A stretch of 64,000 bases of DNA from Chrysoperla carnea (Eukaryota; Arthropoda; Insecta; Neuroptera; Chrysopidae): assembly GCF_905475395.1 (NCBI RefSeq), contig NC_058337.1, positions 86,546,368 to 86,610,367 on the forward strand, in the 5' to 3' direction. A program made the position numbers and the translations under genes. Below are positions 1-64,000 of the stretch, one piece after another. The notes under the pieces were generated by a model. It ran no database searches. It saw nothing but the letters and a program-made list of their open reading frames with translations, and had not been told where the DNA came from. Position 1 is the first letter of the stretch; the number at the start of each line of letters is the position of its first letter.

Positions 1-396
1 TGAAATTTTTATAGCTTGCTAAGAAAGTAAAAAGTGAAGTTCGTAAATGAGCAACATAGGTCAATTTGATCTTGGATCCGTAAGACCCATCTTGTAAACC
101 GTTAGAGACAGAACAAAAGTTTAAATGTAAAAAATATTCCTTATGTAAAGAAACAACTTTTGTTTGAAACATTTTTTTATAAACATCACTGTTTACCCCC
201 GACGGCGCTATTTAGGTGCAAATTTTATAGTATGTATTAATATGCCGAAATATCAGTTATGTGTGTGTGGTTATTTAAGAGTAAGAGATATCTTTCTTTA
301 TTTAGGTGACGTCAAAAAACAAACGATTGAATCATCAACACAGTCAATACATGGTATTTCAACAATTAACTCTGTCAATTGTTTGTTTTCACTTGT
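1..396 (-). repeat. Repeat A, copy 1 (partial, enters from window edge)
   Basis: Reverse-oriented copy of the dispersed family seen about ten times here. In its forward sense the family starts at acaagtgaaaacaaacaatt, carries a conserved middle with a cggacggacgg run, and ends at catggtataaaaa. This copy is cut by the window start and ends at the acttgt terminus. No coding capacity is visible. Family membership rests on direct comparison with the copies at 2453, 3383, 5840 and 54301. Confidence 0.8.
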
Positions 397-788
397 TTTT
401 AATTAACATTAATAACAATTTTAATTATAATTTATACCATTTTCTTATAATAGGTAAGAGAAGACGTAATACCTACCTTTAATAAGGTACCATTAAACGG
501 CATAATATTTGTTTAGATATTTATTTACAATTTATGTTTATTTAACAATTAAATATATTTCTGTGATATTTACAAAAAATAAAGACTTAAATTATTGTTT
601 CTTTGTTACTAACCTTACCTCGTCAAAATAATATTCAATGGTCTGTAACTCCTAAAACCATCAAAGAAACCAAATTTTTGACATTTTGGAAAAAAAATTA
701 TTTTTAGTTTATTTCAGCCTACCAGTATTTTAATAAAATACCCTCATTACAAATATGGATGAATTTTTGTTGACTTCGAGTTGAGACA

Positions 789-879
789 TAGTTATTGAAA
801 TAAATACCACGATACTCGAAATAAAAATGTTTATTAAGAAATTTTATTTCGAGTATCGTGGTATTTCTTTCAATAACTA
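789..879. repeat. Hairpin inverted repeat
   Basis: Two arms of about 37 bp (789-825 and 842-879) are near-perfect reverse complements around a 16-bp loop. The conserved core is taccacgatactcgaaataa. No gene is nearby. Probably a miniature foldback element. Confidence 0.75.
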
Positions 880-966
880 CCCTTATTTCAGTTCAGATGC
901 TGTCCATTATATATAAACCCGTGAAAAGCTTACTGAACAATGTCTCGGGAAAATTTTTGACCAATT

Positions 967-1338
967 TGCATTTTAAGTGCTTGGTTGTTAACTGTTGAGA
1001 GCGCGCGAAATATCACCCAAAAATAACGATTTTTTGTTCTTTCTAAACATGCTAGAAAGATGGAATTTTAACCAATCGACTCGAAATAAAGTCAAATTTA
1101 CAGAAGAGTTCGAAAAATCTCATTTTCCACAACGCAACCCGCTGGAAAAACTGTTTTTTCGAGTTTTCGGCGAGGGGTGTAGGTAATGAAATTTTTCGAA
1201 CTTTTCCATTAATTGGACTTTATTTTGAGTCGATTGGTGAAAATCCCATCCTTCTAGCATGTATAGAACAGAAAATTATTTTTGGGTGGTTTTTAACGCG
1301 CTCTTTTAGCAATTAACAATCAAGCACTTAAAATGCAA
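967..1338. mobile_element. Foldback MITE, ~372 bp
   Basis: Long imperfect inverted repeat with arms 967-1124 and 1185-1338 and a 60-bp spacer. Both ends read tgcattttaagtgcttg (right end in reverse complement). There is no coding capacity. A partial second copy lies at about 4564-4660, sharing the ctttctagcatgtatagaac segment, so it is a dispersed family. Confidence 0.75.
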
Positions 1339-2452
1339 TGTTTTTTCCGAAGCAATTCGGTTAATATTATTTATTTGTTTAAATATAATCAGTTTAAACA
1401 ATATCCTACCGGGTTACCCACCGGCAACCTGCATTTTTATGCTCAGAAGAAATTATGCATGCTCAATGAATTATTTATGAAATAACAGAATGACCTCTAT
1501 GCATACTAATTTATAGAGTTAATATTTATACAGGCAGCAAATAAACACAGCATTTTTTACCAGTATTATAAGATAGGTTGAATGGTGATAAGATAGCTCT
1601 TCAAATTTTCGGTCGGAAAAATTTTGGTACTTATTCAGGGACAACTACTGTGAAGGCCTATGCAAAAAAGTCAAATAAGAAAATATTTCCAATTTTCCTG
1701 CCAAACGATATCTTATTGAAATTTACTGAGATATTTCATCTAGTCCTAATAAAATTAGTTGGAGAATTTTATGATTTTTGCAATTTTTTGATATCAACAT
1801 AAAATTTTATGCGAACAAAGTGTCACATCAATGTTGAAGTCACCCACTTCAATGTCTCGGTAACTATTTATCGTACAATAACTACAGGTATGAGAATTTT
1901 TATCGTAAGTGTCGTCGTGTCGTAAGTGTCTTTCAAAGCTAAGAAACAGATTTCACTTACCAGAGCCGCCATCATTGAAAAAATCAAAACGAAAACTGGG
2001 TCCTCAGAGAACAACTAGAGATATAGAGAGATAAGACGTGTCAAATCCACAAAAAAGACTGCATTTTGAGGAGCATTTGAGATGACAAAAAACTTGAATA
2101 TGTTGAATATTAAATATATTGTCTTTCTCAACAGTTTTGCTGAATCTCTCACAATCTGTTAAAGATAGAGCAGAACTTGAAATATCAAAAAGGTTTTATT
2201 CAAAACAATTTTTCGGAGGATGTAAAAAAGTTTCAAAAGTTTTAAGAGAGAACGTTATTTTTAAATTCTAAATTTTTTATTTTTAAAGAAAAGCTAATGA
2301 CTTGTGTTACAATTTTCTCGCTATTTTCTACTTGGATAATTAGTTAGCGTTTTATAACTATTTAATTAAAATTATAAAAATACAATTACAAATTAGTAAT
2401 TATTAAAGTCTTGAAACTCTTCAACCATTAAAAATATTCAAATGATTAAAAA
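1339..2452. other. Gene-free AT-rich spacer
   Basis: No coding exon or structured repeat is recognised here. The open frames are short and show no family motif. Confidence 0.5.
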
Positions 2453-3036
2453 ACAAGTGAAAACAAACAATTGACTGAGTTAATTGTTGAAATACCATGT
2501 GTAGGCAGTGTTGATTACTCTAGAGTATCGATAGCTATCACATTATACATTATACATGTCACACATACATAAATGATAATCCCATATTAATACATACTAT
2601 AAAATTTGCATCTAACGTGTGCCCTCGTGTGGTAAATAAAACAGTGATGTTTACAACAAAATGTTTCAAACAAAAGTTGTTTCTTTTGATAAGGAACATT
2701 TTTTACAATTAAAATTTTGTTCTATCTCTAACGGATTACAAGATGAGTCTTAAGGACCCATGACCCAATAGACGTATGTTGCTCATTTACGAACTTCACT
2801 TTTTACGTCCTGAGTGCGGTGTAAAAATTTCAGTTATATTTTTCTTTGATATCTTTTTTCTTTTTTGAGTTATCATGTTCACAGACGGACGGGCGGACAG
2901 ACAACCGAAAATGGACTAATTAGATGATTTTATGAACACCTATACCAAAATTTATTTCGTAGCATCAATTTTTTTAAGCGTTACAAACTTGGGGCTTAAT
3001 ATAATATGTATATTTTATATATACATGGTATAAAAA
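2453..3036 (+). repeat. Repeat A, copy 2 (near full length)
   Basis: Starts with acaagtgaaaacaaacaatt and ends with tacatggtataaaaa, with the cggacgggcggac segment in the middle. About 580 bp, no coding capacity. It lies in the same orientation as copy 3, which follows about 350 bp later. Confidence 0.85.
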
Positions 3037-3382
3037 TCACTTAATTTATATTCGATTTGATAAGTTGTACCTACTCAAATTAAATTATTATTATCAATGT
3101 TATATAATTTTGAGTGATATTTTCCCCGAAAATATAGACATATGCACGAACTAGTCGTTTTTTTAAATCACAATACGCGACTTAAATCATCGCACGATGG
3201 AAAATGTTTGAATTAAATCACAGAAATTGCAACAATTATCTTACAAAACACTTTTTTCGAAGAAGAGTACTCAATAAAAGTATTATAGACAAGGCGTGCC
3301 TATTCCAAAAAAATTTTCTTCAACAGCTTTTTTATTTAGTATCTCACACTAACTAATTTTTTTTAAATTAAATATTAATTTA

Positions 3383-3926
3383 ACAAGTAAAAACAAACAA
3401 TTGACTGAGTTAATTGTTGAAATATCATGCATAGACAGTGTTGATTACTCTATCACATTACACATACACACATGTCACACATACATAACTGATATTTCCA
3501 TATAATAGGTACAAACTATACAATTTACGCCTAATTTGCGTCCTCACGAGTAAACAGTGATGTTTACGAAAAAAATGTTGAAAACAAAAGTTGTTTCTTT
3601 TGATAAAGAATATTTTTTACATTTAAACTTTTGCTCTATCTCTAACGGTTTAAAAGATGGGTCCTACGGACCCAAGACCCAGTTGACCTATGTTGCTCAT
3701 TTACTAACTCGACCTCACTTTTTACGTCCTGAGTACGCTATCCAAATTTTAGCTTGATATCTCTTTTCGTTTTTGAGTAGTCGTGATGACAGACGGACAG
3801 AATTAGGTGATTTTATGAACATCTATACCAAAATTTTGTGCGTAGTATCAATATTTTTCAGCGTTACAAACTTGGGTCTAAACTTAGTGTACCTTGCATA
3901 TTACATATATGCATGGTATAAAAATT
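3383..3926 (+). repeat. Repeat A, copy 3
   Basis: Same ends and order of blocks as copy 2, with a short deletion in the purine-rich cggacgg segment (agacggacagaattagg). About 544 bp, no coding capacity. Confidence 0.85.
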
Positions 3927-4216
3927 TGAAAAGAACTGTATGATAGTGATCTTCTGGCTTACGCCATTTAAGTTTTAGTTTTTTTAACCTGAAGAAGAAA
4001 GTCATAAATCGAGTATATTTTTAAGATCTCAACGCCACGATAGTAAAAAAATGAACTTTCATTAGGTCATTCAGCTGATCGTTTTCATTGAATAAAAAGA
4101 TTATAGAAGGATTATAAAATGCGTTGATAGGTATATTACCAGTAATATTTATATAATAACTCATAACTCAAAAAAAAAATTGTAAACAGCACTTTAACGA
4201 TTGGAAATGATGAAGA

Positions 4217-4966
4217 GGGGGGGGGGGAATTATAAGGAATATAAAATAAGCCTATTTTCTATCAGCAAAGTTGGAGGGTCTTTATGAGGGGTGAAAAAGG
4301 GGCGGGACTTTGTATTATTGCGTTTTCTGACTTAAATTGCGGTCAAAATGAAATGTGTTCAATAGAAAAGTTCTTGATCACGCCAAAATTCAGAACTTTT
4401 AAAGTCATTTTTAACATAACCTCAAAATTTCCTAGAAAATGGTGTCAAACCGTCTTTTTTTTTATTCTTATATCTCCAAAAATAGTCCAATTTAAATGAA
4501 AATTATGGAAAAAAATATCTGTCCTTAATAACCGATTTTTTGGGGGGGTTTGCGATGTGGTTAATGCAATTTTAATTTAGTTTCGGTTCTCTTGGTGAAA
4601 ATTTCATCTTTCTAGCATGTATAGAACTGAAAAACGTAATTTTGGGTTGTTTTTCCAATTTTCCTGGGGAGTTGCAATGAAAAAGATGAAATTTGAAGTT
4701 TCTCGTAGCATCTTTCTAGAATGCCTAGAAGTGCTGTATGTATTTGTATCGGTAAGTGAGTCAGTCAATTTTTGTTGTGGCTATATATTATTTTAGACGA
4801 ATCTTTCTAGCAATATCGTTGCGACCTGGACAAAAAAAAAATATGTCGCGTCAAATAATAAAACACATTTTTTTTGTTTTTTTTTTTCGCAGAATTCAAT
4901 GATGTAATTACAATGATGTTATCTTTTTTCGCATTTTTAAGCGTGTTCAGCGTGTTCAGCGTGTTC
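4217..4966. repeat. Small repeats: G tract, foldback fragment, 9-bp tandem
   Basis: Three separate small items. An 11-bp G tract lies at 4217-4227. A degenerate fragment of the 967-1338 foldback lies at about 4564-4660. Three tandem units of gcgtgttca lie at 4941-4966. No gene is supported in this stretch. Confidence 0.6.
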
Positions 4967-5254
4967 TTAAATCGTTGGTATATGGTATCTTCATTTTTTA
5001 TGAATATAGATGTAAAAATAAAAAAACGATGATTTCCTGAAGTATATTTTTCATTTTAAGGAAAGGGTATTTTTTACGAAAACAAGAAAAAGGCTTTTCT
5101 CCAGTATGTGTTCTGATATGTGCAATTACTTAAATTTGGTTTCTGGGAAAATGATTTGTCAAAAACTTCACAAATAAATGGTTTTTCTCCAGTATGCGAT
5201 CGTTTATGTATAATTAAATGGTTTTTCTTGTAAAACTTTTTATCACAAACTTCA

Positions 5255-5452
<198 letters not shown>

Positions 5453-5556
5453 TCATTTATGTATAATTAAATCGGCTTTCTGAGTAAATTTTTTATCACA
5501 AACTTCACATGTAAATGGTTTCTCTACAGTATGAAATCGTTTAATATGTCTAATTA

Positions 5557-6650
5557 AATAGGGAATATTCATGAAATTTAAATTTGGTTCAAATATTTTT
5601 CTTCCGTAACTTTAATGACTGGACATTTCAACTAAACCATTATTTTAGTAATTAATATCTTTTTAATTACTTAAAATTAATTAATAAAAGTATCATAGTA
5701 CGGGCTTGTCAAATTTGTTGATATACTGTATGATATTAATTACTTACATTTTATATGGTATTTCATTAAATTATACTATTCTACGGCTTTTATTAGAAAA
5801 CTTAATAATAACGAATATAAATTCTGTGTTGTAAATTCATTTTTATACCATGTATATATGAAATATACATAGTATATTAAGTTTCGTCCCAAGTGTGTAA
5901 CGCTTAGAAATATTGATGCTACGAAAAAAATTTTGGTATAGGTGTTCATAGAATCACCTAATTAATCCATTTCCGGTTGTCCGTCCGTCCGTCCGTCTGT
6001 GGACACGATAACTCAAAAACGAAAAAAGATATCGAGCTGAAATTTTTACAGCGTACTCAGGACGTAAAAAGTGAGGTCAAGTTCGTAAATGAGCATCATA
6101 GGTCAATTGGGTCTTGTAAACCGTTAGAGATAGAACAAAAATTTTAAATGTAAAAAATGTTCCTTATAAAAAAATAAGGAACATTTTGTTTGAAACATTT
6201 TTTTGTAAATATCACTGTTTACCCACTAGGGCGTTAATTATGTGCAAATTTTATAGTATGTATTAATATAGGAATATCAGTTGTGTGTGTGTCTATTTAA
6301 AAGTGAATATCTTTTGTTATTTACGTGACGTCAAAAAAAACAAACGATTGCGCATCAACACTGTCTATACATGGTATTTCAACAATTAACTCAGTCAATT
6401 GTTTGTTTTCACTTGTTTAAAGTGTAAATTATGCATTGAACTGTCACCAATTGACAGATCGCGTATTTATACGTCATCAATAGAGAGCGCCAAAAAACTG
6501 CGTTTAAATATCTCAAAATTATAATGTATTTTAAAAATTTTTTTACACTTAATTAACGTATTTTTAAGCAGTATTTATATTTTTTAGTTTGTTATAACGG
6601 TGTAAACAATGAATTAAAAATATTAAAAAAAATACATGAATATTCCCTAT
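5557..6650 (-). mobile_element. MITE family B, copy 1, interrupted by repeat A
   Basis: Terminal inverted repeats of about 16 bp (atagggaatattcatg) mark both ends. Internal blocks match the copies at 11207, 33996 and 36048. A complete reverse repeat A (5840-6416) sits inside it, so repeat A moved later. The element lies within the zinc-finger pseudogene. I see no clear target duplication. Confidence 0.85.
5840..6416 (-). repeat. Repeat A, copy 4 (full length, nested)
   Basis: Reverse-oriented full copy running from tttttatacc to acttgt, inserted in MITE family B copy 1. It carries a clean gtccgtccgtccgtctgtgg block. Confidence 0.85.
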
Positions 6651-7022
6651 CTCTTTATCATTTTCAGGAAGAAGTAAATATTTTACACTTATAATACTAT
6701 CAATATCATTGCTACCTTCTTCTGGTATTTCAATTTCATTTTCATTTCAATTCGTCCATTGTAACTATTGTCATTTAATGTTTCATTTTTTATAATTAAT
6801 TCTGTATGTAACTTTTTCAAGTTTAATATTTTCTTCTTTGATTAAACAATAATTATTTATATTTTCAAATGAATTATTTGTCATTTTGTTAAGCTTTCTA
6901 TTTCACAAGCACCAACTATTTAATTAGTCTGATCCATAGATTACAAAGTTGTCTACACTTGTCAATTTCAATTCGCAAGTTTTTTTTAAAAATATAAATG
7001 ACGTTAAAATAAATATTACGTT

Positions 7023-10000
7023 ATGATGGGTTTTAAAATAGAAAACAATAATACATGTCGAGTGTGTTTAAAAACAAAAAATACTGGTATATTTTCTATT
7101 TACGAAAAAATGTCAGAAGAATATACGGAACCAATATTTAGTATGATTATATATTGTGCTTCAGTAAATGTAAGTTACATATCAATTGAAATGATTGAAA
7201 CTAATATAATAAAATTATACTGTCTGTATATTTAACAAATTTTCTTTTTAATATTACAATAAATCACGAACTTTAATATCCTAAATATTACGATCGTTAC
7301 AGTAAATGATTTATGAAATTATGATTATTCTCTGTAATATTTTTATTGAAATTTTGGGTAGTGTTGATTTGACCACTTTTGACGATTTCATCCCCTCTAG
7401 CTCCAGGGGGAAGAGTCCCAGACGGGAGTTATATCTAAGCTAGGACTTTGTTGATATAAACCCTGATACGAAGTTTCACAGCTGTCCCCTCAGCCTCTCT
7501 CTAGAAAATCCCATTTTCCTGTATTTGGAAAGGTTTTCCCTAGGGTGTGGGCCTTCTCGAATTTTCCCGGATATGTGGCTTATACCTATCCTAGGAACAC
7601 CTTAAGGTCTAGCCTTGTGCCCAGTTTAATCGAAATCGTTAGAGCCGTTTTTGAGAAGACCCCAAAGATCCTGTTTTGGCCTAGAGAGAAGTACCCTTAG
7701 AAAAAGGTCTAGGGAAAAAATGAAAAAATCGTCTGGAATTATGACCAAACTGAACCTATGTACCGAGTAAATGTAAAGTAAAAATGTAAAATTATCAGTC
7801 AAAAAAGCTGTAAGACTTATAATACAATATACTAAGATAATATTATAGATACTACCCTCATAGAGTTTCCGAATAAAATGAATAGACCACAAAGGCACAA
7901 ACCCATGCTGAAATTTTTCGGGTGAAATGACCCATCAGGAATCATGTTGAAAAAGATGCTCCTATATGTAAAAGTAAGTTTAAGCACCATGGTGTCATTT
8001 TTGCGCGGTACAGATGAGAATATGAATGGCCTTGGTGTCTCACTCCTGCACCACCAAATATGGTCGACGTTGCTGGATACTAACTCTGCATAAGTATTCG
8101 AAGCGAATTACATAAATGCCGTACAGAAATAAAGGTATCGAAGTTAACAAATTTATTTCTGTACAGCATTTATGTAATTCGCTTCGAATATCTATGCAGA
8201 GTTGGTATCAAGCAGGACCAACCGAAATTGAAGCGCAAAACTAAAAGTGATGTGTATGTTTTGTACGTAAAACAAAAAGCTGGTAAAGAATCATGTAGGG
8301 CGGATTTTCTTTTATTATAAATATTTGTATACTTCGATTTCATTCCAAATGGTAATGAAATTATTCTTTAAACTTATGATTTATTTCAGAATAGCTTTAA
8401 TTATTTGGCGCTGGAATTACAACTGCTTTTTTATGGCTAATCGAAGGCATAAGCATCAAAGTTAAAAAGATCTTTACCTTTATATAATCTGTTTCGCACA
8501 AAGAGCCATCGGGGCCTCTCCAAAAAGTATGCTGTGTATACACCAACAGCATTTATTTAAAATTTAAACTTACAAGTGCCATCTGTAATTTTTAAGTTGT
8601 CAAAAAAAAATTGGCAGTTGATTTGAATCATGGCAACGATATACATCTTATAATTTTATGAATTGACGCTACTACATAAATATTTTGGAAAATTTTTGTC
8701 CTATGTTGCTCATTTACGAACTCGACTTGATATCCTTTTCGTCTTCAGCTTGATATCTCTTTTCGTTTTTGAAATATCGTGTTCACAGACGGGCGGACGG
8801 ACAGGCAATTGAAAATAGACTAAATAGGTGATTTTATGAACACCTATACCAAAATTTTGTTCGTAGCATCAACATTTTTAAGCATTACAAACTTGGGACT
8901 AAACTTAGTATACCTTGATATATATTACATATATACATGATATAAAAAGTTTTCCATGTGAAGCCAAGTTAAGTAGACACGCTGTATATTGTTTATATTA
9001 TTGAAAGCATTGGCCATTCTGTTTTTCCAGCCTACCAGGGAACCGAGACCGTTATGTGCGACAGTAAGTTGACACAGACATTACAAAGAAAGCATTACAC
9101 CGATTTTAAGGTTCCTTAAATACCAGCCATTCATAAAATGTTTAAACAGTCTTTAGACTGTCATAATCAAAGTCTTTTAAATTCTAATTTTATACTTCAT
9201 TTAAATTATTTATTTTATTATTTACTAGATATCAAGAGAAGATGGATTGCCTGATGTTGTATGCGAATCTTGTAAAACACGTTTGGAAACATCGTACCTA
9301 TTTAAGCGAGACTGTGAACAATCGGATGCCAAATTACGTATGAAAATAGAAATTGACTATGTAAAATCTGATTTTTAATCTATTTATTTATGGTTTTATC
9401 TTTTTCTAATATTTTTTATGTTTTTTTTTTAATCACAGAACTTTAAACAAGAAAATAACAACGATTCAGAAAATTGTATTGAAACAATTAATACGGAAAA
9501 TATAAAACTAGAAAATGATACTAACTTACATAATTATGAAAATAATGAAGAGTCTTTGGACACTGTGTATCCAAATATGTTTGCGACGGCAGAAATTCAT
9601 GATTCTAAGTAAGTAGAAGATATTTTAAAAGTTTTTGCATCCTAAGGCGATGTGCAACGACGGAAATTATGAATCACATGAAGCTTAATATATTTGTGTG
9701 ATAGACTTTAAGATGGTGACAGATTTCATTGGACCATTTTCTCGCTTATATTATGCCTCTGAGTGTTTACGGTATTTTTGAATTGGTCTTTAAACCCAAT
9801 GGTGTTTATTGTATCTATGATCCCCTCTTTCTATAACTCGAAAGCCCGTGTTCATAAGTTGTTCTGCCAGTTTCAGAAATTTTGAGTGAAATCATTTTTA
9901 CGTATAAAAACTAGGCGATCCTTTATAATTAAAATAGAAAATATTTTTTTAACGAAAAATTTATAAATTATTTTGATAGTTCAAATTTTTATTTTAAAAC

Positions 10001-12566
10001 TTTCCAGTAAAATATTCGCCATTGGTTCTGTGTGGGGAATCACATCTTTGATTTTTCTTTCTGTTTCCTGAGTGCTATAAATTTTTAATATATACATCTA
10101 AAGTAAATCAATTTTAAAGCCCATGTGATAGGCAAAACATCGTATAACTAGAGCTAGGTCTTTCGACTTTTCTGCTGTACAAGCCCACTTATAAGCCTTT
10201 TTAAAATTGATGTATCAAATAAATAACAATGTATTTCAGAAGAAAATTAATCCATTTTTAAGAATTTACAAGTCGCCCTATTAGCTCAGTTGGTTAAGGC
10301 ATAACCAATTCCGTCCGTGGTGTGTTTAGGGTAGCGAGCTTCGATTCCCGCCGTTGCAACAAAATTAATTTAATTAATAGTTGTGATGGGCTGGTGTAGT
10401 GCATGGTATATGCATGAAGGGGGTGCACTCAGCCTCTGAAATTGAGGAGCTGATAAATGAAATTATCAGCGGAAAGGTGGTAAAACACATATATGGTATC
10501 ACAATGGGCACAATAACCTAAATGTGTCCTTTGTGGACAGCCATTATAACCTAACCTAACCTAACCTAAGATATTTTCAACCATTCACACGAATTTAACT
10601 TCAACATATTCAATTTAGAACCTATTATCTCAAATTAATTTTTTTTCTTTGTGTAGGACTCCAATAGAAGCTTCAACAATTGCATCAGAAAATGTATTCG
10701 TTGGAAATTCAGATAATCATGTTACTGATAAAGAAGACAACGAAACCGATACAGAATATCGACCAAAAAAATTAAATCGTAAACGTAAAAAAAAAGCTAT
10801 AAATCTTGCGAGATTACGTAAATTAATTTGTTATGTGTGTATTAAAACTTTTCCAACTCAAAATGATTATAATGCACACATTGCACAGCATCCAAATCAA
10901 AAATATTCATGTGATCAAGAAAATTGTAATATGGAATTCTCAAATTATATAAAATATGCAATACATAGAAAAAATATTCATTTAATTGAACATTATTTAA
11001 CGTGTAAAGATTGCCAGAAAAGTTTTAATAATAAAAAAAGTTTTGATGTGAGTAGAATCGCTATTTTAATGTATTGTAACAAAATCCTTTAGCAAAGATT
11101 CTGTAAATTAGATACTTAGGAATAAATTATTTCTTTTGTTTACTAAAATACCACCTGAAAAATATATCATTTTCGACAGATGCAAGTAATCACGAGGTTC
11201 GTGGATAATAGGGAATATTCATGTATTTTTTTTATATTTTTAATTCATTGTTTACACCGATATAACAAAGTAAAAAATATAAATACTGCTTAAAAATGCT
11301 GTATTTAAGTGTAAAAAAATATTTAAAATACATTATAATTTTGAGATATTTAAACGCAGTTTTTTGGCGCTCTCTATTGATGACGTATAAATACGTGATC
11401 TGTCAATTTTTGACAGTTCAATGTATAATTTACACTTTAAAAAAAATGAATTTACACTCGTTATTATTAAGTTTTCTAATAAAAAGCCGTAGAATAGTAT
11501 AATTTAATGAAATACCATATAAAATGTAAGTAAATAATATCATACAGTATGTCAACAAATTTGACAAGCCCGTACCATGATGTCATGTCCGTATAAAAAT
11601 TTGAATTTCCGTTTTAGAAATTTTTAAATGCCCTCACTGAATTTGTACTTTTATTAATTAATTTTAAGTAATTAAAAATATATTAATTACTAAAATAATG
11701 GTTTAGTTGAAATGTCCAGTCATTAAAGTTACGGAAGAAAAATATTTGAACCAAATTTAAATTTCATGAATATTCCCTATTGATATTTTTTAGTTCATTT
11801 TAGTTAAAGAATCGGTTAATAGCATGAGAACCGTTGAACATTTTAAGGGAAAGACTTATTTTTGAATGTATTAATACAAAATCGAAGACTTGTCTGAAAT
11901 GTAATGACTTACAATACTCACGCTTAACATTCGATCGAGATCGAGATCGTCCTTTTAAATATATTGTTTTCAAAAAAAATATTAGTCCGCTTAAATCTTA
12001 CCGTGATTCAAATATATTTCTCCGATATTTATGAATTTGACTTTTTTATTTCATTAATTACTAATTTTGAAGGTATCAAAATGCCTCAAACAAATAAAAT
12101 TTCACCAATCGAAAAATTCGCTCCACCATGCTTTAACTTTTTGTATTTGGGCATTCCAAGAAAGTATTAACAAATTGTTGCTATTAACAGCGATCAGATC
12201 ATCAGGTGCAATTAGCGAATAAAACAAAATCATCAAATCGTTATTTTCGAAAATTATTTAATTAATTAATAGTCTCATGCGAAATCCATATTTGAGTAAC
12301 ACGCATGGATATGCGTTGGAATCGTGATTGTAAAATAATTTTAATTTTGGATTTTTTTTCTAGAGGCATGTACTTAATCTACATGGAGATCGTCCTTATG
12401 GGTGTTTAAAATGTTCAAAAACGTTTCGTGAAGAGAGTGCCTTAACAAATCATGTAGAAAAAACACACTCTAAGGAATATAAATGTGAATTTTGTGAAAA
12501 GGTTAGACTTAATTTCACTTTTACTAATTCGGGTTGTTTTGCTAAATTTTATCATTATTGTCACGC

Positions 12567-12633
<67 letters not shown>

Positions 12634-15123
12634 GATGAGTACCACAAATGGGTCCTTAATACCTAGACCAATGAGTCCTATGTGCCCTCCTTAAGAACAG
12701 TGTGTTACGCGAAGTTGTACCTCCTGGTAAGAGATCCTATTTTAATCAGAAAAAGAGAAAGGATTATGTCGAAGCCAGACGCCGCCCAGAAAACACACAG
12801 ATTCTCCGCCGGGATTATTCCTAGAATTGGCGGGTTCACCGGTTTTGGACCAAACATATATTTATTAAAAAATTTTGTTGTGTATCATCTATAAATTTGT
12901 ATAGATGCAAAAATGGAAAAACATTGATAAAAATGTCACAGAATAAATAGTAAATCATTTCAAAAACCAAATTAGTATCTAATTCCGATTAAACGGGAAT
13001 TATAAAATATTTGAAACTATCACCAAAAAGTGCACATGCTCCTTAACAACAACAAAAAAGTACCTATTTTTAATAAAATATTTCAACCGTTAAGAAAAAA
13101 ATAGCATTCAAAAACCGGCACAAAATAAAAAATGATATTGTTCCAATTTCTTAGTCTTATTTGTCAAAATAATTAAAATAACAATATTTTTAGGTTTTTT
13201 CAACTTCATTTCGCCTGTCAACTCATAGACGCTTACATACTCAAGAAAAACCTTATATTTGTCAAGATTGTGGTAAAAGTTGGATTGATAAATCTAGTTT
13301 AACAAAGCATATTGATGCTCATCATAGTGGTTTGTATTTAACACTTTTTAGCTCTAATATTTTAATTATTCAACCTTTGCTATTGAAATTAAAATAAAAA
13401 AAAATCGCGAACGTTTAACGTCACGAATTTAAAAGGAAATAGTTATACCACTGGGGTTTTCAAACTATTAAAACAAAATAACCTTCAACTTTTTACCCTT
13501 TTATATGGAGCTTTATAATGTAAAAAATGAGCCTAGTGTGGGTCAGTCTCATACACTCATTCATTTTGGGGAACGACCTTATAAATGTATTTATTGTGAA
13601 AATTCATTTAGTACACGAGGTTATTTGACGATACATGAACGATTTCATTCTGAAGACAGACCGTATAAATGTAGCACTTGTAAGAAAGGATTTACAAATA
13701 GTAAAGATTTAAAAGTACACGAGAGATCTTAGGAATCAAATTATTTACATGTAACATTTGTAATAATAGTTTTACCACGACACCATCTTCGTGTACAAAC
13801 AAAAAAACATGATGCGGCATAAATCCGTGAAATGACACGACAATTAATTTATGTTTTTTCCTAAATTATTATCTTACATTATAGACTATTAATAACTTCA
13901 AAACATGGTTGATAAAAATAATAGTTGCAGTGCTTGCAGTACTTACAGTGGTCACATAATCAACAAGCGACAAGTGATTGGTAAATTGTGGTGGAAGTAG
14001 GTGATTATTGTTTAATAAATAGGATTGACTTCTATTCACTTGCATTGTCACTTGAATTAATACTCAGTAATAACTCACCTGCTTACACCCAAGGCATTAG
14101 TGTAGCAGCAGTTACTAAAGTTGTGTAAACTAGGTATTAACTAATAGGCTTTAGTCCGCTAAGAATAAATCGGTTGGATAAAAGTTTCTAATGATTAATC
14201 ATAATATGTAGATAACAAAAAACAAAATTAATTTTTATAAAATATAAGGATTATTAATATTTCTTTTAAATAAATGCTTTAAAATTATACACCCGGTCAC
14301 GTGAAAGTAAAAACCAATCAGATGTACTTTGAAGGTACTATGTCACGCCATATAAAAGACTATGTAAGCTTACAAATACAAAAACATCTAAACTTGCAAA
14401 TACTTGCAAACTTGCATACACATAAATGATTGTATATCACGGTTTGATGTCATTTAAGACGCCATGAAAACGCCAAGTCAAATACGAAAAATATTTTAAT
14501 TTATATTTTATTTAAAGTGAAAAGCTAAATTTATTGTAGGTTTGACCTTAGCTTTATTTTCACCATACTGCCGACATTTACTCATGTTAATTAAGAACAC
14601 TTTATAAAACCTTTTTCTTATAAACAATAGTACTATTTTGTGTGACTTTACTGTATAAAATTATCTATTGTTTTCAGGTAAACCACAGAGGAAACGTGAA
14701 AAAAATCAATTATGTTCATATTGTGGGAGAGCCTTTGATCGGCTATCCCATTTAGAGAAACACATCCTAACACATACCGGATCAAAACCAATTAGTTGTG
14801 ATCAGTGTGATTATCGTTGTAGTTATGAATCATTATTAAAGTCACATAAGCGTTCACACACTGGTGAACGACCTTACAAATGTACTTATTGTGGAAAATC
14901 GTACCCAACCAATAGCTGGTTAATTATACATGAACGATTTCATTCTGGAGATAGGCCATATAAATGTGGCACTTGTAAGAAAGGATTTACAAATAGTAAA
15001 GATTTAAAAGTACACGAGAGAACTCATACAGGAATCAAATTATTTACATGTAACGTTTGTGATAATAGTTTTACAACAAAACACTATCTTCGGGTTCATA
15101 CAAAAAAGCATCTAACGTCATAA
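7023..15123 (+). CDS. ZAD + C2H2 zinc-finger transcription factor (isoform with first terminal exon)
   Basis: Seven coding exons, assembled from splice sites: 7023-7169, 9229-9360, 9439-9608, 10657-11047, 12364-12501, 13194-13329, 14678-15123. They join in phase to 519 aa. The start ATG is followed at once by a second ATG. Exons 1-2 encode a ZAD zinc-binding domain (CRVC ... CESC, residues about 11-75), which in this family dimerises and sits at the N-terminus of arthropod C2H2 factors. Exon 3 is acidic. Exon 4 has a basic RKRKKK stretch and atypical fingers (CYVC, CKDC), exons 5-6 carry more fingers (CLKC, CEFC, CQDC), and exon 7 carries five fingers (CSYC, CDQC, CTYC, CGTC, CNVC). It is likely a nuclear DNA-binding regulator; the target is unknown. 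A second usable terminal exon lies at 17716. Introns hold a SINE, a MITE, repeat A and a trinucleotide repeat. Confidence 0.85.
7380..7700. repeat. Possible dispersed-repeat remnant in ZAD intron 1
   Basis: A stretch noticeably richer in G+C than its surroundings. It contains a phrase (aatcgaaatcgttagagccg) of a type common in insect interspersed repeats. No terminal repeats are seen. It is a remnant at best. Confidence 0.3.
8076..8209. repeat. Hairpin foldback in ZAD intron 1
   Basis: Arms 8076-8133 and 8151-8209 (about 58 bp each) are nearly perfect reverse complements around a ~17-bp loop. The core is cgaagcgaattacataaatg. Confidence 0.8.
8701..8947 (+). repeat. Repeat A, copy 5 (3' half)
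   Basis: Matches the last ~250 bp of repeat A, from ctatgttgctcatttacgaa to atgatataaaaa. The 5' half is missing. It lies in intron 1 of the ZAD gene. Confidence 0.8.
10274..10570 (+). mobile_element. tRNA-derived SINE (tRNA-Ile-like head) with CCTAA tail
   Basis: The head gccctattagctcagttgg carries an RNA polymerase III A box, and agcttcgattcc is a slightly degenerate B box. The order and wording resemble tRNA-Ile, but the anticodon arm is disrupted, so it is not a tRNA gene. A ~200-bp unrelated body follows, ending in four CCTAA units. It lies in intron 3 of the ZAD gene. A fragment of the same family sits at 18212. Confidence 0.8.
11207..11781 (+). mobile_element. MITE family B, copy 2 (575 bp)
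   Basis: Terminal inverted repeats aatagggaatattcatg and catgaatattccctatt, in intron 4 of the ZAD gene. The interior matches the copies at 5557, 33996 and 36048. Both flanks read GAT, a possible 3-bp target duplication. No coding capacity. Confidence 0.85.
12566..12633. repeat. (ATA)n microsatellite
   Basis: About 22 nearly uninterrupted ATA/TAA units in intron 5 of the ZAD gene. The tyrosine run seen on the other strand is an artefact of this repeat. Confidence 0.95.
13541..13822 (+). pseudogene. Decayed third copy of the ZAD-gene terminal exon
   Basis: Encodes parts of three fingers (GERPYKCIYCENSF..., CSTCKKGF..., CNICNNSF...) homologous to the last fingers of exons 14678-15123 and 17716-18158. 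It lacks the first two fingers and the splice acceptor. A small deletion after KVHER creates a frameshift with an immediate stop, and a later frameshift breaks the last finger. It lies in the intron between exons 6 and 7. Its third finger is closest to the 17716 exon, its fourth closest to the 14678 exon. Confidence 0.85.
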
Positions 15124-15435
15124 ATTCTCTAAATAACACGGTAATCTATGTTTTTTACGTAAATAATGATAGCATAACAGTCAGCTCAAAAATAATGCTT
15201 CATGTATCAAGCATAAACAAATTACAGAAATATAAGCGGGAAAAAAAACCTATAGTTTTTCAAAAAAGACTACCAACAACACATGCAATTTAGAAGCCCC
15301 TTACTCTTGTCCATAATGCACTAAATTACAGGAGTTATTTCTTTATTTTATGGGTTCAGTATTACGTACTGAATGTAAATAAACAAAATCCTCACAAAAA
15401 AAGAGGTAGAAAGTGCGTCCATTTTAAGGGGAACC

Positions 15436-15640
15436 TGACTACGCTGTAAAAATTTCAGCTCGATATCTTTTTTCGTTTTTGAGTTATCGTGTCCACAGAC
15501 GGACGGACAACCGGAAATGGACTAATTAGGTGATTTTATGAACACCTATGACAAAATTTTTTTCCTGGCATCATTATTTTTAAGCGTTACAAACTTGGGA
15601 TTAAACTTAATATACTATGTATATTTCATACATGGTATAA
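15436..15640 (+). repeat. Repeat A, copy 6 (3' third)
   Basis: Matches the end of repeat A, from tacgctgtaaaaatttcagc through acggacggac to catggtataa. It abuts the next element. Confidence 0.8.
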
Positions 15641-16073
15641 TACCTTTATTATAGATAATTAATTTCCTATCTTTTTTTGTAAACAAATTTTTTTTTGTTT
15701 CACTAATCTTTTATGACATACGACAATGACGATTTACTTATTGACTATTTGATCGATATCTTTTATAATATTTATTTAAACAATAAAATGCTAATAACGT
15801 AACTTTTAAATCTACAAATTTCCTAAAACTTTTACTTTAACATTTTTTTTTCGTACTCGTACGTAACCACCAGGTGCAAGATTAATAAAAAAAGAGGTAC
15901 CTATGCATAGAGGTATGTAATCATGAAAATTCAATAAATATATAATAAAAGGATTAATGATAATTTGCCTTGTTACCTGTAAAAACAGCTGCTAGCCGTT
16001 GAAATTTTTATACGATTAAAAAAATTTGACAAAAAAGATAGGAAATTGAATTATCTACAGTAAAGGTCATTAC
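15638..16073. mobile_element. TIR element, ~436 bp
   Basis: Ends of about 40 bp are inverted copies: left 15638-15680 includes aattaatttcctatcttttt and right 16028-16072 includes aaaagataggaaattgaatt. No coding capacity. A solo copy of the right end occurs at 16421-16456, suggesting a second, broken copy. Confidence 0.65.
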
Positions 16074-16456
16074 CATTTTTGCCCTGATGTGTACACTTAC
16101 GGAGATAGTGGCCGAAACGATTTTTCTCAAAACGGCAGCACTTCCACCCTCCAAATTTGTAAGGATTTTTTGCACTTACATTCAGTACGTGAGACTAAAA
16201 ACCTTTTTTTAGACTTTTAATAGAAACCTATTAAAAAAAACTCGTGTAATTTAATGCGAGAAAAAATTTTCAATTATCTTTAGTTGAAAAGCAACATTGA
16301 ACGCGTCAACAACAACATTTTATTGTTTAAACAATTACTAGAAGAGATGACGGTCAAAAAGTCAATAATTAAACCGTAGTAGTCGTAAACGGTAAGTGAT
16401 ACAAAAAACATAATTGAACAAAAATGATAGGAAATTTAATTATCTACAATAAAGGG

Positions 16457-17715
16457 AGATATCATTTTTGATCTATTGCTATAAATTTAAAAAAATGTAT
16501 ATTTATGTTGATCAATTGTTCTAAATTATAAACGAAGTATTCCAACGTGTAGTTTCAAGGATATTTTGTTAAAATAATAATTAAAATTTCGTATATTCGC
16601 ATATTTCGTATATTCGTTTATTTTAGACCTTATTTCGACTTACAAAGTACTTTCTCAATAACCATTTTCTAAAAATATCGTACAAATTTTAGGCGAATTG
16701 ATTTTGACTTCTATGAAACTTTCAACCTATTATATGGTCTGTGATCGATAACTATTTTGAACAAGATTTTAAAAAAAACGTAATCCTAGGTAATCTAATC
16801 GTAAAATTGTGATCGATTCATGTATAGTCGGTAGATTGTACCCGATATCTATGTTATTCTCAAAAGGACAGTAGTGGCCGTATAACCATAAATTAATAAA
16901 CCAAACCAGTTAGGTATAACTCTGGCTTACTGTACTGCCTTCAAAAAATAGCCTCGTGTACCCGGGGGATTATCTCGATAAATAGACATAAAATTAAAAA
17001 AAAAAACGAACAAACTTTTTTCACTTCTGGTCTAGAGAAGAGGGGAGGAATTTTAGGCTTATTAATCTGTATACAGCACGGAGAGTAATTTAAATTGTTC
17101 CTTTTTAACTACGCAATATTAAGTACGCTTTCACTCTTTATAACATGATTAACAACTATTCAGTTTTGAAATCTAAAACTGATGTGGACAACATGAGTTA
17201 TTTTATCTTGAGAATCCTTCGAAATATCTTAAAAGCGCACATCAGAATTTTTTTATTGGATAATTAGATATCCCACCAAAAAGTGTTCTTAAAGTTCTTT
17301 TTAATAATTAAAAACAACTTTACGTTGAGAAACTGTTCGTTTCAAAATTTAAGTAACCAAATGTCTAATTTGGTTGGACTATTTACGATTATCTGGCGTA
17401 AGCTATCGATATGAACTCATCAATTTACACCACAGTTGAAACGAAGTGTTAATGAAATAACTCTTTGAATCCTTGAAATGAAAATGGATCGTGTTATTAT
17501 TTAAAGAAAGTAATCAAAGTTTTCAAATGTTTTCTTGCTACTATCTATACTATCTACACTACACTATCTTCGTCTAATTTTGTTTAGCAAGGAACTTTTC
17601 CACTTACCTATTCTCTTCATTTTAATATTAAATTAACACTAAATTTTGTTTGTTAAACTAATATTTCCTCTCATAAAATTCGTAAAGCCCGTATAACTTA
17701 TTTTATTTTTTTCAG
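16457..17715. other. Gene-free spacer before second terminal exon
   Basis: AT-rich sequence with no recognised exon or repeat. It ends in a polypyrimidine tract and the acceptor (tttttttcag) of the exon at 17716. Confidence 0.5.
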
Positions 17716-18158
17716 ATAAACCGAAGAAAAAACGTGAAAAAAATCATTTATGTTCATATTGTGGGCAAGCATACAATAGACTTGATTTATTAACAAAACA
17801 TATTCGAAGGCATACAGGATCAAAACCATTTAGTTGTGACCATTGTGACTACCGAAGTCGTGATCAACAATCGTTACGTTCACATATTCGTACACATACC
17901 GGTGATCGACCATACAAATGTAGTTATTGTGAAAAATCATTTAGTACACGAGGTTATTTAACTATACATGAACGATTTCATTCTGGGCACAGGCCTTATA
18001 TATGTAGTTCTTGTAAAAAAGGATTTACAAATAGTAAAGATTTAAAAGTTCATGAGAGAACTCATACAGGAATCAAATTATTTACATGTGATATTTGTAA
18101 TAATAGTTTTACAACACTACACTATCTTCGTGTACATACAAAAAAACACGACACATAA
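17716..18158 (+). CDS. Alternative terminal exon of the ZAD zinc-finger gene
   Basis: Starts at a good acceptor (ttcag) and needs one base from the previous exon, exactly what the phase-1 donor after 13329 supplies. Spliced to the six common exons it gives 518 aa. It encodes five C2H2 fingers (CSYC, CDHC, CSYC, CSSC, CDIC) preceded by KPKKKREKN, matching KPQRKREKN of the other terminal exon. The open frame is intact to its TAA. The fingers differ mainly in the second half of finger 1, in finger 2 and in finger 3, so isoforms could bind different DNA. Otherwise it could be the surviving tail of a duplicated gene whose 5' part was lost. Transcript data would decide. Confidence 0.75.
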
Positions 18159-18211
18159 AACCGTTAGATAGTGCAGCGATCCATTTATGTTTTTACACGG
18201 TATACATAGCG

Positions 18212-18295
18212 TAATGGGTTTAATTCCCGCAGCTACAACAAAAATTAATTTGAATAGTTACGATGGATTGGTATAGTGCATGGTAAATGCATCAA
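18212..18295 (+). mobile_element. SINE fragment in the 3' flank
   Basis: Matches the SINE at 10274 from its B box (ttaattcccgc) through tatagtgcatggtaaatgca. It lies about 50 bp after the stop codon of the alternative terminal exon, so it may be part of that 3' UTR. Confidence 0.7.
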
Positions 18296-19084
18296 GGACG
18301 TTTATGCATAATCGTCGAAAATTCGGTATCACAAAAGCCTTATGGTCTAAGTGTATTCTTCGTAGATTGCCAATATTATCAAAACAACTCCTAAATTGTG
18401 GCTTAATTATCAAAAATGCATCTAAATCAAAAGTTGCTCACAGATGTTTATATTTTCTGATATTTTAGTTTTTTTCATCAAAGTTCAAAGTTCTTTTCTT
18501 CGTCGCTTGTGTGCGACGACTAACACTGTGTCGCTAAAATTTGGATCATTGTTCTCGATTTACTTGTAATTTAATGGCTGTGTTGTTCATAACTTTCTTT
18601 CATTTTCTATTATAATATTAGTCTCTAAATTTATAACGTGCAATAAATATTTAAGTTTTAACATTTATAAATAATAAATTCAACGACAATTAAGATTTAT
18701 ATTTAGAGTGTTGGATTAACGCTTTATTGATATGTATAAAATTTAATGTATTTATTTTAATTTTTTCCTGGAAAATGATAAATGCATATACTCCATAAAA
18801 CAGAATATTTTTTAATAAATCTCGCTTTAGACGTAAAACTAACAAGTCCAAATCTACGCTTATTTATACAATAATACAAACTATGGATTAGTTTGCAGAC
18901 TAGGATTCTAAATCAACGCTACTAATAACTAGAGATAACACCATCTCATCAGCGCTACATTATGTGCAGGATGTTTCCTAAATAAAAGCAAAAAAAAAGT
19001 TTTAAGCATATTTTTAGTCAATTTTATGTATTTTTCTTTATATTATCTGTGACCACTCTATATATTTTTGTGAAATTGGGTATA

Positions 19085-19227
19085 TATGTTGCGACCAACT
19101 ATCTTAATTAGTACACGGCGTTAACAACAAGCCTGAATGATATTCAGTCGCTAGTTGAATGGCGCCGTTGAATAAAGATTTTAGGCTCTTAATTAAACGA
19201 TTAATTAAGATAGTTGGTAGCGACATA
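19085..19227. mobile_element. MITE, 143 bp, ~24-bp TIR
   Basis: Inverted ends tgttgcgaccaactatctta and taagatagttggtagcgaca, with TATATA on both sides, consistent with a TA or TATA target duplication. No coding capacity. Confidence 0.75.
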
Positions 19228-20863
19228 TATACATTTTACATCTGAAGATACTTTTCGAAACCCCTTTTTTTATTTTTACCGTGAAGTTAGCGGAAATATG
19301 TCCAAACTGTATCATGGAAACGATGTGTTTACGGATATTGATATAATTGTTTTTTCATATAGTTGGCTCGAGAATATGCTCTTTAACTTTATGTTCTTAA
19401 CTTAGGAAACATCCTGTAAACATATTTGAATTTAATAATTATCTGATTTTAGTTGTTTTCCATGTTGTTTCGAATTTGTTTTGTTTTATTAATACTAGTT
19501 ACGTTTAAGCCTATATAGGCAATATATGATATATTGTTGATAAATTTTTTGGAAGCTCGAGCTATTTATAACTTTTGGATATACGGAAATTTCCTTTTAT
19601 ATTGTATAAAATATTATATATATAATTGTTAAAATTTATTATTCAAAAATTGTTAAAATGTTTTTTTTTTTTTTTTTTTATAAACAAAAAAATTAGTAGG
19701 TATGATATAAAAAAATTTGTTGAATTAATAATGACGAATGAATACATTTTAAAGATACTATATCTCAATATTCTTATATTTTTTTAGCCAGATTGTAAAA
19801 TTTCAGCCAGATTATAATGACGCTTTCAGTAAAGGCAAACCAGTATTAACTCTAGCCAACTTAGTCAAGTTGAGTTAATACAGGTTGTGATGGTACTTAT
19901 AGTAGCTCGTGGGTAATCGAATAATGTGACTATGTGTTCCTCTTCTATTTTATGTGTTTGAGTTCCAAGTTCTCCTTGATTAAGATGGGCCACTTTTTGG
20001 TCTCTCCATTAATTGGTGATATTTGTTTATAAAGTTGTAATTTTTCTGATAAGCAGGAATATATAATAAAAAAAAACATTCATAAATTTGAAGATTTACC
20101 AGCTTCTTAGTACTTCAAGTATACCTTCCCTTCACGAAAAGACGCACAGAATATACGAATATATTACAAAAAATAGTGATGTTAAGAAAAATTAAAAATT
20201 AAATTTTTATAATATAGCTAGCAATTATCTGGCCGTTTCGCTACGCAATTTCAACTTTAAAAACAAAGGCTATCGCTTTACTTCCCTTGCCGTCAATTTC
20301 CTCCCCCCCCTTTCCTCTAAAAGTGCATAGTTTTTAATTTTTTAGTGTGGAATCTTAATTTTTCAAGCTTCTAGTCCCATGAGTTGGGCTGTGCATTCAT
20401 ACTTCAGTCAGTTATTCTTTTATATAAACTGCTGTTATCTAAATAATCTGTCTTTTTAGATTTTTGTTTTAGATATATTTTTTGAGATTAAACTTGTTTT
20501 TACTCGAAAACAATTAATTTTTCCAAAACAAAGGCAAGAAGCCTTATTTTCAAATGGTCCCAGTAGAGCTTTTAAAGTCAAAATGTCTAATTTTTTTGAT
20601 TGATAAGTTATAGTTTTAAGATTGTAAGGCCCCAAGTGCAGTTTTAAGGTAACACCAGGTACTACACCATTATGTTGTAGTACATAATTACGGCATTCCA
20701 CACAATCGCAAATTCCCGTCGTGAAAAACTCCACATTATGAAGAAAATAAATACATTGGTGAAGTGAGCCCTCAGCCAGTATTAAATATTTTGAGATTCA
20801 TTTTTTGATTTTTTTATTGTTGTTAGAATGTATATATATATATACAAAATATGTACACCAATA

Positions 20864-21006
20864 GCAAATTCGATTTATGCAGGGTGCTTGCCACCGGTAA
20901 GGTCGATAATTTCCGAATTAATTTGGTAATTTATTATTTCGTATCGTGATTATTCGAGAACCATTGGCATTTCCAGTGGCAAGCGGCCTGCATAAATTAT
21001 ATTTAC
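20864..21006. mobile_element. MITE, ~143 bp, ~35-bp TIR
   Basis: The left end contains atttatgcagggtgcttgcc. The right end contains its imperfect reverse complement ggcaagcggcctgcataaat. The interior is about 70 bp and noncoding. Confidence 0.7.
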
Positions 21007-23167
21007 TATAAATGTATACATTAAATCTGTTTGTATAGATTGTTTGTTCAAATAAATATATATTTATATTTTCTGAGTCCAGTTCAGTAAATTTACAAAT
21101 TGAATATTTTTGAAATAGTTTATAAGACTCAAAAAAGAGTCACTCTCCTTCAGGTTAAACAATACATTTATAATTTAATAGGATGCGATGGAGACTTGAA
21201 TTATTTCGTAATTTTTTCTTTGGTTGAGTAACTACCAAATACCTATTTGAGAATAAGTTTTGGAACTCATAAATTAAGACCTGCCTAGAATAGTGTACAA
21301 AAAAACTTATTCAATCAATGATACGAATTAAAATCAGATTTGCACTAAATTACCTCAAGTCAACGAAGCAGCCTTGCCCTATACGCCATATATGGGACAA
21401 ATAATATATTCGGTTTCTACCAGATGCTTGCCGATGGAAATATAGAACGTATAACACAGTATAACATCGACAAGCATGTCCATTGAATCAAAAATGCCAA
21501 AAAATTTAACGATCGAATTTTTGGTTTTAAATACCAACTCAGTCTTAATGGTCAGTTCTTTTATGGTAACTTTTAGCATATTTACAAAATAATAAGAAAG
21601 AAATAGGCTAGAATACAAGAGAATAAAGAGGTAAAATTACAGCAGGTAATCTAAAATGGTGAGGGAATCAAGAACTGAAGAAAGAAGAAACCAAAAATCA
21701 TTGACTCATACCTACATATTTTAAGTTATGCAATATGCATCTAGTTAGAATAATTTTACAAATGGTAGCTGTGGGAAATAGTTTATTATTGTAGATAAAT
21801 AAAATTACAATTCGGTATAATAAATAAAATTGCGTGTTAATTATGCAAAAATGATATTTGCTGCATATTTTAATAATTCGGCTGAGAAAATAACACGTGT
21901 GGGCAAATAAAACTACCAATTTAAACTAATATATGACTAGCTTTATTTATTAATAAAATATGATAATATTATAAATTAACGCAACAAATTAATTTTAATT
22001 AAAATATTCTTCTGAATAAAATACGTATAAAATTAAGTTAATTGAGATTTTTCTAAACACAAATTGTATCTATATGAGATCTTTTTAAAAATGGAAAGAC
22101 TAATAATGTAAAACAAATTCACAATTCCTTAAAAATTTACACAAACTTGGGTGCATAATATGGTGAAAAATACATTTCTAGCAGAATGTCACCATGAAAG
22201 GTAGTTAAGATAAAAGTAGAAATGCAATATCATGTTTTTAGTTACTATTAGTTTTGGAACGATTTAATAATTATTTTTTATGCCACCATAATATTGCGGG
22301 TAATATGTTTATCTATTCATCTAATTGTTTTAGGTTTTAGTAAATTAAAATACGCCATTCCATTTCTAACACCTTCATGATAACACCATAACTGAATAAT
22401 ACAGGTTCCCATCAGCATACATTGTCACTGATAAATACACTTCTAGAAATTGGTTCGTAGCTTAATTTTATAAGGGGCATTCGTTCTCTTTCACATGGGG
22501 CGGAAATATTTCGATCGACCCCACAGACTTCAATTTGATGGACAATCATTTTTTTTAGGAAGTTTAAATAATAAATACAACATTCGTTTTGCCCGTGGAC
22601 ATCTTATTTTATTCGGCGCCTATCAAAACCATTTTTGCATCTATAGCCGTCAAAGTGAAACCTGCGAGGGCATATAAAAATTATCCGAACTACTTGAAAG
22701 AGGACGCCCTACTTACAAGAATTTGTATAGATAAAAATATTGTTTAAGTAGGACCAAAAAACTGCACACAAATTTTTAAAGGAGTTTTTATAAATAGGCA
22801 CCAAAACTATAATAATTTTAAAATTTTTTAAAAAGAAACATTTTTAGGATTATGGTTGGATCTAAAAGTAAATTACACGTATTTTATACGTCTAATTTGT
22901 AAAATACTTGTAATAATAGTTTATACTTTCATGATGTGACGCAGTTTTAAAATTAATGATTTTCAATTTTAACCAGATCAATTTTGCTGACGTAATAGGA
23001 TTACTTAGAGCCTATTTGAGAGTCTATATTTTTATTTAAAATATACGTAATTATTTATTAAAGAATTAGTTAATATTAAATAGCACGATTATCAAAAGTA
23101 ATTTACATATTTTACATAAATATTTTGGAAATATTAATAAATATATATGTTGACTTATGTGATAGCA

Positions 23168-23209
23168 CCATGGAGGTATTATAGAATACCCCCTATAATA
23201 CCTCCATGG
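23168..23209. repeat. Perfect 17-bp stem hairpin
   Basis: ccatggaggtattatag at 23168-23184 is exactly mirrored at 23193-23209 around an 8-bp loop. It is isolated in gene-poor DNA. Confidence 0.85.
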
Positions 23210-25803
23210 ATAGCACTGATACCCAACCCTGCTTAGGACCGTTTTATAAATATTTTAAATTGCATTATAATAGCTGAAATTATCATTAGTATTTTTGGTT
23301 GTTCGGTGGGTTTTTAAATTTATAATTATATATAAAAATTTTACATAAAACAAACACATACATACATTTCTAAAATATAATAACAAATTGAAATAACATT
23401 TGTATTTAATTATCTATAAGTTCTTATGAAAATCCAGTGGTCCAACGCTCAATGAAAAATGATGAATACAAATTAGCCCATTAGTCTTGAGTATTTGTTC
23501 AACTGCCAAAACGTTAGAGAAAAGACATATGAATAGTTAATTTTATCTTACGTCTTACGTTTTTTTTATACGTGATAGGCATTAGTCCATATTTTATCTA
23601 ATGTATTTATCATAATTTACAAATTGAAAGAAAAAAACACGTCAAAGTTGGTTAAGAACTGAGACGTGTAAAAAACTGGAATATGGTATCACTTGATAAA
23701 ATAAGAATAAAAGTTGAACCCAAATACCCTCCAGCAAACCATTCGAGCTGTGTGAAGACAATATTATCAATCAAGTTTAAAATTGTTCTGAATTTTGCTC
23801 ATAACACATTTTTATTTACAAAACTAAAAGAATATTTGATTATCTCTAAAACTGAAGACTTTAAGGTATATTGCAAACTATAGTCTCGATCAAAAATCGT
23901 AGTCAGTAATGTATAGATAAAAAGAAATGTTTATGTATGGATATAAACATTTATATGAATGTGTGAGTAAAAATAAATATGTATATGTGTAAAATTTTTG
24001 TTTATTGGTTTTTTTGTTTAAATATTTTCTAACTTTTAACTAAAATATAAAAATTATCAAACGCGAGAAGTTGAATTAAAAAAATTTTTAATTAAGATAG
24101 TTCTTTTGAAAAAAAGCTCATTACTTTCTTCTTTATGAAAAAAGAAAAACAGTTTTGACCGTCAAAATTATTCCATAAGGGCTATCAATTTATTTCTGAC
24201 AATATACCTTAAGAGATATCACGATTTAACAATGAATTTAAAACTAAAACTTTCGCAATCAAATTCATGTAGGTACCATTTATGTTTTGTCAATTAAAAA
24301 TTAACTGCGCACTTGGAAAAAAATGAACGAAGAAGAATAAAAAAACTAATAAATAATGAGAGATTTTCCAGTTTTCTAGTTGTTATTTAATAATGAAAAA
24401 TAAAATTACAGGAAATTTTCACTATATGTTTCTTTTATTGAAGAAAGTATTAGAGCCTGTAGACTTGATCTACACAATTTTTTAACAAAATGGAAGTATA
24501 ACCGTTTTTTTAAATATTAATTTAAATTTTATTCTAGTCGGGAAGTTGTTAGTATGGCCCCCAAAAATTTCAACCTTTTGTTTTTTTTCTCGCTACATCA
24601 TAAGTTTAATTACCTTATCTTATAAAATAACGATTATAACTCGGTAAATTTAGTCAAATCCCTTCTCAAAAAGTATTGAGGAATGAAAAGTATAAATTTT
24701 TATTGCGTGTACTGCATTTTTTTCTTATCCAAAGAAATAAATAAAATTCCGAACTGATTTATAGGGATGGCCTATAGTATAATCTGTTAATTTTTGGTTA
24801 TTACATTTCATACCCAAAATGTAAATGTTTTTCTTTAACCTTTACATATAAGTTAAATTAACTTTTTTAGTCTTTCTTAGCGTAAAAATTATTGACATAA
24901 CTTAATTAAAAAAACTTATTAATTAAAATATTTTGAAAAATTTTTGAGAAAATTATTGAAATTAAAATATTATATACTATCAGAAAAAATAATAAATTAT
25001 GCCATTTACTCTTCGTTCGTCAGAGGAATGAGAATGCATTGAAGATTTAGTAAATCTTTCTGGCACATTCTGCGTAATATAAATTTTTTTAAAAATTTCA
25101 AGACTGTTAAACCGATGGAGAGATCGACAATTTCTTAATATTTGATTAAAAAAATTAAACAAATAATGAAAGTTTATTGCCAGTAACCAGGCGTGGAAAT
25201 TATTTGATAAAAATGAAAAGAATCATTAACTATCTCCAACATAAAAATATGATTTCCTTTAATTATCATTGTAACTAAAAAGAATAATTAATATATTAAT
25301 CAGTCACAGCAATACAAGCGTAAATAGCGTATTATTAAGAGTAAAAAAGGCAGGATACACAAGTAACAATATTATGCCACAAAAACCAAAAACAACGGCT
25401 CTAGCAGACATACACAGTCAATTTTACGTACATCGTCATAGAAACAGAATGCAATACTTTTGTTTTCGATATTCATAATACAAAAGGCATGCTTCTTATA
25501 GTAATAACAATAAAAACACTTATAACTCCTAATATAATACGGATATGTCTGTATTTATATTTAATTTTGAATTACACACACAACTAATAGTTTTAAAAAT
25601 AAAAAATGTTACTTTTGTATCCAGTCTCTCACTAGTATGATACAGGATGTACAATAAAATCTAGAAACGATGAAATATTTCGTGAAATCAACGTTGAACA
25701 AAAAATGCAAGTGTAATATTTTTTGAAAGCTATTTATAGTACTAAAATTAACCTTCCATATACTTCTTTTCTAGTGAAAACACACTACAGCCAGCACACA
25801 CAA

Positions 25804-26018
25804 TGTCGGATTAACCCATATCGGGGCTCCTGGGCAATGCAATTCTTCGGGGTCAAAATTAGACGGCGCTGTGTGTGATTTTTTTGAGTCTTTTGTAAAT
25901 CACTATAGCATCTCTTGTAAGCGGCCCTTCTCATAAAAATTTACCGTTCCCCATTCCTTTTTTTCTCTTCATCAATCACCCGGGGCTCTTAGACAGTTGT
26001 CTAATGCTTAATCCGCTG
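25804..26018. mobile_element. hAT-like MITE relic
   Basis: The ends are imperfect inverted repeats: the left contains cggattaacc...cggggctcctggg, and the right reads cccggggctc...ttaatccgctg, which in reverse begins CAGCGGATTAA as hAT termini do. The left terminus is mutated and no clean 8-bp target duplication remains, so the assignment is tentative. Confidence 0.5.
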
Positions 26019-26532
26019 AATACACACTGTATGGAATTGTAAATTATCCACAAAGGAATGTAACTTTGGCAACAAATGACTCATTTCTAGCTTTATTTTC
26101 ACGCGAACTTAACTGAAGAATTGTAACTTTTACGAAAGCACCTTTTTAACAAACAATCAAACCTCTCAGAAAAAATTTATCTTTTAACATTTTAAGCACA
26201 TTATCACATTCTTTGCATCCTTTCGATGTGATTTACTTAAATTATACGCTTGTAGTTGAAGTTACGATACTACGAGGTTACGTCGTTTTTGTATTTGGTT
26301 GGCCTAATGAAAGTCATTATTATAAATTTCCTGTTGTTTCATAAACCGCCTACGTTATACCACAAACGATAATGCATGGCACAGGTTTTTTTTCGTTAAA
26401 TTACTTTCAAAAAATGCTGCTTTTTGCATTTCTTGTGGCGACATTTTTTTCTCGAGTTACACAGCCGTTTTCATACTTCATATACATCCTGTGTTCTGTA
26501 TACATAATATTCTGATAGTATTTGTTATATAT

Positions 26533-28191
26533 TTACATAAATACATCTTTGATATTTTGAAAATGTCGTACAGCCAAATCAACCGGTAAATCAAATTTAT
26601 ATTGTGTTAATCTATCTAAGGATTGTAAACTATCATTAAATCCAGTTTTCATAATATAACTCCATGTGTGATAATGATTTAAAATTAAATGTTTACACTG
26701 TAAAATTAAACTAAGCCATATAACTAATTTATTCGAATTTAATGCCGCACATATGAATGCCTTAAAATGTGCATCGTAACTGCGTTTATATTGACTATGT
26801 GTGGCAATTATTGAACCAATTGTAAATAGTAAATTCTGTTTATGTGATACGCTATGACTGTCTGCTAATTCTAAATTAAAACTTTGTGATAATTTACGCG
26901 CTGGTGTTGTATTATATCGTTGTCCATTCTTTAATTCATAATATTGTAATATTAATTGCCATGGATGCATTTTTCGTGGAGTTTCTTCAGCTTGCCGTGC
27001 TGCAAAACACATCATAACCGGTACAACACTAGTTCGCTCGAATTGTTCAATTAAACCATGTTGAAGGAGATCGCATATAGATGGAGCTAATTGTTTCCGA
27101 ACTGCTGTAACTAACCGATTTTTTGAATCGTCATGATCACTAAAATATTCATTTTGAGATGATTGGTGGTCATCGTTAGATTGATTTTGACATAATTCCT
27201 CAATTCTTGCAACCGCTAATTCTAAACGTGCTCTCAAATCACCCCAATGATTGTAGCACGTTTTTAAATCATTTCGACGGAAATGTTCATTTGGACCACA
27301 ACCAAATTGCATGACAATAAACATTTGTAACAAAGTTGCAGCTTTCTTCATAATACCAATTGTACGGCTTTTGACTTCGTCATCGTGCATACTTCGCGGT
27401 TTGGATGAAGATGAATGGTGGCAATTTAATGTGTTATGAACGCCATGGACAGGACACGAACATGTACACTGTGTGCTAGAAGTTTGAGTACCTTCTTGTA
27501 AAAATTGAATAAATCGTTCTAAATCAGCAATTTGCGTTTTAAATTGATTGATTAGTTGTTCTTTCATTTTTAAGGGTGTGATTGCCGTCGATGCGCCATC
27601 CCCGTCTGATCGATTATCAGCATTAATTTTATGTTTTAATTCATCGATTAATACACGCTGTTTTTCTAAAAAGAATTCTGGCGTTGCAGTTTCCTCATCT
27701 TTGGATTTAAACGTGAAATTTTCTAATTCAGTTAACTGTGATTTTAATTGTTCAATTAACTCTAATTGTTTATGCCGTTGTGCAAGCCGATCGAATTGAG
27801 CATCGTGACTTAATTTCTTCGGGGTTGATGTAGTTGAATCAGTAACACCACGAAATGCAAATTCTTCTAATGATTTTAGTAAATGTTCTTTTTCCGACAA
27901 GGGTGCGTCAACTACTTGACGCAATCGAAATTGAACTTGCGCAAAATGTGTAGTTAATTGTAATAACGATGCATTTAATACTTCTTGTTCTTCTTCTAAA
28001 GCTCGTAACCTTTCTAAAGGAAAACATTGAGAGGAACATAATGATGAGAAACTTTGTGTTATATTTTCTACTTCGTTATCGATATCGTTTCCCCCTAAAG
28101 GATCCCACCGTTCACCTGTTGGATGCTCATCACTTATTAATTCAAACCCATCTGAAGTTTGCTCCGTGTGTTCAGATTGAATCTCGGCCAT
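26533..28191 (-). CDS. RUNDC1: RUN domain-containing protein 1 homologue
   Basis: Single-exon gene of 552 aa, close to the roughly 600 aa of vertebrate RUNDC1. The N-terminus has the acidic DGFELISDE segment. Leucine-rich coiled coils follow at residues about 58-100, 130-190 and 205-235. A Cys/His cluster (QCTCSCPVHG, residues 241-250) precedes the C-terminal RUN region (about 290-545), which ends in FDLPVDLAVRHFQNIKDVF. RUN domains typically bind small GTPases. The cellular role of RUNDC1 itself is poorly defined. The start is the first ATG after in-frame upstream stops. No intron is seen, so it could be an intronless ancestral form or an old retrocopy; the frame is intact, which argues for function. 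Identification is by recalled family resemblance. Confidence 0.9.
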   Translation of the reverse strand: MAEIQSEHTEQTSDGFELISDEHPTGERWDPLGGNDIDNEVENITQSFSSLCSSQCFPLERLRALEEEQEVLNASLLQLTTHFAQVQFRLRQVVDAPLSEKEHLLKSLEEFAFRGVTDSTTSTPKKLSHDAQFDRLAQRHKQLELIEQLKSQLTELENFTFKSKDEETATPEFFLEKQRVLIDELKHKINADNRSDGDGASTAITPLKMKEQLINQFKTQIADLERFIQFLQEGTQTSSTQCTCSCPVHGVHNTLNCHHSSSSKPRSMHDDEVKSRTIGIMKKAATLLQMFIVMQFGCGPNEHFRRNDLKTCYNHWGDLRARLELAVARIEELCQNQSNDDHQSSQNEYFSDHDDSKNRLVTAVRKQLAPSICDLLQHGLIEQFERTSVVPVMMCFAARQAEETPRKMHPWQLILQYYELKNGQRYNTTPARKLSQSFNLELADSHSVSHKQNLLFTIGSIIATHSQYKRSYDAHFKAFICAALNSNKLVIWLSLILQCKHLILNHYHTWSYIMKTGFNDSLQSLDRLTQYKFDLPVDLAVRHFQNIKDVFM

Positions 28192-28199
28192 TTTTTTGA

Positions 28200-30422
28200 T
28201 ATATTTTTGTCACTTTTAGTGACAAAGTTGAAAATTTTTGTATCTAAAAACAACAAAATAAAATTATTTGTAACAAGAGCATTTTCTAAGAATAGCGACG
28301 TATTATCGGTCATTATTATTTAAAAGAAATTCTTAAATATTCCACGATCTTTGAGGCATAAGGGAACAATTATAAAGGAATAAGGAAAATCTGGTGCGGA
28401 CCGGCAGAAAAACAGGCTATAAAGAAATAATATATAAGATTTTCATTTTGCGTGATACCTATATATAACTAACTCACTTCTGAAATAACGAATCTATTTC
28501 GTTCTAACTTTTTTACTTCAAATTAAACTATGAGTATAGATACTCAGTTACGTGATTAAATTAAAATATTCAAACTCGTAGAAAAAAGTAAATGTCATAC
28601 ATGCGAATTTTTCACTTTTGTTTCAAACGTGCATACCAAATTTCCTGAAATTTAAAATACATATAGTATGGCTTGTATAGAATCAGGAGTATATTTCATT
28701 TTAGAACAGAGTGAGCTTGCAGTTATACTAATTTGACGCAAAGTCTGTACCACCAGCCATACCACCAGTCATATCACAAATGTGTTATTTGAGTCTTCAA
28801 AACAAGCCTTTTTGTCTAGAACTCAAATATCACATTTGCTATAAGTTAGCACGTTTCCAAATTCTTTATTTATCCTTAAACAGAGGTCCAGAGCAGACTT
28901 TTATAAAATATACTAAACCGATCTCGAGCAAAGCTATTCTTCAGGCGACCAGAACTTAGTAGCACCTAAGCTTTATCGAAAAAAATTATAATTATATGAT
29001 GATAAGGATATCTATTATCACATATAGGGTACTACATGTTATTTTTTAACATACTAACATATATATATAATATGTACCACAATCGACAACTACATACGAC
29101 AAACTATACGGTACATCGAATACTTTATTCGTTGCACTGTTTTAAAGCGTTATTGCAAAAGCTTATAAAAATTTAGAAGTAATAAGATAGGTATACAAGA
29201 ATGGATGTTCATGTTACATATTTTTATTCCATAAATTCGTTTAATAATTCATGTTAAATATTTCGTACACTTAATTTACCTAAATCATATAAAAATATCA
29301 AAATTACTAATCAATAAAAAAAAAAAACAATAATTTATATCTTATTTTAAAGAATTTCATTTAAAATATGTTTAAATATTTCTATTTCAACGTTGTATGT
29401 TAACGTATCTATTAATATGTTAAAAGGGTTGCATATCATTTTATAAGAAATAAACTTACCGTATTTGATTTTTTATCGTTAACAAGAAAAGTGATAACAA
29501 TTTTAATATTATAATAACTATCTTTCAGTAATAATTTGTGTTATGTAAACGTCAAATTGACTTTTTATTCTTTAATTACAGCAAAAAGTACATTTACATA
29601 GGTAGTTTTTCATGATGACGTCAAAATATTATTATCAATGTGGTTTTACTATCGACACATATAAAGTGGAATGCGCGTATTGGTTTTTATAAGGTTCAAA
29701 ATGTGTTAAAGTTGCGATTATACAAAATTTAAAAATCAATTTATTTATTTTGTGAGTTTTTCAATATTCAAAATAAATTTAATTGTAATATGGACAAATA
29801 ATCTAAGAAATGAAAGCGATTAAAGGCCAAAAGGTCGTAATTCTAAATACAATACGATATTCTTTGAGACCCGAGAAAAATATAAAAATGACCTGGATAT
29901 AACTTAATTTCATCCTATCAACCATAACAATAAAAAAAAGAAATATACATAATAATGAGTAGTGAAATTGTAAATAAATTAAAAGAAACAAAATCATAAT
30001 ATGATTTCTAATTCCAAAAACGGGGCGAGTATTATAAAGTGCCCTGCTACACTATTAAAAAGATTAAATGAAATAGGAAGCTAAGAAATCAGAATTTGTT
30101 AAAAACTTCATTTTTTGAATGAATGAATCCTCAATGAAAGAATGAAAATTGGCGTTAAAAACATAATTTTTAATAACGAAGCCGTTATGTTTTATAAAGT
30201 TTTTTGCCACCTTCGTATTAAGCGAATTTGTTTATAAAAATATGCAATATATAACATTGTGAACAGCATTTCGGTTAAATATTATTTATCTATGCGAACT
30301 AACTATATTAGTTCTTTTTCCTATTCCTCCAAAATCTTTCTTAGCATTAAAATTCCATACTTTTTAAGCAAGAGATTTGTCTGGAGTTTATGTGCTACGT
30401 CTGGAGTTTGTCTATAACACAA
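28200..30422. other. Intergenic DNA between RUNDC1 and ATRIP
   Basis: Includes the RUNDC1 upstream region. A short phrase (ataaaggaataaggaaaatc near 28370) recurs at about 35870 in an ATRIP intron, each time followed by caggct/cagact and agaaataatat, so a small dispersed repeat exists. No exon is supported. Confidence 0.5.
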
Positions 30423-30698
30423 CAGGGGCGTATGTAGCTACCGCCGTATCAATGATATGGGGCCCAGGGCTACAGAGGCCCCCAACATGTGTAATATTTC
30501 ATTTGAATTGTTTGACTAGCTCAATTTCTAGGATGGAGTGAACTTGTAATCAATAAATATTTACTTTAATTTAATGCAAGCATTTTTGTTCTTTTGAAGG
30601 ATAAAGATGTCTTTTGTGAGACATCTTTATACTTCATTTGGGCCCGCAACTAATTTTGATACAGGGCCCCTCCACTGTGTTACAGAGCTACTCCACTG
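30423..30698. mobile_element. hAT-type MITE with 8-bp target duplication
   Basis: 276-bp element starting caggggcgtatgtagc and ending gagctactccactg, i.e. CAG...CTG ends. It is flanked on both sides by the identical octamer TAACACAA (30415-30422 and 30699-30706). Subterminal GGGCCC-rich blocks are inverted. An 8-bp duplication is diagnostic of the hAT superfamily. Noncoding, so non-autonomous. Confidence 0.85.
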
Positions 30699-31769
30699 TA
30701 ACACAAGGTGCAAAGTAAAGAGTGATAACATTAACGCGTACAAAGTGAGGTAAGTATAACTTTCACTCTCAGCAATTATGAGGATGAGGCCCACTTCCTT
30801 TTTTTTTGGGATATTTAGTATAAAACTGAATGTTTTCATTCGACATAATGGATATAATACCGGGTGTGTAACCTACAGGCATTCAAAAAGTTTAGAAAGT
30901 AATTTTTTGATATATTGCGCTTTTGGTAAAATTTTTCAATTTGTCTTTGGTGACAAGATTCCTTGTTATTTACTCATGATCACAGTCATAATATATATGA
31001 CAAGTTGCATTCGCTATATGTTATAAAATAAGCCTGTGATGACAATGATTCGTTAAGCAATGCATCTAAGTATAAGAGGTATTATAGATGTTATATGAAA
31101 TAGACCTTTTTTCACATTTTTTTTTTCTTTTTTTTAAATGAAAGTAAATGTCTTGATAAATGGGCTAATTTTTTCCCCCGATTTTTTTGAAGTCATATGA
31201 CCGAGAAAACAGACAATGAAAATCATTAAAATTCAAATTGGCGAAAACGATCCGGAAACACACGATGTTACACGAAGGTAGGTTTGACGTCATTTGAAGT
31301 TGATAATAGTGATATATTAATACAACTGCTGACATTGTTTTGCTTGTCGGATTGATATCACAGATCACGTGTGCGGTGGAGCCAAAAAAAATCGTTTTAA
31401 AATATTTCAAATATTGTGACTTTTTAACAATTTTTTTTCATAGTGTTTTTATTGTTAAAAATGCGTAATTTTTGAGTTACAAGCTCTACTCGACCTATAT
31501 TTTCTTAAAAAATTATCAAAAAGCATTTCTGTTTTTCATGAAAATTCTGTAGATAGTACAGTATTCGTGTACGAGTATTCTGTCATACTCGTGATACACA
31601 TATGCCTAGATGTAAGCTGAACACTAGGTATATTTATGTAGCACATCTATGATCATCGTCGTATATACGTCACTTGTCAAATTTAATTGGTACCAATTTT
31701 TGAAATTACAAAGAAAATTATTGATGCAAATTTTTAGGTTAATTTGAAATTTTAAATGGATTTTTAATC

Positions 31770-34700
31770 ATGTCGAAGAGACTTGGAGGTTCAAATTTTT
31801 TTAAATCAAATGAAGTTAAAAAACCTAGAATTGAAATAGAACAACCTGCTGTTAAAAATCCTAGTCCAAATGACGATGTTTGGGGTGAAGATTTTGATGA
31901 AGATATTTTGACACAAGTAATTTTATTATTGTCCTTTTTTCTGCAAAACATGTACTAATATACTAAAATAATTAATTGCAGTTAGAACAAAGTCAATCAA
32001 TGTGCTTACCGTCGTATAGTGAATTCCAGAAAAAAGATCAAATAATAACATCCACATTTAAACATGATTTCGCTATTCCAAGTACAAGTAAAACAATATC
32101 GTCATCTAAAAATTTACCAGCAAATAAACCATCAATTGCTAACATTCCTCAAAAATCAACGAATAATTTTATTTTTCAATCAAACAGTCACTTGACTTTT
32201 AAAAGAAATTCAAGTATCGAGAATTTAAATTCAACTCAAACCATAATTTGTAATAATGAAGCGAAAAATGTATCAAATGATTTATTGAAAGAAATTGAAC
32301 GACTTAAAGATGAAAATAAAAAACTTTCGGAAAAGTTTATCACAAAAGAAGGCGAGGTGATGTAATTTTTTTTTCACTCCAAATCTTTAAACTTTGTTTA
32401 ACCACCTGGAACCGAATATTTCAACACAAAAAGTTGTTTTTCCATATCGTAAAAACTTGAGTACTTTGTAAAAAGTTTTTAAAAGTGCTGGAAAGATTGT
32501 AAACTTTAATCCATCTCTATAAAGAAAAAGATTTTAATAAATAAATAGGGTTGAAACAAAACACTTTCAGATAAGTTAGTGAATAATTCTCTTAATTCAT
32601 CAAGTTCAAATTTATGGGAAAACCCTCTGTGGACAATATATTACAAAATCATTTTTCGTTAAATAATTTTAAACAATGAGACACTGTGAAATCTCTTCAT
32701 TCTAACAGATCATTAAAATTTTTAACCGACTTCAAACAAAAACGGGGTAGGTTATCAATTCGGCTGTATTTTTTTTAATGTTTTTTACCTCTAAACTTTT
32801 GACTGGGTGAACCGATTTTGATGATTCTTTATCTATGAAAGCTGTCGTTTCCCGTGTGGTCCCATTTCATTTTGGTTCAGTTCTGACAACGGCATTCATG
32901 AGAAAACCATAAAAGTCTTAAATTTGCATTAAGTATGCACGAAAGAGGACAAATAACTCAATATCACGCCAAGCGATTTCGATTTTTCTTTTTTCTTGAC
33001 AAATTAGTTAGTGTACTTCAGATTCACTAAAAAACATAAAATAAAAAAAAATTTTAACAAAAAGAAAACCGACTTCAAAAGAAAAACTTTTCCAAAACAA
33101 ATTAATACGCACTAAAAAGTAAAAAATAACGATAATATAATGTAGTTAAAATTATTGTTATTTTTGGAGTCGGTGTCAGCCAAGCTAATGTAGCAAACTG
33201 TTTTGTCAGAGTTGTTTCCTTGACCAACACCGACTCCCAAAATAACAATAATTTTATCTATATTATATTATCGTTATTTTTTCACTTTTTAGTGCATATT
33301 AATTTGTTTTGGAAAAGTTTTTCTTTTGAAGCCGGTTTTCTTTTTGTTAAAAGTTTTTTTATTTTGTGTTTTTTTAATCAATTTATTGCAATTACCACAT
33401 TTGAATTCTTTTATACATAAGAAAATAGTTATTTATGAAATGATGATAAAGTTACAGCTACGACTTAAATCTATTTTTTATAGCTGAATCTACAGCAATT
33501 TTATGCAATACCAGAAAAAACTTAAAAGAGTATTCTCTCAAATTACGTCGACATGGTCTATAACGTTACCAAATCATATATACTATGCGTTTATCGAATT
33601 GTTTCAACCCTTTGAATTGTTTGACAAGCCAAATCGCTCAAATTTTCAACTCTACCAAAATTATAATTATTAAAAACAAAAAAACCTACCTTTCATATTA
33701 AAAAGAAATTTTTATATGTTTGTGCTCTTATAACCCGCGGACACTAGTCGTACTCAAAAAACTGATGCTTTAGTTTATAATTTTGACTTACTATTTTTAG
33801 GTAACAATTTTACGAAATCAATTGAAACAAACACAGAAAACAATTGATACTATACGAATTGAAAAAATGCAATCATTGGAAAAACAGAAAATTGAATGGT
33901 CTGAAAAAATATCGGCTTTAAATACTAATTTAAATTCTGCTAAATCTGAATTAGAAATTAAGGTAATTCTACAAAATTTTATTTTTGTTAAGAGTAATAG
34001 GGAATATTCATGAATTTTAAATTTGGTTCAAATATTTTTCTTCCGTAACTTTCATGACTGGACATTTCAACTAAACCATTATTTTAGTAATTAATATCTT
34101 TTTTATTACTTAAAATTAATTAATAAAAGTATAAATTCATTGAGGGCATTTAAAAATTTCTAAAACGGAAATTCAAATTTTTATACAGACGTGACATCAT
34201 GGTACGGACTTGTTAAATTTGTTGACATACTGTATGATATTAATTACTTACATTTTATATGGTATTTCATTAAATTATACTATTATACGGCTTTTTATTA
34301 GAAAACTTAATAATAACGAGTGTAAATTCATTTTTTTAAAGTGTAAATTAAACATTGAACTTTCACCAATTGACAGAACACGTACTCATACGTCATCAAC
34401 TGAGAGCGCCAAAAAACTGCGTTTAAATATCTCAAAATTATAATGTATTTTAAATTTTTTTTACACTTAAATACAGCATTTTTAAACAGTATTTATGTTT
34501 TTTACTTTGTTATAACGGCGTAAACAATTAATTAAAAATATAAAAAAAATACATGAATATTCCCTATTGATAAATGGAATTTCATAATTTAAATAAATAA
34601 AAGGATGTAAAAAATTACACTCGATTTACAAAAAAACATGTAAAAATTTGGAACAAAAATTAGTTTCATAATAATAAGTAAGATTTTAATAATTTTAATT

Positions 34701-37700
34701 AAAACTAAAACTTAGCAGAATGTTGTTACAGGATATAAATCATTTTAAAAACACTTCTAAATACAAATTTTTTAATATTATGATTTTTCCCTAATGCTAG
34801 AGTTGCCCATAAAAGCTATGGAGCTATATAGCGGCCGTAATGAAGCGATTTTTATACAAATTATTTATATGGCATTTATTATTTTTCTGTCGCTTAATAT
34901 CGCCACCGCTTTCCTAGGTAACTTTCCTTTTCTAAGGCATTATTAACTCTCATATTATCTCATATTATTAGGTGGAGCCCGTAAGAAATGATAACTATAA
35001 AATATTTTATGTATTTCTTCAAATTATATGCAGATATTAATAGTTACGACATTATTTTCTATACTGTCAAATAGCCTATTGCCGTGGCAAATACAATTTC
35101 TAGTTAAAACTTAAGTATAAAAAAACATAATTTTACAATCCAACTATTAGTAAAATATTCGTTTTAAACTTAACAGAATTTGGAAGTGATGACATTAACA
35201 AATCGTTGCAGAAGTTTAGAAAGTGCTACAGTGAAAAAAATTAATATTTTATCACAATCACAAGCTGATAATGGATATCGACAAAACGATGATTTTTCGT
35301 CACGATTTAATGCATCATTCACTGGCAATAGTAATATCAGAAGACATATATCACTCAGTACAAAGTCTATTCAAACCCAAAACATAATGAAAGTATCACG
35401 TACGGATATGTTTACATGTAAGTATTATTTTTGAAATTACTATCAATGAGTCTTGTGACCACAAAGACCATAGATTTAATAAAAACCGAAAAATTTCCAT
35501 GTTTTTTAAAGTTTTTATAACTTGAATTATTATTATTCAAGTTATTATATCTAATTTTCCAATATTTATTTTTCATGAAATAGTATGAAATCGATTATCT
35601 AGTCTTTCTTCTAATATCTATCAACTAAACAAATTTTTGTATTCTTAAACGTATTAAAATTGTTATAAGTTCGACCCGTGAGGAATTCCGCAATGCGGCA
35701 CTCGTAGCTAAAAACAGGCTAGAGAAATAATATATAAGTGAAACAAAAATTTACTTTCTTTTGTTTATAGGCAATTTTATTGCAAATATGCAAAATTCCT
35801 AAGCGGTACATTTTTAGATCGTGGGTCTTATTTTTCGTCAGTAGTCAGTACGATAATAAAGCTTTGATAAAGGAATAAGGAAAATCTCACGTGGGCAGGA
35901 ATAAACAGACTAGAGAAATAATATAAAATATTAAAGATTTACGATTATTAATATTATTTGATTTCTATTTTACGTGTTTTTGGAATAATATAACCCAGTT
36001 AGATATATTGTGTCAAGAGATATTCCAATTAAAGGACTAAATATAATAATAGGGAATATTCATGTATTTTTTTTATATTTATAATTCATTGGTTACACCG
36101 CTATAACAAAGTAAAAAATATAAATACTGCTTAAAAATGCTGTATTTAAGTGTAAAAAAATATTTAAAATGCATTATAATTTTGAGATATTTAAACGCAG
36201 TTTTTTGGCGCTCTCTGTTGATGACGTATAAGTACGTGATCTGTCAATTGGTGACAGTTCAATGTATAATTTACACTTAAAAAAAATGAATTTACAACAC
36301 AGAATTTACACTCGTTATTATGAAGTTTTCTAATAAAAAGCCGTAGAATAGTATAATTTAATGAAATACCAAATAAAATGTAAGTAATTAATATCAAACA
36401 GTATGTCAACAAATTTGACAAGCCCGTACTTTGGTGTCTCGTCCGTATAAAAATTTGAATTTCCGTTTTAGAAATTTTTAAATGCCCTCATTGAATTTGT
36501 ACTTTTATTAATTAATTTTAAGTAATTAAAAAGATATTAATAACTAAAATAATGGTTTAGTTGAAATGTCCAGTCATGAAAGTTACGGAAGAAAAATATT
36601 TGAACCAAATTTAAATTTCATGAATATTCCCTATTAAAGGACTAAATATAATTATTATTATTCTCACTTATTTATAATATTCTTTCAGTTTATCCTCTAA
36701 GAAAAGAAATACCGGAAGATATTTTTAGATTACATCCAAACATAAGAATATTAAATGATAATAATAATGTAAATATTCAAAGCTCGAAGGAAGATCATGA
36801 AGTTGGTAAATAATTTGGATAATTTTATTATTTTAATAAATTTTTGTTCGGATCACCTATTTAAAACCAATTTTATTATATTTTTAGATGGTAAAAATTT
36901 AATGCCAGAATTTATTACAAAATTAGAACATAAAAAAAATTTTTCATTGGAATATATTTTTCCTGAAATAAATAATTTAATTAGTTTATCATTGGAAGAA
37001 TTAGAATCTAATAAAAATAATTTATACTTCAATAAAGTAAGTACCTTTTTCCATATAAGATGTTAAGAATTGACTTCATGTGTGCAATAGGGTATTATCG
37101 TTAGTCAAAAATAAATCTTGAAATTTGAAAAAAGTTAAAATTTATGTAAAAATATACTTAAATATTCTGATTTCGAGTCATAAAAGCACATTTTTCTTTT
37201 AAAATATTAAAATTAAAAATCGTAATTTTTAAACTTTATATCACGTGACCTAAAACGCGGGTAAGCCCTGCTGTGATGTCATAGCGGAATGAGTCATAGT
37301 TCATAGACCATCAATTAGTTCAGTGTAGACAGCTGGGTATAATATATACATAGATAAGTATTTATATTTATTATAATCAGATCTCTATGAATATATCTGT
37401 CTAACTTATTTGTGTTATTTCATATAATGATACCGATGTTACGTCATCAAATTGGATACCCGCGTTTTTGACAGTTTAAAAGAGTTTTAAAATTTAATTT
37501 AAGTTTTTGGCAAGAAAGCGTGTGCATTTTTCCCAAATAAATTTTGTTTGGCTTTTTATTAGCAAAATCAACATTTTGAGGTACTTTTTCAAAAATAGTA
37601 GAATACCCCATTGAGTGTAGCATTTGTATACTGAATAATAACTGCATTTGCATTGGTCAACTACATATTAAGATTGTGTGAATTTTCGTATATTTGTTTA

Positions 37701-40700
37701 ACATTTGCATTCGTAAGAAACGATGCGAATTTTAAGAACGAACTATTCTATTTTACCAACTAAAATAAATTTTTTTTTCAGCTTATACACGCGTGTCAAA
37801 CGTTATTGTTTAATATTACAAATTTACTAAAAACTGAAAAAAAGAATGTAAGACGAATATATATTTCATTAAATGATCGATATTATATTAAAAATGTACC
37901 AACAATTTCATCACTATTTAATTCAAGGTAAATTAAATAAACTTAAGATGTATTTTTACCAATATATGAAAGAACCTTTGACGATGAAATGTTTAAATCG
38001 AGGTATAACACTGCAAGGAGGTGAGCGACCGCTCTTAGGTTGATAAATGTATCCAAAAAGTACCTATTAAATGAATGTCAAGTTGATATTTTGTTCCCAA
38101 AAAATAAAGTAAGAAACGTTTGCTTACAATAATAGTCTTGATTCATTTCTTCATGTTCGGTTGGTCGTCTTTTTCAATACTAATTAAATAAAATTATTCT
38201 TTTTCCTGTAGATAAACGGATCAAGTGAATAACAGTGGCCCACTGTTTTCCGAGACTCAGGTCTAAATTAATTTTTTTATGTTATTTTCGATTTTCATAC
38301 TCTGTCCAGGCTCATTTTAACCGTTGAAATGAACCATTTTTCTCCCTAAATCGCAAAAAAACGCTTTGAACTCCCATTTCACCATTTTCAAGGGTCTCGA
38401 GTTTAATTTTTTTTGTTACTTACATCCCAAACTAACATTTCCACCAAGTCGATGCCTGTTAGTAATTTATTTGTCTCAAAAGAGTTTTAGAATTGTGCTA
38501 AAAAACCATCTTAATTCTATTTAATTAAATAGCATCAAATATTTAATTATTTTTTATTTTTTACAGACCTATAATTCAAAATGAATTTGGCATCATTGTT
38601 CGGCAATATTTAATGATAATAGCAATACTTGTAAAATATAGCAAATATTTAGCTAATTATATATTTGGGAAAACTTTACTTAATTTAAGCGATGATTTAG
38701 AATTAAATAAAGAAATTATATCATTCAAAAATAATTTTGATGATGAAAATTATTTATTTTTAAAAATTATCAAAGATATAGTTTTAACAATCAGAGATCA
38801 CGTAAGTTATTTTGTATCATGTATAAATAGTACAATCAAATATGTAACAGATTAAGGAAAATGCAATAAATCACTAAATTTTTTCTAAAACCTGGTGGAA
38901 TGTGTTTCTTGGATATCAAATATCATTCCTAAACTATGATTTAGTTACGCAAATGTTTCTATACGTTACAATAAACTGTTAATGAAATGGAATGGTCCAT
39001 GTAAAAGTTGACTTAAAAAATTAATAACTAGGCAACTTGTATTACGTATATGCTACATATATAAGATTGTGTTTTTCATGGCTGATATGTAATACAAATT
39101 GCCTATTTATTAATTTTTGAAGTCAACTTTTACATGGACCGTTCCATTTAATTAAAAATTTATTGTTTATGAACAAGTAGAAAAATTTGCACAACTAACT
39201 CATAATTTAGTAATGATATTTAACACATTCCATCAGATTCATATTCAATTTAATATGTTCCTTAATTAGGCTGGTGAATACTTAGCTTTAGGAAGTATAG
39301 AACTATTAAGAAGTTTAAATTTTGTAAAAAATAAAATTGTCATATCGATAATTTAAAACAGCGATGAGTTCTAGTTTGAATTAACTTTTAATTTTTAGGA
39401 TTTCTCAAATAATTGTTGCGGTCTATTAATTGGAATTATAGAATTATTAACAAATTGCGTTCACAAATCAAACTTTGACAACTTAAGGTAAGGAAATAAA
39501 AATGGAACACAAATTTCTGTGGTTTCTAATTTAATTTGTAGCTTTTTCTCTTATCAGTTGTAAAAAATCGTCTTTCCAATGACCTGTTGAGTGTAGGTCA
39601 ATAATAACAGGGCTTCTATCATAATTATGCCCCCTTCGAAACTAAGAACTTTCATTAGTGTCATTTTTTGATTGAATACTCCCTTGGCAAAATAGTGAAG
39701 GTGACATATAAAAATGAACACTCTGTATGATACTTTATATTTTATTGTTTCAGTAAAAATTTAATTTTCGATATAATAAAGAATGTTACTTTTTCTTGTC
39801 CACCGCCGGCAGTTTTATGTTCAATAACAAAATTATTGAATAGATATTCATTTAACAAGGATTTTTCAAGACAGCTGTGTTGTAATTCAAATAAAGATAA
39901 ATTTTCTAGTAATGAAAATAAAATTTATTTTGATGAAGGTAAGGAAAAAAACTGTAATTAAATTTAGTTTTCTTACTCAATTAATTTTTCAGACTCATGT
40001 CTTTTACAACATTATTCAGTTCAACTGGATGATTGTTTACACAAATCAGTGACAAATATTTGGATTACAATGGAACAACTTGAATACCTTACAGTATTTT
40101 TTCATAATCAATATTTAGCCAATAATTGGACGTCGTCAAAAGATGAGTTAGTATTTATATATTGATTATATAAAGCCTAATAGTTCTACTAAACTTAGTA
40201 TCGTATCTTGTCACCACATTTTTATTTGGAAAATATAAAAAAAAAGTAATTTAACTTACTTGCTTATCGATGATGAATTTAATGGCGGGGATGGGAGTCA
40301 TCAACATAAATTTTAACTAGGCACTTTCGATGATGCTGCCTTCTACAACAAGTTTATAGTTTACAGAGTCCCTCGATAATCTTGCTCGTTAAGGTGAGAA
40401 ATTTCCGAAAAAATCAAATATAAATGTCAGTTTATATCAATATTTTGAACGGTACAGCCTCTACAATTCGCGGATTCATAGCTGAAATTTAGAGCATTAG
40501 CCTGTTCGAAGTTCCAGCTGTATGTGTTTAATTTTTCTATTTGACTTAAATATTTAAGAAATGTGTTTGTCAAAGTAATTAAACGATATATATCAGCCAT
40601 CTAAAACGCAGTGGGTTGTAAGGAAAAATGATTTCCATGTATTATGAAATATAGGTAAAGTTATTACACAAAAATAGAACTTTTGTAAATAGAACTTTTT

Positions 40701-43428
40701 GTAGAAACCCCTTGGAATATTTAGAATATTATAATTTAAAAAAAATTGTATTTATTTTGTCACACACAATAAAAAAAATCGTCGAATGCGAATAAATGAA
40801 ACTACTTATTTACAGTGTGTCGCATTTAAGATGAAGACACCCTCATGCTTTCGTTATTTATAGGAATATCGATTTATCTACACAGGGTATTTCAACAATA
40901 TTCTCAGTTAATAGACCTTTTCATTTCAATTACGATTCATTATTGTTTCGGACAGACATTAAGTTGGATAAAGATATAAGATATTTGTCATTCATTTTAT
41001 CACATTAGTTTTTTATCACAAACTGTCCGAAGCAAAAGGTAATCACTTTTTAAAATAAAAAAGTCTATTGTTTATTTTCACTTGTTGTTTATTTTTTGTT
41101 TTAGATGCCAATGTACGTTAAATACTATGCAATGCTTTTTTAACTTATTAAATTGCTCTCTAGTCTACTACAAAAAATATAAGCTTTGTTTTCAAGGTGA
41201 GTCCATAGAAATTTATGATACATATTTTAAAATTTGGCAGTATATGATATTCCAAATACACTTGGAAACACTAAAACAAAATTGCCGTCTTATTTTTTAC
41301 AGTAATTAAATAATAACAATAATAAACGGATAATCAAACCTAATATTATAAAAGCAAATCAATTTTTGAGATATAATAATGCTACTTTTACTTCCATACA
41401 GATCTTTTAGTAGGTAATAATGCTTGCCACAAGACTAATGAAAATATATAATCCAATTAATCTGCGAAACGGATGACAAAATAGCTATCAAAAAACAAAA
41501 ATACGTTGTTATAGAATAAAACAAGCCAAGAATCACAGCGTTTTTTGAATTCATCGTGTTTAGCATGTGCTACTGTGTACGAAAATGCATGTTGTCAGTC
41601 GGTGATCGGATATTTTAACTTTTTATACCATGCATATATGTAATATGCAAGGTATATTAAGTTTAGTCCCAAGTTTGTAACGCTTAAAAATATTGATGTT
41701 ATGAACAAAATTTTGGTATAGGTGGTCATAAAATCACCTAAATAGGCCATTTCCGGTTGCCTGTCTGTCTGTCGTCTGTCCGTCTGTCATCACGATTACT
41801 CAAAAACGAAAAAATATATCAAGCTGAAATTTTTATAGCGTTCTAAGGACGTTATAAGTGAGGTCTAGTTCGTAAATGAGCAACATAGGTCAATTGGGTC
41901 TTGGTCGCGGGTCCGTAGGACCCATCTTGTAAACCGTTAAAGATAGAACAAAAGTTTAAATGTAAAAAATATTCCTTATAAATATTATATATATATATTT
42001 TTTATAAATTACCAACATGTTTTGAAAAATTCCATGGTTAAAATTTTCACAGTTCCTAATGTACAGATTTCTGTATATAGTTTTTCAAAAAATATGGAAG
42101 CAATCGAAGAGCTAATTTGAAAAAAAAAATCGATTCTGATATTTTAGCTAGGTACTGACTTTTAGTCAGGTACAAAGAACGTACTTCGATCCACAGCAAC
42201 AATTGGTCAAAAAAAAAAATCAAAAAAGCGTCAAATGCAAAATATCAATGCATTCCACATTAAAAAATAGTCGAACGCATGCGATTGCTATATCCCTCTC
42301 ATTATTTATTTGGCTCAGATTTGAGCTAACATCAAATAATGTTACTATATTTTATACGAAACGAAATATTATTCGTTTACAGCTCATATTTTTACAACTT
42401 GCTTGCCCAAATTTGCCTCACTTTTTGAAATTCAAAAATAAAAACATTTTTAATATTTTTCAGAACGAAGAAATCAAACCCATATACATAATATTTTTAA
42501 AATGGCTGTTAACATGTTACATATATTTTCATACAATAAGGATACTGAAATGTATAAATTATTTAAACTACATCGACAAAATGTTCATATTTTAAAAGAA
42601 TTAAGTAGTAATTTTGAATTTGAAACACGTAAGTAATTCTTAAAAGACCACGCAGCTTCCTTGTATAAAATGGCTTTCGGACAAATCTTTGCAAAAATAC
42701 ACTAGCACCAGGACTCGAACCTCTTGGATTCATGCCAAGTGCCTTATCTAATTTGGTATCATAAATTATTTAACCGAACCGGGCTTTAACGTTTAAAATT
42801 GTATGCAAGTTAGAAGCCTTTACATTTGTTTCTAATTTTTTTTTTAAATTTAATTAAATAATTTGACTTATTTGTATATTGTGAATAATATTAATGTGTT
42901 AGTAATCTGGGGGACTAGACTGTGACTTATAAAAAGTACACACAAAATTTGAAACAAATGTAAATTTGGTTTCTTAATAAAAATATGAGGTTTTTTATCA
43001 CTTATATGAGCAGTGTGAACCTGTATGTGTATACTATAAACACATGAAACATAGCGATAGTATAAGACGCTAAAATGTTACACATAATTGAGTCACTTAA
43101 GTATAACAGAAGTGACGAAGTTGGCTACGTCCTAGATCAGATTTCTAGAGGACCCGGGTTCGAGTTCCAACTTCTGTGTAATTTTTCGTTTCTTTCTATG
43201 TTTAGATTTTACTAAACGCACTTAATTGTCCCAAAGAATCGTGCAAGGTTTTTTTTATTAAATAAAATTGTAATTAATCAATAATTTTCTATTTTAGTAA
43301 ACATGTTAGAAGAAATGGAAGCGGATAATAATTATCAAATTAAGCTAAATAAAAGTGAAATATTTCACAAAGACGAAGCTACACAAATATCAAGTGAATT
43401 ATTTGATAATTTTTTTAGTTTTGTGTAA
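31770..43428 (+). CDS. ATRIP: ATR-interacting protein homologue (checkpoint adaptor; mus304 in Drosophila)
   Basis: Fourteen exons: 31770-31916, 31982-32356, 33801-33962, 35177-35417, 36689-36805, 36888-37036, 37782-37927, 38567-38801, 39399-39487, 39754-39938, 39993-40146, 41105-41196, 42464-42628, 43298-43428. They splice in phase to 795 aa; human ATRIP has 791. The acidic DDVWGEDFDEDIL at residues 35-47 matches the family's RPA-binding checkpoint-recruitment motif. A coiled coil follows (about 150-245, including LLKEIERLKDENKKLSEKF and EGEVTILRNQL), then a long helical C-terminal part as in the ATR-binding region. ATRIP brings ATR kinase to RPA-coated single-stranded DNA. AATAAA follows directly on the stop at 43429 and again at 43444. 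The introns carry at least four transposon insertions. The later exons diverge most and rest mainly on splice phase and length. Confidence 0.9.
32727..33352. repeat. Dispersed repeat plus foldback in ATRIP intron 2
   Basis: 32727-33040 carries a widespread insect repeat style (aaccgacttcaaacaaaaac ... gggtgaaccgattttgatga). 33054-33352 is a foldback with ~127-bp arms (33054-33180 and 33222-33352) sharing aaaaccgacttc/gaagccggtttt and a cgataatataat block around a ~40-bp loop. Confidence 0.75.
33996..34568 (-). mobile_element. MITE family B, copy 3 (573 bp), ATRIP intron 3
   Basis: Terminal inverted repeats aatagggaatattcatgaa and catgaatattccctatt. The interior matches the other copies in reverse orientation. 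It begins 34 bp after the donor of ATRIP exon 3. I see no obvious target duplication. Confidence 0.85.
36048..36635 (+). mobile_element. MITE family B, copy 4 (588 bp), ATRIP intron 4
   Basis: Full-length copy in the opposite orientation to copy 3. It is bordered by a long direct repeat: attaaaggactaaatataat at 36028-36047 and again at 36633-36652 (17 bp clear of the terminal ATT, 20 bp counting it). It ends about 50 bp before ATRIP exon 5. Confidence 0.9.
38852..39265. mobile_element. Foldback element in ATRIP intron 8, possible TTAA target
   Basis: Two ~200-bp arms are reverse complements around a short AT-rich loop near 39070. Matching blocks include catgtaaaagttgact and agtcaacttttacatg. 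TTAA lies at both outer edges, next to GGAAAA... and ...TGTTCC, consistent with a TTAA-targeting element. Noncoding. Confidence 0.75.
41620..41980 (-). repeat. Repeat A, copy 7 (partial), ATRIP intron 12
   Basis: Reverse copy from ttttataccatgcatatatg to gtaaaaaatattccttata; the acaagtg end is missing. The central block has decayed to ctgtctgtctgtcgtctgtc. Confidence 0.8.
42702..42764 (-). repeat. tRNA-derived sequence (pseudo-tRNA or SINE head)
   Basis: On the minus strand it reads tagataaggcacttggcatg ... gaggttcgagtcctggtgc, with a good B box. The acceptor and D arms do not close, so it is not a functional tRNA. It lies in ATRIP intron 13. Confidence 0.5.
43107..43176 (+). repeat. tRNA-like sequence with paired acceptor arm
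   Basis: cagaagt (43107-43113) and acttctg (43170-43176) can form a perfect 7-bp acceptor stem. gggttcgagttcc resembles a B box. The T stem is incomplete and no normal anticodon arm is seen, so a tRNA-derived pseudogene or SINE head is more likely than an active tRNA. Confidence 0.4.
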
Positions 43429-44212
43429 AATAAATATTTGTTTAATAAAAAAAATTTTATTTTAATTGGTGAACGTTCAAAGATGGAAGAGAGATAACTC
43501 ATAAAGTATGTTAGTTATTGATAGCACGTATCACACTAATATTATTAAGAGGGAAAATGTTTTTTTGTAATGGATAAACTCAAAAACTACTAGACTGATT
43601 TAAAACATTTTTCACCAATTTAAAAAAATAAAATTTATGAAATTGAGAACAAAAAGGGAATAAGTGAGGGTAAGGGAAAAATAAAGATTTTAATATCCTA
43701 AGAGCCAATCTACTTATGGGATTTCAGCTTTCAATCATATGGCTTACATCTTACGTTTTGACAGTTAGATACACATAAAAATAATGTAATATGTAAGCGA
43801 AAATCGTAATAATATTCGCTTCTGTCTTACCGAGAACTGAATTGATAACAATTTAAAGATCTATTCGGTTAAAAAAACTTTAAAACCCAGGTTATTTTAG
43901 AGAGGCCAAACTTTGAGAACTTTAAAGTTTGTTTTCGAGTACATTAGTACAATTTAATTGATTCGAATTTATAAGTTTGCTAAATAAAAGTTATTTTAAA
44001 GCAGAGCTAAAAAATCGAACCAATTAAATTAAACTATGTGCTTTAAAAATGTACTTTGTTTTTTTCAAGATTAATTTCTCTAAATATATATTATATTGTA
44101 TATTACGATATTAAGTCTAAGAGAAAATTTCATTTCAACGTAACTTTTGAAATACCGAGTCGATCGGCTACCGTGTTTTAGACTCAGACATTTAAGTTTC
44201 TAGCTATTATCT

Positions 44213-44337
44213 GAATGTCTAAACTTTTGTTCTATCTCTTACGGTTCACAAGATCCGTTTGAGTTATCGTGCTGATGGACGAACAAAAGAAAATTGGCTA
44301 ATTAGACTTTGATATATTTCATATATAGGGTATAAAA
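44213..44337 (+). repeat. Repeat A, copy 8 (degenerate fragment)
   Basis: Short, internally deleted remnant: aaacttttgttctatctctt, then gagttatcgtg, and finally an end resembling the usual terminus (tatagggtataaaaa). It lies between the convergent ATRIP and QNG1 3' ends. Confidence 0.6.
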
Positions 44338-44362
44338 ACACAAACATAGTAATACAAAATAA

Positions 44363-44368
44363 TTTATT
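44363..44368 (-). terminator. Polyadenylation signal of QNG1
   Basis: AATAAA on the minus strand, 24 bp beyond the stop codon of the QNG1 gene. Confidence 0.6.
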
Positions 44369-44392
44369 GAATGGTTCTAAAAATAATTAATA

Positions 44393-47300
44393 TTAATAAT
44401 ATATGCTAATAACTTGATGGAATGGAACTTCCTGTAATTTATGATTAATTTTCCTACGTAAATCCCACAAATATTGATCGAGTAGTATAGAATTAATAAC
44501 AATATCTGGTTTTTCTGTTTTAAGCCAATTTTTTAATTGCTCAATAGCTTCGATACTACATCCACGAATTTCTATTTCCAAATTACTACCCGGCATTAAT
44601 ATTTGCTTTTCATTTAAAGTGTTTAGAAGTTCTGGTGAATATTCGAGAACATTAAAATAATTCAAAATTTGTGGAACACGATAATCTGCAAACATTGTTA
44701 TTTGATCAATGTCATAGAAATTGACTAATTTTGATAAAAAATTATCTTCGCTACAATTCAAATAAAAACATGACCAAATATCAGCTACTAAAATTTGAGC
44801 GCGTTTATAGAATGATATTTGGTAGCCGTTAAACTGACTTTCATCCCGAAAACACTCGAAGTTTGTTACAATGATTTCCAGTAATTTCATAGCTGAACCA
44901 TTAGCCATTTCTAAACAAGTTTTAAAAGTTGAATTGAATTCTTGCATCAAAATTGTTCCTACTTCGTGTAAACAATTTGTTCGTTCTTTGAGAAGAGGAA
45001 CTGTTGCACAATTTTCATCTGGTCTTAAAATATAAGATAATTGTTCTTCAGTAATTTTGGAATAATAATTCGGATTCAAAATATCAATATTTTCCTGAAA
45101 AATAATACATTAAAATATACCATATATATATATTCCAAACAAATCAGAAAGTTTCTCATTATACCTCCATTGCCCGATTAATAGCAGCACATAGTGCAAA
45201 ATATCCAACATAACCATTAACAGTCCATTCTGATTTGCCATTTAGTTCATTTTTTGGTGTCCAAAAGCAAAAATTTAAAGTATCAATTACAAATATCCAA
45301 TCAATTGTCCATGGTTCATTTGGTTTAGGATGTAGCGATTCCTCACAAAAATTTGATTTTAATATATCATCATTTTTTAACATGGTCGATATAAGCTGTA
45401 AATTTTAAATACAAAATTATTAAAGTAATCAAAAGTTGATTGGATAGTATAATTATAAAACAGTCTGTGTTTTTTCTTTGTGTTTACAAGTAAGTACTCA
45501 AAATTCAAACTTATTCTATTGGGAAATCAATAATAACGCCAAGCATAGTTGTTATAAGCAGCATATATGCAAGTTATAAGCAGCATTAAATCTTAAAAAA
45601 AGCGGTTATAGTCTATGGATTGACCAGACCATTAAAAGAATATATATGTTTTAGTAGACAGTTCGTTCATACATTTGGAAAATATTGTTGTACATTACTG
45701 TGGTTTCTTAATATACATCTATTTATCCAACGCCTGCTGAAACCCAATTTAAGGTTTTTAACGTAGTTTTTTTTAAATCTCCAGTCGCATGGTAAAATAA
45801 TTTTTCCAAAGCTGTTTCGATTTTTTTGTGCGAGCTCTTAAACTTAAACTTTTTAGCTCTAAAATGGTGAAAATAGTCACTGAATTGATAAATGTAATTG
45901 GAATCGGAATTTTAAAATGTAACGAAGGAGCGCTTGAATAACAAGAAAAGTATGCATTCTACTATTTTAATCACTCTCCGGATGTTGATACAAAAATCGG
46001 AAAATGCTAGTTTTATTAATGAACGGTCTTTTATTTTCAGGCCACCGGCTTTGCAGAGTCCTTCCGTAAAGTGTAAAAAAATTTTTTTTGACGAAAAAAT
46101 TAATTTTAGACTATTACCCTCTGCTTAGAGAGAAAGAGGTGTTATGATTTTAATGTGTTTTTGTGTCTGTGACATTGTAGCTCCCAAACAGATAGACCGA
46201 TTTTGATTTAGTTTTTCTTGTTTGAAAGGTGATTTGATTGAGGGAGTTTTTAACTATGATTCAAGAAAATCTGTTCAGTTTGGAAAGATTCCTAGGGAAA
46301 AACTGAGTCTACAGTCCCTCCAAATTGAGATAAAGCGTTGAAAAATTTATATGTAAATTCGGATATTATCTAAGAATTGCCTATTGAAGTTACCAATTTT
46401 CAGGCCTCTACAGTTACCAATCTCCAGAATAACCTCTCACTTCAATAGCAGACAAACACTTCCATAAATGTTTCGTGTAAAATCAACAAAATTATTCCGG
46501 TATGTACATTTGCTCTTAACTTTCATCGTGAAAAAAATACTAAAAACTTTTTTAACATAAAAGGACTGGAAAGGGCCCGGGAGTTAGCGCTATCAAAAAA
46601 CACTTCCCGTAAGCATTCACTCTCTAACTAATACTTAATACTAATACAGATTTTCAACTCTAACTCAATTTGGTGTAGATGTAGAGGTGCATAGTCTTTA
46701 AAATCGAGAACAACATGATATTTCGGCAAATAACAATTTTCCATCAGACTGTCTTTTCGCTAAGTCTAATATTTACAGAGCAATTTATTTATTTGTTTGA
46801 AGTTATCTAAAATAAAAAATTCGAACAAAAAATAATCTGATCAAAAATTGTAATAAACTATAATTCCTACAGCATTGTTAGCTATAAAAATTTATGTTTT
46901 GTCCGTTAGATTAAAAAGGACTTTTCTTATCAGAATTCTGTAATAGATTCATTGTTTATGCTTCACCCGTTAATTTTAACCCTTTATATATATAAAAAAA
47001 AGCGGAAAATAAAATGGATATAATTCCGAAGTTTTAATTTTTATTTGAGCATATACGCAGTTTTAACTTTTAATTGATAAATTACAAAAAGATACACATA
47101 AAATATACAAAATTAGCATACATAAAACATTAATTACTTTAACTATATGCAAAATAAGCACAATTTGCATAGCACAACAATTCTGAGTGAGATCCACAGG
47201 CCGTATCACACCATAGTCAGTCACCAATTAATACATTTTTTACCGTTGGCATTAAGACGTCTATATATTGTCACATGGCCATTGTAAGATGTTAAACGCA

Positions 47301-47528
47301 CAACTAAATTTTAAATGACTTTATACATAAATTTTTAATTGTCACATAGACATTTTAAAATGATAAAATCAAAAGTAGAGTAAAAAAAATAGGTTTGTAT
47401 TTTCAAGGATATAAATATTGGTAATTACCTACCATTTTTCCCAATTGTTGAATTCCGTCTGGTGATATTTTAACATTTTTTGAATGTTTTGAAATGAATT
47501 GTCCTGTTTCCTTTGGATATAAAACCAT
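44393..47528 (-). CDS. QNG1: Queuosine 5'-phosphate N-glycosylase/hydrolase (queuosine salvage protein, C9orf64 family)
   Basis: Three exons on the minus strand: 47433-47528, 45165-45395, 44393-45094. All junctions are in phase 0. The product is 342 aa, against 341 in human QNG1. It splits queuosine 5'-monophosphate into queuine and ribose 5-phosphate, so animals can reuse the microbe-made base in the wobble position of four tRNAs. Family hallmarks are visible: MVLYPKETGQFISKHSKNV, IDTLNFCFW, YFALCAAINRAME, SFYKRAQILVAD, TMFADYRVPQ, EIEIRGCSI, INSILLDQYLWDLRRK and the C-terminal VPFHQVISIYY. I chose the ATG at 47528 because family members begin there; an in-frame ATG at 47600 would add 24 residues of no family character. 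Intron 1 is about 2 kb. Convergent with ATRIP, stops about 1 kb apart. Confidence 0.95.
46130..46300 (+). repeat. Dispersed-repeat remnant in QNG1 intron 1
   Basis: Contains tgtagctcccaaacagatag and accgattttgatttagttt, wording of a kind that recurs in insect interspersed repeats. The rest of the intron shows nothing recognisable. Confidence 0.4.
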
Positions 47529-48196
47529 TTTATAATAATATTTTTGTTGAAATTTGTTTAATGGCTCACAAAATGAGAGAATGCACGTGTTTTCTTGCAC
47601 CTATTATGCTATAATAATTGCATAATATAATAGATCAAAATAGCATGCGCATATATTGTTTATACCATTTCTTACCTACAGCTTCAAACTACAGGTGTAG
47701 AGATAAGATTATTTTACCAAATGGTAATTTGAAAGTACCAATTAATTTTGGAGGTCAAATTTTTGTGATACTAATTACATACGATAATTAAATTTAAAAA
47801 AATTATTCAATTGTTGTTAGACCTGCAATACAAAGTGGCATATAATTGTTGTCTTGAGTATTATTATTATAGTTGCGTTCCGAACAAAATTTAGCGTCGC
47901 GTGCGGGAATATTTACTTTTATGCTCTATATCTTTTTATTATGTTATTAATGAATATTATTTTTCCCTCCATGGTTATATTATTTATGTAGTAATATTGC
48001 CTATATTTAATTCTCAAATCATTCAAAATAACAAGGCGTATTCTCTTTTGTGCGGTCGTCCAAATATGTATATTTTTTTCTATAGTTAGTAAGAGATAGA
48101 TAATGTATGAGCCCTCAAAACACGCATTGTTATTTTGATCAAAGTTCAATCACATTGATCAAAATTGCATTGCATTAAATTAAAGATGACATCGGT

Positions 48197-48791
48197 CAGG
48201 GCCGGATTTAAATTTCTGCCGCCCTGGGGCACTTTAGAAAATGCCGCCCTATGACTGAAATTTTATTTTAATAGTTTTGATACCTTATTTTAAAAAAATT
48301 AGAATAACTAATTAATTGCAAAAAATTTATTATGTATTACATATTATTACTGTTCTTTTAAATTAAAATTAATTAGTATTATTTGATAATTCTCCAATTT
48401 TAAGAAAATTCATTGATCAATTAAAGTTTCTGTTATCAAAAAGACATACATAATTTGAAAATATTTTTAATTCTTCAAAAAAACTATATTAATTTATCAA
48501 TTCCAGAAAACAAAAATATCAAATTTTATTTTTGCAAACCTTTATGGAAATAAATTAATTAAACTATTTTAATAGTTTTCACTTAAATTTCCTATATTAT
48601 AATATACAAAATTTTGATTTGATACATAATGCATAAATTATATTTCTTGAAAAATAAAAAGTTTATTTAAAAGAATTAGTTAATTATATATTGTATAGAA
48701 AATATTTTCTCACATTCCAAATTTTGCCGCCCTAGAAAATTTGCCGCCCTGGGCACTAGCCCCGACTGCCCCTAGTGTAAATCCACCTCTG
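48197..48791. mobile_element. hAT-type MITE, 595 bp, perfect 8-bp target duplication
   Basis: Begins cagggccggatttaaatttc and ends taaatccacctctg (reverse: cagaggtggattta). It is flanked by ACATCGGT at 48189-48196 and 48792-48799. Subterminal direct and inverted GCCGCCCT blocks sit at both ends (near 48220-48253 and 48723-48750). The interior is about 70-80% A+T and noncoding, so it is a non-autonomous hAT element. The intact duplication suggests a fairly recent insertion. Confidence 0.93.
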
Positions 48792-49202
48792 ACATCGGTG
48801 GCATTTTTACCATGCATACATCAAAGACGTAGGAAACATAGGAACGGAGTATAAAGTTGTAAAATACATTTGTATAATACTCTCTCATTCTCTGGTTCAG
48901 TTCAATCCGTCCCTTCTTTTCTTTTGTTCATGATATACATATCCTTATCTACACTAGTGTCATTATAACCTCTTTATTTAATGCTATTTTGTGGACACTT
49001 TTTGATTCAAACAGCCATATGAGATTGTATTCTTTATCTCTACATTCCACAATTTATTGTCTATTTCACATTAGCATAAAGATGGCGAACGATCTTACCT
49101 ACATATATAGAGCTTTAGTATGTATATATCATAGAGATATGAATATATGAATATAATATTCTATGGTTAATATATGAACTATGTGTAGAATATTATATAT
49201 AG

Positions 49203-49407
49203 ATAACGCGAGGGATATGCCAGCCTCAAGCCTGTAAGTGGATGCGATATGATGAATAATAGAGAAGACTGCCAGTTAGTTCCTATGTGTCCTAGTCATA
49301 GTCATATGTCATAATCATATGATGCATAGAGATTTTGTGTAATGTAAACATTATCTAGCCAATGATATTAAGATTAGACAAGGTCACATAGGAACTAACT
49401 GGCAGTC
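49203..49407. mobile_element. TIR element family C, copy 1 (decayed)
   Basis: Shares cctgtaagtggatgcgatat and agaagactgccagt with the element at 57498. The inner arms gactgccagttagttcctat and ataggaactaactggcagtc are perfect inverted repeats (49267-49286 and 49388-49407). The right outer part is missing. Confidence 0.75.
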
Positions 49408-49952
49408 AATAAATCGTGCTCACAAAAGATCCTAGTGAGGTGGTATTTCAACTTCTAAAAAAACCCAAGAAGTTTTCACTAGCTATGGAAAATCATTATT
49501 GCACCTGCAGAATGTTCATGAGCTTTTAACAAGAAGTATTCATGGAATGCTGCTAAAAACTCACTTATTTTTCCTGAATGCCACAAAATACGTGATGAAG
49601 TTTTGGGGAACTTCATTTCCTTACGGCTTCACATTCTTGCTATAAAAGATATATAACGGTGCAACCAGAGACCCAAAATCTTGTTGTTTTTAGTTCTCGA
49701 AGTACATATATATGCGTTCTTACTTCTACAAAGAGTGTTCGCAAATAAATTGTTTAGATTTTTGCAATCATATTATTATATTATAACAACCTGTTTTTTA
49801 AATTACATTAATAATTTACTTGTTCTCATAGTATTAAGAATTCTTTAGATATCTATAAAAAATAATAAAAATATTTACGGGAGATATCGGAGTTTGCATG
49901 AAAGCACTTTAATCGACAGTTAATATGTCAAACGATGGACACATTTCCCATC

Positions 49953-49996
49953 ATGCATTGCAGGATCAGAATACATGCATTGCAGGATCAGAATAC
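49953..49996. repeat. 22-bp perfect tandem duplication
   Basis: Two identical 22-bp units lie back to back, each starting atgcattgcaggatcagaat, about 260 bp upstream of the zinc-finger gene start. The duplicated segment could lie in its promoter or 5' UTR. Confidence 0.9.
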
Positions 49997-50257
49997 CTCT
50001 TTTTGTATTATCTTACATTGTCCATTCGTTCAACATTACGTTCGGACTCCTTGTATATCTATACTTCGTGATTTATACCCTCTTCAACCCACTTTAACCG
50101 CCATTAAAATGACACCTATTTGGAGTCGTGAATATTACACCGCGTCAAAAAAATTAGAATTATAAACCTTTTCACAAAATATAATTTTTGTGTGTAATAA
50201 AGTTGAAATAATTTGTGTATCTTTTATGATTAGTGTGTAAATAATCATTTGGATAAC

Positions 50258-51517
50258 ATGGAAGATAACATTAAAATTGAAAAAGAATTAAATATAGAAT
50301 TAGTAACAGTTAAAGAAGAAATATTTGAAGATAATGACCCAATGATACCAGAATTAGTAATTAAAGAAGAAATACTTGAAGAAAGTGACACAAAGATAAA
50401 AGAAGAAATACTTGAAGAAAATGTTCTAAACGAATATGAAAGAAGTCATTTTAATGAAGACTTTTCGACGGTCAAACACGACAATATTAAACTTGAAAAT
50501 ACAGGAATAATAAAGGATGAAATATTAGATGAAAATGATTTGGAAGATCAACAAATTCTCGCTAAAGAAGAACTTTATAAATGTAATGTTTGCGGTAAAA
50601 CATTTACACAGCAAACTAGTTTCATTCGACATAATCTAATATTTCATCATAGTGTACAAAGACCATTTTCCTGTGAAGCTTGTGATATGGGATTTTTTCG
50701 TGAAAGTGATTTTATTCGACATAAACAAATTCATATTGAAGAAAAGCCTTTTTCTTGTGAATTATGTGATAAAACCTTTAATCACCACGGAAATTTAATT
50801 GCACATATACGAACTCACACCGGAGAAAAACCATTTTCATGTGAAATTTGTGGTAAAAAATTTGCTCGAAATTCTCATGTGACTATACACAGGCGAACCC
50901 ATACAGGAGAAAGACCGTTTTCATGTGAATTTTGTGATAAAACATTTACTCGACATAACAGTTTAAATGAACATAAACGAATGCATACAGGTGAAGGACT
51001 ATTTCCATGTGATGTTTGCAATAAAAAATATACTCTGAAAAAGAGTTTAATTCGACATCAAATAATTCACACGGGGGAAAAGCCTTTCTCATGTGATATT
51101 TGTGATAGAATATTCGCTCGGAAATATGATTTATTTAAACATCAAGTAACTCATAATAGAGAGCAAAAATTTGAATGTGATGTTTGTGGTAAAACATTTA
51201 CGCGACAAACCAGTTTAAATATACATAAAAGAACCCACACTGGAGAAGGACTTTTTCAATGTGATGTTTGTGATAAAACATTCACTCGGAAATACGATTT
51301 AATAAAACATAAAATCATTCATACTGGAGAAAAACCTTTTTCATGCGATGTTTGTGATAAAAAATTTGCTCGAAATGATGATTTGATTAAACATAGAGTC
51401 ATTCACACCGGAGAAAAATCTTTTTCATGTGAACATTGTGATAAAACATTTACTTGGAGAAATCAATTGACTCGACATAAACTCATTCATAGTGGGGAGA
51501 AAGATGTATTATATTAA
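50258..51517 (+). CDS. Intronless C2H2 zinc-finger protein with 11 fingers
   Basis: 419 aa from ATG 50258. The frame is also open for three codons upstream, but that codon is TTG, and a TAG at 50231 closes the frame further up. No splice acceptor lies between. Residues 1-105 are acidic and carry repeated (V/I)KEEI(F/L)E units. Eleven consecutive C2H2 fingers follow, with CNVC, CEAC, CELC, CEIC, CEFC, CDVC, CDIC, CDVC, CDVC, CDVC and CEHC knuckles and mostly HTGEKPFSC linkers; two linkers are GEGLF variants. There is no ZAD or other effector domain. It is probably a nuclear DNA-binding protein. AATAAA lies at 51700. The pseudogene at 5071-6884 is of the same style. Its true family name cannot be given from sequence alone. 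Confidence 0.9.
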   Translation: MEDNIKIEKELNIELVTVKEEIFEDNDPMIPELVIKEEILEESDTKIKEEILEENVLNEYERSHFNEDFSTVKHDNIKLENTGIIKDEILDENDLEDQQILAKEELYKCNVCGKTFTQQTSFIRHNLIFHHSVQRPFSCEACDMGFFRESDFIRHKQIHIEEKPFSCELCDKTFNHHGNLIAHIRTHTGEKPFSCEICGKKFARNSHVTIHRRTHTGERPFSCEFCDKTFTRHNSLNEHKRMHTGEGLFPCDVCNKKYTLKKSLIRHQIIHTGEKPFSCDICDRIFARKYDLFKHQVTHNREQKFECDVCGKTFTRQTSLNIHKRTHTGEGLFQCDVCDKTFTRKYDLIKHKIIHTGEKPFSCDVCDKKFARNDDLIKHRVIHTGEKSFSCEHCDKTFTWRNQLTRHKLIHSGEKDVLY

Positions 51518-52499
51518 GTTGGTGATTTTTACGAAACATTTACGAAAAAATCATTTATATAATAATATTACTTATAATTTTTAAATTTATGAAATTATTT
51601 TTTAAGCTGTGATGTTGATAAAGGGATCTGTACAAAACCAATGTAAAAAATATTGTCAATTAGCCTGTTACTTTTTTATAAGATATCTATGCCGTTCTGA
51701 ATAAAAGAAATTATTAGCCCAACGGAAAATAATAACACGTATTCGAATTATTCAAATTTCGAGCAACGATATTTAGTACATTTTAAATGAGCACAATCTA
51801 ATTTATCTAGATCTATCTCTATTTTAGAACAGGAGCGTATTTCAAAATATATTGTGGTACTTGAAACTCGAGTAACTAGAAAATGTTTCATAGACTATCA
51901 TTTTATAAAGAATTATCAGATGATTATTTTTACATTGGTTTTGTGCAGAGCCTTTTGCTACCTCTGTTCTGAACCCAATGAATACAACAAATTGTGCATT
52001 GTAAAATAAAAACCAACGACCCCTCCCCCTCCTAGATTTTCTTGAATCATAGCTAAGAAACAAAACAATCAGATACAAAGATAGGCACTTTCAACTTATA
52101 TGGGTGAATAAACAAATTTTTTTTTCTGTATTATGCGAGGTGCCTAAAAGGTCTGTACAATTAGTACAGACTTTTTGTTCAACAAATTCCAAAATAAAAC
52201 TTAACAAAGAAATGATAAACAAATTTAATGATAAAATTGTTTAAAATTTAGAAAAAATGAAAACGTTATCGCGAAATTTTATACTGTATAAAATAACCAT
52301 TATTCGTTTATATTTATTTTAGGTGAAATATGTACAAATATATATAATAAAATATCGTTTTTAACAATTTTTCTGATTTAATTATTATTATTCAATATCA
52401 TACCTACATTCATCTTTTATCCTTTGCATCCATTTCAGGAATATCAAATAGAACCTACATTTTTAACGATATTACTACAATTATTCATTTATAGGTAAG

Positions 52500-52735
52500 T
52501 TTATTGAAAAAAGGTGAGTAAAAATAAATACATAATGGGTCAGTTTAATGAAAAAAGTCAGTAAAACAAAAATACATACTAAATTTAAGAAAACAAGTTT
52601 ATTCAAAAAAGATGAGTAAAAGGTATATATATTATATTATTGAGAAGTATAATATGTCAAAGGTGGTGTGGTGGCTATCCCAGTCGTCTCCGGTTACAGA
52701 GTACCCTGGTTCGTATCTAGCATTGTCCCGATTGA
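52500..52735 (+). repeat. Degenerate ~42-bp tandem repeats and tRNA-like head
   Basis: 52500-52625 holds about three poor tandem units built on gtttattgaaaaaaggtgag. 52662-52729 reads like a tRNA-derived head (ggtggtgtggtggctatccc ... ctggttcgtatct), marking the outer left side of the inverted-repeat nest. Confidence 0.45.
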
Positions 52736-52827
52736 TTTTTTTTAAATAAGTAATTATGCCGAGAGAAAGTCGTTTATTTAGAAAATTGTTATGAGAACCA
52801 AAAGCGACAAAGTATAAGAGAGCGAGG

Positions 52828-52888
52828 TATATTTTATGTTATTTTAATTCCCACCCCTTGACAGAAGAGTGATTTATGACATAAGTAG
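52828..52888 (+). repeat. Left direct repeat flanking the palindrome nest
   Basis: Block with aattcccaccccttgacag and agtgatttatgacata. It recurs in the same orientation at 56893-56955 (aattcccaccccctgaaag ... agtgatttatggcata). Same-orientation copies outside an inverted-repeat core are notable. Confidence 0.7.
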
Positions 52889-52925
52889 GAAAATGGGATT
52901 AACATTTTTTATTTTTTTAAATAAG

Positions 52926-53200
52926 ATGTTCTCCTATTACAAAATCTTATAAAATTTCATTTAACAAGAATAAATTTTAGCATGACAACAAAAAAAAATC
53001 AAGCAAAATAAGAAGTATTTTTTTAATATTTTGTAATAGGCGAATATGTTATAAAAAAGTGGGATAAAGTTATAACATGTTCTCCTGTTACAAAATTTCA
53101 AATTTTAGTCTTAACGAGAATTTTTTTAATTTTATAAATAAAAATTTGTTTATATTTTGTAATAGGAGAATATGAGTGAGATAAACTATATGACATGTTC
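52926..53200 (+). repeat. Two to three tandem units with ~20-bp inverted ends
   Basis: Unit 1 runs from atgttctcctattacaaaat (52926) to attttgtaataggcgaatat (53030). Unit 2 runs from atgttctcctgttacaaaat (53077) to attttgtaataggagaatat (53153). A third unit starts at about 53194 and is truncated. Each unit is thus an inverted-repeat module, and the modules are arranged in tandem. Confidence 0.7.
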
Positions 53201-53231
53201 TGTTATTTATTTATTTCTAATAATATAACCA

Positions 53232-53513
53232 AGCCATTTTAGCTCCGCGATCTTAGCACCTCATGTGCGGAATTTCGATTGACCAATTATACCATCTGAA
53301 AGGTCAGAAATTGGTCATAAGAGGTCAGTTGGTCTCATTAATTGGTCAGCATCAGAAAATTTTTTATTAAAGATTAAAGTTTTTCAAGGTCAATTAATAA
53401 GTTTAGCACCTCATTCGCAGAAAAAATAAAAAACTCCACCTATGCGCGATCCGGAAGCATTCGCTGATAATTGGTCAGCTAATATAAATAATTGGTCAGT
53501 TTAATTTAATATT
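53232..53513 (+). repeat. Outer inverted repeat, left arm
   Basis: About 280 bp with many attggtcag words. It is the reverse complement of 56058-56836 once a later 570-bp insertion is removed from that arm. Shared blocks include agctccgcgat, cctcatgtgcggaatttcga and gcattcgctgataattggtc. Confidence 0.85.
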
Positions 53514-53659
53514 AAAAAAAATTAAAAAAGTTGTCTCTGTCGTAACGCGCATGCTTTGAGCCGGATGGTTTTATCAGGGCAGTGAGTACTTACGCACAGC
53601 TCTTCACTATAAACCAGACAGAGTAGGGGAAATATTTTTTTTTATAATTTTTTTTTTTT

Positions 53660-53707
53660 ATATGTACTACTATCAAATATACATGTATATTTGATAGTAG
53701 TACATAT
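53660..53707. repeat. Perfect 48-bp palindrome
   Basis: The 24-bp half starting atatgtactactatcaaata is exactly mirrored with no spacer; the centre is CATG at 53682-53685. It is flanked by T and A runs that extend the symmetry loosely. Confidence 0.95.
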
Positions 53708-53777
53708 CAAAAAAAAAATGGATAAAATTTTTACTTTTAAAAAAATGAATTTTTCCTTTTATTTAAATTTTTCACTC

Positions 53778-54225
53778 TTTTTATACCATGTATATATGAA
53801 ATATACATAGTATATTAAGTTTAGTCCCAAGTTTGTAACGCTTAAAAATAATGATGTTAGTATAAAAATTTTGTCATAGGTGTTCATAAAATCACCTAAT
53901 TAGTCCATTTCCGGTTGTCCGTCCGTCCATCCGTCCGTCTGTGGACACGATAACTCAAAAACGAAAAAAGATATCGAGCTGAAATTTTTACAGCGTACTC
54001 AGGACGTAAAAAGTGAGGTCAAGTTCGTAAATGAGCATCATAGGTGAATTGGGCACTGTTTACTAGTGAGGGCGCCAATTAGGCGGAAATTTTATAATAG
54101 GTACTATACTTGATTATCAGTTATGTATGTGTCACATGTTTGTATGTGTAATGTGATAAATAAATCAACACTGACTATGCATGGTATTTCAACAATTAAC
54201 TCAGTCAATTGTTTGTTTTCACTTG
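53778..54225 (-). repeat. Repeat A, copy 9 (left partner of inverted pair)
   Basis: Reverse copy from tttttatacc to acttgt with an internal deletion near 54050 removing about 150 bp relative to copy 10. Confidence 0.85.
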
Positions 54226-54300
54226 TATTATATATATTTGTACATATGTCACCTATAAAAAATTTGAATGAATAATAATAATGGTTATTTTATATAGTAA

Positions 54301-54946
54301 ACAAGTGAAAACAAACAATTGACTGAGTTAATTGTTGAAATACCATGTATAGGCAGTGTTGATAACTCTGTCACATTTCACATACATACATATCTGACAT
54401 ATTTAACTGATATTCTCATATAATGCGCAAGTGTTGATGCGTAATCGTTTGTTTTTTTTTGACGTCATGTAAATAACAAAAGATATTCACTTTGATATTC
54501 CTATATTAATTACATACTATAAAATTTGTACCTAATTAACGCCCTCGTGGGTAAACAGTGATGGTTACAAAAAAATGTTTCAAACAAAAGTTATTTATTT
54601 TTTTGTAAGGAACATTTTTTACATTTAAACTTTTATTCTATCTCTAACGGTTTACAAGATGGGTACTACGGACCCATGACCCAATTGACCCATGTTGCTC
54701 ATTTACGAACTTGACCTCACTTTTTACGTCCTAAGCACGCTGTAAAAATTTCAGCTTGATATCTCTTTTCGTTTTTGAGTCATCGTGACCACAGACGGAC
54801 GGACGGACAACCGGAAATGGATTAATTAGGTGATTTTATGAACACCTATACCAATTTTTTTTTGTAGCATCAATATTTTTAGGCGTTACAAACTTGGGAC
54901 TAAACTTATAATACTATGTATATTTCATATATACATGGTATAAAAA
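54301..54946 (+). repeat. Repeat A, copy 10 (full length, right partner)
   Basis: The longest copy in the window, from acaagtgaaaacaaacaatt to tacatggtataaaaa, with the cggacggacggac block. With copy 9 it forms a large palindrome around a 75-bp spacer. Confidence 0.9.
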
Positions 54947-55550
54947 TCAATTTTCGGGATAACGTTTTCAAATTAATATAAATAAATAAATATCGTTATA
55001 TATTTTAAATTTTGTTTTATTTTATTCTATCCCATTTTTCCTTTCAGAACAAAATTATTAATTAACTAATTAATTTTTTTTTAGTAAAGGTACAAACAAA
55101 TTCTTATAAAATATAGGTGAGATAAAGAAGTTGGATTGTAAATACGTAATATTCTTTTTGGATTTTCATTTTATTTTTGTGTGGTATTTGGTTTGTAAAA
55201 AAAAAGTTAATGCAAAAAAATTTTTTTAAGATGAAATTAATTATATGGAATTATGTGCAAGTAATTCGTAAATAGTTTTTAAGTATTTTGATTTCATTTA
55301 AATAAAGTTGAAAACTCAAACCCTGTTTTTATTTTATTTTTCCCCATCTCTCTGTAGCTACACAATATTATTTCAGTTAAAAATAGGTGAGTATTTCGAA
55401 CTTCACGATAGGTAAGTATTTCAAACTTCGTTTGCCATTTTTTTTTGTAATAATACTACTCAAAATTTTCCGAAAATGAGTTTTACTTTTTGTTATAATT
55501 TAAGAAAGTCGAAAATATGAATATAATTATTTATTAATACGAATAACAGA
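54947..55550. other. AT-rich core of the palindrome nest
   Basis: No exon. Contains an imperfect ~26-bp tandem duplication at about 55385-55440 (ataggtgagtatttcgaact / ataggtaagtatttcaaact). Confidence 0.5.
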
Positions 55551-55617
55551 GCCCTAATGGTATAATGGTTAGCGTATCTGACTTCGAATAAATAGTCCCT
55601 TGGTTCGAAACTAGGTG
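55551..55617 (+). repeat. tRNA-derived sequence (tRNA-Arg-like)
   Basis: gccctaatggtataatggtt ... gtatctgacttcgaa ... cttggttcgaaact resembles a tRNA with a TCG anticodon region and a B box, but the acceptor and anticodon stems do not pair. It is probably a SINE head or tRNA pseudogene. Confidence 0.5.
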
Positions 55618-55734
55618 AGGTCATATATTAAAAAAAAGTTCATTAAATCTTTTAAGCAAAATCTGATTTTTATTTTCATTTTTTTTCAAATTTCCACCAC
55701 AGCAGTTTGCCTAGTAAATGATGAAAAAATTAGT

Positions 55735-56040
55735 TTTTTTTCGTTCAAAAACTTCAATTTTTTTCACATTTCTACTAGGAGAACATCAAGGACGGACGGA
55801 ATAAGTAGTACCTGATAGCAAGGTAATTGTTGTCACCTCGTAAGTCAGAAAGTTAATGGTCTGCACACCCGTGTTTGGTGAGTGTGACCTCTAGTGGGCA
55901 GACCAATAACTTTCTGCCAAAATAAAATTTTAGACTTTCGGGGTGAAAACACTTACTCACCTTTCTCCTTATCAGGAACTACTAATTCCCACTTATGTTC
56001 TCCTAGTACAAATGTTGAAAAAATTGAAAATTTTTTCGAA
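55735..56040. mobile_element. Foldback with terminal tgttctcct motif
   Basis: Arms of about 130 bp (55735-55870 and 55893-56040) face each other around a strong inner hairpin: cagaaagttaatggtctgca and its near complement ending ataactttctg, 55848-55915. Each arm carries the ctaggagaacat motif and a gtagtacctgata / agtagttcctgata block. Confidence 0.75.
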
Positions 56041-56057
56041 ATTATATTATTTTTTGA

Positions 56058-56836
56058 ATATAAAATTAAACTGACCAATTATCAGCGAATGCTTCCCGAT
56101 CGCGCATAGGTGGAGTTTTTTCAATCTTTAATAAAAAATTTTCTGATGCTGACCAATTAATGAGACCAACTGACCTTTTATGACCAATTTCTGACCTTTC
56201 AGATTAGTACAAGATCCGAATTAGGGTCGACCTTCACCCATCTGTTTACCGAATGAAAGTTATTTTTTATGAAATGTAAAATATTAACAAATATTCCTGT
56301 AACGGGTTGCCTTAAAAAATATGGTCCAGACCATTTTTAATATAAATATCAAAACTTGGAAAGCTTGTAAACATTATTTTTGACCAATATTTTGTGGCCA
56401 ATCATATGCCACCGTAATTGTAACAAAATTATCTTTATTTAGATATACGAGTCAATGAATTAACAGATGCACGTAATTACTATTTTCAACTTGTATAAAT
56501 GCGATAATAGTGAACGAAAAAAGGCAAACAACATAGCTGCTGCATATTCTTTATGGCTTTTACTTTCGAGTAGATCAAAATTCGTAAGATATGCAAGTCA
56601 GTGAAAAATTTCTAAAAATTTTACTCTTGATATTTTCACTAAAAGTAGTCTGGACCACATTTTTATAGGCAACCCATTGCAGGGATATTTGTTAACATTT
56701 TATATTTCATAAAAAATAACTTTCATCCGGTAAACAGATGGGTGAAGGTCGATCCTAATTGGGATCTTAGACTAGATGGTATATAATTGGTCAATCGAAA
56801 TTCCGCACATGAGGTGCTAAAATCGCGGAGCTAGCC
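56058..56836 (-). repeat. Outer inverted repeat, right arm (interrupted)
   Basis: Reverse complement of 53232-53513. The arm is split after tgacctttcagat by the element at 56205-56774 and resumes at gatggtatataattggtcaa. Confidence 0.85.
56205..56774. mobile_element. TIR element inserted in the right arm, 3-bp target duplication
   Basis: 570-bp element with ~130-bp inverted ends beginning tagtacaagatccgaattag (left) and, in reverse, tagtctaagatcccaattag (right). GAT stands on both sides. The matching left arm of the palindrome (53292-53300) has this GAT only once and no insert, giving an in-window empty site. Noncoding interior. Confidence 0.88.
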
Positions 56837-56892
56837 ATTTTTGTACACATTTTTAATATTTTGTACCAGGAGAACATGATTTTAAGGAGTGT

Positions 56893-56955
56893 GATATATT
56901 TATGATTATTTAAATTCCCACCCCCTGAAAGAATAGTGATTTATGGCATATGTAT
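56893..56955 (+). repeat. Right direct repeat flanking the palindrome nest
   Basis: Same orientation as the block at 52828-52888, about 85% alike by eye. See that entry. Confidence 0.7.
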
Positions 56956-57074
56956 AACTGACGTTATTTATAGCAAGAGGGCGGGTTATATAGATAATTT
57001 AAACTATAAAAATAGTGGAAAAATTTAAACATCAAGAAAAATTCATTTAATTTAAAAGTGAAAATATTAATTCA

Positions 57075-57142
57075 CACCAGGATACGAGCTTGCGTACCTT
57101 GGTTTCAGAGCTAAGTGCTATATCCACACAGCCACTCGGCTT
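57075..57142 (-). repeat. tRNA-like sequence (Ser/Leu-like)
   Basis: On the minus strand it reads gccgagtggctgtgtggata ... caagctcgtatcctggtgt. It has a class-II-like A box (gccgagtgg) and a degenerate B box, but no closing acceptor stem. It faces the tRNA-like head at 52662. Confidence 0.45.
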
Positions 57143-57394
57143 ATTTCTAAAAATATAATTAACTTAATACTTACCTTCTGAAAGAAAAACTAGAATAGAA
57201 AATTTAAAAAATAAAACAAAATCTAAAATTTATAACGATTTTTATTTATTTACAAAAAAAAATTTTTTAATGAAAAATCATATTGTACATTTTCATAAAA
57301 CAAATTAACAGAGATTTTTCTTTTCTTATTAAAGTTATTATATAAAATAAGTAAAACATACATCTTTTTAATAGAATAATAATAATAATAATAA

Positions 57395-57452
57395 AGGGTG
57401 TCCCAAGATTAACGTCTGATTCTAACTTCTGACGTTAATTTTGGAACACTTC
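57395..57452. repeat. Tiny inverted repeat (58 bp)
   Basis: gggtgtcccaagattaacgt and acgttaattttggaacact are inverted around ~15 bp. It is preceded by an (AAT)n run at 57374-57394. Possibly the collapsed ends of a DNA transposon. Confidence 0.6.
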
Positions 57453-57497
57453 TTTATAAAGCACAATATATACTTTCTTATAAATACTACTAACTAA

Positions 57498-57760
57498 ACC
57501 ATAGAGATATGAAGATAGCGAACGCTAGCCTGTAAGTGGATGCGATATGTGAAGCGAGAGAGAAGACTGCCAGTAAGTTCCTCTGTATCCTTGTCTAATA
57601 CATATACTTATACTTACTAATACAAATAATAATAATAATAAGTATATACGTACATATGATTATGACAAGGACACAGGGAAACTCACTGACAGTCTTCTCT
57701 CCCATTCATCATTACGCCTCCACTTACATGCTAGCAGAGTCCTCGCGTTCTCTATGTATA
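57498..57760. mobile_element. TIR element family C, copy 2 (complete)
   Basis: 263 bp with arms of about 110 bp: left 57499-57607, right 57644-57759. Each arm carries gtaagtgga and gagagaagactg blocks. The ends read accatagagatatg and, in reverse, atacatagagaacg. The loop is (AAT)-rich. It supports the decayed copy at 49203. Confidence 0.8.
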
Positions 57761-57864
57761 ATTAATATTCTATGAATAAAACAGGTAATGCATAATAGGT
57801 TAATTATTAATTATTATGATGTTACAAACTTACAAATTAATTTTTGGTTTTCTTTTTTTAATAT

Positions 57865-58292
57865 TATGGATGTGTTCCGTAATATTCACCAGCAAACTGG
57901 CCGTCAGAAATCGATGCCATATTTTACTGGTATACTACGTCATATTGTACTGGTATACTACGCTATATTGTACCGGTAAAACGGACAGCACAGTGTACGT
58001 GTGTTCACTGGGTGTTTATGCAAAAAATTTATTTATTTATTGTTCATTAAGAAAGAATAATGGCGTCTGAAAAAGACTTACTCGTAATTGACGAATACAA
58101 TATATATATTTAAGTATACAAGAATATATATTTAAGAATATAATATAAGAATATATGCATGCATGCATGTATATAAAAATATATACATGCACTGGCCAGT
58201 ATATTTCGAAACGATTCACCAGTATGGCGTCGGTTTATGTCGTCATCAGCTTTGGCCAGTATTCTGGTGAATATTACGGAACACACCCTATA
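57865..58292. mobile_element. TIR element, ~428 bp
   Basis: Ends tgtgttccgtaatattcacc and ggtgaatattacggaacaca are perfect over 20 bp, with weaker similarity further in (ctggcc). The interior is noncoding with a TA-rich tract. It lies about 390 bp upstream of the MED15 start codon. Confidence 0.85.
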
Positions 58293-58684
58293 TTTTTAAA
58301 ACATTTTAATTATTTGTTATTATGTTAGCTCCCCATAATATTGATTCCCACTTTTTTCTCTTTATTCAATGTATATTAAGGAGTTAACCCGAACAAAAAT
58401 TTGTGGACGGCCAAATTACGTTAGCTGTTCCTTACCTTTACATTCCACACTACCAGCTTAAAATCATATCTAGAAGACAGATTTTGGGTTGGCAATGCTT
58501 ATCATAACATAATATTATTTGACAGAATCCAAGTTATTTTATGTCAACAAATTATTTCGACAGAAAACGTAAATTGAAATATTAATTTACGAACAATAAA
58601 TTTATAATACCATATTGTAGCAGATAAAGTTTTTCAATTTGTGTAAAATAAATTTCATTAGCAAAGCATTGGAAATATATTGAT

Positions 58685-61600
58685 ATGTCTGACGAATCTT
58701 GGAGAACACATGCCTTTCGGCAGAGTATTGTTGCAAAAATGTGAGTGTTTTATATTATTCAAGTTCAACCTTCGGGTAATGACGTGGTTTTCACCACTAG
58801 GTAAAGAAAATTAATTTCTTGATTCACATCCGAAGAATAACTTATTGGTTATTAATCAGGCTATAAATATTTTGGCTTGGAAAAATCTGCATGTCAGTAC
58901 TCAAAGGTTGACTCTATTTCTCAACAGTTTTAAGATAATTTTAAGCTAAACAATATTATTTCTATTCGATATTTTAGTGATGAAGCTATTAAACAATCCG
59001 GAACTCCGACTACTAAGAACAGTGTAGAAATGGAGAATCATGTTTTCATGAAGGCAAAGTCTAAAGAAGAATATCTAAGTTTAGTAGCTCGACTTATTTT
59101 GCATGTTAGAGAAATGAGTAAGTTTTTATATTATTGTAGATTTTTTAAAATTATTTTATTACATAACAATAATATTTATTTGTTAATATTTTTGACATAG
59201 ATATATTATACTATAGATAGATATTTACATAGACATTCAGTTGATTAGTGAACAATTTGAAAATAGGAAATTGGGATCACAAATTACATAAGTACTAGAT
59301 ATTCAGCATAATATCATCATGTTAATCCATTCTATTTTCATAAAAATGTTTGTGTTTTTAAAGGAAACACTAAAAATTTTGCTATTAATAATAACTCTAG
59401 CAAAACTAAAATACACAAAAAGAAATACCAACTGCAATAAAACAAGTGTAATATCAATTATAACTTTTTTTTGAATTATTTTTACGAAAAATCCAACAGT
59501 TCGCGAAGATTTGTCGACTGTACCTCCGAAGAGGGATTTTAATATCTAATAATAAGAGGGAAATATGTTCTTTATAAAATATACTTCTCTCGGCATACGA
59601 ATCAAAATTGAAGTTTTCCACGATTGCAATATTTTGCTTACTTTTTACATGGAAGAAAAACAGCTAGGAATAGGATTCACGCCAGCACTATTGTCTTATG
59701 ATGAAATGGCTTATAAAGCATTTTCTTTGGATTGTTACCAAAAATGAATTTAATATTTGAAAAAAATAATAACGCACAACCCTCTTGATACATAATTTAA
59801 TTTACAGATTCAAAAAAAGGAGCTGGTATGAATACGGGTGGTACTAATCAAGGCGGACCAGGAATGCCTGATCCAATAAATGCGTTACAAAATCTTGCTA
59901 GTCAAGGTACTAGAAACACTCAAATGATTGGCATGGGTGGTCCACAGGGACCACCTAATATGAATACAAACACTGCTTCGAATCTTCTCCAAACACTAAA
60001 TAACCGACCTGGCCAAGGAAATATGGGTGGTATGCAAAATATGGGAAATAAAATGCCTGGTATGCAAATGGGTCAGAACCAAGGCCCTATGGGTAACATG
60101 ATGCCGGGACAAATGTCGAATCAACTACAAGGTCCATTAACCAATCAATTACAGGGTCAAGTGCAAGGGCAGGTTATTGGCAATCAAATGACCGGACAGA
60201 TGGGTCAAATGTCTGGGCAAATTACAAACCAAATGGCCGGTCAAATGCCTGGTATGCCGTCACAGTTAGTAAACCAAATGCCAAATCATATTATTACTCA
60301 AATGCCTCATTGCCACCTACCGAATAATGTGAATTTTTCTGGGCCAAGAACTGTAACACCCAGTGGTTCATATATGCGACAAAGTCCTACACCTAGTGCT
60401 CATTCACCGGCCAGCTTGGGAAGCGCACCTTCTAGCAATCAAATGGTACCATCACCAGCGTTGGTTCCATCACCTAGTTCTCAAATGACAATGATGAGTG
60501 GACCTCAACGGTCTGTTGGTATGGCGCCTTCACCAGGTAGTTCGTTAAATACACCGGGGCAGGCTGCACCAACTCCTAGCCCTCTGGGAATGCAAGAAGA
60601 TCAAGCTTACCGCGATAAAGTACGACAGCTTAGTAAATATATTGAACCATTACGAAAAATGATTGCTAGAATGGGAAATGACGGTGAGCGTACGTGTTTT
60701 CATTGTTTTTATTTATTTTTTTTACTTCATTAATTTTATAAATACCAATAAAATTTAAACGGGAAGACGCTTGGATTTTTGGGAAATTTCTAATATTATA
60801 ATTATTTTTTAAGATATTTTTTACGCCAATTTAGTTAAACACTAATTTTTTTTCATCAATATGTTACGTCTAATTCGAAACTATATCCAACAAGGATAAA
60901 GTTCCAGAAAAGAAGTTTTTCACATTCTCTTTCATCTGACCTTAATAAAATTATGTGCTTTCATTTGCTTCTGTGAATCTCTTATCATTTGTGATTATTA
61001 ATCTAAATACATGCGACTTCCCTTATTCAACAGAGCTCCAATTCGATTGAAATTGTTATAAATTAAATTAATTTTTTTTTTTTTGGAGCTACAAAGAATA
61101 TATTTAATTTTTTGATATTTTAAAATTTTGAAGTTTTATTTTTAATAATTTGGTCTATCGTCAATCTCATAAAAAATTTCCAAAAATTTTATAGATGTTG
61201 AAAAGTTAAGTAAAATGAAAAAATTGTTAGAAGTTTTATCAAATCCTACAAAAAGAATGCCTTTAGAAACGTTATTAAAATGTGAAGTGGTATTAGAAAA
61301 AATGGATTTGAAACGTGGTGAAAGTGGTTCTAGCACTGGAACTACCTCTACAAATACTCAACTGGCGGCACTGAAGGAACATTATATATTTAATCCATTG
61401 TTAGAAGCAATTAGTAACAGTTTACAAAGTACAGTTTTCAATCATACGTTACAAAGAACTTTTGGACCAAGTACAGAAGCTTTAAATGGACCAGAAATTA
61501 AGTAAGTATTACAATATTCTGACATGTATTTTCCAGGGTAAATTATAGGCAAATACCTGATTTACAAATACAATTCAACCACCTAAATTATCCGAAACAT

Positions 61601-63476
61601 TCATTGAGCACAACAATATTTTAGTTATTTGAAATTTTTAGTGCTTCGTAAAGTATCTAGTTTAAAATACGTTTGGTTTCTTTTTGTTGTTTTTTATAAC
61701 AATTACCAAAAATATTTCCATTTTACTAATAAGGGACTTGTTCAGCAGAAAAACTGGTTTAATGTTTTTTTTATATGTTTTATAAAAAAAGTGAACGCAC
61801 TAATTTTCTACTAAAAAAGCGTGTATTAAACCACCTATTTTTGCTTGAGTAAGTTCATTAAAAGTGAAATTCTAAATTTTGTATCTAGACGTCTCTTTTC
61901 TACAACCTATTAATTTGGCCCATTATAAAGGCTCATCGAAAAAAAATATTGAAATGTGAAGGAATTCACCCCATTAATTTTTAAGGGAATGTAACATATT
62001 TCCGGATTTTCTGTAAATATAATATGAGTTACTAAAGTTGAAAGTTCCCATGAGGATTTTTTATAGAAATTGAGACTTTTTTTTGCTGTTTATATTCCAA
62101 GCAAAAATAAATTTGGTAAGGAGCGAAAATAGGTAGGTAAAAACAAGAATATCCAAAAATTTAAGAATTTATTATTGCATTTAATATTTAAATAAGAATA
62201 TCAAAGTTTAATATTCCGTGAAGTATAAAAATTTTAATAGATGCTATAAACCCAGTTTTATCCCGTTCCAAATTTGTACTGCTTAGAATATCTTGTAAAG
62301 ATATAAGTAACAAATATTACATATTTAAAATTTAAAGTCAATAGGGATGATATAGGGACTGTCTTATCTCCCTGCCTTGAAGGAAGATACCCAAAAAAAT
62401 AAAAAAAAATAAAAAAATTATTGTCAGCCTCTACTCTTTTCCACTCAGTCCCATATGAAAAAAATCATGCCTCACCATTAATTAAACGTACAGTAAATAT
62501 GCTAACCGTCAATAAAACCACATCTCGCCTGCTTCCAGAAGCTTTTCTTTTTATCACAGTCGACGTTTTATCAATTTTATGAATTTTGTAGAACGTTCAA
62601 CTTCCTACAAAAATATGTGTTGAGATTTGCTGTACGTTCAATAAATGGCAAGATAGGAATTTTTTCATAATAGATTGAGGTAAAAATGAAAACTTTGATG
62701 AGGCGGGTCGAGTCGCCTTCTTATCAATATTAATATCTCATATTAGAAGATAATTTTCTAGAGGTGAAAAGCAACCATTTTTTTGGTATCGAAAGTAAAA
62801 GTAAACAGTCGATTGTTTTGATTAACCCAAGTGTTGATGCAGATGTACCTCTTGAATGTAATCCTGGCGACGCCCATTTATTTAAAAAGAAAGCAAAGGG
62901 TTAAACCGATCACATTTCAATCTAACAAGATGGGTTTTCTTATATTTCAAAGATTTGTCTTTTTTAAAATATTGAAATCAAATGTCTTCCGCTTTAATTT
63001 TTTTTGTGCATTATATTTTATTTATTTATTTTTATATTAGAGGGCTTCCAGCACCATTGAAACGTAAACGTGTTGAAGAACCAACCAGTGATATACCAGA
63101 CGTATTACAAGGTGAAATAGCACGTTTAGATGCCAGATTTAAAGTATCTTTAGATCCAATTCAACAACCTCGTTCACGTACCGTACAATTAATATGTTGG
63201 CTGGATGATCGTCATTTGCCTTGTGTACCACCTGTATCATTATCAGTACCCGAAGATTATCCAAAAAGCCCACCAAATTGTTCAATGGCTGAAAATGAAT
63301 ACAACGCTACACCATTTTTAACATTAGTTCAAAAGGCACTGTTGACACGTATTGGAAAGTTACCTAAACGATTTTCTGTATCACAATTATTAAATACTTG
63401 GGAAATGAGTGTTCGTCAAGCTTGCGCACCGACACAAGTACCAGTATCATCAGCAACTGTTCTTATGGGACTTTAA
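58685..63476 (+). CDS. MED15: Mediator complex subunit 15
   Basis: Five exons: 58685-58740, 58978-59117, 59808-60683, 61195-61501, 63041-63476, in phase, 604 aa. Fly and human proteins are longer (about 750-790), mostly in low-complexity sequence. Residues 1-66 form the KIX domain ([20 protein letters not shown] ... ENHVFMKAK ... [10 protein letters not shown]), the surface for activators. Residues about 73-320 are rich in Gln, Met, Gly and Pro, then Ser and Pro. [19 protein letters not shown] starts the conserved Mediator-binding half (about 330-604). The start ATG fits the family N-terminus exactly. MED15 is a nuclear tail-module subunit linking transcription factors to RNA polymerase II. 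A possible AATAAA is at 63655. Intron 4 (61502-63040) shows no recognisable element. Confidence 0.95.
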
Positions 63477-64000
63477 AAAGATTAAAAAATAATAATGCGA
63501 TTTTAAGTGGGCGATTATAGTTATAAAAATGATAAAAATATTCTCTGAGATTGAATTCTGAAGATTTGATTCTTTATTGATATTTCCGAACAGTATTTCT
63601 GCATTTTTCGCATAATTATGGGATTTAAAACAGTGAAGAAATTTTTGCTATAATAATAAAATAATCAAAAAAGTTATGAGACCATTCGCCACCCTGCCGA
63701 AATGGCTTGATCAATGAAATAGACGGATATCACAGAACATCTGAGGTATCAGTCAAACGCCGAGAGAAATATTTAGCTTATGTTACAACATATTAATTAT
63801 GAAAACTGAACTTCTTAATTGCGTCATCGAATAAAAATGGAGAAAAATTATTAAATAATTCGAATGTAATAACAAATAATTCAAAACTATTAACCACTAA
63901 AATTATTACGAATACTTAATGACTTTATTAATTACACTGACTAAAATTTTTTCTTTTTGTTTCTCGTTTTCGGCGGCACTGAGATATTTATTAATATAAT
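63477..64000. other. MED15 3' flank
   Basis: AT-rich, with the presumed 3' UTR and a possible polyadenylation signal at 63655-63660. No further gene is visible before the window ends. Confidence 0.5.

Follow-up and report, generated by a model that had tools for sequence, protein, structure and literature searches.

The locus and its inverted structures

Between positions 52662 and 57142 of the 64-kb stretch of DNA analysed (hereafter the window), inverted repeats lie inside inverted repeats, which raises the question of whether they make up one element of an unusual kind or several that came to lie together. The window is AT-rich (~29% GC), and its genes are of animal type, the host being probably an insect. 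The nest is intergenic, with an ORF for a C2H2 zinc-finger protein (50234-51517) on one side and Med15 on the other (Med15_M domain, 59801-60730; Med15_C domain, 62976-63473). No ORF overlapping it reaches 120 aa, and the longest stop-to-stop frame among those listed for 52662-57142 has 73 codons. A RUN-domain ORF and a queuosine-salvage ORF were also seen in the window, at a greater distance from the nest.

Self-comparison of the window recovered, at or near the positions first assigned to them, all five of the inverted structures listed in a preliminary description of this DNA. The same threshold returned no inverted match in any of five Markov-simulated 64-kb control sequences. The nest is dense in inverted arms, but the densest 4-kb bin of the window lies elsewhere: arms covered 2047 bp of bin 1-4000, as against 1450 bp of bin 52001-56000, and seven of the 16 bins had no such coverage. 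Further inverted repeats were present at 33.0-36.6 kb and at 38.9 kb.

The preliminary description held that no single type of element accounts for everything seen here, and rightly so: the parts are separate, known kinds of non-autonomous transposon. In all likelihood, the nest is real and of an ordinary kind, made up of unrelated non-autonomous transposons that inserted serially into intergenic DNA. Once duplications, empty sites and the relationships among copies are checked, the striking picture of a palindrome within a palindrome resolves into known transposon types. The family names used below are based on structure; the enzyme responsible for moving each part, and the sequence of events within the outermost element, are inferred.

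The outer element and the insertion in its right arm

The outermost structure, named B, and the smaller element C lodged within it comprise the following features:

53241-56832 (53240-56833 on a 7-bp reading of the duplication): element B, long-TIR, Foldback/Mutator-like and non-autonomous, TIR start AGCTCCGCGAT; delimited by its arms and by an exact direct repeat at the junctions
53232-53240, plus strand: left target-site duplication of B, AGCCATTTT, an exact direct repeat
56833-56841, plus strand: right target-site duplication of B, AGCCATTTT, an exact direct repeat
53241-53520, plus strand: left arm of B, containing AATTGGTCA motifs and partial repeats spaced 150 bp apart
56050-56832, minus strand: right arm of B, interrupted by element C
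56205-56774: element C, a 570-bp TIR element with TAGT...ACTA ends, within the right arm of B
56202-56204 and 56775-56777: 3-bp duplication of C, GAT

The outer arms reported earlier were found at 53240-53520 and, in inverted orientation, at 56050-56204 plus 56782-56833, with 95-98% identity per aligned block. When the 570-bp C insert was left out, the two arms aligned with 203 matches, 7 mismatches and 74 gap columns (identity ~97%; arm length ~210-280 bp). The left arm contains 51 bp and 21 bp that are absent from the right one; the 51-bp piece contains a second copy of arm sequence, 85% identical and 150 bp further on, and another repeat pair in the arm has the same 150-bp spacing. The motif AATTGGTCA occurs 11 times in the window, nine of them in the arms of B.

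B is flanked by exact copies of AGCCATTTT, which form a 9-bp duplication if the TIR begins AGCTCC and a 7-bp duplication if it begins TAGCTCC, the TIR then being one base longer at each end. The longest exact duplication at the junctions is 9 bp, a figure that comes from one copy of B and for which the 7-bp reading is also possible. Among random junction pairs taken on the same grid, 43 of 40000 matched at 9 bp and 180 of 20000 at 7 bp.

Long TIRs with internal repeats, as found in B, are a feature of Mutator/Foldback elements. Two such elements, Tm1 of root-knot nematodes and Tetris of Drosophila virilis, are depicted in the cited portions of their reports as non-coding, with long and internally repetitive TIRs and with duplications of 8-10 bp, a range that includes the longest exact duplication of B (9 bp) and not its alternative of 7 bp (PMC3169594, PMC4079207). 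The same portions describe a Tm1 copy that harbours another, nested inverted-repeat element, an arrangement also seen in B. In contrast, the arms of Tm1, as given there, consist of 13-15-bp tandem units, while those of B have partial repeats at 150-bp spacing plus short motifs. The likeness of B to Tm1 and Tetris is structural, and no relative coding for a transposase was found in the window; indeed, no transposase of any kind was found in these 64 kb. An alternative to the Foldback/Mutator-like assignment is a Galileo-type element of the P superfamily. Galileo also has long, internally repetitive TIRs, and its duplications, 7 bp according to the part of the source cited (PMC3573991), agree with one of the two readings of B; however, the longest exact duplication of B is 9 bp, and no P-type transposase was found in the 64-kb window.

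Element C, previously noted as a TIR element, has 148-bp arms with 88% identity. Its junction in the right arm of B reads CAGAT-[TAGT...ACTA]-GATGGTATA, and the left arm of B reads CAGATGGTATA at the corresponding place. The left arm of B is therefore an empty-site paralogue for C, and the insertion is clean, with a 3-bp duplication. It is later than the formation of the arms of B.

Two probable insertions of a DINE-1-like repeat

The middle of B contains two copies of a repeat, named A:

53783-54225, plus strand: A1, a DINE-1-like (HINE) repeat, internally deleted, with its two ends retained
54302-54941, minus strand: A2, a second DINE-1-like repeat in opposite orientation, with its 3' end toward A1

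This pair had been listed among the palindromes (53778-54225/54301-54946). The inverted match is real, with 89% identity in the outer 276 bp, but it is not a palindromic element. Counting A1 and A2, the window has nine copies of repeat A, the complete ones each standing singly. In the five that possess both ends, ATACCATGTATA (0-1 mismatch) forms the 5' end and always follows a run of five Ts; of three shorter copies with a 5' end only, two lie after a T-run and one, at 15640, does not. All six copies keeping a 3' end, among them a ninth copy that is cut by the start of the window and was scored at this end only, have the inverse subterminal repeat 38 bp from that end (0-2 mismatches) and a 3' stem-loop, whose 10-bp stem has one mismatch and ends 12 bp from the terminus. 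GTCY units were found in all eight copies examined, in runs of 2-6 units (the longest with one ATCC), although three of the eight have 2-unit runs only. Another repeat, named D, has its T-run interrupted by the A copy at 5845-6415 but is continuous at that point in three further D copies, located at 34 kb, 36 kb and 11 kb; no duplication can be told apart here from the T-run itself.

Repeat A thus combines 12-bp subterminal inverted repeats, a 3' stem-loop and GTCY units in the 5' block with a T-rich (TT) site for which a paralogous empty site exists (copy 5845-6415), the copy at 15640 being without a T-run. In the cited sections of two reports, 12-bp subterminal inverted repeats, a 3' stem-loop, GTCY units and a T-run target are given as marks of DINE-1 and HINE elements, which are non-autonomous Helentrons (PMC4067079, PMC2374699). 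The likeness is one of structure; no autonomous partner was found in the 64-kb window, and a literature search by the letters of the A core returned nothing related.

In a tree of the copies, A1 groups not with A2, which stands apart, but with the 15640 copy (98/96); this pairing rests on 205 bp, the latter copy filling 36% of the kept columns. The closest relative of A1 in the window is therefore 38 kb away and is not the adjoining A2. Identity between A1 and A2 is 87.7%, compared with 88.7% between A1 and the copy at 5833, and their internal deletions differ. The most plausible reading is that one dispersed DINE-1-like repeat inserted here in two separate events and that the pair is no foldback; one of the five 'palindromes' thus comes down to how two copies are oriented. 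Two other origins were considered and discarded: an inverted duplication is ruled out by the tree and the different deletions, and a long-TIR MITE or solo LTR by the single occurrence of complete copies in the window and by the HINE features.

The E family, foldback F and the question of a hotspot

A further family, E, is represented on both sides of B and, at the tips of a foldback named F, inside it:

55747-56034: F, a ~290-bp foldback with E-family tips, adjoining the inner end of the right arm of B
~52785-52948, 53020-53100 and 53146-53215 (approximate; cluster 52785-53215): degenerate E-family units left of B
56850-56954, plus strand (right limit approximate): E-family unit right of B

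The foldback, placed earlier at 55735-56040, was found at 55747-56034 with arms of 67% identity. Its tips belong to the E family, but its interior is different from E. Since no copy of that interior, and no second copy of B or of C, was found within the 64-kb window, the status of B, C and F as mobile families rests on their arms, duplications and tips.

The two same-orientation blocks that had been noted outside the arms are real (52815-52887 and 56883-56954; 84% identity), and they appear to be the bodies of two E units, of which the left has a degenerate tip. As E units lie on both sides of B, B probably landed in an E cluster.

The suggestion of a hotspot, in which inverted repeats (as first proposed) or E-family DNA attract insertions, bears on these units. 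Its one supporting datum is the E motif TTTGTAVTAGGAGAACATG: all seven matches in the window (up to three mismatches) fall within 52925-56878, while shuffled sequences gave a mean of 0.09 matches. F, inside B, has two of them as its tips; of the rest, four are found to the left of B and one to its right, a clustering tighter than independent random insertion predicts. Three of the E units, however, are direct copies of one another (65-78% identity), so local duplication accounts for part of it, and further zones of inverted repeats exist elsewhere in the window. Moreover, the preference of plant LTR elements for palindromes is given in the cited part of one study as very small, and as not significant among nested elements (PMC6911290). 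A hotspot, which would be compatible with nested insertion, is accordingly unlikely, and the E motifs offer a weak hint of a preference for the locus, part of which may be due to local duplication.

Proposed order of events

Under the account of serial insertion that we favour, a cluster of small E-family units would have come first, and B would then have inserted into it, moved in trans by a transposase presumably coded elsewhere and leaving the 9-bp target-site duplication. The middle of B would have come to hold two oppositely oriented DINE-1-like copies of the rolling-circle (Helentron) type, the palindrome described below and the E-type foldback F. C would have jumped into the right arm of B, leaving its 3-bp duplication.

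A competitor in respect of B itself is a composite foldback unit that transposes as a whole, carrying as cargo A1, A2, the palindrome and F, much as Pack-MULEs do with captured DNA. Of the earlier wording, 'composite foldback element', the first part stands and the outermost structure is foldback-like; nothing shows the cargo moving together. The near-identical arms and the 9-bp duplication imply that the ends of B landed once, as a pair, and Pack-TIR elements are reported in animals in the cited part of PMC8277862. A1 has private substitutions in 9 of 442 columns and A2 in 19 of 529, with 7 mismatches in 210 columns between the arms of B; with such substitutions in both, the A copies are not necessarily younger than B, a point that counts for the composite unit. 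The relative age of B and A obtained in this way is not decisive, the dating being too weak to decide. The window contains no further B, and the other A-family copies in it stand alone. A composite unit therefore seems improbable, and we give equally little credence to the combined proposal that B captured transposons of other families (the DINE-1-like inverted pair and the E-type foldback) as cargo while E elements repeatedly target the locus. If the composite reading were true, it would be an example from an animal of a transposon that carries other transposons. Repeat models for the host might usefully be built from the DINE-1-like family, B, C and the E family.

The 48-bp palindrome, short inverted matches and searches for relatives

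Two features inside B are of a different kind:

53660-53707: perfect palindrome of 48 bp (88 bp at 91% identity, 53640-53727)
54226-54301: 76-bp spacer between A1 and A2, with an 82% inverted match to 52282-52352, outside B

The palindrome was exactly as described, 48 bp long, perfect and spacerless. Elsewhere in the window the longest perfect arm measures 14 nt, and 10 Markov controls produced none above 12 nt. A 20-nt stretch of the arm had no match in the window (up to three mismatches) beyond the two arms themselves. Two fragments inside B (53723-53785 and 54979-55078) have inverted matches just to the right of it (57005-57069 and 57149-57252). Inversion of a block was rejected as their source, as order and orientation do not fit, and a weak similarity of these fragments to repeat D, seen under permissive scoring, was dropped as probable AT-rich noise.

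The tRNA-like heads said to face each other outside the nest (52662, plus strand; 57075, minus strand) found no support from either of two programs, though strongly decayed heads could escape both. ARAGORN (bacterial setting) detected only a tRNA-Ser, at 43106, and nothing at 52662 or 57075. Infernal returned 13 Rfam matches in 52200-57500 at E up to 10, with no tRNA family among them; all were under their gathering scores, and no match in the window reached that score. The best, MIR2606 (48.4 versus 139.7 bits), is read as an effect of the palindrome. Searches for relatives yielded none among phages (queried with the A pair alone, which makes up 1169 of the 4481 bases in 52662-57142) or plasmids (with all of 52662-57142), and exact patterns had no matches in viral contigs (three patterns, two from A and one from B) or genome contigs (two patterns from A).

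Folding of the inverted repeats and integrity of the assembly

Hairpins may also be kept for the RNA they yield, as a source of hpRNA or siRNA. As RNA, C and F do fold far better than their shuffles (z = -22 and z = -13, respectively), but any inverted repeat folds in this way. A bias toward G-U mismatches was assessed in 12 comparisons, three of them with pieces of B. The counts were 6 plus, 11 minus and 9 other in C; 3 plus, 1 minus and 19 other in F; and 11 plus, 11 minus and 26 other in the A pair. No consistent excess on one strand was found in the arms of the nest, which speaks against such a role and makes it very improbable. Outside the nest, an inverted repeat at 57524-57735 showed a G-U skew of 1 plus versus 9 minus.

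Perfect spacerless palindromes and numerous inverted repeats are sequences that assemblers can mishandle, and both are present here, the former in the 48-bp palindrome; nevertheless, an artefact of chimeric or collapsed inverted repeats is scarcely credible, given that the exact duplications at B and C and the different indels of each arm are the marks of real insertions.

Repeats in and around the nest

When the 64 kb were scanned with up to three mismatches, the motif TTTGTAVTAGGAGAACATG of the E family (the small units flanking element B, the outermost insertion of the nest, and forming the tips of the foldback within it) gave seven matches, all inside 52925-56878; the rest of the 64 kb had none. 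Two fragments inside B, 53723-53785 and 54979-55078, were inverted matches to 57005-57069 and 57149-57252, a short way to its right. The order of the fragments is at odds with inversion of a block.

Foldback-type sequences are not rare in the window, as six more self-inverted repeats of this type were present:

789-879
966-1338
8071-8214
33029-33374
38918-39221
57524-57735

The arm mismatches of the inverted repeat at 57524-57735 leaned to G-U pairs on the minus strand (nine, versus one on the plus strand).

Other features of the window

Repeat D, a dispersed sequence of about 574 bp, occurs four times in the window; an inverted pair (92%) accounts for two of these copies:

5557-6650, split by a DINE-1-like copy
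11207-11781
33995-34568, inverted partner of 36048-36636
36048-36636, inverted partner of 33995-34568

A C2H2 zinc-finger coding stretch on the minus strand (5255-5611), with ORFs separated by stops, is perhaps a decayed or multi-exon gene. A tRNA-Ser (AGA) gene lies at 43106-43178.
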